Below, in pieces: positions 1 to 53,255 of a DNA stretch of 53,255 bases. Made by a program: the position numbers and the translations under genes. The first letter of the stretch is position 1. Every line of letters starts with the position of its first letter. The notes below the pieces were generated by a model. It saw only the letters and a list, made by a program, of their open reading frames with translations, was not told the origin of the DNA and did no database searches. This DNA is from Pseudooceanicola lipolyticus (GTDB lineage: Bacteria > Pseudomonadota > Alphaproteobacteria > Rhodobacterales > Rhodobacteraceae), in contig NZ_PGTB01000017.1 of the NCBI RefSeq assembly GCF_002786325.1, forward strand, positions 1-53,255. Reading direction: 5' to 3'.

Positions 1-2
1 TG

Positions 3-1328
3 CGGCGCCGGTTGACGGGGGGCGTGCTGGCCAAGGCGGCGAGCCAGGGCAGCCAGGTCTTCGCCCGGCTGGCCGAGGTGCCGCTGTTCCTGGCGGCCTG
101 GGGCAGCGGGCTGTTCGGTGAATGGCTGCTGGTCACCGCGATTCCGGCCTGCCTGAGCTTGAGCGATCTGGGCTTTGCCGGTGCGGCCAACCGGGAGATG
201 GCGATGCGGCGGGCGCGGGGCGATCGCGACGGCGCGCTGGCGGTGTTCCGGGGGGCATCGGTTCTGATCCTGGCGCTGTCTATGGGCCTGGCCGGGCTGT
301 TCCTGGGCGGCGTCGCGGCGCTGGATCTGTCGGCGCTGTTGGGATTGCAGCGGATCGGGCCGCAGATGTTGGCACTGGTAATGCTGTGCCTGGCGTTGAA
401 ACTGGTGATCGAAAGCCAGACACGGCTGCTGTTCGGCGGGTTCTATTGCGTACAACAATATGCGCGCGGCTTTCTGGTGCTGGCGGCGATCCGGCTGGGC
501 CAGCTGGGCGCCAGCACCCTGGCGCTGATCTGCGGCGGTGGGCCGGTGGCGGTGGCGCTGGCCATGGTGCTGGCGGAGCTGGCAGGCGGTGTCGGAATGC
601 GCCTGGCGCTGCGGCGTAGGGTGCCCTGGCTGCGCTATGGGCTGCACGGGGTGCGGCGCGCCGACATCGCGGCGTTGCTGCGTCCGGCGCTTGCCGGCAT
701 GGCGATCCCGCTGGGTCTGGCGGTGAGCCATCAGGGCGTGCGGCTGGTGATCGGTGTGATGCTGGGACCGGCGGCGGTGGTGGTGTTCACCACCCATCGG
801 CAACTGACCCGCATGGTCAGCGTCGTGGTCAGCCTCGCGCATCCGGTCCAGGCCGAGTTGAGCGCGCTCTATGACCGCTCGGATCCCGCACCGTTTCGCG
901 CCCTGTCGCGCGCGGCGGCCCGCCTGCTGGTCCGGGCGGTGCTGGCGGTTGCGCTGGGCGTGGCGTTGATCGGCGGGATGGTGTTTGTGACCTGGACCGG
1001 CGGCGCAGTCGGGTTCGACACCGTGCTGTTCGGGCTGCTGCTGGCGGCGGCAGTGGCAGAGAGCCTGTGGTTGGCGGTGTTCCCGCCGGTGATCGCGATC
1101 AACCGTCACATCGGGGTGGCGCGGATTTACCTGGTGCTGAGCGCTGTCCTGCTGCCCTGTGTCTGGGCCGCTGCGGCGGGTGGTCTGCTGGCCATTGCCG
1201 CGGTTCTGGTTGTCCTGGAACTGGTGTTCTTCGCCACGGTGCTGCGCACGGCCTGGCAGGTGACCGGGGACAGCGGGGCCGCATGGCTGCGGGCGGTGCT
1301 GGGCCCGGGCGGCGGGGGGGGGCGATGA
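3..1328 (+). CDS. Polysaccharide/O-antigen flippase-like membrane protein (5' end cut by window)
   Basis: This is a highly hydrophobic protein with about ten or more predicted membrane segments and short basic loops, such as RRARGDRDGA and RRRVPWLRYG. The layout fits the MATE/MOP-type flippases (Wzx-like) that move undecaprenyl-linked sugar repeat units across the inner membrane. The frame is open to the window edge. The first possible start inside it is a TTG at 12 with no clear ribosome site, so the true start probably lies upstream. The stop overlaps the next start as ATGA, implying co-transcription with the sulfotransferase. The family call rests on topology and on the polysaccharide neighbours; no catalytic motif is expected. 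Confidence 0.7.
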   Translation, partial: RRRLTGGVLAKAASQGSQVFARLAEVPLFLAAWGSGLFGEWLLVTAIPACLSLSDLGFAGAANREMAMRRARGDRDGALAVFRGASVLILALSMGLAGLFLGGVAALDLSALLGLQRIGPQMLALVMLCLALKLVIESQTRLLFGGFYCVQQYARGFLVLAAIRLGQLGASTLALICGGGPVAVALAMVLAELAGGVGMRLALRRRVPWLRYGLHGVRRADIAALLRPALAGMAIPLGLAVSHQGVRLVIGVMLGPAAVVVFTTHRQLTRMVSVVVSLAHPVQAELSALYDRSDPAPFRALSRAAARLLVRAVLAVALGVALIGGMVFVTWTGGAVGFDTVLFGLLLAAAVAESLWLAVFPPVIAINRHIGVARIYLVLSAVLLPCVWAAAAGGLLAIAAVLVVLELVFFATVLRTAWQVTGDSGAAWLRAVLGPGGGGGR

Positions 1329-2293
1329 GCGAACCACTGTTCCTGTTCAGCCTGCCGCGCGCCGGTTCGACCTTGACCCAGCGGTTGTTGGCGGCGCATC
1401 CGGCGATCTGTTCGACGGCAGAGCCCTGGATTCTGCTGTCGTTGTTCCATGCGCTGGATAAGGCCAGCTTTGCCGAGTACAACGCCACCGCCGCGCGGCG
1501 CGCGGTGTCGGAGTTTTGCGCTGAATTGCCCGGCGGGGCCGCGCAATACCGGGCCGAGGCCGCGCGGATGGCGGCAAGGCTTTATAACGCGGCCGCGGAG
1601 GATGGTGCGCGCTATTTCCTGGACAAGACGCCGCGCTATGCCCTGATTGCAGAAGAGATCCTGGCCGCCTTTCCCGAGGCGCGGATATTGCTGTTGTGGC
1701 GCAATCCGCTGGCGGTGGCCGCCTCGATGATCCGCAGTTTCTCGGCCGGGTGCTGGAACCTGCATCACTTTCACGTCGACCTGTTCGAAGGGCTGGACAG
1801 CCTGTGCAGGGTCTATTCCCGCCATCCCGAACGCTTTCACGTCCTGCGCTATGAAGATCTGGTGCGCAACTGTGCCGCCACGCTGCGCCCGGTGTTTGCC
1901 TATCTGGACCTGCCCGATGATCCCGGCGTGGCCGACCGTTTTGGCGCGGTGCGGTTTGCCGGGTCGATGGGCGACAAGACCGGGACGCGCGCCTATGCCG
2001 ATGTGACCTGCGCCAGGCGGGAAACCTGGCCCGAGGTCTTCGCCACCCCGCTGCGGCGGCGCTGGGCGCGGCGCTATCTGAACTGGCTGGGAGAGGAGCG
2101 GTTGGCGCTTATGGGCTATTCCCAATCGGCGCTGCGGGCGGCGCTGGAGGCCGAGCCGATGAGGCTGCGCCATATTGCGCCGGATGTGGCGCGGATGGCT
2201 TATGGCGCGTTGGACCGGCGCCTGAACCTGACTGTGCTGCGCGCAAGGCGGGCGGAACGGGCAGGGGGCGCGCCGCTTTTCCCGCTGTCCTAG
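1325..2293 (+). CDS. PAPS-dependent sulfotransferase family protein
   Basis: A 322-residue protein that would move a sulfuryl group from PAPS to an acceptor, here probably a surface glycan or glycolipid. The 5'-phosphosulfate loop is near the N-terminus (FSLPRAGSTLTQRL, residues ~6-20). A 3'-phosphate-binding segment lies at ~122-135 (LLWRNPLAVAASMI). A Y-E-D-L motif typical of the family appears near residue 178. Its start overlaps the flippase stop by four bases, so translation is probably coupled. The acceptor cannot be read from sequence. Its stop meets the convergent glycosyltransferase at a CTAG palindrome. Confidence 0.85.
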   Translation: MSEPLFLFSLPRAGSTLTQRLLAAHPAICSTAEPWILLSLFHALDKASFAEYNATAARRAVSEFCAELPGGAAQYRAEAARMAARLYNAAAEDGARYFLDKTPRYALIAEEILAAFPEARILLLWRNPLAVAASMIRSFSAGCWNLHHFHVDLFEGLDSLCRVYSRHPERFHVLRYEDLVRNCAATLRPVFAYLDLPDDPGVADRFGAVRFAGSMGDKTGTRAYADVTCARRETWPEVFATPLRRRWARRYLNWLGEERLALMGYSQSALRAALEAEPMRLRHIAPDVARMAYGALDRRLNLTVLRARRAERAGGAPLFPLS

Positions 2294-3461
2294 CGCCAGA
2301 TCGGATCGCAGCGGTGAGAACCTCGTCCAGATCGGCGGCGGCGGCCTGGGGGGTGAACCGTTCCTGGAACAGGCGGCGGGCGCTGCGGGCCATTGCCGCC
2401 CGCTGCCCGGCCGGCAGTGCCGACCAGCGGGTCAGCAGCTGCACCACGCCATCGGGCGTATCCGGGGCAACCAGCCCGGCGCCGGCCTGCGCGATCTCGG
2501 AGCAGATATTGACCTGGTCGGAGATCAGCACTGGGCAACCATGCGACAGCGCCTCGACCACGGCGATCCCGAAATTTTCCTGATGCGAGGGCAGCACAAA
2601 GGCCTCGGCGCCGCCAAAGGCGGCGGTCTTGACCGCGCCGCGGATCATGCCGGGCCAGTGCAGGCGATGCGCGATGCCAAGCGCGCGCGCCTGCTGGCGC
2701 AGGCGCTGCCCGAACCCGTCCGGTTCCGGCCCGGCGATGACCAGGTCCAGCGCGGGGTCGGATGCGGCCAGCCGCGCGAAGGCGTCGAGCAGCAGGTCGG
2801 CGCCTTTCTTTTCATGGATCCGGCCGAGATAGAGCAGGTATCGCCGCCCGCGAAGCCGTGGCAGCGCCGCCACAAGCGCGCCGGTCTCCTCTGAGGCAAC
2901 CGTCGCGGCCTTGGCGCCATAGGCGATCACCCGGGCGTGGTAGCGGGGCCGGGGAAAGGTGCGGGTGGCCAGCCGCTGTTCCTGCTGCGAGGTAAACAGC
3001 ACCCGCTGCGCATGGTGCAGCACCGCGCCCTGGGTCAGCGTCCAGGCCAGCCGCTTGGCGCGGAATTTCCACGGAGCGATGCGGGCGAAATAGGGATCCA
3101 TCATGCCATGGGCATAGACCACATAAGGCAGGCCCGCCGCCTTCAGGCCGTGGCCGCCGCCGATCACCGCATAATTCCACAACCCGTGCAGCACCGCGAT
3201 GTCAAAGCCCGCCGCCTGCGCCGCCAGCCATTGGCGCAACCTGCCGGTATAGCGGCAGCGGAACCGCCCGGGCCCCAATGGCACGATGCGGGCGCCGATG
3301 CCGCGGGACTGCCCGGCCAGGAAGGCGGCGTCGGGGGCGTCGAGGCTGGCAATCGTGGTGCTATGTCCCCGTGCGGCCAGGCAGGGGGTAATGGCGGAAA
3401 TCCCGGCGATCGGGCCGCCATAGGCCGGATCCACCGTCAGAATCAGACGCAATATCCGCAT
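2109..3461 (-). CDS. Glycosyltransferase family 4 (GT-B fold)
   Basis: A 450-residue GT4-type enzyme that would transfer a nucleotide-activated sugar to a lipid-linked acceptor at the inner membrane. The N-terminal Rossmann half opens with a PAYGGPI loop. The donor half carries LYLGRIHEKKG and the family E-x7-E region at ~290-305 (QENFGIAVVEALSHG). The ATG at 3461 is preceded by AGGGGGA. The last ~60 residues are a Pro/Ala-rich tail lying antisense to the end of the convergent sulfotransferase. Homology-like sequence appears to stop near LDEVLTA, so the tail may come from a lost stop or a one-base shift. The N-terminus overlaps the upstream polymerase gene by about 100 bases. Confidence 0.82.
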   Translation of the reverse strand: MRILRLILTVDPAYGGPIAGISAITPCLAARGHSTTIASLDAPDAAFLAGQSRGIGARIVPLGPGRFRCRYTGRLRQWLAAQAAGFDIAVLHGLWNYAVIGGGHGLKAAGLPYVVYAHGMMDPYFARIAPWKFRAKRLAWTLTQGAVLHHAQRVLFTSQQEQRLATRTFPRPRYHARVIAYGAKAATVASEETGALVAALPRLRGRRYLLYLGRIHEKKGADLLLDAFARLAASDPALDLVIAGPEPDGFGQRLRQQARALGIAHRLHWPGMIRGAVKTAAFGGAEAFVLPSHQENFGIAVVEALSHGCPVLISDQVNICSEIAQAGAGLVAPDTPDGVVQLLTRWSALPAGQRAAMARSARRLFQERFTPQAAAADLDEVLTAAIRSGARTAGKAARPLPVPPALRAAQSGSGAGPTRHKPSAPHPAQYGAASSARPPAPPAAPIGNSP

Positions 3462-4680
3462 GTTTCCCCCTGCCGTTTTCTGGTGCCGAAACGTTATGCA
3501 CAAGCTTAGGCAGAGGTCGGCTAACAAAGCGTTGTGCCTTGTTAGAGCCTGATATCTGACCCAGCGCCATGCGGTGCAGGATCACCGACACCGCCAGCAG
3601 GCTGACCTTGTCGAAGGACCAGAACGCGCCGTTTTGCATCAGCAGCACAAACAGGATCGCCCAGGGGATGCCGCCGCGTGCCGACAGGAACAGCACCGCC
3701 AGCATCGCCATTCCGATCACGCCGTAATTGATCAGCGTGTTGAAGATGGCGTTATGGGAAAAGGACTCGTTGGCCAGGTCCATGCCCGGCAGGTAGCCCA
3801 TATCGAGGAAGACCCGGATCGGGATGCCGAACGGTGCCTCGCCCAGAACCCGGGGCAGCGCCAGCAGCGGCGTGGCGATGCGGCTGGCAAAAGAAAAATC
3901 CTCGCCCCTCAGGATGGCCCCGATACGCTCCGAGATCTCGCCGCCTGCCAGGGCCGCCCCGGCGGCGCCGGCGGCCAGCACCGTGACAAACAACAGCCCC
4001 TGACGTCGGTCGCCATGGCGCAGCAAGATCAGCGCCAGCGCCGCCGACATCGAGACCAGGCCCAGCATCGACAATGACAGGAAGGTGGCCAGCGCCAGAA
4101 CCAGGATGATGCCCCGCGCCAGGGCCGAGACCGGCCAGAGCGGTGACAGCGCCAGCACCAGCACGGTTGCGACCGCGGCAAGATAGGACGGTTCGCCGAA
4201 CGGCCCCGACGGGCGCACCCGTGAATGGCGCAGGTCCAGATCGGTGGGCAGGGTGTTGGTGTTGATGACGTAGAGGTCATGCGGCAGGCTGACAAACACG
4301 CCACGTTGCAGGCCGATGGTCTGGGCAATCACCAGCAGGGCCAGGCCCAGCGCGACCAGGCCGAGACAGCGCAGCGCCAGCCTTGCCTGGTTTGGGTTCA
4401 ACACGATCTTCCGCCGCAGCAACGCGATGATCATCAGGAAACACAGGGCCTCGCGGCCGGCGCGCAGGAGGTCGTGGCTGTCGGCCAGCGGGTGCAGCGC
4501 CGCCGTGGCCAGCATCGCCCAGACCACGAACAGGCAGGCAAAGATGCGCAGGGTGAGGAAGCCGCGCAGCCCGGTGGCGGCGGCAAGGCACAACGCCGCG
4601 GCAAGGGTGCTGACCGAGGCGTAAAAGCTGAGCCCGAGCTGCAGGAACGGCAGCAGCAGAACCGCCAGCGGCACCGCCAT
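3361..4680 (-). CDS. O-antigen polymerase/ligase-like membrane protein (Wzy-like)
   Basis: A 439-residue protein with around ten hydrophobic segments and one large periplasmic-type loop (~130-165) containing GPFGEPSYLA. A conserved GP.GEP/PSY stretch of this kind is common in Wzy polymerases and WaaL-like ligases. The role would be joining undecaprenyl-linked repeat units in the periplasm. It sits between two glycosyltransferases on the same strand. The last ~45 residues are hydrophilic and overlap the start of the GT4 gene by 101 bases, which is unusual. A hairpin lies in this stretch. A shift by two bases would end the protein at a TAA just inside that hairpin, so the C-terminus is uncertain. 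Confidence 0.72.
   Translation of the reverse strand: MAVPLAVLLLPFLQLGLSFYASVSTLAAALCLAAATGLRGFLTLRIFACLFVVWAMLATAALHPLADSHDLLRAGREALCFLMIIALLRRKIVLNPNQARLALRCLGLVALGLALLVIAQTIGLQRGVFVSLPHDLYVINTNTLPTDLDLRHSRVRPSGPFGEPSYLAAVATVLVLALSPLWPVSALARGIILVLALATFLSLSMLGLVSMSAALALILLRHGDRRQGLLFVTVLAAGAAGAALAGGEISERIGAILRGEDFSFASRIATPLLALPRVLGEAPFGIPIRVFLDMGYLPGMDLANESFSHNAIFNTLINYGVIGMAMLAVLFLSARGGIPWAILFVLLMQNGAFWSFDKVSLLAVSVILHRMALGQISGSNKAQRFVSRPLPKLVHNVSAPENGRGKHADIASDSDGGSGLWRPDRRDFRHYPLPGRTGT
3522..3544 (-). promoter_or_regulatory. Hairpin before the GT4 gene
   Basis: An inverted repeat with nine-base arms (TAACAAGGC on the minus strand, GCTTTGTTA as its partner with one G-U pair) around a five-base loop. 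It lies 60 bases upstream of the GT4 ATG and inside the apparent 3' end of the polymerase gene. No U-run follows, so it is a weak terminator candidate and could equally be a processing or binding site. Confidence 0.35.
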
Positions 4681-4689
4681 CCGGACGGC

Positions 4690-5448
4690 CTAGCCCGGCG
4701 CCAGGCGCCGGGCCCGCACCGCGTTCAGCGCCGGTTTGAACGGGCGCAACGCCAGCCGCTTGGCCTGGTAGGACAGCAGCACTGCCAGTGACAGCGGCGC
4801 CATGCCGAAATGCTGCACCCGCGCGTGGTGATAGGCGGTGAGGGTTTTGCCGGCATTGGCGATGCTGGTGCCCCCCGGTTCCATGATCGTCAACAACTCG
4901 TTCACGAAGACGATCTGCCGCCACACCGGGCAAAGCCGCAGCGACCATTCGTAATCCATCCCGAAGTGGCGGGTGCGGTCATAGGTGCCGAAGGTCGCGA
5001 ACAGGTCTCGACGGATCAGCATGGCCTGATGTGGCAGCTGGTTGTGCAGGTATTGCCGCCAGAACGGCGCCGAACGGCCATGCCGGCGCCCGGCCAGTTC
5101 GATGCGACCCACAATCACCGGCGCGCCACGATGGGTGTCGAGCAGGCGGGCCAGGGAAAAGGCCGCCCCCGGCGCAAGGCAGTCGCCGGCATTCAGGAAC
5201 AGGACATAATCGCCGCTGGCCCGTGCGACGCCCTTGTTGAAGGCATCGGCGATGCCGCGGTCCGGCTCGCTCACATGCGTGGCGATGCGCGGGGCAACCG
5301 CGGCAATTGCGGCGCCGGTGCCATCGGTCGAGGCGCCGTCGATCACCACCCATTCGGCGTTGTCCGGCGCATGGTCCAGGACGCTGCGGGCGGTGCGCCG
5401 GAACCCGGCGGCATGATTGCGAACGATGGTGATCAGCGACAGCGTCAT
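4690..5448 (-). CDS. Glycosyltransferase family 2 (WcaA/WcaE-like)
   Basis: A 252-residue inverting GT-A fold enzyme. Residues 1-12 hold the first strand (LSLITIVRN). The nucleotide-binding DGASTDGT is at 37-44. The usual DxD position is FLNAGD near residue 87, a variant seen in WcaE-type colanic acid transferases. The start at 5448 is set by GGAGGGG just upstream. It ends nine bases before the polymerase start, so the two are co-transcribed. It probably adds one sugar of the repeat unit at the cytoplasmic face of the membrane; donor and acceptor are not readable. Confidence 0.85.
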   Translation of the reverse strand: MTLSLITIVRNHAAGFRRTARSVLDHAPDNAEWVVIDGASTDGTGAAIAAVAPRIATHVSEPDRGIADAFNKGVARASGDYVLFLNAGDCLAPGAAFSLARLLDTHRGAPVIVGRIELAGRRHGRSAPFWRQYLHNQLPHQAMLIRRDLFATFGTYDRTRHFGMDYEWSLRLCPVWRQIVFVNELLTIMEPGGTSIANAGKTLTAYHHARVQHFGMAPLSLAVLLSYQAKRLALRPFKPALNAVRARRLAPG

Positions 5449-5526
5449 AAGCCCCTCCATGCGGGGCGGCTGCCCCAAAGGTGCAAAACGCTAGTCAGCG
5501 CAGACTTAAGAAACCGTAAATCGTGC

Positions 5527-6936
5527 TCAGCCGCCGTTCTGCGCCACCCGCACCGGCAGGGCCAGCACGGTGCCGTCGCCGGTGTGCTGCACCAGCTGCG
5601 TTTGGCCCGCGCCGGTTTGTGGCAGGTGCTGGCAGGCCTCGGGGTGGTCCTGGCAAATGATCACCTCGCGCCCGGTCAGATAGACCAGCCGCAGGCGCAA
5701 GCCGCGGGATTTCTGGATCGCGGCGCCCTTGGCCGAGGGCAGCTGTTCATAATCGCCGGTCACGTAGATCGGCCCGGTGCCCGGCCCGGCGGCCCGGGCA
5801 AAGGCGCGGGTATCGGCCTGCCAGGCGCGCGGCAGGGAATAGTTGACCGCGATCAGCACCGCGTGCAGCGCAATGGCGACGAACATGGCGTTCTGCGCCC
5901 GGCGGGCAGTGACGAGGCCCTGGTCGATGCCATTGGCCATCGCCATGCTGAGGATCATCGCGCAGCCGACCGAGACGAAGATCGCCGCGCGCGGGTCGAC
6001 ATCGACACCGGTTTTCAGCACGTGCAGCGACAACAGGCCCAGCCCGGCGGCACAGCCCGCCGCCACATAAAGGCCAAAACGAGGCGCGCTGCGCCAGACG
6101 ATCACCACCGCGCAGCTCAGCAGCGACGCCATGATGATCAGCAGCGGGATATGTTTGAAGGACAGCACGTTGGCCAGCCGGCCGAACATGGTCAGCACCA
6201 TGCCGAGATTGTGCCACAGCCCGGCCAGATCCTCGATCGGCCTGGGGTTGCGCCATTGCGCCATCGGAACGCCGAAGACGCCGTGATAGACATAGTTCAG
6301 CCCATAGATCAGCAACATTCCTGCGGCAAAGCTGGCGATGAAAATGCCCAGTGTCACCGCAAGGTCTTTCAGCGAGCGGTCGCGGTTGCGTGCGCCCAGC
6401 ACCACCATCAACAGCAGCACCGGATAGGTGGTGTAGCACAGCAGCGTCACCGGTACGAAAACCGGCAACAGCCAGCGCATGACATGTGGTGGATAACGCG
6501 TGGCCAGATAGGCGAACAGCGCCACGATGCCCAGGCCCGGGATCAGCGTGTTGTACCACAGCGAGATCACAAACGCGGTGGGGGCCAGCACGATCAGCAG
6601 GGCCAGCGCCAGCACCCGCCCGACGGGGGCGTCGCGGCCGAAGACGGCAATCGCGGTGCAGGCGGCGAACACGGCCCAGAACAGCTGATAGACCAGGAAA
6701 TTCAGCCAGGACGGCGTCACGACGCCGCGCAGGTGCCAGAGGTAATTGATCCAGCGGCCTTCCAGCAGGGTTTTTTCGTAATACAGCGTCTCGTCGCCCA
6801 GCAGCGCCGGAAAATCGTCATGCCGGATCATCGGGTCGATCAAGTTGGGCCCGGAACAGATCAGCAGCGCGACATAGGTCGCGGCAATCGCCGTGGGGAC
6901 GGGCGCCCGTTCCCAGAGTCGCGTCAGGGGGAGCAC
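5527..6936 (-). CDS. GtrII/GtrC-like glucosyltransferase membrane protein
   Basis: A 469-residue membrane protein with about ten hydrophobic spans and an early acidic loop (DDFPALLGDETLYYEKTLLE then GRWINYLW). This matches the exposed Asp-rich loop and G-R-W pattern of GtrII-type glucosyltransferases. These take a sugar from undecaprenyl phosphate in the periplasm and decorate O-antigen. It lies just downstream of gtrB, gtrA and a methyltransferase, which supports the assignment more than similarity alone. The GTG at 6936 is five bases past the methyltransferase stop, with AAGAGG upstream. The C-terminal ~120 residues form a soluble periplasmic-type domain. The sugar is unknown. Confidence 0.65.
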   Translation of the reverse strand: MLPLTRLWERAPVPTAIAATYVALLICSGPNLIDPMIRHDDFPALLGDETLYYEKTLLEGRWINYLWHLRGVVTPSWLNFLVYQLFWAVFAACTAIAVFGRDAPVGRVLALALLIVLAPTAFVISLWYNTLIPGLGIVALFAYLATRYPPHVMRWLLPVFVPVTLLCYTTYPVLLLMVVLGARNRDRSLKDLAVTLGIFIASFAAGMLLIYGLNYVYHGVFGVPMAQWRNPRPIEDLAGLWHNLGMVLTMFGRLANVLSFKHIPLLIIMASLLSCAVVIVWRSAPRFGLYVAAGCAAGLGLLSLHVLKTGVDVDPRAAIFVSVGCAMILSMAMANGIDQGLVTARRAQNAMFVAIALHAVLIAVNYSLPRAWQADTRAFARAAGPGTGPIYVTGDYEQLPSAKGAAIQKSRGLRLRLVYLTGREVIICQDHPEACQHLPQTGAGQTQLVQHTGDGTVLALPVRVAQNGG

Positions 6937-6940
6937 GTTC

Positions 6941-7696
6941 TCAGGCCTCTTGCCGCCTGGCCTGCCGGGCGATGGCCGCCGCGCGCACCTGGGCAATCCG
7001 CGTCACCGCCGGGCGCGGCAGGAAGGACACCACGCTGCGGCGCATCCGCCAACCCAGGCTGCCGGCGTTTTCCAGCGCCGTGCCGGCCGGGATCTCGCGC
7101 TCCAGCACCTGTTGCGGCAGGCCGGCGCGGCCGGCGGCGTTGACATACAGCACGGTGTTATAGCGATACCAGGGTTCGACATCGCCGGCATGGCGCAGGT
7201 TGGGGCGGATGCAGTCGAAGGCGGTATAGCCCTGCGCGGCAAACAGGTCCTGCCAGAAGGACAGCGGCTGTTCGTTGACGTGGAACTCGCCGCCCTGGCC
7301 ATTGACCGCGGCCGAGAACAGCACCCGGTCGCTGGCGCGCGTCAGGCTGTCGACCAATGTGGCCGAGGCGGTTTCGGGCAGGTGTTCGCCCACCTCCAGG
7401 CTTTGCGCCAGGTCAAAGCGTCGCCCGGTTTCGACCGGGCGGGTCAGGTCGGCGGCCAGAAAGGCATGGCCCGGCACCAGCAGCGCGGTGCGGTCGACAT
7501 AGGCGCCATCGACGCCGGTCACGTCGGTGACCCCCGCTTTGATCCATTCGGCCAGCCAGGCGCCCCGCCCACAGCCGAGGTCCAGCACGCTCTGCATTCC
7601 CAGCCAGGGCCGGATCAGCCCGATCATCCGCCGCGCCGAGGCGCGCGCGCCGCCGTCGATATAGTCGAAGAACTGGTTGTTGTAGATATGTGTCAT
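6941..7696 (-). CDS. Class I SAM-dependent methyltransferase
   Basis: A 251-residue enzyme with the SAM-binding motif LDLGCGRGAW at ~38-47 and an acidic strand end at TGVDGAYVD. SLEVGEHLPE follows, as in many glycan and small-molecule methyltransferases of the Methyltransf_23/FkbM-neighbour type. Its ATG overlaps the gtrA stop as ATGA and GtrII follows within five bases, so it belongs to one transcript. The likely target is a sugar or its lipid carrier in the same surface-glycan pathway, but this is inferred only from position. Confidence 0.8.
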   Translation of the reverse strand: MTHIYNNQFFDYIDGGARASARRMIGLIRPWLGMQSVLDLGCGRGAWLAEWIKAGVTDVTGVDGAYVDRTALLVPGHAFLAADLTRPVETGRRFDLAQSLEVGEHLPETASATLVDSLTRASDRVLFSAAVNGQGGEFHVNEQPLSFWQDLFAAQGYTAFDCIRPNLRHAGDVEPWYRYNTVLYVNAAGRAGLPQQVLEREIPAGTALENAGSLGWRMRRSVVSFLPRPAVTRIAQVRAAAIARQARRQEA

Positions 7697-8097
7697 AGCC
7701 CCTCCGGACAGGCGGTTTTGCCTGAATAGACCCATAATTTCAGGATGAGATAATTCTGCACCGGCAGGATGAGCGTCACCGCCAGGGCCGAGAGCCAACC
7801 CGCCCAGCCCAGGGCCGGGCCGATCCAGGCGGTGATGCCCGCCGAGACCAGCAGGCCCAGGCCGATCATCGCGGCAAACCGGGCGATCTGGTCGGGCACC
7901 GCCAGCTTGCGGCGAAAGGTGAACACGGTCTGGCCCAGGTATTGCAGCGCCACGGCGGCCAGAAACGCCGCCGCATTGGCGGTGATCCGGTGCAGCCCGG
8001 CAGCCTCCAGCGCCAGAAAGCACAGGATGTAGAACCCCGCGACACCGGCACCGACCGCGGCAAATCGGAGGAGGCGAAGATCCAGTCGCCGGATCAT
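7693..8097 (-). CDS. gtrA: GtrA-family membrane protein (undecaprenyl-sugar flippase)
   Basis: A 134-residue protein with four membrane segments. It has the GtrA hallmarks LLRFAAVGAGVAGFYI at the start, the N-A-A-A-F and Q-Y-L segment near residues 41-55, and FTFRRK after the second span. GtrA proteins are thought to flip undecaprenyl-phosphate-linked sugars to the periplasm. It overlaps gtrB upstream and the methyltransferase downstream by four bases each. Length and topology are normal for the family. Confidence 0.88.
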   Translation of the reverse strand: MIRRLDLRLLRFAAVGAGVAGFYILCFLALEAAGLHRITANAAAFLAAVALQYLGQTVFTFRRKLAVPDQIARFAAMIGLGLLVSAGITAWIGPALGWAGWLSALAVTLILPVQNYLILKLWVYSGKTACPEGL

Positions 8098-9068
8098 CCC
8101 CGTGCCTCGATCCGCAACGGTTCGATCTGGCTGTGGCCATGTGCCTCTTCGGAAATGAAGTAAAGCGGGCGCTTTTTCGCTTCCATGTAGATGCGGCCGA
8201 TATATTCGCCCATGATCCCCAGCGTCAGCAGCTGGATGCCCGAGAAAAAGCTCATCGCCAGCAGCATCGAGGCCCAGCCCGGTGCAGTGCTGAACCAGAT
8301 GAAGGAGAAGATCACGTAAAGCCCGGTCAGGAACGACACCAGCAGGCTGAAAAAGGCCAGCCGGATGGCAAAGCGCAGCGGCCGCGCCGAAAACCCGGTC
8401 AGCGCGTCGGTGGCAAAGCGCAGCATCGCCCTGAGCGGGTATTTGGTTTCGCCGGCGCGGCGCGGTTCGCGCACATATTCCAGCCCGATCTGCCGATAGC
8501 CGGCCCAGGCGAACATGCCGCGCACGAACCGGGCGCGCTCTGGCATCGCCAGCACCGCGTCCAGCGCGCGGCGCGACACGATGCGGAAATCGCCGGTATC
8601 CTTCGGGATCGGCACGTCGGACAACGCGTTCAGCACCCGGTAGAACAGGTAGGCCGAGGCCTTTTTGAACAGGCCCTCGCCCTTGCGCTGGGCGCGGCGG
8701 CCAAACACCACGTCATAGCCCTGATCCATCAGCGCCATCATCTCGCGCAGCAGTTCCGGCGGGTCCTGCAGGTCGGCATCCAGCATGAAGATGCGCTGGC
8801 CCTTGGCGGCCTCCAGCCCGGCGGTCAGCGCCACCTGGTGGCCGCGATTGGCCGACAGGCGCAGCCCGGCGATCTGCGGGAACTCGCGCCCGGCGGCGGC
8901 AATCGCGGCCCAGGTGCCATCGGTCGAACCGTCATCGACCAGCAGGATCTCGGCCCGGTCGGCCCAGGGCGCAATGGCGGCGGACAGGCGGCGGGCCAGT
9001 TCCGGGATCGTTTCCTCTTCGTTCATGCAAGGCACGACAACCGAAAGATAAGGTGCGATCTGTCTCAT
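8094..9068 (-). CDS. gtrB: GtrB-like undecaprenyl-phosphate glycosyltransferase
   Basis: A 324-residue GT2 enzyme that charges undecaprenyl phosphate with a sugar. The GT-A domain has VVVPCMNEEE at ~10-19, DDGSTDGT at 45-52 and the metal-binding DADLQDP at 97-103. Two C-terminal membrane spans at ~230-260 and ~268-290 flank a short loop, as in GtrB/DPM1-type proteins. IGRIYMEAKKRPLYF near the end is characteristic. It is the first gene of the minus-strand series, with about 240 bases of shared upstream region facing motB. Confidence 0.92.
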   Translation of the reverse strand: MRQIAPYLSVVVPCMNEEETIPELARRLSAAIAPWADRAEILLVDDGSTDGTWAAIAAAGREFPQIAGLRLSANRGHQVALTAGLEAAKGQRIFMLDADLQDPPELLREMMALMDQGYDVVFGRRAQRKGEGLFKKASAYLFYRVLNALSDVPIPKDTGDFRIVSRRALDAVLAMPERARFVRGMFAWAGYRQIGLEYVREPRRAGETKYPLRAMLRFATDALTGFSARPLRFAIRLAFFSLLVSFLTGLYVIFSFIWFSTAPGWASMLLAMSFFSGIQLLTLGIMGEYIGRIYMEAKKRPLYFISEEAHGHSQIEPLRIEARG

Positions 9069-9247
9069 GGCTTGGGCCCCTGGCTGTGCACGGTTCCGCG
9101 TTTCTTGGATCGGGCGGCAATTCCGGTCTTGTTTCGCTGAAAACTAGCCGGGGAACGTGGCCCGGTTGGGACTGATTTGTGGAATTGGTTGGGCAGGGCC
9201 GGTGCCCTTCCAACCGGTCCGAGGCGACCTGAGAACAATGCAATTTG

Positions 9248-9263
9248 TTAACCCGGCGCTAAT
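9248..9263 (+). promoter_or_regulatory. CtrA-like box upstream of motB
   Basis: TTAA-CCCGGCG-CTAAT fits the TTAA-N7-TTAA pattern bound by the cell-cycle regulator CtrA, with one change in the second half. It is 48 bases before the motB start. The same seven-base spacer occurs in the flgE box. CtrA control of motility is known in Rhodobacteraceae; binding here is inferred. Confidence 0.55.
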
Positions 9264-9310
9264 CCCGCTGCGCCTATTCCTGGGACCGGACGAGTGGAAA
9301 GGTGGTGAAG

Positions 9311-10171
9311 ATGGCTGCGCCGACAAACGCCGCGCCGGTCATCATCAAGCGGAAAAAGGTCACCGGTGGCGCTGGCCACCATGGCGGCGCATGGAAGGTG
9401 GCCTATGCCGATTTCGTGACCGCGATGATGGCCTTTTTCATGCTGATGTGGCTGTTGAACGCGACGACCGAGAAACAGCGCAAGGGGCTGGCGGATTACT
9501 TTTCGCCCTCAGTTCCGCTGCATCGTGTTTCGGGGGGCAGCGATGATCCCTTCGGGGGCGAAAGCGTGTTTGCCGACGACACTTTGTTGAAAGACGGCAT
9601 CGGCAGCACCGAGGAACACGCAACCGAGAGCCGGGTTGCCGAGGGGCGCACCGGAGTTGACCCCGACGACGAGGATGCGGCAGCAGAGGCGGCGTTCAGC
9701 GCGCTGGAGGAGGTGCTGAAAGGGCGCGGCGGCGAAAGCCTGGTCAGCGACAAGATCCTCCAGCATATCGTCACGCGGGTCACCGACGAGGGGCTGGTGA
9801 TCGAACTGTTCGCGCTGCCCGGCGCGCCGCTCTTCGCCGCCGGGGGCGACCACCCCACCGACTTGCTGCTTGATCTGACCGCGATGATCGCGCGCGTCAC
9901 CGGCAGGGTCGACAATGACATCGCCATCGGCGGCCATGTGCGCGCCAATCCGGTGGTGCAAATCGCCAACCCGGTCTGGGATCTGTCCACGGCCCGCGCC
10001 GCGCGTGTTCGGCGCCTGCTGGAGTCGGCCGGCACCCGGCCAAATCGGCTGAGGCGGGTCACCGGCCATGCCGACCGCAGCCCGGCGCTGCGCGACCCGA
10101 TGGCGGTGCGGAATGACCGCGTCGAGATCACGCTGCTGCGCCGCGGGGCCGGCGGCGGCCTTCGGAAGTGA
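9311..10171 (+). CDS. motB: Flagellar motor stator protein MotB
   Basis: A 286-residue stator subunit that anchors MotA to peptidoglycan and conducts ions to drive flagellar rotation. The N-terminus has a basic segment and HHGGAWKVAYADF, with the proton-carrying Asp at residue 34 at the head of the single membrane span (~33-53). After an acidic linker (~75-130), a C-terminal OmpA-like peptidoglycan-binding domain carries LSTARAARVRRLLE and ends RNDRVEITLL. The ATG at 9311 matches the usual start (MAAPTNAAPV); GTGs at 9302 and 9305 are in frame. motA is not in the window. Confidence 0.93.
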   Translation: MAAPTNAAPVIIKRKKVTGGAGHHGGAWKVAYADFVTAMMAFFMLMWLLNATTEKQRKGLADYFSPSVPLHRVSGGSDDPFGGESVFADDTLLKDGIGSTEEHATESRVAEGRTGVDPDDEDAAAEAAFSALEEVLKGRGGESLVSDKILQHIVTRVTDEGLVIELFALPGAPLFAAGGDHPTDLLLDLTAMIARVTGRVDNDIAIGGHVRANPVVQIANPVWDLSTARAARVRRLLESAGTRPNRLRRVTGHADRSPALRDPMAVRNDRVEITLLRRGAGGGLRK

Positions 10172-10186
10172 GCGGTATTTTACCTG

Positions 10187-10202
10187 TTAGCCCGGCGTTA
10201 AG
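10187..10202 (+). promoter_or_regulatory. CtrA-like box upstream of flgE
   Basis: TTAG-CCCGGCG-TTAAG, a TTAA-N7-TTAA-like element 57 bases before the flgE ATG. Its spacer is identical to the one in front of motB. A GCGCCGGCGGC stretch follows directly. Confidence 0.55.
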
Positions 10203-10257
10203 CGCCGGCGGCCTAAGCTTGGGCCCGACCTGAACCGACGCAGCAGAAAGGCGCCGC

Positions 10258-11700
10258 ATGACCATCTCTTCCTCGCTGAATGCCGGGGTCGCCGGGCTGA
10301 CATCGAATGCCAGCCGGCTGGCCTCGATCTCGGACAATATCGCGAATTCCTCGACTCACGGGTACAAGCGCGTGCGCACCGATTTTCAGTCCATTGTCAT
10401 TTCCGAAACCGGCGGCAAATATTCCGCGGGGGGCGTGCGTGCCACCTCGCAGCGGCTGATCGACGAACGCGGCCCGCTGGTGTCGACCTCGAACGCCACC
10501 GACCTGGCGGTGCGCGGCCGCGGCATGCTGCCGGTGGCTTCGGCGGCCGAGGTGGCTGCCGGCAACGGCAATATCCAGATGCTGCTGGCCACCACCGGAT
10601 CCTTCCGCACCGAGTCCGACGGCTACCTGACCACCGAATCCGGGCTGGTGCTGCTGGGCTGGCCCGCGCTGGCCGACGGCACCATCCCGAATTATCCCAG
10701 CGACACGGCCGATGCGCTGGACCCGGTGCGGATCAACGTCAACGAATTCACCGGCGAACCGACCACCTCGATGCGCCTGGGCGTCAATCTGCCGGCCACC
10801 GGTACCGAATCGACCGCCGACGGCACCATCCAGGAACTGTCGATCGAATATCTCGACAATCTCGGAAAATCGGAAAACATCCGCTTCACGTTCGAACCAA
10901 CCATTCCGGCGGCCGGAGCGTCCAATACCTGGACGATGCGGATGGAAGATTCGGCGCAGCCGGGCGTCACCATCGGCGAATATGATCTCACCTTCGATAA
11001 CAGCCGCGCCGATGGCGGCACGCTGGACACGGTCACCACGGTCAGCGGCGGTGCCTTCGACGCCACCACCGGCACGCTGATCGTCAATGTCGCCGGCGGG
11101 CCGATCGAAGTGGATATCGGCATTCCCGGCGAAACCGGCGGCATTAGCCAGCTGTCCGACCGCTTCGCGCCGATCGAGATCTCGAAAGATGGCACCCCGG
11201 TTGGCAACCTGACCTCGGTCGAGATCGACGAAAGCGGCTTTGTGCATGCCACGTTCGATTCCGGCATCACCCGCACCATCTACAAGATCCCGCTGGTCGA
11301 CCTGCCCAACCCCAACGGCATGCTCTCGCTGGACCAGCAGACCTATAAGCCTTCGAATGAAAGCGGCACGTTCTATCTGTGGGATGCTGGCGAAGGGCCA
11401 ACCGGTGATATCGTCTCTTACGCGCGCGAGGAATCCGCGGTCGATGTGGCGGGCGAATTGACCGCGATGATCCAGACCCAGCGCGCCTATTCCTCCAACG
11501 CCAAGGTGATCCAGACGGTGGAATTGTCCTTCGCCCCGGCGATGGTTTTCCCGGTCGAGATTTCGTCCTGGGTCTTCGCCAGGTTCATATTGATCGATTT
11601 GAGGGTCTGCAGCGCCACCATCGCGCTGTTATTGGTCAGTATACTCGACATAGTGTTTCCTTCACGCGTTGGGCAGGTTCCGCCCGGTTTTTTGCCGTGA
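10258..11700 (+). CDS. flgE: Flagellar hook protein FlgE, 3' end replaced by antisense flagellin sequence
   Basis: The N-terminus is a standard hook protein start (MTISSSLNAGVAGL, then the rod/hook signature SDNIANSSTHGYKR at ~24-37). The variable surface domains follow. The C-terminal helix reads VAGELTAMIQTQRAYSSNAK-VIQTV, as in FlgE. After VIQTV (about residue 421) the frame continues for ~59 residues that are the complement of a flagellin 5' end, giving an odd hydrophobic tail. Normal FlgE ends ~12 residues after this point. The native part is 10258-11522. The missing residues belong to the terminal D0 coiled coil needed for hook packing, so this copy is probably non-functional. flgK and flgL, often next in related genomes, are absent. 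Confidence 0.85.
   Translation: MTISSSLNAGVAGLTSNASRLASISDNIANSSTHGYKRVRTDFQSIVISETGGKYSAGGVRATSQRLIDERGPLVSTSNATDLAVRGRGMLPVASAAEVAAGNGNIQMLLATTGSFRTESDGYLTTESGLVLLGWPALADGTIPNYPSDTADALDPVRINVNEFTGEPTTSMRLGVNLPATGTESTADGTIQELSIEYLDNLGKSENIRFTFEPTIPAAGASNTWTMRMEDSAQPGVTIGEYDLTFDNSRADGGTLDTVTTVSGGAFDATTGTLIVNVAGGPIEVDIGIPGETGGISQLSDRFAPIEISKDGTPVGNLTSVEIDESGFVHATFDSGITRTIYKIPLVDLPNPNGMLSLDQQTYKPSNESGTFYLWDAGEGPTGDIVSYAREESAVDVAGELTAMIQTQRAYSSNAKVIQTVELSFAPAMVFPVEISSWVFARFILIDLRVCSATIALLLVSILDIVFPSRVGQVPPGFLP
11487..11651 (-). pseudogene. fliC: Flagellin 5' remnant
   Basis: From the ATG at 11651 the minus strand reads a normal flagellin N-terminus (MSSILTNNSAMVALQTLKSI, then AKTQDEISTGKTIAGAKDNS). 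AAGGAAA lies just upstream of the start. Around T-V-W (bases 11511-11522) it runs into the complement of flgE and stops at 11487. About 47 of the usual several hundred residues remain, so the D0/D1 core, the variable region and the C-terminal helix are lost. No second flagellin is in the window. Confidence 0.85.
11511..11522. other. Deletion junction with 12-base microhomology
   Basis: CCAGACGGTGGA is the point where flgE coding sequence (I-Q-T-V-D/E) and flagellin coding sequence (S-T-V-W, read on the minus strand) coincide. Both parents plausibly carried this word in the same + strand orientation. A single copy left at the join is the footprint expected of a deletion between short direct repeats. 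Confidence 0.65.
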
Positions 11701-11797
11701 CCGGCAAAGCAATCGACCTTCTGACCAATGCGAAGCCCCGGCTTGCGGGGTCGCGCCACCCGATGTGCAGGTGCGCTGCCAAGATGAGCGCGAATTG

Positions 11798-11812
11798 CTA
11801 AGGGAGTGCTAA
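11798..11812 (-). promoter_or_regulatory. CtrA-like box upstream of the flagellin remnant
   Basis: On the minus strand TTAG-CACTCCC-TTAG, about 147 bases before the flagellin ATG. It matches TTAA-N7-TTAA with one change per half. It lies in the gap between the flgN-like gene and flagellin, where the original flagellin promoter would be. Confidence 0.45.
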
Positions 11813-11853
11813 TGTCTCCCCGTCCTGTCGCTTGGATTTAAATCAATCCGGCC

Positions 11854-12219
11854 CTAAACGCGCTTTTCAACCCTGGGGCTGCGCTGCGCCGGGACGTGGC
11901 TGCGGCGCCCGTCCCGATCATAGGTTTCAAGCCCCGCGCGCAGGCGTCGAAGCGCGGCCAGGCGGGATTCAACAGCGCGGATGCCCTGCATCGCATTTGC
12001 CAAAAGCGCCTGATTGCGCAGCAATTTTTCCCTGCGGGCGCCAAGATCGTGCGGTATCTGATCGCGTTGCTGCCCCAGCCGCTGCACCAGCGCCTGCTTC
12101 TGCGCTGTCATTGCGCCGATCTCGTCCAGATCGCCATGCAATAGCGCCGTGCGCTCGCGCAGAAGCAGCCGGTCAAGCTGTTCGAGCAACTCCGCTGCCT
12201 GTTCATCCGCCACGGTCAC
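11854..12219 (-). CDS. FlgN-like flagellar chaperone
   Basis: A 121-residue mostly helical protein with heptad-like Leu spacing (AAELLEQLDRLLLRERTALL near the start). It has the Gln/Arg-rich middle and the YDRDGRR...SPRVEKR tail seen in Rhodobacteraceae FlgN-type proteins. FlgN holds the hook-filament junction proteins FlgK and FlgL before export. The GTG start at 12219 overlaps the flgJ-like gene by 17 bases and has GGAG upstream; a second in-frame GTG follows two codons later. Its usual clients are not encoded here. The call rests on size, composition and position. Confidence 0.65.
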   Translation of the reverse strand: MTVADEQAAELLEQLDRLLLRERTALLHGDLDEIGAMTAQKQALVQRLGQQRDQIPHDLGARREKLLRNQALLANAMQGIRAVESRLAALRRLRAGLETYDRDGRRSHVPAQRSPRVEKRV

Positions 12220-12475
12220 GCTCCGCCAGCGCGTTGAACAGCGTTTCGGCCAGGCCGATGCCGCCGGCCTCGGCCATTGCCTCCGCCTGTGCCTGCACTA
12301 GGAAGGACGCGAATTGCGCCTCGCCCGCGCCACCACCGAAGCCTCCGCGCGCCGGGCCCAGCCCGGCCGATTCGAGCATTTCGGCCAAAAACGTTGCCTC
12401 AAGCTGCTGCGCGGCCTGTTGCAGGGCCTGCTGACGTTGGAGCGGGACAGAAACCGGAACTACCGTTTGCACCAT
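12203..12475 (-). CDS. Rod-binding FlgJ/CheL-like protein
   Basis: A 90-residue protein corresponding to the rod-binding half of FlgJ (core QLEATFLAEMLESAGL at ~23-38 and a GEAQFASFLVQAQAEA segment). It lacks the muramidase domain of enterobacterial FlgJ. In alphaproteobacteria this short form (also called CheL) helps assemble the rod. The ATG at 12475 has GAGG upstream. It is translated together with the flgN-like gene and diverges from fliK across ~108 bases that contain a CtrA-like box. Confidence 0.75.
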   Translation of the reverse strand: MVQTVVPVSVPLQRQQALQQAAQQLEATFLAEMLESAGLGPARGGFGGGAGEAQFASFLVQAQAEAMAEAGGIGLAETLFNALAERDRGG

Positions 12476-12522
12476 CAGTTGCCTCGAATTGTGCGGATGA
12501 GAGTGAGTTTGCGGATCAGGAG

Positions 12523-12538
12523 TTAAAATAATGGTAAC
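12523..12538 (+). promoter_or_regulatory. CtrA-like box between flgJ-like gene and fliK
   Basis: TTAA-AATAATG-GTAAC; on the minus strand it reads TTAC-CATTATT-TTAAC, close to the full TTAA-N7-TTAAC consensus. It is 46 bases before fliK and 48 bases before the flgJ-like ATG, so it could serve both directions. Confidence 0.55.
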
Positions 12539-12583
12539 CCGCAGCTGTCATGGTTTGCCCCGATCAGCACAGCGCGGAGCGAC

Positions 12584-14488
12584 ATGGATACCACCCCAAT
12601 CCTTCGGCCCTCGGCAACGGCGGTGAGCCTGCCCCTCGGCTTGGCCGCACCGGCGTCCGGCCTGGCGGAATCGAATGGCGATTTTGCCGGGATCTTCCGG
12701 CAGCTGTGGTCGTTTGCACAGAGGCCCGAGACTGGCTCCAGCGAGAGGCGCGCAGTGACTGCGCCGGAGGATTTGGAAACCCATGGAGATGCGGCGGCTG
12801 CAGAACATGCCGACCCTGCCGAGGTCATCCCAGCGGATGCCGGCTTGGACACAGAGCGGCAGGCGTCGGTGGTGGAGCCGCCGGAGAGGTCTGGGCGGGC
12901 ACCGGGCAGGGCGCCGCCGCCCGGCAGGTTCGAAACGGTCGGCCGCGAAGATGGCTGGACGCAGCAGGAAAAGGCCCCGATCGGCGTGCCAACGGCAGAG
13001 ATATCCTCGCGCATGCTTGGACCCGAGCGGCAGGACATTGCCGCACCGATTCAGGCTGCGGAGGAGGCGGAGGCGCAGGCGAAGGCGCCTCTTGCACCGA
13101 TAATCGCAGCAGGACAACAACGGTCGCTCGGCCAGAACCGCGCAGTGCTTCAGATGTTGTCAATGTCTTCCCAAAGGCCTGCGCCGCCAGATCCACAACC
13201 GTCGATCAAATCGGCACCGGCACGGACGGCGCCGTCCGAGGCGGCGAGGACTATTGATGTTCACGCAAACGGCGATCGTCTGTCAGCGCCCCCGGCCCGA
13301 CCGGGGGCGGCATTGGCCGATCAGCGCGAACCGCCACCCGCATGGGCCAGCAGTTCGGTCCCGCCGGACCGGGACGCCGCACCGGCGCAACCCGGTGTTC
13401 CCCCTATTGCCCCGTTCTCTTTGCAACAGGGGGAGGGTGGCTTGCACCTTGCGCAGGGCAGCCCGCGACGAGGTTTTGAATCCGCATGGGCGGCGGGCGA
13501 TCCGGACAGAGCGCTTGCCCGGACCTCAGCGCGCGCGTCCTGCACGCATTTTTCGCCACTGGTTCCGGAGGTTTCTCGACATGGGTCAGGCATGACGCGA
13601 CCGCGATTGGCGGAACGGGGGCAACCGGTCCAACCCGTTGAGGACGCGCCCCCATCGCAATCCGCAGAGCTGCTGGCAAAGCGCAAACCGGCCGATGCCA
13701 TTCCGATACTGCGCGCGGCCCAAGAAGCAGGGCCTGCGGCTCCGCCCATCACGCAGGTCGCCGCAGGAAGGCCGGACAAGGCGGCAACCCTGGCTGCGCG
13801 CACCGCCGCCCTGCAGGGCCGGCATGAAAGGCAAATTGCGCAACCCGGTGAACTCCCAAATCCCGAGCACAGTATCGTCGGGCTCGCCCCGACCCAGACC
13901 GGTCAGACCCCGCCTCCAGATGGCAACCACCAGTTGCCCCCGGTGACGCAGATTGACTCAACTGGGCAGACCAGGGCGGGCGCGAACGGTCTCGCGCGGC
14001 TTGACCAGCCCGGGGGCGAGCGCGGTGATGCGGCACCCTTGCGCCTGGACATCTCTGGATTGACCAATCCGACAGGCGGCGACCCACAGCTGCAGAAAAG
14101 CGAAGCGGCGCGGGTTCCCACCGCACAGCTGGTGGACCATCTGCTGCGCCAGCCGGAGCGGGCGGTGGAAATCTCGCTGCATCCGCGCGAGCTGGGGCGG
14201 GTTCACATGGCGCTGGCGGTTTCAGAGCACGGGATGACGCTGACCATCACCGCCGACCGTCCCGAAACCCTGGACCTGATGCGCCGGCATATCGACCAGC
14301 TTGCGCAGGAGTTCCGGCAACTGGGTCAAAACGAAGTCGGTTTTGCCTTTCGCCAGGGTGATGCCGATCGCCAGCCGGGGCAGGACCAGAACGCCGTGGC
14401 GGGACCGGTTGCCGGCGATGCAAAGGAGGCGGCCGAACCGCTCTATCTGGGGCCGGTGGTGCACACCGGGCTCGATCTGAGGTTGTGA
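12584..14488 (+). CDS. fliK: Flagellar hook-length control protein FliK
   Basis: A 634-residue protein with a long low-complexity Pro/Ala/Gln-rich N-terminal part (~1-500), thought to act as the ruler. The folded C-terminal Flg_hook domain at ~525-605 contains VEISLHPRELGRVHMALAV and a helical segment ending EVGFAFRQGD. FliK measures the hook during secretion and switches the export apparatus to filament substrates. GGAG precedes the ATG. It overlaps no upstream gene and runs directly into flgD. Its length is at the upper end for the family because of the linker. Confidence 0.85.
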   Translation: MDTTPILRPSATAVSLPLGLAAPASGLAESNGDFAGIFRQLWSFAQRPETGSSERRAVTAPEDLETHGDAAAAEHADPAEVIPADAGLDTERQASVVEPPERSGRAPGRAPPPGRFETVGREDGWTQQEKAPIGVPTAEISSRMLGPERQDIAAPIQAAEEAEAQAKAPLAPIIAAGQQRSLGQNRAVLQMLSMSSQRPAPPDPQPSIKSAPARTAPSEAARTIDVHANGDRLSAPPARPGAALADQREPPPAWASSSVPPDRDAAPAQPGVPPIAPFSLQQGEGGLHLAQGSPRRGFESAWAAGDPDRALARTSARASCTHFSPLVPEVSRHGSGMTRPRLAERGQPVQPVEDAPPSQSAELLAKRKPADAIPILRAAQEAGPAAPPITQVAAGRPDKAATLAARTAALQGRHERQIAQPGELPNPEHSIVGLAPTQTGQTPPPDGNHQLPPVTQIDSTGQTRAGANGLARLDQPGGERGDAAPLRLDISGLTNPTGGDPQLQKSEAARVPTAQLVDHLLRQPERAVEISLHPRELGRVHMALAVSEHGMTLTITADRPETLDLMRRHIDQLAQEFRQLGQNEVGFAFRQGDADRQPGQDQNAVAGPVAGDAKEAAEPLYLGPVVHTGLDLRL

Positions 14489-14491
14489 TTG

Positions 14492-15160
14492 ATGACGCTT
14501 GAAGTGACCCAAAATTCCGCCGGCGTGACCGCAAACAGCCCCGGCGCAGCGCGTGGCAATGCGGCGACGCTGGCCTCGGATTTTGAGACCTTTCTGAAAA
14601 TGTTGACCGCCCAGGCCAGGTATCAGGACCCGCTCGACCCGATCGATTCCACCGAATATGCCGCACAGCTGGCGCAATTCTCGATGGTGGAACAGCAGGT
14701 TCTGACCAATGACAGGTTGGCGGCGCTGTCTGCGGGCTTTGATACCTTTACCGCCGCCTCGCTTGCGAGCTGGATCGGGATGGAGACCCAGGCCGCCGCC
14801 CCGGCGCAATTCGGCGGCGCCCCGGTCACCATTGTGCCTTCCGTGGCGGGTGGGGCCGATGCGGCGGTGCTGGTGGTCAAGGATGCCAGCGGCGCGCCGG
14901 TGCAACGTTTGCCAATCGGCACAAGCGATGCCCCCTTCGACTGGATGGGGCAGGATGACAGCGGTGCGCCGTTTCCGCAGGGTGTCTATAGCTTCGAGGT
15001 GGAAAGCCGGAAAAATGGCGAATTGCTGTCCACGGCGCCGGCGGCGGTTTATGCCCGCGTGGCCGAGGCGCGTATCGAGGAGGGCAAGGTCATCCTGGTG
15101 CTGCAAGGCGGCGGTGAGGTTGCCGCCGCTGCGGTGACCGCCTTGCGCCGGCCATCCTGA
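14492..15160 (+). CDS. flgD: Flagellar hook-capping protein FlgD
   Basis: A 222-residue hook-assembly scaffold. The N-terminal motif FETFLKMLTAQARYQDPLDP (~30-49) and EYAAQLAQFSMVEQQV (~54-69) are the FlgD signature. The rest is the FlgD Ig-like/tudor-like region, with QDDSGAPFPQGVYSFEVE. Its ATG is three bases after the fliK stop, so the pair is translationally coupled; a TTG at 14489 is a less likely start. FlgD caps the growing hook while FlgE subunits insert, yet the flgE in this window is broken. Confidence 0.92.
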   Translation: MTLEVTQNSAGVTANSPGAARGNAATLASDFETFLKMLTAQARYQDPLDPIDSTEYAAQLAQFSMVEQQVLTNDRLAALSAGFDTFTAASLASWIGMETQAAAPAQFGGAPVTIVPSVAGGADAAVLVVKDASGAPVQRLPIGTSDAPFDWMGQDDSGAPFPQGVYSFEVESRKNGELLSTAPAAVYARVAEARIEEGKVILVLQGGGEVAAAAVTALRRPS

Positions 15161-15168
15161 ATGAGCCG

Positions 15169-15193
15169 CGGGCTGCCGTTCCCCGGCAGCCCG
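15169..15193. terminator. Bidirectional terminator between flgD and ugd
   Basis: A perfect ten-base stem (CGGGCTGCCG/CGGCAGCCCG) with a five-base loop, lying between two genes that converge. Only a weak T-rich stretch follows on +. Confidence 0.65.
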
Positions 15194-15202
15194 GACTTGT
15201 GC

Positions 15203-16570
15203 TTACTCGGCCGGGTCGGCGACCACGGGTTCGCGCACCTCCGGCGGCGTCGCCTCGACAAAATCGGTGCGGCCCACCGAGACATAGCGTTTGAATCCTG
15301 CCCGCTTGGCATCGCGCGACGAGTAGATGTTGCGCAGATCCGCCAGCGCGGCAAAGTGCATGCCTTCGGCCAGGCGTTTGAGGTCCAGCGCGCGAAATTC
15401 GTTCCACTCGGTCAGGATGACCAGCGCATCGGCGTCCTTGGCGGCCTCATAGGCATCGTCCAGCCAGTTGACCCCCGGCAGCAGATCGACCGCCTCGCGG
15501 TGGCCCTGCGGGTCGACCGCGCGCACCTTGGCACCGCCACCGATCAGCGCCGGGATCACCGTCAGCGACGGCGCTTCGCGCATGTCGTCGGTGTTGGGCT
15601 TGAAGGTCACACCCAGCACCGCGATGGTCTTTCCGGCAATCTTGCCGTCCAGCATGTCGGCGACCTTGTCCACCATGCGGCGGCGGGTTTCCTCGTTCAC
15701 CTTGATCACCGTCTCGGTGATCTGCATCGGCAGGCCGTATTCCTGACCGATCCGCGCCAGCGCCTTGGTGTCCTTGGGGAAGCACGAGCCACCATAGCCG
15801 GGGCCGGCATGCAGGAACTTGTTGCCGATCCGCCCGTCCAGGCCCATGCCCTGGCTGACCAGCTTCACATCGGCGCCGGTGCGTTCGCACAGGGCGGCGA
15901 TTTCGTTGATGAAGGTGATCTTGGTCGCCAGGAACGCGTTGGCGGCGTATTTGATCATCTCGGCGCTTTCCAGATCGGTGGTCAGGATCGGGAAGTCGCG
16001 CAGGTAGAGCGGTCGGTAGATCTCGGACATCACCTCGGCCGCGCGGTCATTCTGCACGCCGACAACGATACGGTCGGGGCGCATGAAATCGTCGATCGCC
16101 GCGCCTTCGCGCAGGAATTCGGGGTTCGAGGCGACGTCGAAATCGGCCTTGGGGTTGGCCCGGGCGATGGTCTCTTTCACCTGCCGGTTGGTTCCGACCG
16201 GCACGGTCGACTTGGTCACCACCACGGCATAGCCGGTCAGCGCCTGGGCGATCTCTTCGGCGGCCTTCATCACGAAGGTCAGGTCGGCATGGCCGTCGCC
16301 GCGCCGGGTGGGGGTGCCCACAGCGATAAACACCGCGTCGGCGCCATCAACCGCCTCTTGCAGGTTGGTGGTAAAGGACAGGCGGCCGCTTTCGACATTC
16401 TTGGCCATCAGCAGATCAAGGCCCGGTTCGTAGATCGGCACGCCGCCCGCGCGCAGCGTTTCGATCTTCCTCGGATCCTTGTCGACGCAAATCACGTCAT
16501 GGCCGAAATCGGAAAAACAGACACCCGAGACCAGGCCAACATACCCGGTGCCGATCATAGCAATCTTCAT
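15203..16570 (-). CDS. ugd: UDP-glucose 6-dehydrogenase
   Basis: A 455-residue enzyme that oxidises UDP-glucose to UDP-glucuronate with two NAD+, supplying acidic sugars for surface polysaccharides. The N-terminal Rossmann motif is IGTGYVGLVSGVCF (~6-19). The central domain has STVPVGTNR and NPEFLREG. The catalytic Cys is at residue 263 in GGSCFPKD. The UDP-binding C-terminal domain contains GVTFKPNTDDMREAPS. It has normal length. It lies 72 bases downstream of the FAD oxidase on the same strand but has no functional link to it; its partners are the polysaccharide genes elsewhere in the window. Confidence 0.95.
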   Translation of the reverse strand: MKIAMIGTGYVGLVSGVCFSDFGHDVICVDKDPRKIETLRAGGVPIYEPGLDLLMAKNVESGRLSFTTNLQEAVDGADAVFIAVGTPTRRGDGHADLTFVMKAAEEIAQALTGYAVVVTKSTVPVGTNRQVKETIARANPKADFDVASNPEFLREGAAIDDFMRPDRIVVGVQNDRAAEVMSEIYRPLYLRDFPILTTDLESAEMIKYAANAFLATKITFINEIAALCERTGADVKLVSQGMGLDGRIGNKFLHAGPGYGGSCFPKDTKALARIGQEYGLPMQITETVIKVNEETRRRMVDKVADMLDGKIAGKTIAVLGVTFKPNTDDMREAPSLTVIPALIGGGAKVRAVDPQGHREAVDLLPGVNWLDDAYEAAKDADALVILTEWNEFRALDLKRLAEGMHFAALADLRNIYSSRDAKRAGFKRYVSVGRTDFVEATPPEVREPVVADPAE

Positions 16571-16642
16571 ACTGGTACCCTCAAATGCGCTTTGAGAAAG
16601 GGATCCGCGATGCGGGAATCGAAGTCAACAATACAGGCGCCC

Positions 16643-17953
16643 TCAGCGGTCGCCAATTGCGCTGGCGAGGTAAAATGGCGGCATCAGGATGCGTCTTGCA
16701 GCACCCAGCGGAAACCGGTCCAGCGGGCCCCGCATCGCCCGGGGCGGCAGCGTGGTGCCCTGGACCAGCCCGGCCAGCAGCTTGCCGGTATAGGTGCCCA
16801 TGGCGACGCCGTTGCCGTGATAGGCGAGCCCGGCGAACAGGCCCGGCTGGTTCGGCACCGGGCCGGCAAAGGGCACGCGCCGGCGGCTGAGACAGACCAT
16901 TCCGGACCATAAATAAGGGCTTTCCACATGTGCCCAGGCGGGAAACATCGCTTCGAAATGGGCGCGGGTGCGGGCCCGTGCCCGTGCCTCGGCGGCGGGC
17001 GAGGACAGCAGCCCGCCACGCATGCCGAACAGGAATCGGCGGTCGGGCATCAGGCGGAAATAATGCAGCAGACCGCGGGTGTCATAGGCCATCTGCGCGC
17101 TGGTCCAGCCCTGCGCCTGCAGTTCTTTCCCGGTCATCGGGCGGGTCACCAGCACGTTGGATTGCGCCGGCATATAGCGCCCGGCCAGCCAGTTGGGTAC
17201 ATCTTCGCTGGAATAGCCGTTGGTGGCGACAATCACCTGGCGGGCGCGCAACTGTCCACGGTTTGTGCGCAGACGATAACGACCAGAGAGAGAATCGATT
17301 CCCGTCACCTCGCTTCTCTGGAACAGTTGCGCCCCGACCGAGCGGGCCGCCGCCGCCAGCCCGAACAGGTATTTCAGCGGGTTCAGCGCAAAGCCCCAGG
17401 GCAGGGTGAGCGCGCCGTGAAACGGCCCGGCCATGCCCTGTGCGGCCAGATCTTCGGGTTCGATCAGCTGCGCCTTGTCGGGGCCCAGCGCTTCTGCCTG
17501 GGCGCGCAGCGCATCCATGTCGCGCGGGCGGTGCGCCAGTTGGGTTTCGCCCTGCGAATGGGTGTCGGCCTTGATGCCGAAACGGTCGATCAGGGCGGCG
17601 ACCAGCGCCACCGCGTCCTGTTGCGCCTGCCAGAATTCCTCGGCCGCGCCGGCGCCAAAGCTGCGCTCGATCTGTGCATGACTCCGCATTGCGCCGCCGA
17701 TGCAGCAAAAGCCGCCATTGCGCCCCGAGGCGCCCCAGCCCGGGCTGCGCGCCTCCAGAACGGCGACGCGGGCGCCGGCTTCGGCCAGATGCAGCGCTGC
17801 GGACAGGCCGGTGAAGCCGCCGCCGATGATCGCGACATCGGCCTTGCGTTCGCCTTGCAACTGCGGCCAGTCTGGCGGCGTGACGGTTTCGGGCCACCAG
17901 CAGCCGTCGCGCGGGGCGTCGCCATAGGCAAAGCCCGAAAAGATCCGCTTCAT
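16643..17953 (-). CDS. FAD-dependent amine oxidase (PuuB/DadA-like)
   Basis: A 436-residue flavoenzyme of the DAO fold. The FAD-binding motif VAIIGGGFTGLSAALHLAEA sits at ~41-60 and ends in an acidic residue at LEA. R-N-G-G-F and a C-terminal GLAYHGNGVAMGTYTGKLLA segment are typical of gamma-glutamylputrescine oxidoreductase and its relatives. The first codon overlaps the last permease gene as ATGA. Position in a putrescine/spermidine transport operon suggests it oxidises an imported polyamine or a derivative. Other amino-acid or glycine oxidase roles cannot be excluded. Confidence 0.8.
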   Translation of the reverse strand: MKRIFSGFAYGDAPRDGCWWPETVTPPDWPQLQGERKADVAIIGGGFTGLSAALHLAEAGARVAVLEARSPGWGASGRNGGFCCIGGAMRSHAQIERSFGAGAAEEFWQAQQDAVALVAALIDRFGIKADTHSQGETQLAHRPRDMDALRAQAEALGPDKAQLIEPEDLAAQGMAGPFHGALTLPWGFALNPLKYLFGLAAAARSVGAQLFQRSEVTGIDSLSGRYRLRTNRGQLRARQVIVATNGYSSEDVPNWLAGRYMPAQSNVLVTRPMTGKELQAQGWTSAQMAYDTRGLLHYFRLMPDRRFLFGMRGGLLSSPAAEARARARTRAHFEAMFPAWAHVESPYLWSGMVCLSRRRVPFAGPVPNQPGLFAGLAYHGNGVAMGTYTGKLLAGLVQGTTLPPRAMRGPLDRFPLGAARRILMPPFYLASAIGDR

Positions 17954-18765
17954 TGCGCCCGCACCGCCGCCTGCTCGTCCAGGCGCTGGCGCACCACCTT
18001 GCGTTTGGACAGCAGCGAGGCAGAGATCACGCCGATGGTCACGATCCCGATCAGAATGGTCGACAGGGCGTTGATTTCCGGGCTGACGCCCAGCCGCACG
18101 GCCGAGAAGATCTTGATCGGCAGCGTGGTGGCCGAAGGCCCGGTGGTGAACGAGGCGATGACCAGATCGTCCAACGACAGGGTGAAGGCCAGCAGCCAGC
18201 CGGAAATCACCGCCGGCGCGATGATCGGCAGGGTGACCAAGCGGAACGCCTGGGCCGGGGAACAGCCGAGATCCAGCGCCGCCTCTTCCAGCGACTGATC
18301 GAAGGTGACCAGCCGCGAGGACACCACGACCGAGACATAGCACATCGAAAAAGTGGTATGCGCCAGCACGATGGTCAGCACCCCGCGATCCAGCCCGATG
18401 CCGATAAACAGCAGCAGCAGCGACAGGCCGGTGATCACCTCGGGCATCACCAGCGGCGCGTAGATCATGCCGGAAAACAGCGTCCGGCCCAGGAAGCGAC
18501 CGCCGCGCACCAGGACATAGGCGGCCATGGTGCCCAGAACGGTTGCCATCGTCGACGAAAACACCGCCACCTTGAAGGTGACCCAGGCGGCGTCCAGGAA
18601 GGACTTGTCGCGCAGCAGCTCGCCATACCATTGGGTCGAGAAGCCCGCCCAGACGGTGACCAGCTTGCTGGCGTTGAAGCTGTAGATCACCAGGATGACC
18701 ATGGGGATGTAGAGAAAGGCAAAGCCCAGCGTCAGCGATACGGTGTTGAACCAGCTCAGCCGCAT
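17950..18765 (-). CDS. Polyamine ABC transporter permease (PotI-like)
   Basis: A 271-residue inner-membrane permease with six spans. The EAA loop is EEAALDLGCSPAQAFRLVTLPII (~178-200), where it contacts the ATPase. The N-terminal span reads LTLGFAFLYIPMVILVIYSF, as in PotI/PotC. The start overlaps the stop of the other permease by one base (TGATG). The TLSLDDLVIASFTTGP segment is the usual polyamine-permease signature. It would pair with the PotH-like subunit as a heterodimer. Confidence 0.9.
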   Translation of the reverse strand: MRLSWFNTVSLTLGFAFLYIPMVILVIYSFNASKLVTVWAGFSTQWYGELLRDKSFLDAAWVTFKVAVFSSTMATVLGTMAAYVLVRGGRFLGRTLFSGMIYAPLVMPEVITGLSLLLLFIGIGLDRGVLTIVLAHTTFSMCYVSVVVSSRLVTFDQSLEEAALDLGCSPAQAFRLVTLPIIAPAVISGWLLAFTLSLDDLVIASFTTGPSATTLPIKIFSAVRLGVSPEINALSTILIGIVTIGVISASLLSKRKVVRQRLDEQAAVRAQ

Positions 18766-19646
18766 CACAAACCGGCCTCGGCATCGCGTTCCTGGTTGCG
18801 CTGGAACAGCACGATGGGGATCACCAGGATCAGCAGCAGCACCACCGCCACCGCCGAGGCAACCGGCCAGTCGCGGTTCGAGAAGAACTCTTCCCACAGC
18901 ACCTTGCCGATCATCAGCGTGCCCGATCCGCCCAGCAGCGACGGGATCACGAATTCGCCCAGTGCCGGGATGAAGACCAGGAAACAGCCGGCGATGATGC
19001 CGTTTTTCGACAACGGCACGGTGACAAGCCAGAAGGCCGACAGCCGCGAACAGCCCAGATCTTCGGCCGCCTCGATCAGCGAGCCATCCATCCGGTCGAG
19101 CGAGGAATAGATCGGCAGCACCATGAAGGGCAGGTAGGCATAGACGATGCCGATATAGACCGCGACATTGGTGTTGAGGATGATCAGCGGCTCTTGAATC
19201 AGCCCGATCCACAGCAGGAACTGGTTCAGGAAGCCCTCCTGGCTGAGAATGCCGATCCAGGCATAGATGCGGATCAGGAACGAGGTCCAGAACGGCAGGA
19301 TGATCAGCATCATCAGCGTTGGGCGCCACTCCTCGGGGGCGCGGGCCATGCCATAGGCGATGGGATAGCCGATGGCCAGCGTCAGCAGGGTCGAGACCAC
19401 CGCGATGGTCAGACTGGAGAGATAGGCCTTCCAGTACAGCGAGTCGGTGGTCAGGAAGATGAAATTCTCGAAATCGAGCTCGGACAGGAAGGCCCAGATG
19501 CCCTCGGCCCAGTCGAACTGGGGCAGATAGGGTGGCCGCGCCAGTGCCACGTCGGAGAGCGAGATTTTGACGACGATGAAGAACGGCACCAGGAACAGCG
19601 CCAGCAGCCACAGATAGGGCGTCGCGATCAGGAAAAATCTACGCAT
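18765..19646 (-). CDS. Polyamine ABC transporter permease (PotH-like)
   Basis: A 293-residue six-span permease. It has LPFWTSFLIRIYAWIGIL (~118-135), typical of PotB/PotH. The EAA loop is EAAEDLGCSRLSAFWLVTVPL (~191-211). The FIPALGEFVIPSLLGG motif lies after it. It lies 72 bases downstream of the ATPase gene and is coupled to the PotI-like gene. Its role is the first half of the transmembrane channel for putrescine or spermidine. Confidence 0.92.
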   Translation of the reverse strand: MRRFFLIATPYLWLLALFLVPFFIVVKISLSDVALARPPYLPQFDWAEGIWAFLSELDFENFIFLTTDSLYWKAYLSSLTIAVVSTLLTLAIGYPIAYGMARAPEEWRPTLMMLIILPFWTSFLIRIYAWIGILSQEGFLNQFLLWIGLIQEPLIILNTNVAVYIGIVYAYLPFMVLPIYSSLDRMDGSLIEAAEDLGCSRLSAFWLVTVPLSKNGIIAGCFLVFIPALGEFVIPSLLGGSGTLMIGKVLWEEFFSNRDWPVASAVAVVLLLILVIPIVLFQRNQERDAEAGL

Positions 19647-19718
19647 CTGCCTGCTCCCGTTGCTGCGGGCGGTGCTGGCCCCGGCGCGGGAACCGGGGGA
19701 GGGAGGCGGCCCGCCCGC

Positions 19719-20846
19719 TCATCGCGCCAACAACACACCGGCGGTGGCGGTCCAGGACAGCCAGACGTCGTCTTCCCAGGTAAAGGAGCGGCGCGCGATG
19801 CGCCGGGTATTGGCCGACTGCGCCTTGATGATGGTGCCGTTGGCCAGTTCGACATGATAGGTCGACAGGTTGCCCAGATAGGCAATGTCATGAACCTTGC
19901 CACGCAGCACGTTGTCGGCAGTTTCCGGGTGTTCCGCCGAGATCACCACCTTTTCCGGCCGGATCGCCAGATAGCCGGTCTGCCCGGCGTCGAACCGTTG
20001 CGACGAGGTGGCAAAGAGCGGCGGCTGCCCTTCGGCCCAATCGATGCGGATCTGGCCTTCGTCGGTGGGCGTGGTGCGGCCCTCGATAATGTTCACGTCG
20101 CCGATGAAATCGGCGACATAGACCGAACTGGGGGTTTCATAGATGCGGTCGGGCGTGGCGACCTGCATCAGCTGGCCTTCATCCATCACCGCGATCCGGG
20201 TGGCGACGGTCATTGCCTCTTCCTGGTCGTGGGTGACGATCACAAAGGTGGTGCCGGTCTTTTCCTGGATGTCCATCAGCTCGAACTGGGTGTCCTGGCG
20301 CAGCTTGGCGTCCAGCGCGCCCAGCGGTTCATCCAGCAGCAGCAAGGTCGGCGCCTTGGCCAGCGACCGGGCCAGCGCCACGCGCTGGCGCTGGCCGCCG
20401 GAAATCTGGTGCGGCTTGCGCTTGGCAAAGCGTTCCAGCCGGGTCAGGCGCAGCATCTCCTCGACCCGCGCCTTCAGCGCATTGGTTTCCATGCCCTCGC
20501 GCCGCAGGCCAAAGGCGATATTGTCCCAGACGGTCAGATGCGGGAACAGCGCGTAAGATTGGAACATCATGTTCACCGCGCGCTTGTTGGGCGGCACCTT
20601 GCCGATGTCCTTCCCGGCCAGTTCGATCCGCCCCGAGGTGGGCGCCTCGAATCCGGCCAGCATCCGCATCATCGTAGTCTTGCCGCAGCCCGACGGCCCC
20701 AGCAGAGCAAAAAACTCCCGCTCGTAGATATCGAGCGAGAGATTGTCGATCGCGGTGAATTCACCGAATTTCTTGGTGACGTTCTGAAACCGGATCAGCG
20801 GTTTTGCCTCCGGCTCGTCCCAGGGTGCAAATACGGTTGAACTCAA
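19719..20846 (-). CDS. Polyamine ABC transporter ATPase (PotG/PotA-like)
   Basis: A 375-residue ATPase that powers polyamine import. Walker A GPSGCGKTT is at 50-58, the signature ISGGQRQRVALARSL at ~147-161, and Walker B LLLLDEPLGALD at ~168-179. The switch His is in VTHDQEEAM. A C-terminal TOBE-type regulatory domain (~285-375) follows. The start is a TTG at 20846 with GAGGGA upstream. It follows potF after a strong hairpin, which would set its level below that of the binding protein. Confidence 0.93.
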   Translation of the reverse strand: MSSTVFAPWDEPEAKPLIRFQNVTKKFGEFTAIDNLSLDIYEREFFALLGPSGCGKTTMMRMLAGFEAPTSGRIELAGKDIGKVPPNKRAVNMMFQSYALFPHLTVWDNIAFGLRREGMETNALKARVEEMLRLTRLERFAKRKPHQISGGQRQRVALARSLAKAPTLLLLDEPLGALDAKLRQDTQFELMDIQEKTGTTFVIVTHDQEEAMTVATRIAVMDEGQLMQVATPDRIYETPSSVYVADFIGDVNIIEGRTTPTDEGQIRIDWAEGQPPLFATSSQRFDAGQTGYLAIRPEKVVISAEHPETADNVLRGKVHDIAYLGNLSTYHVELANGTIIKAQSANTRRIARRSFTWEDDVWLSWTATAGVLLAR

Positions 20847-20873
20847 ATTCCGTCCCTCGTTGGTCTTAGGACC

Positions 20874-20898
20874 GGGGCGGGTCGTTGCTGCCCGCCCC
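20874..20898 (-). promoter_or_regulatory. Intercistronic hairpin between potF and potG
   Basis: A perfect eight-base GC stem (GGGGCGGG/CCCGCCCC) with a nine-base loop, followed on the minus strand by the palindrome GGTCCTAAGACC and no U-run. Hairpins at this place in binding-protein operons commonly protect the upstream message or partly stop transcription. Confidence 0.5.
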
Positions 20899-20910
20899 GT
20901 CCGTTTCGGG

Positions 20911-21996
20911 TCAGGTGCCCGATTTGATCTTGGTCCAAAGCCGCGTCACGGTCCGCTGCACGCGCGGATCATAGGGGGTGGTCGTGTACAGGTTTTCCAG
21001 CGTCGCTTCGTCCGGATAGATGGCCGGATCGCCGATCACGTCTTCTTCCAGGAATTCCTGCGCCGCCTTGTTGCCGTTGGCGTAGTAGACATAGTTCGAG
21101 GCCGCGGCCATGTTCTGGGCGTCCATGATGAAGTTCAGGAACACATGGGCGCCTTCCGGATTGGGCGCGTCAACCGGGATGGCCATCTGGTCGAACCACA
21201 TCAGCGCGCCCTCGGTCGGGGCGTGGTACTCGATTTCGACGCCATTATCGGCTTCGGCGGCACGATCGCGCGCCTGCAGGATGTCGCCCGACCAGCCGAA
21301 GGCGACGCAGATGTCGCCGTTGGCCAGCGCGTTGATGTATTCCGAGTTGTGGTATTTCAGCACATAGGGCTGCACCGCCGAATGGACCGCCTCGGTCTTG
21401 GCGATGACGTCGGGATCATGGCTGTCCGGATCCTCGCCCAGGAATTTCAGCGCGGCGGGGATCATCTCGGTCGGGGCATCCAGGAAATGCACGCCGCACG
21501 AGGCCAGTTTTTCCATGTTGGCCGGATCGAAGATCAGCGACAGGCTGTCGATCGGGGCATCTTCACCCAGAACCTCGGTCACCTTGCCGACATTCACGCC
21601 GATGCCGGTGGTGCCCCACATGTAGTTGATGGCATATTCGTTGCCCGGATCATACTGTGCGGTCCGATCCAGGATCACATCCCACATGTTATCGTAATTC
21701 GGCAGCTTGGACTTGTCGAGTTTCTGGAACGCCCCCGCCGCGATCTGGCGCTGCAGGAAGGTGCCGGTGGGCACCACAACGTCATAGCCCGAGCCGCCGG
21801 CCAGCATCTTGGTTTCCAGAACCTCGTTGCTGTCGAAGACGTCATAGACCAGGTCCAGGCCGGTTTCTTCCTCGAACTTCGTCAGCAGATCTTCGTCGAT
21901 GTAATCCGACCAGTTGTAAACGCGGACTTCCTGCGCCCACGCTGCCGCACCGCTCAGAACCAGCACGGACGCCAGTGTCAGAGTTTGGGTTTTCAT
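20911..21996 (-). CDS. Periplasmic polyamine-binding protein (PotF/PotD-like)
   Basis: A 361-residue solute-binding protein. A signal peptide covers residues 1-21 (cleavage after AWA). The mature start reads VRVYNWSDYIDEDLL, which is diagnostic of PotD/PotF proteins. TGTFLQRQIAAGAFQKLDKS and YMWGTTGIGVN are also family features. It captures putrescine or spermidine in the periplasm for the permease. GGGAG precedes the ATG. It is first in the operon, and its promoter region holds a TTGATCAA palindrome shared with the aminotransferase promoter. Confidence 0.93.
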   Translation of the reverse strand: MKTQTLTLASVLVLSGAAAWAQEVRVYNWSDYIDEDLLTKFEEETGLDLVYDVFDSNEVLETKMLAGGSGYDVVVPTGTFLQRQIAAGAFQKLDKSKLPNYDNMWDVILDRTAQYDPGNEYAINYMWGTTGIGVNVGKVTEVLGEDAPIDSLSLIFDPANMEKLASCGVHFLDAPTEMIPAALKFLGEDPDSHDPDVIAKTEAVHSAVQPYVLKYHNSEYINALANGDICVAFGWSGDILQARDRAAEADNGVEIEYHAPTEGALMWFDQMAIPVDAPNPEGAHVFLNFIMDAQNMAAASNYVYYANGNKAAQEFLEEDVIGDPAIYPDEATLENLYTTTPYDPRVQRTVTRLWTKIKSGT

Positions 21997-22038
21997 GAGT
22001 ATCTCCCTTGCGCCCCGGGGTTCGCCCCGGTGACTTGG

Positions 22039-22050
22039 ATTTGATCAAGT
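22039..22050 (-). promoter_or_regulatory. Candidate operator in the potF promoter
   Basis: ATTTGATCAAGT contains the perfect palindrome TTGATCAA. On the minus strand a possible -35 TTGCTG (22062-22067) and -10 TCAAAT (22039-22044) are 17 bases apart, so the palindrome overlaps the -10. The same word ATTTGATCA occurs before the aminotransferase gene. Confidence 0.5.
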
Positions 22051-22140
22051 TTTGCCATTCCCAGCAATAGCCTTTATGTTTCCATGCACTGGACGCTGAC
22101 GCAAGCCGGGTGGCTGCGCAGGAGAGGGGCGGCGCGTAAC

Positions 22141-22821
22141 GTGGTGAAAAATGCGGCAGAGAAATCGGCACCCTCGGCCCCCGCGCTGCCGGTTCACGAA
22201 ACGGTGTATCAAGCGCTGCGCGCGCGCGTGTTGTTTGGCGAAATGACGCCCGGCCAGGCGGTGACGATCCAGGGGATCGCCGCGGCGCTGGAGGCGGGCA
22301 TGACCCCGGTGCGCGAGGCGATCCGGCGGCTGATCTCGGAAGGCGCGTTGGTGTTCCAGGATAATCGCCGGGTGATCGTGCCGGTGCTGACATTGGACGA
22401 TTTGGAACAGCTTGTTTTCGTAAGAAAATCAATAGAGGTCGAGCTGGCCCGCCGGGCGGCGCGGCAGATATCGCCCGATCTGGTGCAGGAGCTGGAGCAG
22501 ATCGATGCGGCGCTGGACGGGGCGATTTCAAACGGTGACGTGGCGGGCTATCTGGCGCAGAATCACCGGTTTCACACGGCGCTTTATGCCCAGGCCAATG
22601 CCCCGGTTCTGACCGATCAGGCCGAACGCCTGTGGCTGCGCTTCGGCCCCTCGCTGCGGGTGGTCTGCGGCCGCTTTGGCACCCAGAACCTGCCAGACCG
22701 GCACAAGGAGCTTCTGGTCGCCCTGTCCCGGCGCGACCCCAAAGCCGCCGCCGAGGCGATGGCGCAGGATATCGACCAGGGGATGGAGCAGATCGCGGCG
22801 GTGCTGCAACCGAACGGCTGA
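22141..22821 (+). CDS. GntR-family transcriptional regulator (FCD type)
   Basis: A 226-residue regulator. The winged helix at ~15-75 includes VYQALRARVLFGEMTPGQ and TPVREAIRRLISEGALV. The C-terminal all-helical FCD ligand domain (~90-215) has the metal-binding pattern around N-H-R-F-H. GGAGAGGGG at 22121-22129 supports the GTG at 22141; an ATG at 22084 lacks a ribosome site. It is divergent from potF and directly upstream of the aminotransferase, so it is likely the local polyamine-responsive repressor acting on the shared ATTTGATCA sites. The ligand is inferred. Confidence 0.85.
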   Translation: MVKNAAEKSAPSAPALPVHETVYQALRARVLFGEMTPGQAVTIQGIAAALEAGMTPVREAIRRLISEGALVFQDNRRVIVPVLTLDDLEQLVFVRKSIEVELARRAARQISPDLVQELEQIDAALDGAISNGDVAGYLAQNHRFHTALYAQANAPVLTDQAERLWLRFGPSLRVVCGRFGTQNLPDRHKELLVALSRRDPKAAAEAMAQDIDQGMEQIAAVLQPNG

Positions 22822-22826
22822 TTCGA

Positions 22827-22854
22827 TTGACAGTCTAAAATTTGATCATATTCT
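22827..22854 (+). promoter_or_regulatory. Promoter with embedded candidate operator for the aminotransferase
   Basis: TTGACA at 22827-22832 and TATTCT at 22849-22854 are separated by 16 bases. The spacer contains AATTTGATCAT, overlapping the -10. This placement suits repression by the adjacent GntR-type protein. Confidence 0.55.
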
Positions 22855-22883
22855 GCGGCTATCCCCGAAAACGGAGTGCCGTC

Positions 22884-24281
22884 ATGCCCGCGATCACCAA
22901 TCATATGCCCACTGCCGAGCTTCAGAAACTGGACGCGGCGCATCATATGCACCCGTTCACGACCGGCGATGAATTGGCCCAAAAAGGCGCGCGGGTCATC
23001 ACCCGCGCCAAGGGGGTGTTCCTGACCGACAGCGAAGGCGTCGAGATCATCGACGGCATGGCCGGGCTGTGGTGCGTCAATATCGGCTATGGCCGCGACG
23101 AACTGGCCCAGGTGGCGGCGCGCCAGATGCGCGAGCTTCCCTTTTACAACACGTTTTTCCAGACCACCCATGTGCCGGCCATCGCCCTGGCTGCCAAATT
23201 GGCCGAACTGGCCCCGGGCGACCTGAACCACGTGTTCTTCGCCGGCAGCGGGTCCGAGGCGAATGACACCAATATCCGCATGGTGCGCACCTATTGGGCG
23301 ATGAAGGGCCAGCCGGACAAGAAGGTGATCATCGCCCGCAAGAACGGCTATCACGGGTCGGCCATGGGCAGTGCCAGCCTGGGCGGCATGGCGGCAATGC
23401 ACGAACAGGGCGGCCTGCCGATCCCGGACATTCACCACATCAACCAGCCGCATTGGTATGCCGAGGGCGGCGACATGACCCCCGAAGAATTCGGCTTGGC
23501 CCGCGCCCGCGAGCTTGAAGCGGCAATCGCCGAGATCGGCGAGGATCGCGTCGCCGCCTTTATCGCCGAACCGGTGCAGGGCGCCGGCGGCGTGATCATC
23601 CCGCCCGAAACCTACTGGCCCGAGATCCAGCGAATCTGCGATGCGCATGACATCCTGCTGATCGCGGATGAGGTGATCACCGGCTTTGGCCGCACCGGCA
23701 ACTGGTTTGGCGCGCAGACCTTCAACATCCGCCCGGATATCATGACCATCGCCAAGGGGCTCAGCTCGGGCTATGCGCCGATTGGCGGCTCGATCGTCAG
23801 CGATGCGGTGGCGGCGGTGATCGGCAGCGGCGAGTTCAACCATGGCTATACCTATTCCGGCCACCCGGTGGCGGCGGCGGTGGCGCTGGAAAACCTGCGG
23901 CTGATCGAGGAAGAGAACATTCTAGGCCACGTTCGCGACGTCGCCGCTCCCTATCTGCAACAGAAGTGGGAGGCGCTGACAGATCATCCGCTGGTGGGCG
24001 AGGCGAAGATCTGCGGCATGATGGCGTCGCTGGCGCTGACGCCGGACAAGGCGACACGGGCGCAATTCGCCGCCGAGGCGGGCACCGCCGGGCTGATCTG
24101 CCGCGAACACTGCTTTGCCAACGGGGTGATCATGCGCCATGTCGGCGACCGGATGATCATCGCGCCGCCGCTGGTGATCACCCCGGACGAGATCGACATC
24201 CTGATCGAACGGGCGGTGAAATCGCTGGATGGCTGCCTGGCCGACCTGAAAGCCCAGGGGCTGCTGAAGGCCGCCGCCTGA
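22884..24281 (+). CDS. Class III aminotransferase (putrescine/polyamine--pyruvate type)
   Basis: A 465-residue PLP enzyme of fold type I. Family landmarks are FAGSGSEANDTNIRMVR (~117-133), the cofactor Asp in LLIADEVITGFGRTG (~255-269) and the PLP Lys at residue 291 in TIAKGLSSGYAP. It resembles SpuC-type enzymes that transfer the amino group of putrescine or other omega-amines to pyruvate. The ATG at 22884 has GGAG upstream. Its neighbours (polyamine importer, amine oxidase, GntR regulator) support polyamine breakdown, but beta-alanine or taurine transamination is possible. Confidence 0.85.
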   Translation: MPAITNHMPTAELQKLDAAHHMHPFTTGDELAQKGARVITRAKGVFLTDSEGVEIIDGMAGLWCVNIGYGRDELAQVAARQMRELPFYNTFFQTTHVPAIALAAKLAELAPGDLNHVFFAGSGSEANDTNIRMVRTYWAMKGQPDKKVIIARKNGYHGSAMGSASLGGMAAMHEQGGLPIPDIHHINQPHWYAEGGDMTPEEFGLARARELEAAIAEIGEDRVAAFIAEPVQGAGGVIIPPETYWPEIQRICDAHDILLIADEVITGFGRTGNWFGAQTFNIRPDIMTIAKGLSSGYAPIGGSIVSDAVAAVIGSGEFNHGYTYSGHPVAAAVALENLRLIEEENILGHVRDVAAPYLQQKWEALTDHPLVGEAKICGMMASLALTPDKATRAQFAAEAGTAGLICREHCFANGVIMRHVGDRMIIAPPLVITPDEIDILIERAVKSLDGCLADLKAQGLLKAAA

Positions 24282-24329
24282 GCCACGCGCGCCCATGGCG
24301 GCTTTGGCCGGCACAGGCTATACTAGGCC

Positions 24330-25514
24330 ATGGCCGCCGCGTCCGAGATCGTCGCCTCGCTGCCGCCCGAGCAACTTGTCCGGGCGCTGGAGGTGAATGA
24401 TTACATGCTGGGCGAGGCGCGGCAGGCCACCGATGCCGATATCGTCATCTCGGGCATGTCCGAGCGCATTTTCGCCGCGGGGGTGCCATTGGACCGGTCG
24501 TCGTCCATCGTGCGGCTGCTGCATGCGGAATCAGTGGCCAGCGCGCGGTATTGGGAACGCGGAATCGGCGCACGGCACCAGACCTTTCCCTTCCGTCTGG
24601 GCGACAGCGGCGAGCAATATAACCGCTCACCGGCGGCGGTGGTGCATCAGACTCGCGAATGGCTGACGCTGTGGCTGCCCGATACGCCCGACGACGCCTA
24701 TAACATCGTGCCCGAGCTGAAGGCCGACGGCTATACCCATTACGTGATGATGCCGGTCTTTACCGCCGAGGGCATGTCGAACACCTTCAGCTTTGCCACC
24801 AAGGCGCCGCAGGGATTTTCCGACAGCGATTTTGCCTTTTTCCGAGCGATCTTTCCCGCAATTGCGGCCTGCCAGGAGATATTGGCCACCCGGCGCATCC
24901 TGCATGAACTGGTGCGGATGTATGTCGGCAACGAACCGCACAAGCGCATCCTGTCGGGCGATGTGCACCGGGGACAGGTGACGCGGATACGCTCGGCGAT
25001 CCTGTTTGCCGATATGCGCGAGTTTACCCGTCTGACCGCTGACCTCAGCGCCGAGGCGGCCACGCGCCTGCTGAACGACTATTACGACTGCATCGTGCCC
25101 CCGGTCGAGGAGCGCGGCGGCGAGGTGTTGAAATTCATCGCCGATGGCATTCTGGCGATTTTCCGCGCCGAGGGCGAAGGTGGCAGAGCCTGCCGGCACG
25201 CGACCGAGGCGGCGCGCGCCGGGCTGGCCAATGTCGCAAGCTATGCGGGCCAGCCGAAATTCGAGGTCGGGATCGGCCTGCATTTCGGCGAGGTCGCCTT
25301 TGGCAATGTCGGATCAGGGGCGCGGCTGGATTACACGGTGATCGGACGCGACGTGAACCTGGCCAGCCGGGTCGCCACGTTATGCGGGACGCTGAAAATG
25401 CCGCTGCTGGCCTCGTCGCAATTCCGGGCGGCGATTGGCGATCAGCCCTGCCGCCCGGTGGGCGCCTTCGAACTCAAGGGCCTGAAACGGCCCGAGGAGA
25501 TCATCGCGCTATAG
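24330..25514 (+). CDS. Class III adenylate/guanylate cyclase
   Basis: A 394-residue soluble protein. The C-terminal cyclase domain starts near residue 220. Metal-binding Asp are at 228 (ILFADMREFT) and 272 (EVLKFIADGIL), and the transition-state region is YTVIGRDVNLASR. The N-terminal ~200 residues have no recognised motif but may be a GAF-like sensor ending in a helix. It is likely to make cAMP; substrate choice is not decided by sequence alone. It lies 48 bases after the aminotransferase on the same strand and converges with dnaJ. No membrane segment is seen. Confidence 0.85.
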   Translation: MAAASEIVASLPPEQLVRALEVNDYMLGEARQATDADIVISGMSERIFAAGVPLDRSSSIVRLLHAESVASARYWERGIGARHQTFPFRLGDSGEQYNRSPAAVVHQTREWLTLWLPDTPDDAYNIVPELKADGYTHYVMMPVFTAEGMSNTFSFATKAPQGFSDSDFAFFRAIFPAIAACQEILATRRILHELVRMYVGNEPHKRILSGDVHRGQVTRIRSAILFADMREFTRLTADLSAEAATRLLNDYYDCIVPPVEERGGEVLKFIADGILAIFRAEGEGGRACRHATEAARAGLANVASYAGQPKFEVGIGLHFGEVAFGNVGSGARLDYTVIGRDVNLASRVATLCGTLKMPLLASSQFRAAIGDQPCRPVGAFELKGLKRPEEIIAL

Positions 25515-25523
25515 GCTGGCGGC

Positions 25524-26681
25524 TCAGCCCTTCATGCCGTCCCAGAAGGATTTGACCGAGGAAAAGAACGACTTGGTCTCGGGGTTGTTATCCTCGCTCA
25601 GATCCTCGAATTCGCGCAGGATCTCTTTCTGGCGGCTGGTCAGGTTCACCGGGGTTTCCACCGCCAGTTCGATGAACATGTCGCCGGTGCCGCCGCCGCG
25701 CAGGGGCGGCATGCCCTTGCCGCGCAGGCGCATCTGACGGCCCGATTGGCTGCCGCCGGGGATCTGCACCCGCGTGCGCCCGCCGTCGATGGTCGGCACT
25801 TCGATGGCGCCGCCCAGGGCGGCCTTGGACATCGACACCGGGACGCGGCAATAGAGATTGGCCCCGTCGCGTTCGAACAGCTTGTGCGGCGCCACCTCGA
25901 CAAAGATATACAGGTCGCCCGGAGGCCCGCCGCGCATCCCTGCCTCACCCTCTCCGGCCAGCCGGATGCGGGTGCCGGTTTCGACCCCGGCGGGAATGTT
26001 GACGTTCAGCGCGCGGTGCTTTTCAACCCGGCCCTGGCCGCCGCAGGCCTTGCAGGGGTTCTTGATGATCTGGCCGATGCCGGCACAGGTGGGACAGGTC
26101 CGCTCGACCGTGAAAAAGCCCTGCTGTGCCCGCACCTTGCCCATGCCCGAACAGGTGGGGCAGGTGGTGGGTTCGGTGCCGCCTTCGGAGCCCGAGCCAT
26201 CGCAGGCCGAACAGGTGACCGAGGTGGGCACGTTGATGGTTTTCTGCATGCCCGAAAAGGCATCTTCCAGCGTCACCCGCAGGTTATACCGCAGGTCCGA
26301 GCCGCGCGCGGCACGGCGGGTGCCGCCCCGGCCGCCGCCGCCCATGAAGTCGCCGAACAGATCGTCGAACACATCCGAGAAGGCAGAGGAAAAATCGCCG
26401 CCGGGATAGCCGCCGCCGGGGCGTGCGCCCTGGCCGCCACCGCCGCCCATGCTGCCGTCAAAGGCGGCATGGCCGAACCGGTCATATGCGGCTTTCTTGT
26501 CGGCATCCTTCAGGATTTCATAGGCCGCATTGGCCTCTTTGAACTTTGCCTCGGCGTCGGGATTGTCCTTGTTCCGGTCCGGGTGCAGTTCCTTGGCCTT
26601 CTTGCGATAGGCTTTCTTGATCTCGTCAGCGGATGCGCCTTTGGCCACGCCAAGCACGTCATAGAAATCACGCTTAGACAT
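25524..26681 (-). CDS. dnaJ: Chaperone protein DnaJ
   Basis: A 385-residue type I J-protein that delivers clients to DnaK and stimulates its ATPase. The J domain at 5-70 has HPD at 33-35. A Gly/Phe-rich stretch follows at ~76-115. Four CxxCxGxG zinc repeats lie at ~145-215 ([32 protein letters not shown]). The C-terminal client-binding domain follows. It is downstream of dnaK with a 78-base gap holding a strong hairpin, and probably shares the heat-shock promoter upstream of dnaK. Confidence 0.97.
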
Positions 26682-26709
26682 CGTATCGTCCTCTCTGCCG
26701 AAACGCAGC

Positions 26710-26736
26710 GGGCCGGCCCGGATCCCGGACCGGCCC
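26710..26736 (-). promoter_or_regulatory. Intercistronic hairpin between dnaK and dnaJ
   Basis: Twelve-base GC arms (GGGCCGGCCCGG/CCGGACCGGCCC, one mismatch or wobble) around ATC. It lies in the short gap between the two genes and no U-run follows, so it is more likely an mRNA-stability or attenuation element than a full stop. Confidence 0.5.
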
Positions 26737-26759
26737 CCACATCGCGTTCCGGCTATGCA

Positions 26760-28670
26760 TTACGCACGTTTGTCGTCATCCAGGTCTTCGAACTCGGCAT
26801 CGACGATGTCATCATCGCCACCGGCGACGTCATCGGCGGCTTTCGGTTCGTCATCCGCCTCTTCCTGGCTGGCCTTGTAGATCGCTTCGCCCAGCTTCAT
26901 CGCGGCTTCGGTTACGTTCTGAATGCCGCCGCGGATCTTGTCCACGTTGTCGGTTTCCAGCTCGTCCTTGAGCGCAGCAATTGCCAGTTCGATCGCCTCG
27001 ATGGTCGAGGGGTCGACCTTGTCGCCATGTTCTTCCATCGACTTCTCGGTGGAATGGACCAGGCTTTCGGCCTGGTTCTTGGCATCGACCAGTTCGCGCC
27101 GCTTCTTGTCGGACTCGGCGTTTTCCTCGGCGTCCTTCACCATGCGTTCGATATCGTCGTCGGTCAGACCGCCCGAGGCCTGGATGGTGATCTTCTGTTC
27201 CTTACCGGTGCCCTTGTCCTTGGCCGACACCGACACGATGCCGTTGGCGTCGATGTCAAATGTCACCTCGATCTGCGGCATGCCACGCGGTGCCGGCGGG
27301 ATGTCTTCCAGGTTGAACTGGCCGAGGATCTTGTTGTCGGCGGCCATTTCGCGTTCGCCCTGGAACACCCGGATGGTCACGGCGTTCTGATGGTCTTCCG
27401 CGGTCGAGAAGATCTGCGACTTCTTGGTCGGGATCGTGGTGTTGCGGTCGATCAGGCGGGTAAAGACACCGCCCAGCGTCTCGATGCCGAGGCTCAGCGG
27501 GGTCACGTCCAGCAGAACCACGTCTTTCACGTCGCCCTGCAGCACGCCGGCCTGGATGGCGGCGCCCATGGCGACCACCTCGTCCGGGTTCACACCTTTG
27601 TGCGGCTCTTTACCGAAGAACTTGGTCACTTCCTCGACCACTTTCGGCATCCGGGTCATACCGCCGACCAGGACAACCTCGTCCACGTCATTGGCGGAAA
27701 TGCCGGCGTCTTTCAGCGCCGCCTTACAGGGCGCCATCGATTTCTTGATCAGGTCACCCACCAGGCTTTCCAGCTTGGCGCGGGTCAGCTTCATCACCAT
27801 GTGCAGCGGCTGACCGTCCGAACCCATCGAGATAAACGGCTGGTTGATCTCGGTCTGGGTCGAGCTGGACAGTTCGATCTTGGCCTTTTCCGCGGCTTCC
27901 TTCAGGCGCTGCAGCGCCATCTTGTCCTTGGTCAGGTCGACGCCATGCTCTTTCTTGAACTCCTCGGCGAGGTAGTTGACGATCCGCATGTCGAAATCTT
28001 CGCCACCCAGGAAGGTGTCGCCATTGGTCGATTTCACTTCGAACAGGCCATCGTCGATTTCCAGGATGGTCACGTCGAATGTGCCACCGCCCAGGTCATA
28101 GACCGCGATGGTGTGGCTGTTTTCCTTGTCGAGCCCATAGGCCAGCGCGGCAGCCGTCGGTTCGTTGATGATCCGCAGCACTTCCAGGCCGGCGATCTTG
28201 CCGGCATCCTTGGTGGCCTGACGCTGGGCGTCGTTGAAATAGGCGGGCACGGTGATCACGGCCTGCGTGACCTCTTCGCCCAGATAGCTTTCGGCGGTCT
28301 CTTTCATCTTGCCGAGGATGAAGGCCGAGATCTGGCTGGGCGAATATTTCTCGCCGCGCGATTCGACCCAGGCATCGCCATTGCCGCCGTCGATGATGGC
28401 ATAGGGGACAAGTTTCTTGTCCTTTTCCACCTCGGCATCGCCGACGCGACGACCGATCAGACGCTTGACCGCGAAAATCGTGTTGCTGGAGTTGGTGACT
28501 GCCTGGCGCTTGGCCGGCTGGCCGACCAGCCGCTCTTCTTCGGTGAAGGCGACAATCGACGGAGTCGTGCGCGCACCTTCAGCATTCTCGATCACCCGGG
28601 GCTGGCTGCCGTCCATGATGGCGACACAGCTGTTGGTCGTCCCAAGGTCGATACCTATGACTTTTCCCAT
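26760..28670 (-). CDS. dnaK: Molecular chaperone DnaK (Hsp70)
   Basis: A 636-residue ATP-driven chaperone. The nucleotide-binding domain starts [14 protein letters not shown], with [13 protein letters not shown] at ~170-182 and the second phosphate loop in [11 protein letters not shown]. The linker is [12 protein letters not shown] (~388-399). The substrate domain and helical lid end with the acidic tail [18 protein letters not shown]. It has the full family length. A heat-shock-type promoter is visible upstream. Confidence 0.98.
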
Positions 28671-28783
28671 CTTCTTTGATCCCTTCTCTCTTTAAGGCGA
28701 TATCCCGAGGCCGGAACCCGTATTGGCATCCCCGCCCCGATCCGGTTGCCGTGGAAGCCGCATTCGCTTCCCCGGCGTCCCGG

Positions 28784-28815
28784 CGTATATAGGGAGCAGA
28801 CTCTGACCCTGCAAC
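28784..28815 (-). promoter_or_regulatory. Sigma-32-like heat-shock promoter of dnaK
   Basis: On the minus strand GTTGCAG (28809-28815) and CTATATACG (28784-28792) are 16 bases apart, close to the CTTG...CTATAT form used by alphaproteobacterial RpoH. It lies 114-145 bases before the dnaK start. Confidence 0.5.
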
Positions 28816-28900
28816 CGTTCTTAAAGGCGCAAATGTGCAAATCTGAGGCGAATTGGACCATGTGCCGGAAAGGGATCCATCCTGTGGCCGGGCGGCGACC

Positions 28901-29503
28901 ATGACCCGGTTGGCACTGGGTGCGGCCGAACTGTGGAAAGATCACCTGGACCCGGCGCGGCAGGCCCGGCTGGTCGAGGTCGTGGCGCAGCTGTGCAGGG
29001 CCGCGCCGCCCTATGCGCCGATGACGCCCTATGGCAAGAAGATGTCGGTGCAGATGACCTCGGCGGGGCAGTTCGGCTGGTATTCCGACCGCAAGGGATA
29101 TCGCTATGTCACCACGCATCCCGACGGCATGGATTGGCCGCCGATCCCGCGCGAGATCCTGCAGATCTGGCAAGAGGTCACCGGGCTCGAACATGCGCCC
29201 GAATGCTGCCTGGTGAACCACTATGGTGAAGGCGCCCGCATGGGGCTGCACCAGGACAAGGACGAGGCCGATTTCTCCTGGCCGGTGGTCTCGGTGTCGC
29301 TGGGCGATGACGGCCTGTTCCGAATCGGCGGCACCACGCGCGGGGGCAAGACCGCCTCGGCCTGGCTGCAGTCGGGGGATGTGGTGGTGCTGGGCGGTGC
29401 GGCGCGCCTGGCCTATCACGGCGTGGACCGCATCCGTTACGGGTCGTCGCGATTGCTGCCGCAGGGGGGGCGGATCAACCTGACGCTGCGGGTCGTCACC
29501 TGA
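28901..29503 (+). CDS. alkB: AlkB-like Fe(II)/2-oxoglutarate dioxygenase
   Basis: A 200-residue enzyme of the family that repairs alkylated bases by oxidative demethylation. The iron ligands are H117 and D119 (GLHQDKDE) and the distal H173 (YHGVDR). The 2-oxoglutarate-binding Arg lies in GGRINLTLR near the C-terminus. Y-Y/W-type base-binding residues occur in GYRYVTTHPDGMDWPPIP. The ATG at 28901 gives the usual family length; earlier TTG/GTG codons are possible. It diverges from dnaK. An ada or alkA gene is not present nearby. Confidence 0.9.
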   Translation: MTRLALGAAELWKDHLDPARQARLVEVVAQLCRAAPPYAPMTPYGKKMSVQMTSAGQFGWYSDRKGYRYVTTHPDGMDWPPIPREILQIWQEVTGLEHAPECCLVNHYGEGARMGLHQDKDEADFSWPVVSVSLGDDGLFRIGGTTRGGKTASAWLQSGDVVVLGGAARLAYHGVDRIRYGSSRLLPQGGRINLTLRVVT

Positions 29504-29514
29504 TCCGCGGGGGA

Positions 29515-29543
29515 GACCGGGCCGGCACGTGGCCCGCCCGGTC
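29515..29543. terminator. Candidate bidirectional terminator
   Basis: GACCGGG/CCCGGTC arms enclose a partly paired GC-rich loop in the 51-base gap where alkB and the RTX gene converge. T-runs are short, so the call is tentative. Confidence 0.5.
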
Positions 29544-29554
29544 CTTCAAGCGGA

Positions 29555-32068
29555 TTAGAGGATGAAGTCGTTGGCCAAAAACTGGCCCGCCGTCACATCC
29601 TCGATGGTCAGGCGGTCGCCCTCGCCGAAGTTGATGATGGTATCGCCCTTCTTGGTCGACATCAGGTCCTTGAGGTCGGCGAACGAGTCGACATCGAATT
29701 CGCGGATGTCGATCTTCTCGGCCTTCCCCTTGAGGCGGAAATCGGTGATCACGTCGCGCCCGTCGCCCAGGCCGAACACGAACTTGTCGGTTCCGCCGCC
29801 GCCGGTCAGGGTGTCATTGCCCTTTTCGCCGCGCAGCGTGTCCTTGCCACCGCCGCCCAGCAGGGTGTCGGCGCCGCGGTTGCCGATCAGCAGATCCTTG
29901 CCGCCAAGCCCGGCCAGCGTGTCGTTGCCACCAAGGCCGCGCAGGGTGTTGGCCTTGCCGTTGCCGGTCAGTTCGTCGCCATAGCTGCTGCCGATCAGGC
30001 CCTCGATCAGGCTGTAGGAATCGCCAACCGCGTCGCCGTGGGCGGCGTTCTTGCCGGACAGGTCGGCGGCGACCCCGGTATCGGCGTCGGCATAGCTGGC
30101 CAGATCGGTGCCGACCCCGCCGCTCAGCCGGTCGGCGCCGGCGCCGCCCATCAGAATGTCGTTCCCGGCGCCGCCAAACAGCGTGTCGTCGCCGGCGCCG
30201 CCGTGCAGCTTGTCGCCGGTGTCCTTGCCGTTGAGGTTCTCGATGATCTGCGAGGTCGAAATCACCGTGCTGCTGCCGTCACTGGCCACCGCGCGCACCT
30301 CGACCTTGTCATCGGCCTTGGATTTCATCCCGGTCAGCTCGAACTCGTAATACCGCAGGCCGAACGGGGTGATGACCAAATCCTGCGGATCGATCGAGGC
30401 GACCGCGACATCGTTCAGGTAGATCGTCAGCGAGGCGAGGTCGGTTGCCGAAATGCCGGGATCGAGCAGTTCGTCGGACAGGCTGGACGGGTCCAGCACG
30501 ATGGTGGTCGAGTTGTTGTTGATGTTGTCATCGACGATGTCCAGGTCGGCCTCGGAGGCATTGGCGCCGACGCCGAAGCTCTGGATTTGCACGCCCAGAT
30601 TCAGCAGCGCGGTGACTTCGTCGCTCAGGGGGCCACCGGCGTTGTTGCCGCCGTCCGAGAGGAAATACAGCACTTTCTGCCCGGCCGAGGAGCTCTGGAA
30701 ATAGGACAGCGAGGATTGCAGCGCGCTTTCGAAATCGGTGCCGCCCAGCTCGTTCAGGCCACGCACATATTCCAGCACGTCCGCCACGCCATCGCCGTTG
30801 CTGTCCTGGGTTGCGGTGAAGGTCTGCGAAATGGTGGAATCCGATTCGAACGGCACGATGGTAATCGCCGCATCCGGCAGGTTGGCATCGTTGATGATCG
30901 AGGCGTGCAGCGCCTCGAACGAGGCGATCTCGGCATCCAGCACGGTGTTGCTGCTGCCATCGCCGTTGCGGTCGCCGACATTGACCGAACCGGAAAAGCC
31001 CGATCCGGTGCTGCCCGACACGTCGATGGCAAAGACCAGGTCCACGTTGTCCGAAACGACTTCCTGCCGCGACACGAAGCCCGAAATCTTGGTCTTCTTG
31101 CCCCCGGCGGCGTCATCCGCGGTCAGGCTGACCGCGATCTGTTCGCCGGTGGCCAGGGTTTCGATCGACGAGGTGGTGACCGGCAGCACGGTGCCGTCGC
31201 CATAGATCAGATCGTTGCCAGCGCCGCCAAAGGCGACATCGGCGCCAAAGCCGCCGCGAATGGTGTCATTGCCGGCGCCGCTGACCAGCAGGTCGTCGCC
31301 GTCCAGGCCGCGCAGGATGTCGTTGGCACTTGCCCCGTAGAGGTCGTCGTCTTCCGGTGTGCCTTCGAGGTCCAGCTCCATATTCGGCAGCTTCCAGTTC
31401 ACCACCGAGGCGAGCTGGTCCGCGGTCAGACCGTCCAGCGTGCCCAGCGGCAGTTTCTTGAGGCTGTTGAACGTGCTGGCCAGGGTATTGGCGCTGTCGG
31501 CCTGCGACGCGAAGGACAGGAAGGACACCGATTCACCCGGCGCCAGCGTCACGTCATATTCATAGGTCAGGTCGTCATAGCTGAGCGTAAGCTCGGCGCC
31601 GGCCAGATCCTTCTTGTTGGACACCAGCACACCGGCCGGTGTCGTGGCGTCGGTGCTGTCATAGACCGCGACCCAGGTGTCGCTGCTGGTGACGGCCGAG
31701 TCGCCGCTGGAGGTTTGGGTGGCGATATTGCCATCGGCGCCGAAATCGGTGCGCAGCTGGTAGGTATAGGTCACCGTGCTATCGGACGCATTGGTGATGG
31801 TATCGAAGAACCGGGCATAGCCATCGGTCTGCGACACTTTCACCTGCCGCTCCATATAGATGCCAGAATAGTTGACATAGGGCAGGGTTCTGAAGGTGTT
31901 GGCCCCCTCTGCGATCAGGTAATACGAGGCGCTGAGCCCGTAAAAATCCAATCCGGTGTCAAAAGCATCTTCCGACCCGTCAACAATTGAACCGTCGGCA
32001 TTGAGATCCCATTCAAATCCATTTCCGTCGAGAACGCTATGCGTGGTTCTTACAAAATCTTTTGCCAA
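29555..32068 (-). CDS. RTX calcium-binding protein with von Willebrand A domain
   Basis: An 837-residue, Asp/Gly-rich acidic protein, probably secreted. The order is an N-terminal beta-rich region of unknown family (~1-235), a first RTX nonapeptide block (~236-290, GAGNDTIRGG), and a vWA domain from ~340 with the metal site DVSGSTGS. Two more RTX blocks follow at ~614-654 and ~696-770 (GGAGNDILMG). The C-terminal tail resembles a type I secretion signal. No Sec signal is present. The TTG at 32068 has GGAG seven bases upstream; a TTG at 32089 is in frame. It is likely a surface or released adhesin. No ABC/HlyD/TolC exporter genes are nearby. Confidence 0.82.
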   Translation of the reverse strand: MAKDFVRTTHSVLDGNGFEWDLNADGSIVDGSEDAFDTGLDFYGLSASYYLIAEGANTFRTLPYVNYSGIYMERQVKVSQTDGYARFFDTITNASDSTVTYTYQLRTDFGADGNIATQTSSGDSAVTSSDTWVAVYDSTDATTPAGVLVSNKKDLAGAELTLSYDDLTYEYDVTLAPGESVSFLSFASQADSANTLASTFNSLKKLPLGTLDGLTADQLASVVNWKLPNMELDLEGTPEDDDLYGASANDILRGLDGDDLLVSGAGNDTIRGGFGADVAFGGAGNDLIYGDGTVLPVTTSSIETLATGEQIAVSLTADDAAGGKKTKISGFVSRQEVVSDNVDLVFAIDVSGSTGSGFSGSVNVGDRNGDGSSNTVLDAEIASFEALHASIINDANLPDAAITIVPFESDSTISQTFTATQDSNGDGVADVLEYVRGLNELGGTDFESALQSSLSYFQSSSAGQKVLYFLSDGGNNAGGPLSDEVTALLNLGVQIQSFGVGANASEADLDIVDDNINNNSTTIVLDPSSLSDELLDPGISATDLASLTIYLNDVAVASIDPQDLVITPFGLRYYEFELTGMKSKADDKVEVRAVASDGSSTVISTSQIIENLNGKDTGDKLHGGAGDDTLFGGAGNDILMGGAGADRLSGGVGTDLASYADADTGVAADLSGKNAAHGDAVGDSYSLIEGLIGSSYGDELTGNGKANTLRGLGGNDTLAGLGGKDLLIGNRGADTLLGGGGKDTLRGEKGNDTLTGGGGTDKFVFGLGDGRDVITDFRLKGKAEKIDIREFDVDSFADLKDLMSTKKGDTIINFGEGDRLTIEDVTAGQFLANDFIL

Positions 32069-32188
32069 TGTAATGCTCCATCTGACCAATAGGCGCGCGA
32101 TGACTCAGGAGGTTGTGGAGCCATGCGGCGGGCCGCGCGGCGAATCCTTCACTCCGTCGATTTGCGTGCCTAATCCCCTAACACCGAC

Positions 32189-32218
32189 GGGATAGCGGTG
32201 GCCGAGGAGGCGTGTCAA
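32189..32218 (-). promoter_or_regulatory. Candidate promoter of the RTX-vWA gene
   Basis: On the minus strand TTGACA (32213-32218) and TATCCC (32189-32194) are 18 bases apart, 120 bases before the start codon. The rest of the ~235-base gap to the permease gene contains no coding sequence that I can support. Confidence 0.4.
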
Positions 32219-32304
32219 ACCTCGGATGGCCATCGGCGATTATTTTTTAGGCAGAACGGGTTATTCGACGAGTCCAAGGGGCGTTGCGGCGGGGCCGCCG
32301 GGCG

Positions 32305-33126
32305 CTATCTTCGGGCGCCCCAACTCAACGAGGCATGGCGCCGCGTATAGAATTCGCCCATCAGGCCAAGCATCGACAGCGCAACGCCGACCCAAAAGGC
32401 ATACTGCCAATTCGAAAAATGCGGATTGTAGTTAATAAACACGAAGCCGCGGGATTGATCGATGGTGTGAAACAATGGGTTCCAGTTGAATGTGTGCAAC
32501 AGAAATGTGGGCAGCGTATTGGCCAGGAACATCTTACCCGAGGCAATCATATTGGCACGCTGATACACCGTCGACGCGATGTTCACGAAGGTCGGAAACC
32601 AGGGTTTGATCGCGGTCAGCACCAGCCCGACGGCACATCCGGTGAACCAGCTGAGCAGCAACATGCCAAAGGCCGGGATCGGCTGGTAGATGGTGATCGG
32701 TTTGTACGCCGCATGGTAGACAAACAGGATCACCAGCATCGACAGCACCTGGACATACAGGACCCCCAGCGCCGCGCCGGTGATGGTGATCGCGGTGTTC
32801 AGCGGCGCGTGCTGCATCATCGGGCTGCTGGGGCCTTCGGCGCCCACCACCGCGCCCACCGCCTTGACATGCGACATGTACAGAAAAATGCCCGACATGA
32901 TATAGAGCAGGAAGTCGCCGCGCAGCGCGCTGGTGCGCAGATTCAGCAGGCTGACCATGACATAGAAGGCGGCCACCATGATCGCCGCCTGCAGCATGTT
33001 GACCACAAGCGCCATGAAGGCGTTGTTATGGGTTTTGCGCACGCTGCGCACGGTTGCATGAAAGATCAACTCAAGCGTGGTCAGCGCGCCTGAGAAAGCG
33101 GTTTTGCGCACCCGGTGTTTGAACAT
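32305..33126 (-). CDS. ABC-2 type polysaccharide export permease (KpsM/Wzm-like)
   Basis: A 273-residue membrane protein with six predicted spans in the ABC-2 pattern. An amphipathic N-terminal segment includes TLELIFHATVRSVRKTHNNA. A QSRGFVFINYNPHFSNW loop precedes the last span. It is similar in layout to capsule exporters KpsM/BexB. The ATG at 33126 follows the 111-base region divergent from cysQ. Its ATPase partner (KpsT) and the KpsD/KpsE-type outer components are not in the window, so it must pair with proteins encoded elsewhere. The transported glycan is unknown. Confidence 0.78.
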   Translation of the reverse strand: MFKHRVRKTAFSGALTTLELIFHATVRSVRKTHNNAFMALVVNMLQAAIMVAAFYVMVSLLNLRTSALRGDFLLYIMSGIFLYMSHVKAVGAVVGAEGPSSPMMQHAPLNTAITITGAALGVLYVQVLSMLVILFVYHAAYKPITIYQPIPAFGMLLLSWFTGCAVGLVLTAIKPWFPTFVNIASTVYQRANMIASGKMFLANTLPTFLLHTFNWNPLFHTIDQSRGFVFINYNPHFSNWQYAFWVGVALSMLGLMGEFYTRRHASLSWGARR

Positions 33127-33237
33127 GGCCTCTGGGTCCTGTGACCGGTCACGGACTTCTTGCTGTTCCGCTGGGGGCAAAGCATAAGGGGCGGCGTGTG
33201 AATATTCAACAAACCGGCACAAAACGGAGCGGATTGC

Positions 33238-34035
33238 GTGAACTATGAGACTTTGATGCCATTGATGCGGAAACTTGCCATCGAGGCCGGCGAAAAGATC
33301 ATGGAGATCTACGAGGCCGACGATTTCGAGGTGAAATCCAAGTCGGATGACAGCCCGGTGACCGAGGCCGACGAAGCCGCCGATGCGCTGATCTCTGCCG
33401 GACTGCGCGCCGCCTTCCCGGATGTGATGCTGGTGACCGAAGAGCAGGCCGCCTCGCATGCCGCCCGTGGCGACACTTTTCTGATCGTCGACCCGCTGGA
33501 CGGCACCAAGGAATTCGTACATCGCCGCGGCGATTTCACCGTCAATATCGCTTTGGTCGAAGCCGGCGTGCCGACACGCGGCGTGGTTTACGCGCCGGCC
33601 AAGGGCCGCCTGTTTATGACACAGCCGGAAGGTGAGTCGGTGGAAGAGACCGGAGATCTGGCGGCCGAAACAATTGGCGCGCAAAAGCCGGTTTGTGTCG
33701 GCAGCCCGGACAATTCGGCCCTTATGGTTGTCGCCAGCAAGTCGCATCGCGACCAGGCGACCGATGATTACATCGGCAAATACAACGTTAAGGATATGAC
33801 CAGCGCCGGGTCGTCGTTGAAGTTCTGCCTGGTCGCCACCGGCGAGGCCGACCTCTATCCGCGGCTGGGCCGGACCATGGAATGGGACACTGCCGCAGGT
33901 CACGCGGTGCTGGCCGGGGCAGGTGGCAAGGTGGTGCGTTTCGACGATCATTCGCCCCTGACCTATGGCAAGGAGGGCTTCGCCAACCCCTTCTTCATCG
34001 CCTATGCGCCCGGGGTGGAATTGAAGGCCGGGTGA
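33238..34035 (+). CDS. cysQ: 3'(2'),5'-bisphosphate nucleotidase CysQ
   Basis: A 265-residue Mg-dependent phosphatase that hydrolyses PAP, the by-product of PAPS-using sulfotransferases. The metal-binding motif DPLDGTKEF has Asp at 85 and 88. An upstream Glu lies in VTEEQA. The second signature is WDTAAGHAVLAGAGG near residue 220. The start is GTG. The stop overlaps the kdsB-like ATG by one base (TGATG). Its place next to capsule-type genes and near two sulfotransferases fits PAP recycling during glycan sulfation. Confidence 0.92.
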   Translation: MNYETLMPLMRKLAIEAGEKIMEIYEADDFEVKSKSDDSPVTEADEAADALISAGLRAAFPDVMLVTEEQAASHAARGDTFLIVDPLDGTKEFVHRRGDFTVNIALVEAGVPTRGVVYAPAKGRLFMTQPEGESVEETGDLAAETIGAQKPVCVGSPDNSALMVVASKSHRDQATDDYIGKYNVKDMTSAGSSLKFCLVATGEADLYPRLGRTMEWDTAAGHAVLAGAGGKVVRFDDHSPLTYGKEGFANPFFIAYAPGVELKAG

Positions 34036-34835
34036 TGTCGGTTCTCATCGTCATTCCGGCGCGCTACGCCTCGACCCGCTATCCCGGAAAACCGCTGGTC
34101 AAACTGCGCGGTGCAGGCGGACAGGCGCGCACGCTGATCGAACGATCATGGCGTGCCGCCTGCGCGGTGGCCGGGGCTGACCGGGTGGTGGTGGCCACCG
34201 ATGACGACCGCATCAAAACCGCCGCCGAAGGCTTCGGTGCCGAGGTGGTGATGACCTCCGACACCTGCGTCAACGGCACCGAACGCTGTGCCGAGGCACA
34301 CGAGGCGCTGGGCGGGGGTTACGAGATTGTCGTTAATCTGCAGGGGGATGCGCCTCTGACCCCGCATTGGTTTGTCGAAGACCTGGTCGCCGGGCTGCGC
34401 CGCGACCCCGAGGCCGGGATCGCCACGCCAGTGCTGCGTTGCAATGGCGAGATGTTGTCCGGGTTCAAGGAAGACCGTCTGAACGGTCGCGTCGGCGGCA
34501 CCACCGCGGTGTTTTCCGCCGAGGGAGCGGCGCTGTATTTCTCGAAAGAGGTGGTGCCGTTCACGGGGCGCGATTTTGCCCCGGACGAGGCCACCCCGGT
34601 ATTCCACCATGTCGGTGTCTATGCCTACCGTCCCGGCGCCTTGGCGGCCTATCCCGCATGGCCGGTCGGACCGCTGGAGCGCAACGAGGGGCTGGAGCAA
34701 TTACGCTTCATGGAGAACGGCCGCCGGGTGCTGTGTGTCGAGGTCGAGTCGCGCGGTCGCCAGTTCTGGGAACTGAACAACCCCGAGGACGTTTCAAGAC
34801 TGGAGTCGATGATGGCCCAGATGGGCCTGGATTGA
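34035..34835 (+). CDS. kdsB: 3-deoxy-manno-octulosonate cytidylyltransferase (KdsB-like)
   Basis: A 266-residue CMP-sugar synthetase that activates Kdo or a related acid sugar with CTP. The N-terminal CTP-binding motif is IPARYASTRYPGKPL (~7-21). VVVATDDDRI and VNLQGDAPL (~97-105) follow. The canonical KdsB reads LQGDEP; the Ala in place of Glu may alter substrate choice, as in CMP-Kdo-family variants. VGVYAYRP and GPLERNEGLEQLR complete the family pattern (KdsB usually has the form LE..E.LEQLR). It is translationally coupled to cysQ. Confidence 0.8.
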   Translation: MSVLIVIPARYASTRYPGKPLVKLRGAGGQARTLIERSWRAACAVAGADRVVVATDDDRIKTAAEGFGAEVVMTSDTCVNGTERCAEAHEALGGGYEIVVNLQGDAPLTPHWFVEDLVAGLRRDPEAGIATPVLRCNGEMLSGFKEDRLNGRVGGTTAVFSAEGAALYFSKEVVPFTGRDFAPDEATPVFHHVGVYAYRPGALAAYPAWPVGPLERNEGLEQLRFMENGRRVLCVEVESRGRQFWELNNPEDVSRLESMMAQMGLD

Positions 34836-34950
34836 TCCGCAGTCACACAAGAGTCGGAACTTCGCCTTATCGGCGCCCGGTGAATGGGCAATATTCCCGA
34901 CTTGACGCAAAGCGGCGGGCTGGCACAGACAGGCGCTGTGGCGTTTGTCT

Positions 34951-34971
34951 CGGAAGTGCCATAAACTTCCG
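34951..34971 (+). promoter_or_regulatory. Inverted repeat in the galU upstream region
   Basis: CGGAAGT and ACTTCCG flank a seven-base AT-rich centre about 80 bases before galU. The 214-base gap holds no supported gene. The repeat may be an operator or a leader hairpin. Confidence 0.35.
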
Positions 34972-35049
34972 GTACGCTTCGTATTTGGAGTGATAAGTTG
35001 GCCTCGCCTGGGTCAGACGAGTAAACGGTTTGAGAGAATGAGGACAGGA

Positions 35050-35943
35050 ATGCGTAGAAAAGTTACCAAAGCAATTTTCCCCGTCGCAGGCATGGGGACC
35101 CGTTTCCTCCCGGCGACGAAATCCGTACCTAAAGAAATTATGACGCTGGTTGACCGCCCGCTGGTGCAATACGCCATCGACGAGGCGCGCGCGGCCGGGA
35201 TCAAGGAATTCATTTTCGTCACCTCGCGCGGCAAGAGCGCACTGGAAGACTATTTCGATCATTCGCCCGTGCTCGAGCAGGAGCTGCGTCGCAAGGGCAA
35301 GAATGACCTGCTGGAACTGCTGAAAACCACCAACATGGACAGCGGCGCCATCGCCTATATCCGCCAGCACAAGGCGCTGGGCCTGGGCCACGCCGTGTGG
35401 TGTGCGCGCCGGCTGATCGGCAACGAGCCCTTCGCGGTGATGCTGCCCGATGACGTGATCGCCGCCGAAACTCCCTGCCTGCAGCAGATGGTCGAGGCCT
35501 ATGAGGAAACCGGCGGCAACATGGTGGCCGCGATGGAGGTGCCGCCCGAGCGCGCGTCGGCCTATGGCGTGCTGGACGTGCAGGAAGACATGGGATCTAT
35601 CGTGTCGGTCAAGGGCATGGTCGAAAAGCCCAAGCAGGAAGAGGCGCCGTCGAACCTGGCGGTGATCGGCCGCTATATCCTGGGCCCCTCGGTTCTGACC
35701 AATCTCAACAAGATGAAAACCGGCGCGGGTGGCGAGATCCAGCTGACCGACGCCATCGCCGCCGATATCGGCACCGAGAACACGGTGTATGGCTATCGCT
35801 TCCGCGGCCAGCGGTTCGACTGCGGTTCGAAAGCCGGGTTCCTGCAGGCCACGGTGGCCTTCGCCCTGGCCCGCGACGACCTGCGCGCCGATCTCAGCCG
35901 TTATCTGCAGGAAGTGACGCAGCACGAAAAGGCTGCTGAATGA
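35050..35943 (+). CDS. galU: UTP--glucose-1-phosphate uridylyltransferase
   Basis: A 297-residue enzyme making UDP-glucose from UTP and glucose 1-phosphate. The nucleotide loop is FPVAGMGTRFLPATKSVPKE (~10-29). VMLPDDVI near residue 134 and EKPKQEEAPSNLAVIGRYIL are standard GalU features. The catalytic RFDCGSKAGFLQA is near the C-terminus. AGGACAGGA directly precedes the chosen ATG; another ATG lies 12 bases upstream. It feeds Ugd and GalE and is followed by galE after 22 bases. Confidence 0.95.
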   Translation: MRRKVTKAIFPVAGMGTRFLPATKSVPKEIMTLVDRPLVQYAIDEARAAGIKEFIFVTSRGKSALEDYFDHSPVLEQELRRKGKNDLLELLKTTNMDSGAIAYIRQHKALGLGHAVWCARRLIGNEPFAVMLPDDVIAAETPCLQQMVEAYEETGGNMVAAMEVPPERASAYGVLDVQEDMGSIVSVKGMVEKPKQEEAPSNLAVIGRYILGPSVLTNLNKMKTGAGGEIQLTDAIAADIGTENTVYGYRFRGQRFDCGSKAGFLQATVAFALARDDLRADLSRYLQEVTQHEKAAE

Positions 35944-35965
35944 CTCAAGTGAAGGAACGCCATTC

Positions 35966-36949
35966 GTGACCACAATTCTGGTAACGGGCGGCGCGGGCTA
36001 TATCGGCTCTCATGCATGCAAGGCTTTGAAGGTGGCGGGATACACTCCCGTCACCTTTGACAACTTGGTGACCGGCTGGCGCGACGCGGTCAAGTTCGGC
36101 CCGTTCGAACAGGGCGACCTGTCCGACCGCGCACGCCTGGACGAGGTGTTCGCCAAGTACAAACCGGCTGCGGTGATGCATTTCGCCGCGCTCAGCCAGG
36201 TGGGTGAGGCGATGAGCGAGCCGGGCCGCTATTGGCGCAACAATGTCGCCGGCTCGCTGACCCTGGCCGAAGCCGCGGTGGCGGCGGGCTGCCTGAATTT
36301 CGTGTTCTCGTCGACCTGCGCCACCTATGGCGAACATGACAACGTGGTGCTGGACGAAAGCACGCCGCAGATCCCGCTGAACGCCTATGGCGCGTCGAAG
36401 CGGGCAGTGGAAAACATCCTGCGCGATTTCGAGGCGGCGCATGGGCTGCGGCACGTGATCTTCCGCTATTTCAACGTGGCGGGCGCCGATCCCGAGGCCG
36501 AGGTGGGCGAACACCACCGCCCCGAAACCCACCTGATCCCGGTGATGTTGGAAGCCATTGACGGCAAGCGCCCGGCGTTGACGATCCATGGCACCGACTA
36601 CGCCACGCCCGACGGCACCTGCATCCGCGACTATGTGCATGTCTGCGACCTGGTCGATGCCCATGTGTTGGGCTTGAACTGGTTGGAGCGGGGCAAGGGC
36701 AGCCAGGTGTTCAATCTGGGCACCGGCAAGGGGTTTTCGGTACGCGAGGTGATCGACGCCTCGCGCAGCGTGACCAACCGCGAGGTGCCGTTCTCGGAAG
36801 GGCCACGCCGGGCCGGCGACGCGACCAAGCTGGTCTCGGGGTCAACCCTGGCAGAGGCCGACCTGGGATGGGAGCCGAAGCGCTCGACCATGCCGCAGAT
36901 GATCGCCGATGCCTGGCGGTGGCACCAGACCGGGCATTATGACGGCTGA
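35966..36949 (+). CDS. galE: UDP-glucose 4-epimerase
   Basis: A 327-residue SDR enzyme that interconverts UDP-glucose and UDP-galactose. NAD binding is at VTGGAGYIGSHACKAL (~6-21). The catalytic region has SSTCATYG and Y-x3-K in NAYGASKRA (~136-144). FRYFNVAGADP follows. It has a GTG start and normal length. It is in one transcript with galU and overlaps the next glycosyltransferase start by 11 bases. Confidence 0.95.
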   Translation: MTTILVTGGAGYIGSHACKALKVAGYTPVTFDNLVTGWRDAVKFGPFEQGDLSDRARLDEVFAKYKPAAVMHFAALSQVGEAMSEPGRYWRNNVAGSLTLAEAAVAAGCLNFVFSSTCATYGEHDNVVLDESTPQIPLNAYGASKRAVENILRDFEAAHGLRHVIFRYFNVAGADPEAEVGEHHRPETHLIPVMLEAIDGKRPALTIHGTDYATPDGTCIRDYVHVCDLVDAHVLGLNWLERGKGSQVFNLGTGKGFSVREVIDASRSVTNREVPFSEGPRRAGDATKLVSGSTLAEADLGWEPKRSTMPQMIADAWRWHQTGHYDG

Positions 36950-37970
36950 CCGGGCAACCGGTCCGGGCATCTGGCAGGCCTATCGGCTGAGACTGAAGCG
37001 CCGCCGCCTGCTGTGGCGGGCGTTTCGCAGCCGCCATCAATTGAAATCGATGCAGAACCGTACTGGGGCGATTGCCCCTGGCGACATCCTGCTGGTTATG
37101 GTGGTCCGGAACGAGGCGCTGCGGCTGCCCTATTTCCTGGATTATTACCGACGGCTGGGCGTGGCGCAGTTCCTCGTCGTCGACAATGACAGCACCGACG
37201 ATACCGCGCCGCTGCTGGCGGCGCAGCCGGACGTGTCGCTGTGGTCGACCAAAGCAAGCTATCGCGCCGCGCGTTTCGGGCTGGACTGGGCGTCCTGGCT
37301 GTTGATGCGCTACGGGCACGGGCATTGGTGCCTGCTGCTGGATGCCGATGAGCTGCTGATCTATCCCCATTGCGACAGCCGCGACCTCAAGGCGCTGACC
37401 GGTTGGCTGGATCGGCGGCGACAGCCGGCATTGGGCGCGCTGATGCTGGACCTTTACCCGCAGGGCCCGGTGGGCGAGGGGGCCGCCGCGCCCGGTGCCG
37501 ACCCGTTGGAGACGCTGAACTGGTTCGATCCCGGCCCTTACCGCGCCCTGCGCCAAAGGCCGATGCAGAACCTCTGGGTGCAGGGCGGCGTGCGCGAGCG
37601 GGTGTTTTTTCCGCGCCGGCCGCGCCGGTCGCCGACGTTGAACAAGCTGCCGTTGATCCGCTGGAACCGGCGCTGGGCCTTCGTGAATTCCTGCCACTCG
37701 ATCCTGCCGCCGCAGCTGAACCTGGCCTATTCCGGCCCCGGTGGCATCGAGCCGTCGGGCGTGCTGTTGCACACCAAGTTTCTGCCCGATGTCACCGCCC
37801 GCGCCGCGGAGGACCAGGCGCGGCAACAGCATTTCAACGATCCCCAGAGTTTTTCCGGCTATTACGACGCGATTGCCGAGCAGCCGGTTCTGTGGTCTGA
37901 CAAGTCGCTGCGCTATGAGGGCTGGCGGCAGTTGGCCGGCCTGGGGCTGATGTCTTCCGGCGGCTGGTAG
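36939..37970 (+). CDS. Glycosyltransferase, Glyco_tranf_2_4 type (paralog A)
   Basis: A 343-residue GT-A enzyme. After a basic N-terminus (RLRLKRRRLLWRAFRSR) come VVRNEALRLPYFLDYYRRLG (~56-75) and VDNDSTDDT (~83-91). The metal site is DADELLIYP (~136-144). NLWVQGGVRERVFF is shared with the gene that follows, which is a clear paralog (both ~340 residues with the same motif order). The start overlaps the galE end. It probably adds a hexose to a surface glycan; donor and linkage are unknown. Confidence 0.85.
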   Translation: MTADRATGPGIWQAYRLRLKRRRLLWRAFRSRHQLKSMQNRTGAIAPGDILLVMVVRNEALRLPYFLDYYRRLGVAQFLVVDNDSTDDTAPLLAAQPDVSLWSTKASYRAARFGLDWASWLLMRYGHGHWCLLLDADELLIYPHCDSRDLKALTGWLDRRRQPALGALMLDLYPQGPVGEGAAAPGADPLETLNWFDPGPYRALRQRPMQNLWVQGGVRERVFFPRRPRRSPTLNKLPLIRWNRRWAFVNSCHSILPPQLNLAYSGPGGIEPSGVLLHTKFLPDVTARAAEDQARQQHFNDPQSFSGYYDAIAEQPVLWSDKSLRYEGWRQLAGLGLMSSGGW

Positions 37971-38063
37971 CGCGGTTTCGGCGCAAACATCATTGCCACA
38001 TTTTCGCCAGTTTGCCGCAATGCAGCAGCCTTGGGCCTTGTAACATCAGGAAAATTCACCGAT

Positions 38064-38077
38064 TCTCAAGATTGAGA
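38064..38077 (+). promoter_or_regulatory. Perfect inverted repeat before paralog B
   Basis: TCTCAA-GA-TTGAGA, 50 bases before the start of the second paralogous glycosyltransferase, in a 157-base gap without a gene. It is a candidate operator and suggests paralog B can be transcribed separately from galE. Confidence 0.4.
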
Positions 38078-38127
38078 CGGTATCTGGCCAGGGAACCACC
38101 GAAAGAAGTGCGCCCGCGGCCCAGTGA

Positions 38128-39150
38128 GTGGACAAGAACGTGAGCCTTTGGGAGTCCTACCGAATGCGGTTGCGGCGCAAGCGCCGAAGGCTGAGGGCTG
38201 TCCGCAAGTCACTGGAGCTGAAGGTGCTTCAGGACCGCACCGGTGCGATCCGCCCGCAGGACGTGTTGCTGGTGTCGACGCTGCGCAACGAACGCATCCG
38301 ACTGCCCTATTTCCTGTCCTATTACCGTGACCTGGGGGTGGGGCATTTCCTGTTCGTCGACAATGACAGCGACGACGGGTCGGCGGAATACCTGTCGGGC
38401 GAGCGTGACGTGTCGATCTGGACCACCAAAGGCAGCTATCGCCGGGCGAGTTTCGGGGTCGACTGGGTGAATTGGCTGAACCGCCGCTATGCCCATGATC
38501 ACTGGACGCTGGTGGTCGATCCGGACGAGTTTTTCGTCTATCCGTTCTGCGATACGCGCCCGATCACCGCGCTGACCGACTGGCTGGACAATTCCTCGAT
38601 CCGGTCGTTTGGCGCCATGTTGATCGACCTTTATCCGAAGGGCCGGATCGATTCCGAACCCTACAGGGCAGGCCAGGATCCGCTGGAAATCGCCGCATGG
38701 TTCGATTCCGGGAACTACTCGATCAAGCGCAACCCGACCTATGGCAACCTCTGGATCCAGGGCGGGCCGCGGGCGCGGGTGTTTTTTGCCGACACCCCCG
38801 AGGCGGCGCCGGCGCTCAACAAGATCCCGCTGGTGAAATGGGACCGGCGCTATACCTATGTCAGCTCGACCCACATGCTGTTGCCGCGCGGGCTGAACCA
38901 TGTCTACGAGGAATGGGGCGGCGAAAAGGCCTCGGGCGCGTTGCTGCACGCCAAGTTCCTCAACACCTTTGCCGAAAAGGCCGACGAGGAACTGGACCGG
39001 GGCCAGCATTATGCCGGCTCGGTCGAATACCGTGCCTATGCGGAGCGGCTGAAGGATAATCCCGACCTGTGGTGCAAGTGGTCTGAGAAATATATCAACT
39101 GGCGCCAGCTTGAGATCCTCGGGCTGATGTCCAAAGGGAACTGGGCATGA
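38128..39150 (+). CDS. Glycosyltransferase, Glyco_tranf_2_4 type (paralog B)
   Basis: A 340-residue paralog of the preceding gene. It has the same order: basic start, STLRNERIRLPYFLSYYRDLG, VDNDSDDGS, then DPDEFFVYP in place of DADELLIYP, NLWIQGGPRARVFF and LNKIPLVKWDRRY. It ends GLMSKGNW, like GLMSSGGW in paralog A. The metal motif and acceptor-side residues differ, suggesting a different donor or linkage. The GTG at 38128 is the longest start; a GTG at 38140 is possible. The stop overlaps the next ATG by four bases. Confidence 0.85.
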   Translation: MDKNVSLWESYRMRLRRKRRRLRAVRKSLELKVLQDRTGAIRPQDVLLVSTLRNERIRLPYFLSYYRDLGVGHFLFVDNDSDDGSAEYLSGERDVSIWTTKGSYRRASFGVDWVNWLNRRYAHDHWTLVVDPDEFFVYPFCDTRPITALTDWLDNSSIRSFGAMLIDLYPKGRIDSEPYRAGQDPLEIAAWFDSGNYSIKRNPTYGNLWIQGGPRARVFFADTPEAAPALNKIPLVKWDRRYTYVSSTHMLLPRGLNHVYEEWGGEKASGALLHAKFLNTFAEKADEELDRGQHYAGSVEYRAYAERLKDNPDLWCKWSEKYINWRQLEILGLMSKGNWA

Positions 39151-40844
39151 CCGTCGGCACCGTCATGCTGGTGCATACCTCGCTGAACCGTGCCGCGCAG
39201 GTGGCGCGGCACTGGACGGCATCGGGCTGTCCGGTGGTGATCCATGTCGACCGCAACGTGCCGCGGCGCACCTGCCGCTCGTTCGTCAAGGCGCTGTCGG
39301 ACGATCCGCTGATCCGGTTCAGCAAACGCCACCGCTGCGAATGGGGCACCTGGGGCATTGTCGCCGCCTCGCAGGCGGCGTCCGAGCTGATGCTGCAGGA
39401 ATTCCCGCAGGTAAACCATGTCTATCTCGCCTCGGGCTCCTGCCTGCCGCTGCGGCCGATCCAGGAGTTGATCGACTATCTGGCCGCCCGCCCGCAGACC
39501 GATTTCATCGAAAGCGCCACAACCTCGGACGTGCCGTGGACGGTGGGCGGGCTGGATGCCGAACGCTTCACGCTGCGCTTTCCCTTCTCGTGGAAACGTC
39601 AGCGCGCGCTGTTCGACCGCTGGGTGCGGATCCAGCGGCGGCTGAAGCTGAAACGCCGGATCCCCGACGGCATCGTGCCGCATATGGGCAGCCAGTGGTG
39701 GTGCCTGACCCGGCAGACCCTGTCAGCGATCCTGCAGAACCCGGAACGCAAGCAGCATGACCGTTACTTCCGGCGGGTCTGGATCCCCGATGAGAGCTAT
39801 TATCAGACGCTGGCGCGGCACTATTCCCGCCGCATCGAAAGCCGGTCGCTGACCCTGTCGAAATTCGATTTCCAGGGCAAGCCGCACATCTTCTACGACG
39901 ATCACCTGCAGCTGCTACGGCGGTCGGACTGTTTTGTCGCCCGCAAGATCTGGCCGCGCGCCGAACGGCTGTACCAAGCCTTCCTGACCGACAGCGCCGG
40001 CGCGATGAAAAAGACCGAACCGAACCCCGGCAAGATCGACCGCATCTTTGCCAAGGCGGTCGAGCGGCGCACGCGCGGCCGCCCGGGCCTGTATATGCAA
40101 AGCCGTTTTCCTCGCGAGGGCTGGGAAAACGGCATCACCTCGAACCCCTATTCGATGTTCCAGGGCTTTGCCGAGCTGTTCGAGAATTTCGAAACCTGGC
40201 TGACCCGCGCCACCGGGGCGCAGGTGCATGGGCATCTCTTTGCCCCCGAACGGGCCGAGTTTGCCGGGGGCATGACGCTGATCAATGGCGGGCTCAGCGA
40301 CAATGCGGTGGTGCGTGACTATGCGCCGCAATCGTTCCTCACCAACCTGATCTGGAACACGCGCGGCGAACGGCAATGTTTCCAGTTCGGACCGCGCGAC
40401 AACCAGGACATCAACTGGCTGGTGGCGCGCGACCCCAAGGCGCAGGTTTCGGTGATCTCGGGCGCCTGGGCGGTGCCGCTGTTCCGCTCGAACCGCAATT
40501 TTGCCGACCTGCGCCGCGAGGCCGCCCACCTGCAGCGGATCGAAAGCGAGCATCTGGGCATCCTCAGGTCGCCCCATGCCAAGGCACGCATCCGCATCTG
40601 GACCATGGCGGAATTTATCGAATCGCCGATGGAACCGCTGCAATCCATCCTCGACGAAATCGGCCCGGCGCGCCTGCGCCGGCTGAGCGAGGTGCCCAAG
40701 ATGGTCGATCTCGAAGGCTTCGGCCAGTTCCTGCAGAATCTCAAGAACCAGGGCATGCACCCCTATCTGATGGGGGATTTTCCGGTGGGGCAGGCCCCGA
40801 CGCGGCAGTCTAAACCGCCGCGCAAACCCTATCTGGTGAAATAG
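39147..40844 (+). CDS. Branch-type (GT14) glycosyltransferase with DUF5927-like C-terminal domain
   Basis: A 565-residue protein. The N-terminal ~240 residues resemble core-2/I-branching enzymes and xylosyltransferases (GT14), with VMLVHTSLNRAAQVARHW at the start, VYLASGSCLPLRP at ~91-103 and HMGSQWWCLTRQT. The C-terminal ~300 residues match what I know as DUF5927, found with this GT in Rhodobacteraceae. It contains MYMQSRFPREGWENG-like sequence and several Trp/Arg-rich stretches. The C-terminal part has no known activity; it could modify or bind the same glycan. It is translationally coupled to paralog B and followed by a sulfotransferase after six bases. Confidence 0.82.
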   Translation: MTVGTVMLVHTSLNRAAQVARHWTASGCPVVIHVDRNVPRRTCRSFVKALSDDPLIRFSKRHRCEWGTWGIVAASQAASELMLQEFPQVNHVYLASGSCLPLRPIQELIDYLAARPQTDFIESATTSDVPWTVGGLDAERFTLRFPFSWKRQRALFDRWVRIQRRLKLKRRIPDGIVPHMGSQWWCLTRQTLSAILQNPERKQHDRYFRRVWIPDESYYQTLARHYSRRIESRSLTLSKFDFQGKPHIFYDDHLQLLRRSDCFVARKIWPRAERLYQAFLTDSAGAMKKTEPNPGKIDRIFAKAVERRTRGRPGLYMQSRFPREGWENGITSNPYSMFQGFAELFENFETWLTRATGAQVHGHLFAPERAEFAGGMTLINGGLSDNAVVRDYAPQSFLTNLIWNTRGERQCFQFGPRDNQDINWLVARDPKAQVSVISGAWAVPLFRSNRNFADLRREAAHLQRIESEHLGILRSPHAKARIRIWTMAEFIESPMEPLQSILDEIGPARLRRLSEVPKMVDLEGFGQFLQNLKNQGMHPYLMGDFPVGQAPTRQSKPPRKPYLVK

Positions 40845-40850
40845 CGCGCG

Positions 40851-42305
40851 ATGACCAGGCGTTTCGATTACTTCATCCTGCTGGCCGAGATGCGGACGGG
40901 TTCGAATTTCCTCGAGTCCAACCTGAACGCGTTCGACGGCATCGCGTGCCATGGCGAGGCGTTCAATCCGCATTTCATCGGCTATCCCAACAAGACCGAA
41001 ATTCTGGGTATCACCCAGGCGATGCGCGATGCCGATCCCGCGCGGCTGATCCGCGCGGTCAAACAGGCGCCGGGTATCGGCGGGTTCCGGTTTTTTCACG
41101 ACCACGATCCGCGCGCATTGGAAATCGCGCTGGCCGATCCGCGCTGCGCCAAGATCGTGCTGACGCGCAACCCGCTGGAAAGCTATGTGTCCTGGAAGAT
41201 CGCCAAGGCCACCAACCAGTGGAAGCTGACCGATGTAAAGCGGCGCAAGCAGGCCCAGGCCGAATTCGACGCCGAGGAGTTCGCGCGCCACGTCGCGACG
41301 CTGCAAGGCTTCCAGGTCGCGCTGATGAACCGGCTGCAGAGCAGCGGCCAGACCGCCTTCTATGTCGCCTACGAGGACCTGCAGGACCTGGGGGTGATGA
41401 ACGGACTGGCTGCCTGGCTGGGCTGTGACGCGCGGCTTGAGGCGCTGGATGACAGCCTCAAGGTACAGAACCCCGCGCCGCTGACCGACAAGGTGTCAAA
41501 CCCCGACCAGATGCAGGCGGCGCTGGCGGGCATGGACTGGTTCAACCTGTCGCGCACGCCGAATTTCGAACCGCGCCGCGGCGCCGCCGTGCCCAGCTAT
41601 GTCGGCGGGGTGGCCACGCCGCTGCTCTACCTGCCGATACCCGGCGGTCCGGTGGACAGTGTGGCCGCCTGGCTGGCCGCGCTCGACGGCGTGTCGGAAG
41701 CGGATCTGCACCGCAAGATGACGCAGAAGACCCTGCGCAAATGGAAGCGCTCGATGCCCGGACATCGCAGCTTTACCGTGCTGCGCCACCCGGCGGCGCG
41801 GATCCATTCGGTGTTCTGCCACAAGATCCTGTCGACCGGGCCGGGCAGCTATCTGAAGATCCGCCAGACCCTGAACCGCCAGTTCGGCCTCAATCTGCCC
41901 GAGGGCGATCTGGACCAGAGCTATTCACTGGCGAGCCACCGGGCGGCGTTCGAAGGCTTCCTGACCTTCGTCAAGGCCAACCTTGCCGGACAAACCGCGC
42001 TGCGAGTGGACGGGACCTGGTGCAGCCAATCCCAGGCGCTGAGCAGTTTTGGCGATTTCGCCCTACCCGATCACGTCCTGCGCGAGGATGAACTAACCGA
42101 ATTGCTGCCCGATCTGGCCCGCCGCGTCGGGCATGCCGCGCCGCCGGCCTGGCAGGCGGATAACAGCCCCGAACCCTACCCGCTCGCCGACATCTATGAC
42201 GATGCGCTGGAGGCGCTGATCGCCGATGTCTACAACCGCGATTACGTGATGTTCGGCTTTCAGGCTTGGGGGCGGCCGCCCGAGGCCGCGCAGCCCCGGC
42301 GCTAG
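40851..42305 (+). CDS. Two-part sulfotransferase-like protein (NodH/Stf0-like)
   Basis: A 484-residue protein, about twice the length of a simple sulfotransferase. The N-terminal half has a PAPS loop (ILLAEMRTGSNFLESNL, ~9-25) and a 3'-phosphate segment (KIVLTRNPLESYVSWKIA, ~101-118), as in Stf0/NodH. The second half has another 3'-phosphate-like segment (FTVLRHPAARIHSVFCHKIL, ~305-324) and a typical Sulfotransfer_2 end (YNRDYVMFGF), but no second 5'-loop that I can see. The C-terminal half may be degenerate or may bind the acceptor. It is the last gene of the galU-to-sulfotransferase series. Confidence 0.82.
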   Translation: MTRRFDYFILLAEMRTGSNFLESNLNAFDGIACHGEAFNPHFIGYPNKTEILGITQAMRDADPARLIRAVKQAPGIGGFRFFHDHDPRALEIALADPRCAKIVLTRNPLESYVSWKIAKATNQWKLTDVKRRKQAQAEFDAEEFARHVATLQGFQVALMNRLQSSGQTAFYVAYEDLQDLGVMNGLAAWLGCDARLEALDDSLKVQNPAPLTDKVSNPDQMQAALAGMDWFNLSRTPNFEPRRGAAVPSYVGGVATPLLYLPIPGGPVDSVAAWLAALDGVSEADLHRKMTQKTLRKWKRSMPGHRSFTVLRHPAARIHSVFCHKILSTGPGSYLKIRQTLNRQFGLNLPEGDLDQSYSLASHRAAFEGFLTFVKANLAGQTALRVDGTWCSQSQALSSFGDFALPDHVLREDELTELLPDLARRVGHAAPPAWQADNSPEPYPLADIYDDALEALIADVYNRDYVMFGFQAWGRPPEAAQPRR

Positions 42306-42322
42306 GCCGGGGCGCGCCAGCG

Positions 42323-42787
42323 TCAGGCGGCCTTGACCGAATTCGGTTCGGTCAGCAGCGCATACAGCGCTGCGGATTCGCGGTTGGCCCGCAGCTTGGC
42401 GCACAGTGCCGCGTCCCGCAGGGTGCGCGAGACCAGCGCCAGCGCCTTCAGATGCTCGACGCCCGATTCCTCGGGCGCGAACAGCGCAAAGGCAATATCG
42501 ACCGGCTGGCGGTCGACCGCGCCGAAGTCGAGCGGCTTTTCCAGCATCACGAAGATGCCGACCACATCGTCCAGCTTGGTGATCCGCGCATGCGGCAATG
42601 CCACGCCATGGCCGACGCCGGTGGGCCCCAGGGTTTCACGCTCCAGCAGCGCCTCGACCGTTTCCGAACTGTTCAGGCCATAGCTGGCCGCGGCGACATC
42701 ACCAATTTCCTGAAACAGACGTTTCTTGCTCGAGGCGGCGGCAAAGACCTTCACCGCCTCGGGTTTGAGGATGCTTGAAAGCTGCAT
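42323..42787 (-). CDS. ptsN: PTS nitrogen regulatory protein EIIA-Ntr
   Basis: A 154-residue EIIA domain of the nitrogen PTS, which links PEP and nitrogen status to potassium transport and other processes. The phosphorylated His is residue 66 in GVALPHAR. The start MQLSSILKPEAV is typical; the ATG at 42787 is ten bases from GGAG, and a GTG two codons earlier is possible. It lies 45 bases downstream of hpf. rpoN, found in this neighbourhood in enterobacteria, is absent. Confidence 0.93.
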   Translation of the reverse strand: MQLSSILKPEAVKVFAAASSKKRLFQEIGDVAAASYGLNSSETVEALLERETLGPTGVGHGVALPHARITKLDDVVGIFVMLEKPLDFGAVDRQPVDIAFALFAPEESGVEHLKALALVSRTLRDAALCAKLRANRESAALYALLTEPNSVKAA

Positions 42788-42832
42788 GTACACTGTGCTC
42801 CGTCAGAGGGCGCGCCTGCAACGCGCGCTGCC

Positions 42833-43408
42833 TCAATCCAGGTTTCGCGGGTCAATCCAGCCGATGTTGCCATCGTCCCGGCGATAGACCACGTTTAATT
42901 CCTTCTTTCCCTCGTTTCGAAAGACCAGCACGGGCGCACCTGCCAATTCCATTTGCATAACCGCCTCTCCGACCGACAATGCAGGGATATGCATCTCGGT
43001 CTCGGCGACAATGATCGGCTGGAGCGAGTCGGGTTCCGTTTCATCCGTCTGCTCTTGGGAGGCGAGGATATAGGAGGATGCGCCGAAGAGTTCAACCGGT
43101 TCCGACCGTTCGCGATGATGGTCCTTCAGGCGGCGCTTGTAGCGGCGCAATTGCTTGTCCATCTTCTCGGCGCAGGCCTCGAAAGCGGCGTAGATTTCGG
43201 TCGCATGCGCCTTGGCCGCGGCGTTCAGCCCGCTGGACAGGTGAATCGTCGTTTCGCAGACATATTCATGGGCCGAACGCGAGAAAACGATATTCGCATC
43301 GGTGGGGCGCTGCGAGTATTTCTGCAGCACTTCATTCAGTTCGCTCTTCACATGGTTCTGAAGCGCTTCGCCAATGTCGATCTGTTTTCCGCTGATTTGG
43401 TAACGCAT
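42833..43408 (-). CDS. hpf: Long-form ribosome hibernation promoting factor
   Basis: A 191-residue protein. The N-terminal HPF/RaiA domain (~1-100) binds the 30S decoding region (QISGKQIDIGEALQNHVKSE, then CEKMDKQLRRYKRRLKDHH). A linker and a C-terminal dimerisation domain (~135-191, GEAVMQMELAGAPVLVFRN, then GNIGWIDPRNLD) allow 100S dimer formation without RMF. It is upstream of ptsN on the same strand, with a palindromic element in its leader. Confidence 0.94.
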   Translation of the reverse strand: MRYQISGKQIDIGEALQNHVKSELNEVLQKYSQRPTDANIVFSRSAHEYVCETTIHLSSGLNAAAKAHATEIYAAFEACAEKMDKQLRRYKRRLKDHHRERSEPVELFGASSYILASQEQTDETEPDSLQPIIVAETEMHIPALSVGEAVMQMELAGAPVLVFRNEGKKELNVVYRRDDGNIGWIDPRNLD

Positions 43409-43511
43409 TTTGTTCCTTCACTTTTCTCACCCATCGCGCATCGTACCTGAAATGCGCGGGACTTAGTTTCGGGTGAACGGAGCTGGTGTTGATACCGTCT
43501 GTATACCGTCT

Positions 43512-43529
43512 CGCCCGTCCTTGCGGGCG
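43512..43529 (-). terminator. Small GC hairpin after lptB
   Basis: CGCCCG/CGGGCG around six bases, in the 252-base gap between lptB and hpf. Without a T-run it is at best a weak terminator. ATACCGTCT occurs twice beside it. The gap holds no gene that I can support. Confidence 0.3.
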
Positions 43530-43572
43530 TTGCGGGATACAGCGTCGGACTGCACGTTTGCCATAGCCCAAT

Positions 43573-43599
43573 TGACACATTGTGACAGGCGTGTGTCAA
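43573..43599 (-). promoter_or_regulatory. Candidate -35 and palindrome upstream of hpf
   Basis: On the minus strand TTGACA (43594-43599) is followed by the near-palindrome TGTCACAATGTGTCA (43573-43587). No convincing -10 is visible, so this is a candidate binding site rather than a proven promoter. Confidence 0.3.
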
Positions 43600-43660
43600 C
43601 GAAAAGCGGTTCGAGCGCGTACACAAGCACAGGTTTGCTGGGCATGAACCGGTGTCGCCA

Positions 43661-44419
43661 TCACGAGATCCGGAAGTTTTCCCCAAGATAGACCCGTCGG
43701 ACGTTTTCGTTTTCGACCACCTCGCCGGGCGTGCCCGACATCAGCACCTGGCCTTCGTGCAGGATATAGGCTCGGTCAACAATCTCGAGGGTTTCGCGCA
43801 CATTGTGATCGGTGATCAGCACCCCGATTCCCCGGTTGTTCAAGTCCGCGACCAGGTGGCGGATATCGGCAACCGAGATCGGGTCGACCCCGGCGAAGGG
43901 TTCGTCCAGCAGCAGGTATTTCGGCTCGGCCGCCAGGCAGCGGGCAATCTCGACCCGCCGCCGCTCGCCCCCCGACAGCGCCAGCGCGGGCGCCCGCCGC
44001 AGATGCTCGATCGAGAAATCCGACAGCAGCTCTTCCAGACGCTCGCGCCGGCGGTGATGGTCGCGATAGGTGATGTCCAGCACCGCCGAGATATTGTCCT
44101 CGACGCTGAGCCCGCGAAAGATCGACATCTCCTGCGGCAGATAGCCGATCCCCAGCCGCGCGCGCCGGTACATCGGCAGGGTGGTGACCGCCTGCCCGTC
44201 GATATGCACGCTGCCGGCTTCGGGAAAGATCAGCCCGGCAACGCAGTAAAACGATGTGGTCTTGCCCGACCCGTTCGGCCCCAACAGCGCCACCACTTCG
44301 CCCCGGTGCAGGGTCATCGACACGTCGCGGATGACCATTTTCTTGCGAAAGGATTTGCGCAGATGACTGATGACCAGACCGGAACTGCCGGCGGTGACGG
44401 TAAATTTCGGCTTTTCCAT
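43661..44419 (-). CDS. lptB: LPS export ATPase LptB
   Basis: A 252-residue cytoplasmic ATPase of the LptB2FG complex, which extracts LPS from the inner membrane. Walker A is GPNGSGKTTSFYCVAGL (~46-62). The Q-loop region is YLPQEMSIFR. The signature is LSGGERRRVEIARCL and Walker B YLLLDEPFAGVDP. The C-terminus VRRVYLGENF is characteristic of LptB. Its ATG overlaps the lptA stop by one base. Confidence 0.97.
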   Translation of the reverse strand: MEKPKFTVTAGSSGLVISHLRKSFRKKMVIRDVSMTLHRGEVVALLGPNGSGKTTSFYCVAGLIFPEAGSVHIDGQAVTTLPMYRRARLGIGYLPQEMSIFRGLSVEDNISAVLDITYRDHHRRRERLEELLSDFSIEHLRRAPALALSGGERRRVEIARCLAAEPKYLLLDEPFAGVDPISVADIRHLVADLNNRGIGVLITDHNVRETLEIVDRAYILHEGQVLMSGTPGEVVENENVRRVYLGENFRIS

Positions 44420-44913
44420 CAGTTGTCGCCGTCGGGATTCAGGATGGTTTTCACCCGTCCTGCCATTTGCGCGGTCCCGGTGGTCAGGTTGACCGTCATC
44501 CGGTCCGAGGTCAGCGCATTGTCGCCCTGGGTCAGCAACACGTCGCCCGTCATTACGATCACGCCGGTGTCGATGCTGTAATCGGCCCGGTCGGCCTGGG
44601 CGGCGTCCGGCCCGTTTACCAGCACGACGTTGCCCACCGCTTCCATCCGCTGGATGCCCTTGCCCCCGGCGCCGTAGATCACCAGCACCCGTTCGGCCGA
44701 CAGCCGCATCTCGCCCTGGCCGATCTTCACGTTGCCGCGGAACTCGGCCGAGCCGTCGGCCTGGTTCACGTCCAGGGTGTCGGCAGTGACCTCGACCGGC
44801 AGGGTCGGGTCTGCCTTCACGGTGCCGAAGGCGACATTGGTGGTTTGTGCCGAGGCGGTGGCAGCGCCAAAAGCGACGCAAAGGATCAAAAAGAAGAGGC
44901 GGACGGGAAACAA
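44419..44913 (-). CDS. lptA: LPS transport periplasmic protein LptA
   Basis: A 164-residue periplasmic bridge protein. The signal peptide covers ~1-22 (cleavage after ASA). The OstA-like beta-jellyroll begins PVEVTADTLDVNQADGSAEF, with GNVKIGQGEMRLSAERV. It carries LPS between the inner and outer membranes. The only good start is TTG at 44913, five bases after the lptC stop. It is coupled to lptB. Confidence 0.9.
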   Translation of the reverse strand: MFPVRLFFLILCVAFGAATASAQTTNVAFGTVKADPTLPVEVTADTLDVNQADGSAEFRGNVKIGQGEMRLSAERVLVIYGAGGKGIQRMEAVGNVVLVNGPDAAQADRADYSIDTGVIVMTGDVLLTQGDNALTSDRMTVNLTTGTAQMAGRVKTILNPDGDN

Positions 44914-44918
44914 TTCAG

Positions 44919-45518
44919 TTATTCCGGATTTTCTGCGGGCCGATATACCAGCTTTACGCCGCTTTTGAAAAGCACGTGCAGCGGGCCGCCCTCGTTTTTT
45001 GCGCTGAATTCCATGCTCCCCGAGGTGAGATCGCCAAACGGGCTGGTGCCGCTGAGGGTTCCGGGCGCCTTCCCGGACAAGCCGGTCAGCGCGGTGTCCA
45101 GCTGATCGGTGCGCACGTCGATCCCGGTCGAGGTGACAATCCGCACATCGCCCGAGAACCGCGCCAGATCCTCGCGTGCCAGCACCTGGACCAGGTCGGA
45201 TTCAAGCGTCATGCCGCCCCCGGCCGCGGTTTTCAGCTGAGCGCTGACATCGGTCGCCTCGGCCGGCCGGTCGGTGCCGCCGGGCCGGGCGAGCGTGGCG
45301 TTTACCATGATCTCGTCGCCGTTCGAGGTGGTGCCGGAAAAGAACGGTCCGGTGACCTGCTGGTCGCGCAGGCGGCCGGCGATCTCGCTTTCGGCAAAGG
45401 GGATCGCCGCGTTGAACTCGACGCCGCGGGACAGCAGGAACAGCGTGGCCAGAATCGCCAGCGCGGCCAGCGGCAGCAGGACCTTGAAGAAGGCGACCAT
45501 GCGGGAATAGGAATCCAT
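44919..45518 (-). CDS. lptC: LPS export protein LptC
   Basis: A 199-residue protein with one N-terminal membrane anchor (VLLPLAALAILATLFLLSRG) and a periplasmic jellyroll domain. It receives LPS from LptBFG and passes it to LptA. AGGGG eight bases upstream favours the ATG at 45518; an ATG at 45536 overlapping the kdsD stop is possible and would add six residues. Sequence conservation in LptC is low, so order with lptA and lptB is part of the evidence. Confidence 0.85.
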   Translation of the reverse strand: MDSYSRMVAFFKVLLPLAALAILATLFLLSRGVEFNAAIPFAESEIAGRLRDQQVTGPFFSGTTSNGDEIMVNATLARPGGTDRPAEATDVSAQLKTAAGGGMTLESDLVQVLAREDLARFSGDVRIVTSTGIDVRTDQLDTALTGLSGKAPGTLSGTSPFGDLTSGSMEFSAKNEGGPLHVLFKSGVKLVYRPAENPE

Positions 45519-45535
45519 CGCCCGCGCCCCTGCCA

Positions 45536-46492
45536 TCAGCCGATGCCTGCCCGCAGGCAGTCATGGATATGCAGCACCCCCAGTGCCGGACCGGGCCCGT
45601 CGCTGACGAAGAGCGAGGTGATCTGCGCCCGGTTCATGATCGCCGCGCCTTCCTCGGCCAGCGCATCGGCGCGGATGGTCTTGGGGTTGCGCGTCATCAC
45701 CTCGCCGGCAGTGTGGCTCAAGAGCCCGTCAATCTTGCGGCGCACGTCGCCATCGGTGATGATGCCGGTCAGGCCGCCCTGCGCGTCGGCCACGCCGGTC
45801 ATGCCGAAGCGGCCGCGGCTGATCACCTGCAGCACCTCGGCCATCGGTGTGTCTTCCTGCACCATCGGAATGTCGTCGGGGCCGTGCATCAGGTCACGCA
45901 CCTTGGTCAGCTGCGCGCCCAGCTTGCCCCCCGGATGGAAGGCGCGGAAATGCTCGGGGGTGAAGCGGCGATGTTCCATCAGCGCAATTGCCAGCGCGTC
46001 GCCCAGCGCCAGGGTCATGGTGGTCGAGCTGGTCGGCACGATGCCGTTGCCGCAGGCCTCCTCGGCGCGGGGCAGCACCAGCGCCACGTCGGACTGGCGC
46101 AGCAGTGTCGAATCCACGCCGCTGGCCACCCCGATCAGGGGGATCATGAAGCGCCGGGTATAGGCGATGACATCGGCCAGCTCCGGCGTTTCGCCGGAAT
46201 TGGACAGCACCAGCGCCACGTCGCCCTGCGCCATCATGCCCAGGTCGCCATGGCTGGCCTCGGCCGGGTGGACGAAATGGGCCGGCGTGCCGGTGCTGGC
46301 CAGCGTCGCGGCGATCTTGCGGGCGATGTGGCCGGATTTGCCCATCCCCGAGACGATCACCCGGCCCTTGGCCTGCAGGATGGTGTCGACCGCGCGGTCG
46401 AAGGCGCCGTTCAGCCCCTGTTCCAGCAGGGTCAGCGCCTGCGCCTCGGTGCGGATCACCCGCCGGGCGATATCCTGGAACGTCGCGGTCAT
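45536..46492 (-). CDS. kdsD: Arabinose 5-phosphate isomerase (KdsD/KpsF)
   Basis: A 318-residue enzyme converting ribulose 5-phosphate to arabinose 5-phosphate, the first step to Kdo. The SIS domain (~35-180) has VSGMGKSGHIARKIAATLAS and SNSGETPE. HPGGKLG closes the sugar-phosphate site. Two CBS repeats (~205-318) follow. It overlaps the RNase D stop by four bases and precedes lptC. The product feeds Kdo for LPS core and possibly for the glycan activated by the KdsB-like protein. Confidence 0.93.
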   Translation of the reverse strand: MTATFQDIARRVIRTEAQALTLLEQGLNGAFDRAVDTILQAKGRVIVSGMGKSGHIARKIAATLASTGTPAHFVHPAEASHGDLGMMAQGDVALVLSNSGETPELADVIAYTRRFMIPLIGVASGVDSTLLRQSDVALVLPRAEEACGNGIVPTSSTTMTLALGDALAIALMEHRRFTPEHFRAFHPGGKLGAQLTKVRDLMHGPDDIPMVQEDTPMAEVLQVISRGRFGMTGVADAQGGLTGIITDGDVRRKIDGLLSHTAGEVMTRNPKTIRADALAEEGAAIMNRAQITSLFVSDGPGPALGVLHIHDCLRAGIG

Positions 46493-47103
46493 GAGTGGGC
46501 GAAGATGTCGGTTTCGGGCCAGCCGGCCAGGTCCAGCCGCGCGCGGGTCGGCAGGAATTGGAAACAGGCCTGGGCCAGATCGGTGCGATCCTCGCGGGCC
46601 AGCATCGCGTCCAGCTTCTGGCGCAGCGCGTGCAGGTGCAGCACGTCCGAGGCGGCATAATCCAGCTGCGCCTCGGTCAGGGTTTCGGCGCCCCAGTCGC
46701 TCATCTGCTGGTGCTTGGAGATGTCGAGGCTCAGCAGCTCCTGCGTCAGCGCCTTCAGCCCGTGCCGGTCGGTGAAGGTGCGCACCAGGCGGCTGGCGAT
46801 CTTGGTGCAATAGACCGGCGCGGCCAGCGCCCCGAAGGTATGGTACAGCGCGGCAATGTCGAACCGGCCGAAATGGAACAGCTTCAGCACCTCCGGGTTC
46901 TCCAGCATCGCGCAAAGGTTCGGAGCCTCGGTCTGGCCCTTGCTGACCTGGACGATATGGGCATTGCCATCCCCGCCCGACATCTGCACCACGCACAGCC
47001 GGTCGCGATGCGGGTTCAGCCCCATGGTCTCGCAATCGATCGCCACCACGGGCCCCATGTCCAGCCCGTCGGGCAGGTCGTTCCGGTATAGATGGTTTGC
47101 CAA
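46489..47103 (-). CDS. rnd: Short RNase D-like 3'-5' exonuclease
   Basis: A 204-residue DEDD-family exonuclease lacking the HRDC domains of E. coli RNase D. The acidic active-site residues lie in VVAIDCETMGL (D, E), FHFGRFDIAAL (D) and LDYAASDVLHL (D). These short forms are common in alphaproteobacteria and process stable RNA 3' ends. The TTG at 47103 has GGGGA eight bases upstream; a GTG at 47181 would add 26 residues that look non-conserved. Confidence 0.87.
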   Translation of the reverse strand: MANHLYRNDLPDGLDMGPVVAIDCETMGLNPHRDRLCVVQMSGGDGNAHIVQVSKGQTEAPNLCAMLENPEVLKLFHFGRFDIAALYHTFGALAAPVYCTKIASRLVRTFTDRHGLKALTQELLSLDISKHQQMSDWGAETLTEAQLDYAASDVLHLHALRQKLDAMLAREDRTDLAQACFQFLPTRARLDLAGWPETDIFAHS

Positions 47104-47208
47104 GCGGTCAGTCCCCGTCAGTGCCGCATGCGCGGCGTCAGCGCCGAGATAGGCGGTTTGGCGGGTGAACTCAACTGCCACCGGGGGAAAGCCGCCGCCG
47201 GGGCCGCT

Positions 47209-47487
47209 TCAGCGCTCCAGCCGGTCGGCGAGGTCATCGGTGTCACCCATCGCCGCCAGCTTGACCTCGCGGATCAGGCGCAACGTGGGTTTGGCGGCAA
47301 AGCAGAGCGAACCGATGATGAACAACCAGGTGCCAGGGGTTGTCCAGCGTTCGGACAGGAACATCACCGAGCCGATTACAAAGCAGATTGCCGCGGCGAA
47401 ATCGACCAAGGTATAGGCGATTTCGAACAGGGCGTAGAGACGCTTGCTTTCGGTGCTCTGGTTACGATGGTCCTTGTGGAACAGCAT
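47209..47487 (-). CDS. YrhK-like small membrane protein
   Basis: A 92-residue protein with two hydrophobic segments (VDFAAAICFVIGSVMFL and TWLFIIGSLCFAAKPTLRL) separated by a short SERWTT loop. This matches the YrhK domain in size and pattern. Function is unknown. The ATG at 47487 is preferred because the codons before it look non-conserved. It sits between pheS and RNase D on the same strand. Confidence 0.7.
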   Translation of the reverse strand: MLFHKDHRNQSTESKRLYALFEIAYTLVDFAAAICFVIGSVMFLSERWTTPGTWLFIIGSLCFAAKPTLRLIREVKLAAMGDTDDLADRLER

Positions 47488-47568
47488 GGGGGCGCGGCCT
47501 TTCGTTGGGTGCCCCCGGACTCGCAAGGATTGGCCGCCGGTTCAAGGGGCCGGCAACGGCATGCGACG

Positions 47569-48642
47569 TTACCGGCTGAGCCCGCCATGCAGCGTTGGCA
47601 CATCAAGCCCGGCAAAGCCGTAGTGGCGCAGCCAGCGCAGGTCGGAATCGAAGAAGGCGCGCAGGTCGGGGATGCCGTATTTCAGCATAGCGATGCGGTC
47701 GATCCCCATGCCAAAGGCAAAGCCCTGCCATTGCTCGGGGTCGATGCCGCCGGCGGCCAGAACCTTGGGGTGCACCATGCCCGAGCCCAGCACTTCCAGC
47801 CAGCCGTCGCCTTCGCCGATCTTCAGCTGCCCGCCCTCCCAGGAACACTGGATATCGACCTCGGCCGAGGGTTCGGTGAACGGGAAATGCGAGGCACGGA
47901 AGCGGGTTTTGATGCCATCGATCTCGAAGAAGGCGGCAAAGAACTCTTCCAGCACCCATTTCAGGTTGGCCATGGAAATGTCTTTGTCCACCGCCAGCCC
48001 CTCGACCTGGTGGAACATCGGCGTGTGGGTCTGGTCGTAATCGGCGCGATAGACGCCGCCGGGGCAGATGATGCGCAAGGGCGCGCCCATCTTTTCCATC
48101 GAGCGGATCTGCACCGGCGAGGTATGCGTGCGCAGCACATGTGGTGGGCGGTTGTCGCCCGCGGCGCGGTGCATGTAGAACGTGTCCATCTCGGCGCGGG
48201 CCGGGTGGTGGCCGGGAATGTTCAGCGCGTCGAAATTATACCAGTCGGTGTCGATGCGCGGGCCCTCGGCTACGGAAAAGCCCATTTCGGCAAAGATCGC
48301 GGTCAGTTCCTCGGTGACCTGGCTGACCGGGTGCACGGTGCCCTGGCGCCGGGGCCGGCCGGGCAGGGTGACGTCCAGCCATTCGGTGCGCAGCCGTTCG
48401 TCCAGCGCCGCGTCGCCCAATGCCACCTTCTTGGCGGCCAGCGCCGAATTGATCTCGTCCTTCAGCGCGTTCAGCGCCGGGCCGGCGACCTGGCGTTCCT
48501 CGGGGGTCATCTTCCCGAGTTCGCGCATTTTCAGGCTCACCTCGCCCTTCTTGCCAACCGCGGCCACGCGGATGGTTTCCAGTGCGGCCTCGTCGGCGGC
48601 GTCGGCAATCTGGCCGAGATATTTGCTTTTCAGATCGTCCAT
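47569..48642 (-). CDS. pheS: Phenylalanyl-tRNA synthetase alpha subunit
   Basis: A 357-residue class II synthetase subunit charging tRNA-Phe. A helical N-terminus (~1-85) binds tRNA. Motif 2 lies in [24 protein letters not shown]. Motif 3 includes [22 protein letters not shown] near the end. [10 protein letters not shown] and [11 protein letters not shown] are standard PheS features. pheT is expected downstream but is not adjacent here, which is seen in some Rhodobacteraceae where small genes separate the pair. Confidence 0.96.
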
Positions 48643-48719
48643 GCCCGGTCCCCGGTTTGTCGTGCGCCGTGCTAGCCGCAGTGTGGTGCGATTGCAAGCG
48701 GGGGTGTCCGGCGGCGGGG

Positions 48720-49295
48720 TTACTCGGGCAGGCCCTTCAATCCGGCCAGCACGAAGTCGGCGGCCAGATCGGCATAGGCCTCGCGGCTCAGCCCCTTGCC
48801 GGGGCGGTGCCACATATAGACCCAGTTCAGAATGCCGAAGATCGACATGGTCAATGCGCGCACCCGGTCGGCATCGAGGTCGGGGCGCTCGGCGCGGATG
48901 GCGTCGGACATGGTGGTGACCAGCCGCCGCTGCAACGCGATCAGCGGCGCCTGCATCTCGGGCGGCAAGGTGGCCAGCGCGTCGATCTGCAGTTTATGTT
49001 CGGCATCGGCGTCGTGATAGGCGGCCAGCTTGGCGGCGATGATCCCGCGAATCCCCGCGTCGCGCGCCTGTTCCATCACCTCGACCAGCTCGGAAAGATG
49101 CGCGTCGAGGATGTCATACAGCAGCGCCTCCTTGCTGTCGTAATAGTGGTAGATCAGCGCCTTGGAGACGCCGCATTCGCGCGCCGCCCCGCTCATCGAG
49201 GCGCGGTCAAAGCCGTGCCGCGCGAAATAGGTTGCCGCGCCGGCGCGCAGCCCGGCGCGCTTTTCGTCGTGATCGCGTGCTACCCCCCTTGGCAT
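48720..49295 (-). CDS. TetR-family regulator of the phenylacetate genes (PaaR-like)
   Basis: A 191-residue repressor. The N-terminal helix-turn-helix is [31 protein letters not shown] (~29-59). The C-terminal ligand domain has [16 protein letters not shown]. It is the last gene of paaI-paaK-tetR and its start overlaps the paaK stop by one base. TetR-type PaaR proteins respond to phenylacetyl-CoA. A fitting palindrome is present between paaI and paaZ. Confidence 0.82.
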
Positions 49296-50605
49296 CAGCT
49301 TTTGGGCCGCTTGTCGATGATGCGCACGGCCTTGCCCTGGCTGCGTTCGACACCGCCGGGATCGGCAACCTCGACCCGGATCGACACGCCGACCGAGGTT
49401 TTGACCTTGTGGATCAGGTCCTTGGCCGCCGCGGCGCGCTGTTCCGCGCCCTGATGCCCCTCGACCGCCTCGACCAGCACTTTCAGCTCGTCCATCCGGC
49501 CCGGCCGGCTGAGCTCGATCTGGAAATGCGGCGCCAGCCCCGCAACGGTCATCAGCTGTTCCTCGATCTGGGTGGGGAAGACATTGACGCCGCGCAGGAT
49601 GATCATGTCGTCGCTGCGGCCGGTCACCTTTTCCATCCGCCGCATCGACCGCGCGGTGCCCGGCAGCAGGCGGGTCAGGTCGCGGGTGCGATAGCGGATG
49701 ATCGGGAAGGCCTCTTTCGACAGCGAGGTGAAGACCAGTTCGCCAATCTCGCCGTCAGGCAGCACCGCCCCGGTTTCGGGGTCGATCACCTCGGGATAAA
49801 AATGGTCCTCCCAGATATGCAGCCCGTCCTTGGTTTCAACGCATTCATTGGCAACGCCGGGGCCCATCACCTCGGACAGGCCGTAAATGTCGACCGCATG
49901 CATGTCGAAGGCCTGCTCGATCTCCAGCCGCATCGCGTTGGTCCAGGGTTCGGCGCCGAAGATTCCGACCTCCAGCGGCGATTGCCGCGGGTCGCGCCCC
50001 TGCGCGGCATATTCGTCAAGGATCGACAGCGCATAGGACGGGGTCACGGTGATGCCCTTGGGGCGGAAGTCCTCGATCAGGCGCACCTGGCGCTGGGTCA
50101 TGCCGCCGGAGACCGGCACCGTGGACAACCCCAGCGCATCGGCACCCAGATGGATGCCCAGGCCGCCGGTGAACAGGCCATAGCCATAGGCGTTGTGCAG
50201 CATGTCACCGGGGCGCATCCCGGCGGCCCGCAGCGACCGCGCCACCACCTCGCCCCAGACCTTCAGGTCATTGTCGGAATAGCCCACCACCGTTGGCTGC
50301 CCGGTGGTGCCCGACGAGGCATGGATGCGCCGCACCTGTTCGCGCGGGATGGCGAACATGCCGAAGGGATAGTTCGCCCGCAGGTCCAGCTTGGTGGTAA
50401 ACGGAAACTTGCCCAGATCTTCCAGCGTGGTCAGATCCGAGGGGTGCAGGCCGGCAGCATCAAAGCTTTGCTTGTAGAACGGCACATTGTCATAGGCATG
50501 GGCCAGCGACCATTTCAGGCGCTGTGTCTGCAGCGCGGCAATCTCGTCGCGGCTGGCAATTTCGATCGCGTCCAGATCCGCGCGGTTCGGGGTCAGGTCC
50601 TTCAT
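49295..50605 (-). CDS. paaK: Phenylacetate--CoA ligase
   Basis: A 436-residue adenylate-forming enzyme that activates phenylacetate to phenylacetyl-CoA. The ATP loop is IHASSGTTGQPTVVGYS (~103-119). DIYGLSEVMGPGVA carries the A5-type motif. YRTRDLTRLLPG, GRSDDMIILRGVNVFPTQIE and the C-terminal Lys in GKAVRIIDKR are the remaining family motifs. It overlaps paaI by four bases and the TetR gene by one. Confidence 0.97.
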   Translation of the reverse strand: MKDLTPNRADLDAIEIASRDEIAALQTQRLKWSLAHAYDNVPFYKQSFDAAGLHPSDLTTLEDLGKFPFTTKLDLRANYPFGMFAIPREQVRRIHASSGTTGQPTVVGYSDNDLKVWGEVVARSLRAAGMRPGDMLHNAYGYGLFTGGLGIHLGADALGLSTVPVSGGMTQRQVRLIEDFRPKGITVTPSYALSILDEYAAQGRDPRQSPLEVGIFGAEPWTNAMRLEIEQAFDMHAVDIYGLSEVMGPGVANECVETKDGLHIWEDHFYPEVIDPETGAVLPDGEIGELVFTSLSKEAFPIIRYRTRDLTRLLPGTARSMRRMEKVTGRSDDMIILRGVNVFPTQIEEQLMTVAGLAPHFQIELSRPGRMDELKVLVEAVEGHQGAEQRAAAAKDLIHKVKTSVGVSIRVEVADPGGVERSQGKAVRIIDKRPKS

Positions 50606-51036
50606 GTTTCGTCCTCCTCGAAATTCTGTCCCTTGATGGTGCGCGACAGGCCGCGGAACATTGCCACGGTGCGTCCATCCGCCCCGGTTACCTTGACATC
50701 ATAGACCCCCGACCGCCCGGCGCGGCCGACCTCGGCCGCCTGCGCCGTCAGCCGTTCACCGGGTTGGCCGGGGCTGAGGAAGGTGATCGAATTTTCCTGC
50801 GCCACGGTCACCCGGTTATAGCTGTTGCAGGCAAAGGCGAAGGCGCTGTCGGCCAGGGTGAAGATATAGCCGCCATGGCAGATGCGATGCCCGTTCAGGT
50901 GATGGTCCTGCACCTGGAACGACAGGGTGGCGGTGCCCGGCCCGATGGCGTCCAGCGTCATGCCCAGCCATTTCGAGGCGGCATCCTTGTCCCACATCGC
51001 CTGGGCACTGCGTTCGGCACGTTCCTGTGGGGTCAT
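50602..51036 (-). CDS. paaI: Hydroxyphenylacetyl-CoA thioesterase PaaI
   Basis: A 144-residue hotdog-fold thioesterase that rescues CoA from dead-end hydroxylated phenylacetyl-CoA. The motif NGHRICHGGYIFTLADSAFAF (~50-70) carries the catalytic Asp and the H-G-G loop of PaaI. The ATG at 51036 follows GGGAGGAG. It is first in a minus-strand operon with paaK and tetR and is divergent from paaZ. Confidence 0.93.
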   Translation of the reverse strand: MTPQERAERSAQAMWDKDAASKWLGMTLDAIGPGTATLSFQVQDHHLNGHRICHGGYIFTLADSAFAFACNSYNRVTVAQENSITFLSPGQPGERLTAQAAEVGRAGRSGVYDVKVTGADGRTVAMFRGLSRTIKGQNFEEDET

Positions 51037-51072
51037 CGGCTCCTCCCTCTCCTCGCGGTCAATCTGCACAAA

Positions 51073-51090
51073 ACCGACCATGCGGTCAAT
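51073..51090. promoter_or_regulatory. Candidate PaaR operator between paaI and paaZ
   Basis: ACCGACC-ATGC-GGTCAAT is an imperfect palindrome with a perfect GACC-N4-GGTC core. It lies in the 115-base divergent region. It resembles ACCGACC/GGTCGGT sites reported for TetR-type PaaR proteins. It could control both directions. Confidence 0.5.
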
Positions 51091-51151
51091 AGTGTTGATT
51101 TCCCCGCCGCGCCGCGCCATGCTGCGGGCCAGACAGGAGAGAGGACAGATC

Positions 51152-53170
51152 ATGCTGAGACCGGAAAGCTATGCGGCGGGGAGCTGGATTGCCCCGGGAG
51201 AGGACGCACGGGCGATCAACGGGCCGGTGACCGGCAAGGTGATCGCCATGGCCGGCGGCAAGGCGCCGGATGCGCAGGCGATGCTGGACTGGGCGCGAAA
51301 CCAGGGCGGCCCGGCGCTGCGGGCGATGGGGTTTCATGATCGGGCGCGGATGATCAAGGCGCTGGGCAGCTATATTGGCGAGCGGAAAGAAGAGCTCTAT
51401 GCGCTGAACCCGCTGACCGGGGCGACCCGCCGCGACGGTGCGGTGGATATCGAGGGCGGCATCGGTACGCTGTTTGTCATCGCCTCGAAAGGCCGGCGCG
51501 AGATGCCGGACGGGCAGGTCTATGTCGATGGCGGGGTCGAGCAGCTGTCGCGCGACGGCAGTTTCCTGGGGCAGCATATCTGCGTGCCGTTGCAAGGCGT
51601 TGCCGTGCATATCAACGCCTTCAACTTTCCGGTCTGGGGGATGCTGGAAAAGCTGGCGCCGACGCTGCTGGCCGGGATGCCGGCGATTGTGAAGCCGGCA
51701 ACCCAGACCTGTTACCTGACCGAGGCCTGTTTTCGCATGATCATCGACAGCGGCATCCTGCCCGAAGGTGCGGTGCAGCTGGTGGTCGGCGGTCTTGGCG
51801 ACATGCTGGACCGGCTGGATGCGCAGGACGTGGTCAGCTTTACCGGCTCGGCCGATACCGCGCTGCACCTGCGCAGCACCCCGGCGCTGATGCGCAACTC
51901 GGTGCGCTTCCATGCCGAGCAGGACAGCCTGAACGCCACCATCCTCGGCCCCGACGCCAAGGCCGGCACGGCGGAATTCGACGCCTTCATAAAGGAGGCG
52001 GCGAACGAGATCACCACCAAGGCGGGGCAGAAATGCACCGCGATCCGGCGCATCATCGTCCCGGCCGATTCGATCGCCGAGGTATCCGAGGCACTGATGG
52101 CCCGTCTGTCGGGCATCGCCATCGGCGACCCGGCGGATGAAACCACCCGCATGGGCGCGCTGGCCTCGGCGGCGCAGAAGGCCGATGTGCTGGAAAAGAT
52201 CGCGGCAATCGGGGCCGAGGCGCGGGTGCTGACCGGCGACCCGGAAGCCACCGGCGCCAACCCCGAAGGCGCGTTCCTGGCACCGACGCTGTTGCAATGC
52301 GATGATCCGGACGCGGCGACATCGGTGCACGAGCTGGAGGCTTTCGGCCCGGTCTCGACGCTGATGCCCTATCGCGACCTGGCCCATGCGGCGCGGATCG
52401 CCAATCGCGGCGGCGGGTCGTTGGTGGCTTCGCTGGTCACCGCAGATCCGCAGGTTGCCCGCAGCGTGGCGCTGGAAAGCGCGGCCTGGCACGGGCGGCT
52501 GTACATCGTCGGCGGCGCCAATGCCAAGGCCGGCACCGGCCACGGCGCGCCGATGCCGCATATGGTACATGGCGGACCCGGTCGCGCCGGCGGCGGCGAG
52601 GAACTCGGCGGCGTGCGTGGCGCGCTGCACTACATGCAGCGCACCGCGATCCAGGGCAGCCCCGACGTGCTGAGCGCGATCACTGGCCAATGGGTGGCGG
52701 GCGCGGCCGAAACCAAGGGCCCGCAACACCCGTTCCAGCGCACCTTCGACGAGATCGAGATCGGCGAGACCCTGCACACGGACAGTCGCGAGGTGACGCT
52801 GGAGGATATCGAGCATTTCGCCACCTTCACCGGCGACACCTTCTATGCCCATATGGACGAGGCGGCGGCGCAGGCGAACCCGTTCTTCCCCGGCCGGGTG
52901 GCGCATGGCTATCTGCTGCTGAGCTTTGCCGCCGGACTGTTCGTGCAGCCCGATCCGGGGCCGGTGCTGGCCAATACCGGGCTGAACGGGCTGAGCTTTC
53001 AGAAACCGGTCAGCCCCGGCGACAGCGTCAGGGTGCGCCTGACCTGCGCCCGCAAGACCCGGCGCACCGACAGCTATGGCGAAGTGGCCTGGAACGTGAC
53101 GCTGTATAACCAGGACGCTGAACAGGTGGCGCAATACGAACTGCTGACCATGGTGGCCTACACCAAGTGA
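51152..53170 (+). CDS. paaZ: Bifunctional oxepin-CoA hydrolase / semialdehyde dehydrogenase PaaZ
   Basis: A 672-residue two-domain enzyme of phenylacetate breakdown. The N-terminal aldehyde dehydrogenase (~1-525) has Glu256 in FHAEQDS and Cys295 in AGQKCTAIRR, at the same numbers as E. coli PaaZ. The C-terminal R-hydratase (MaoC-like, ~540-672) has the Asp/His pair at 562 and 567 in GDTFYAHMDE, with FPGRVAHGYL. It opens the oxepin ring and oxidises the reactive aldehyde before it cyclises. AGAGGA precedes the ATG. The ring epoxidase paaABCDE and isomerase paaG are not in the window. Confidence 0.97.
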   Translation: MLRPESYAAGSWIAPGEDARAINGPVTGKVIAMAGGKAPDAQAMLDWARNQGGPALRAMGFHDRARMIKALGSYIGERKEELYALNPLTGATRRDGAVDIEGGIGTLFVIASKGRREMPDGQVYVDGGVEQLSRDGSFLGQHICVPLQGVAVHINAFNFPVWGMLEKLAPTLLAGMPAIVKPATQTCYLTEACFRMIIDSGILPEGAVQLVVGGLGDMLDRLDAQDVVSFTGSADTALHLRSTPALMRNSVRFHAEQDSLNATILGPDAKAGTAEFDAFIKEAANEITTKAGQKCTAIRRIIVPADSIAEVSEALMARLSGIAIGDPADETTRMGALASAAQKADVLEKIAAIGAEARVLTGDPEATGANPEGAFLAPTLLQCDDPDAATSVHELEAFGPVSTLMPYRDLAHAARIANRGGGSLVASLVTADPQVARSVALESAAWHGRLYIVGGANAKAGTGHGAPMPHMVHGGPGRAGGGEELGGVRGALHYMQRTAIQGSPDVLSAITGQWVAGAAETKGPQHPFQRTFDEIEIGETLHTDSREVTLEDIEHFATFTGDTFYAHMDEAAAQANPFFPGRVAHGYLLLSFAAGLFVQPDPGPVLANTGLNGLSFQKPVSPGDSVRVRLTCARKTRRTDSYGEVAWNVTLYNQDAEQVAQYELLTMVAYTK

Positions 53171-53179
53171 TGCGGCATC

Positions 53180-53200
53180 CTCCCGGGCCCGGCCCGGGAG
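53180..53200. terminator. Bidirectional terminator after paaZ
   Basis: A perfect nine-base stem (CTCCCGGGC/GCCCGGGAG) with a CCG loop, ten bases after the paaZ stop and just before a gene end on the other strand. Confidence 0.65.
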
Positions 53201-53204
53201 CGCC

Positions 53205-53255
53205 TCAGGGTGGCGGCGCGGCTGCGCGCAGCCGGGCGGTCAGCGCCTCGGCCTC
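53205..53255 (-). CDS. C-terminal end of a minus-strand gene (partial)
   Basis: A minus-strand frame enters from the window edge and ends ALTARLRAAAPPP before a TGA at 53205-53207. The helical, Ala/Arg-rich ending and the terminator just beyond it suggest a real convergent gene. Only 16 codons are visible, so no function can be given. Confidence 0.35.
   Translation of the reverse strand, partial: EAEALTARLRAAAPPP

Follow-up and report, generated by a model that had tools for sequence, protein, structure and literature searches.

The window analysed here, a stretch of 53,255 nucleotides, is the entire contig C88 of a draft genome of Pseudooceanicola lipolyticus (5.23 Mb in 439 contigs, completeness 99.16, contamination 5.68%). 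It contains an open reading frame at 10258-11700 (480 aa) whose product carries residues foreign to FlgE at its C-terminal end. The FlgE reading is normal through codon 421 (window position 11520) and then continues into the antisense of a flagellin start, the ATG of which lies at 11651. On the minus strand, translation and Pfam give a flagellin from 11651 that reads MSSILTNN...DNSTVW, and this frame in turn runs on through the antisense of flgE to make a 54-residue ORF. Compared with the full-length flgE of relatives, the missing tail of flgE amounts to 12 or so codons (…DEMLQETT…). The join and the genes around it are as follows.

9302-10171, plus strand: intact motB of the fla1 type (Pfam MotB_plug, 9.5e-20; 56-60% identity to the flgE-adjacent motB of relatives)
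10258-11520, plus strand: flgE codons 1-421 (Pfam Flg_bbr_C and Flg_bb_rod; flgE is full length in relatives)
11511-11522, no strand: shared 12-mer CCAGACGGTGGA, which fits the reading of flgE and of flagellin
11519-11523, no strand: the join, with T11519 as the last flgE-specific base and A11523 as the first flagellin-specific base (from 48 intact flgE and 14 intact flagellin sites)
11520-11651, minus strand: flagellin (fla/fliC) codons 1-44 (Pfam Flagellin_N positions 1-44)
11854-12219, minus strand: flgN (Pfam FlgN, 1.2e-7; relatives have flgN at the same place)
12203-12475, minus strand: flgJ-like gene for a rod-binding protein (Pfam Rod-binding, 3.1e-9)
12584-14488, plus strand: fliK, hook-length control (Pfam Flg_hook, 1.4e-16)
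14489-15160, plus strand: flgD, hook cap (Pfam FlgD, 2.5e-17)

The join in the window is confirmed as real. An initial annotation made from these letters alone had described flgE as joined head-on to an inverted flagellin 5' end across 10258-11700, and translation, Pfam, blastn and the recurrence described below all bear this out; when window positions 9001-17000 were compared by blastn with 12 named loci, the alignment ended at 11519-11522 in 10 of them. The compatibility of CCAGACGGTGGA with the reading of both genes likewise held, and we agree that an assembly fault of the usual kind would need a longer overlap than 12 bases. The genes on either side follow the fla1-type arrangement: motB-flgE form one end, flagellin-flgN-flgJ-fliK-flgD make up the opposite one, and all are oriented as in the relatives. 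Passages of Tomasch et al. (2025, PMC12363192) describe the fla1-type cluster as having motB at one end and flgD at the other, and as inherited vertically with independent losses.

In five intact relatives (G003, G002, G025, G026, and G020), the two sites that meet at the join lie 20,248-27,157 bases apart. The genes between them include flgK, flgL, flgI, fliP, fliF, fliL, motA, flhA, fliR, flhB, flgH, flgG, fliI, a gene for a DUF1217 protein, and the rest of flagellin (named by Pfam for ten G003 proteins, and by likeness for the others). The missing stretch is the core of the fla1-type cluster described by Tomasch et al., from flgK through most of flagellin. The relatives thus bear out the proposal that a deletion took the end of flgE, most of flagellin, and everything between them, including flgK, flgL, flgI, and much more. 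A single deletion requires that flgE and flagellin be convergent on one contig, which is the case in 9 of 18 intact relatives; the two genes share a contig in another arrangement in 5, G005 among them, and lie on separate contigs in the remaining 4. The supposition that the relatives' arrangement permits one deletion therefore holds for half of this set but not for G005, the closest FlgE match among the 18, where the flgE and flagellin ends are ∼130 kb apart and cannot give the join in this way. A simple inversion was also considered and rejected because the core would then remain in the genome, whereas the core genes tested are absent elsewhere in it.

A genome-wide search for fla1-type flgI, flhA, motA, flgG, and a full flagellin returned distant copies only. 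FlgI, FlhA, and MotA are each present once, with 52%, 38%, and 51% identity to their fla1 relatives, and the FlgG of this genome is 46% identical to fla1 FlgG. Besides the fragment at the join, the flagellin family is represented by one flagellin and one protein of the flgL type, both on contig C9, where flgK and flgL are fla2-like. The second flagellar set that the initial annotation had thought worth looking for is therefore present: it is fla2-like and is spread over at least four short contigs, C9 (L004), C127 (L041), C59 (L053), and C96 (L054). The FlgE of this set shares 39% identity with the window's FlgE, and the FlgI on C9 shares 79.2% with its counterpart on the Marinovum algicola plasmid pMaD5. 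By their sequences, the copies on the four contigs look like one fla2-type set, akin to the cluster on pMaD5 of M. algicola DG 898; the likeness is that the window's genome carries such a set, and the difference is that this set has no part in the join. The earlier statement that the remaining genes are left without hook and filament is accurate for the fla1 set, but a fla2-like set remains, provided that its contigs belong to the organism (contamination 5.68%). Parts of Tomasch et al. (2025, PMC12363192) likewise describe some Rhodobacterales strains that combine fla1 with fla2.

To assess recurrence, we ran a 201-base probe that spans the join against 395 family genomes, each representing a different genus. 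The probe matched somewhere in 294 genomes, the ordinary ones giving the flgE piece, the flagellin piece, or both. In at least 12 of the 395 genomes, among matches listed down to about E = 6e-19, it matched end to end across the join: G000 (the window's own), G393, G131, G165, G178, G414, G128, G153, G307, G141, G164, and G418. The join is nucleotide-identical in at least 11 other genera. Several of these 12 fused genomes are assembled in 1-3 contigs, some in a single contig, and neither the window nor the 20 kb loci retrieved from the other 11 contain any N. The gene order motB-flgE'-fla'-flgJ-flgD is the same in all 12, each of which also has fliK-like and flgN-like ORFs (the flgN-like ORF of G141 was picked up in a separate look), and in every one of them 131 nt separate flgE codon 421 from the flagellin ATG. 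The end points are thus the same in 12 of 12, but a probe designed from this join would overlook other joins. When 148 loci were scanned with a degenerate pattern of the join, 10 of the 12 fused genomes gave a match and none of the intact loci did. The recurrence evidence is all drawn from one genome collection; the join is absent from PLSDB and IMG/VR, databases that hardly hold such chromosomes.

Fla1-type FlhA is absent from all 12 fused genomes: four have a distant FlhA only, G141 has no match, and the other seven are not among the matched genomes. Eight of the 12 have no other flagellin, while the remaining four have one, of weaker score in G000 and G131 and of higher score in G414 and G128, that of G000 being typed as fla2. 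We left G070, with a weaker match over probe positions 33-193, out of the count because its fla1 FlhA is intact. Twelve genomes in which FlhA gave no match cover the probe partly (G036, G094, G098, G124, G182, G241, G264, G266, G270, G282, G291, and G293), as do three less complete genomes (G032, G139, and G346). The partial match of G293 was not located in the 400 kb from its genome ends that were searched, its last 33 kb lying outside this span.

Other features of the window and of the compared loci deserve a brief description. To the left of motB, window positions 1-9068 hold glycosyltransferases and an O-antigen-ligase-like ORF, to which nothing corresponds in the 240 kb of G005 used for comparison. 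To the right of flgD, gene blocks in 15203-47000 match contig 3 of G005 in shuffled order: 15-24 kb of the window corresponds to 40-31 kb of that contig reversed, 25-29 kb to 133-129 kb reversed, and 32-47 kb to 149-165 kb, which amounts to several chromosomal rearrangements next to the cluster. An ORF of 844 residues at 29555-32089 combines a von Willebrand A domain with RTX calcium-binding repeats. Elsewhere in the collection, FlhA is split over two frames in G009 contig 3 (L033) and has one in-frame TGA in G216 contig 2, possibly as early fla1 decay by point changes. On plasmid pFER4 of Paracoccus ferrooxidans (L150), a flagellin and a fliK fragment lie between IS3 and IS5 transposases, an untidy fla1 remnant compared with the clean join of the fused genomes.

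The point of exchange can be placed to within a few bases. The middle base of flgE codon 421 is T in all 48 readable intact genes (49 tried), and the matching base is C in all 14 readable intact flagellins (18 tried) because these have Ala where the window has Thr. All 12 fused genomes have flgE's T; every exchange therefore fell to the right of this T and to the left of the first flagellin-specific base, a span of 2-3 bases. With T in flgE and C in intact flagellins at base 11519, the parent genes probably did not share a perfect 12-base repeat as had been assumed, and the 12-mers of the two sites agree at 8, 9, 9, 9, and 11 of 12 bases in the five intact relatives. In each of these relatives' clusters, between 783 and 4,732 pairs of 12-mers that differ at no more than one position lie over 10 kb apart, and the actual pair of sites is worse than such competing pairs in four of the five. 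One deletion through a 12-base direct repeat, as initially proposed, is thus upheld as to the deletion, but the repeat does not suffice to explain it, being imperfect in relatives and having hundreds to thousands of rivals of similar quality; that chance chose this pair repeatedly is not credible. We also considered long homology or inverted repeats at the sites, and found no extended direct or inverted homology around them beyond that at random places in the five intact relatives. Conservation of the flgE site at the DNA level was set aside as well: synonymous variation in flgE codons 402-430 is only weakly lowered, to 0.81-0.85 of expectation, although this is the lowest part of the gene.

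On gene trees, the fused genomes are scattered among intact ones. An RpoB tree of 30 genomes, in which the partial sequences of G024, G027, and G032 were retained, needs 8 changes between the two states and rejects a fused clade (p-AU 8e-39). FlgE trees need 10 changes in 30 rows and likewise in 61 rows; with five long or short rows removed, the tree of 56 rows needs 8 (p-AU 7.7e-8). For FlgD, 8 changes are again required and the p value against a fused clade is 1.1e-5, and a tree of the 44 flagellin codons beside the join needs 10 (p 0.009). These are quick trees of modest support, in which well-supported (starred) branches alone force 4-5 changes, and their intact genomes are a non-random choice (18 top relatives by FlgE, 20 genomes from the flgE matches listed, and 11 named loci). 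The FlgE trees place two pairs of fused genomes together on starred branches, G153 with G141 and G164 with G418. We rejected the idea that a single deletion allele had spread by gene exchange: flagellin codons 1-44, FlgD, and FlgE each reject a fused clade, and flagellin codon 44, directly beside the join, is Ser or Ala and varies among fused genomes as it does among intact ones. It follows that the fused state either had several origins or is an old state with several reversals. Repeated loss is favored by the vertical inheritance of the core that passages of Tomasch et al. (2025, PMC12363192) report.

The leftover genes look intact and constrained. Across the 12 fused genomes, flgE, flgD, flgJ, and fla' contain no in-frame stop; two motB alignments each show a single stop, which is the natural end of the gene. 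In the fused pairs for which it could be computed, flgE dN/dS is 0.08-0.17, similar to intact pairs, with synonymous sites near saturation. Changes at otherwise invariant sites are not commoner in fused than in intact genomes for FlgD, FlgJ, and fla', and are slightly more frequent in fused genomes for FlgE and MotB (p 0.03 and 0.004). The FlgE tail past the join is not conserved, the ORF ranging from 437 to 518 aa across the fused genomes. Either the losses are recent in all fused lineages, or the leftover genes are still used.

The reading that we favor, tentatively and at a strength that falls a little short of probable, is that several lineages independently lost the fla1 core by the same deletion, which is exact to the nucleotide and runs from codon 421 of flgE to codon 44 of flagellin. 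We infer that the two sites themselves may steer the exchange. They would come into register on a CCAGAC core that stems from conserved codons, those of IQTV in FlgE and the antisense of those of DN[SA]AVW in flagellin. A new strand would copy flgE up to the end of the match and then switch to flagellin; with flgE copied before the switch, flgE's T would be left in every product. The genes motB, flgE', fla', flgN, flgJ, fliK, and flgD would then be orphaned leftovers, separated too recently for decay. Such a hot spot explains the register, the strand, and the kept T, but not the preference for this pair. Several observations speak against the reading: nothing found accounts for the reuse of this pair among 783-4,732 competitors, none of the 12 loci has decayed, which is odd for recent repeated losses, the G005 arrangement cannot yield the join by one deletion, and the modest tree support leaves only 4-5 changes forced by starred branches. 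When template switching deletes DNA spontaneously between short direct repeats, many different repeats are used. The present case resembles it in that two short, partly matching stretches of the same orientation leave one copy at the join, and differs from it in that the same imperfect pair serves in scattered lineages.

Among the other explanations, we regard it as unlikely that the stretch was dropped systematically by assembly or data handling rather than by cells. An identical join in 12 genomes, flanked by genes that look as if the cluster still worked, known from one collection and without an independent copy in PLSDB or IMG/VR, is what such an artefact might leave, and named fla1 remnants elsewhere decay untidily, with IS elements. 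However, the missing length would vary by genome, there is no repeat inside the stretch that an assembler could collapse, several fused assemblies consist of 1-3 contigs with no N at the loci, and the spacing of 131 nt puts the join off the codon boundary of both genes. An error confined to this assembly is a different matter and very unlikely: the genome is a draft of 439 contigs with 5.68% contamination, but the same join stands in other genomes, single-contig ones included, and none of the tested fla1 genes turns up at another place in the assembly. A single recent deletion in this organism through the 12-base direct repeat, a highly improbable account although slightly less so, would yield the window's join, with a 12-mer that fits both genes; it is contradicted by the same join in at least 11 more genomes and by the imperfection of the repeat in relatives. 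The initial annotation had left the choice between a recent, perhaps laboratory, loss and an assembly error. Because the identical join recurs in at least 11 other genera, several of them assembled in 1-3 contigs, neither an isolated event nor an assembly error is supported, and an assembly error or one laboratory deletion is very unlikely.

Two further explanations give the leftovers or the sites a function. If the outer genes and the exact join were useful without a flagellum and preserved by selection, the low flgE dN/dS (0.08-0.17) and the undisturbed invariant sites of FlgD, FlgJ, and fla' would be expected, and the grouping of G153 with G141 and of G164 with G418 would mean that the fused state may predate those genera. 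Against this stand the absence of the export gate (FlhA) and of any other flagellin in 8 of the 12 genomes, which leaves hook, cap, and chaperone proteins without anything to work with, the slight excess of changes at invariant sites of FlgE and MotB, and the unconserved FlgE tail; selection on a product would also leave the nucleotide-fixed join unexplained, and we consider such a kept remnant improbable. We hold it somewhat less improbable, although still unlikely, that a site-specific recombinase cuts the fla1 core out in circular form between one site in flgE and another in flagellin and so makes cells non-motile. The sequenced genomes would then be in the excised state, and their species would otherwise be motile. 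Programmed excision would suit the exactness of the join, its polyphyly, the intact and constrained leftovers, and the fact that the same strand was chosen each time at the single mismatch. Yet no recombinase was found among the 10 core proteins of G003 scanned; some 15 others of the stretch lay outside the scan, most of them recognizable as like known flagellar genes. The reciprocal junction of a circle is absent from 202 loci and from IMG/VR, FlhA gives no sign of the core at another place in the 12 genomes, and the identical overlap at the exchange point is only 2-3 bases. In heterocystous cyanobacteria, the nifD element is excised by XisA, a recombinase coded within the element, and the gene is restored. 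That system is like ours in that a large block inside coding sequence is lost between short direct repeats at a fixed place, and unlike it in that no recombinase was found here (10 G003 proteins) and both genes stay broken. The broader idea that Rhodobacterales have a built-in excision of the fla1 core at a fixed pair of sites in flgE and flagellin, by which motility is abandoned, with most genomes uncut and a few per cent cut, is in our estimate a minority prospect.

Sporadic losses of fla1 in Rhodobacterales, as presented in parts of PMC12363192, concern the same cluster, are independent of one another, and in some strains meet a combination with fla2. That work deals with presence and absence, and a search of its text brought up neither remnants nor truncated genes nor a join common to several genomes. 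The literature searched, which included passages of PMC12843797 and PMC11943960, yielded no description of a join, remnant, or excision of this kind.

Loss of flagella is common and is regarded as haphazard. An identical, nucleotide-exact loss in many lineages would be gene loss along a fixed track, laid either by a deletion hot spot built by two conserved protein motifs or by a cellular excision of the flagellar core.
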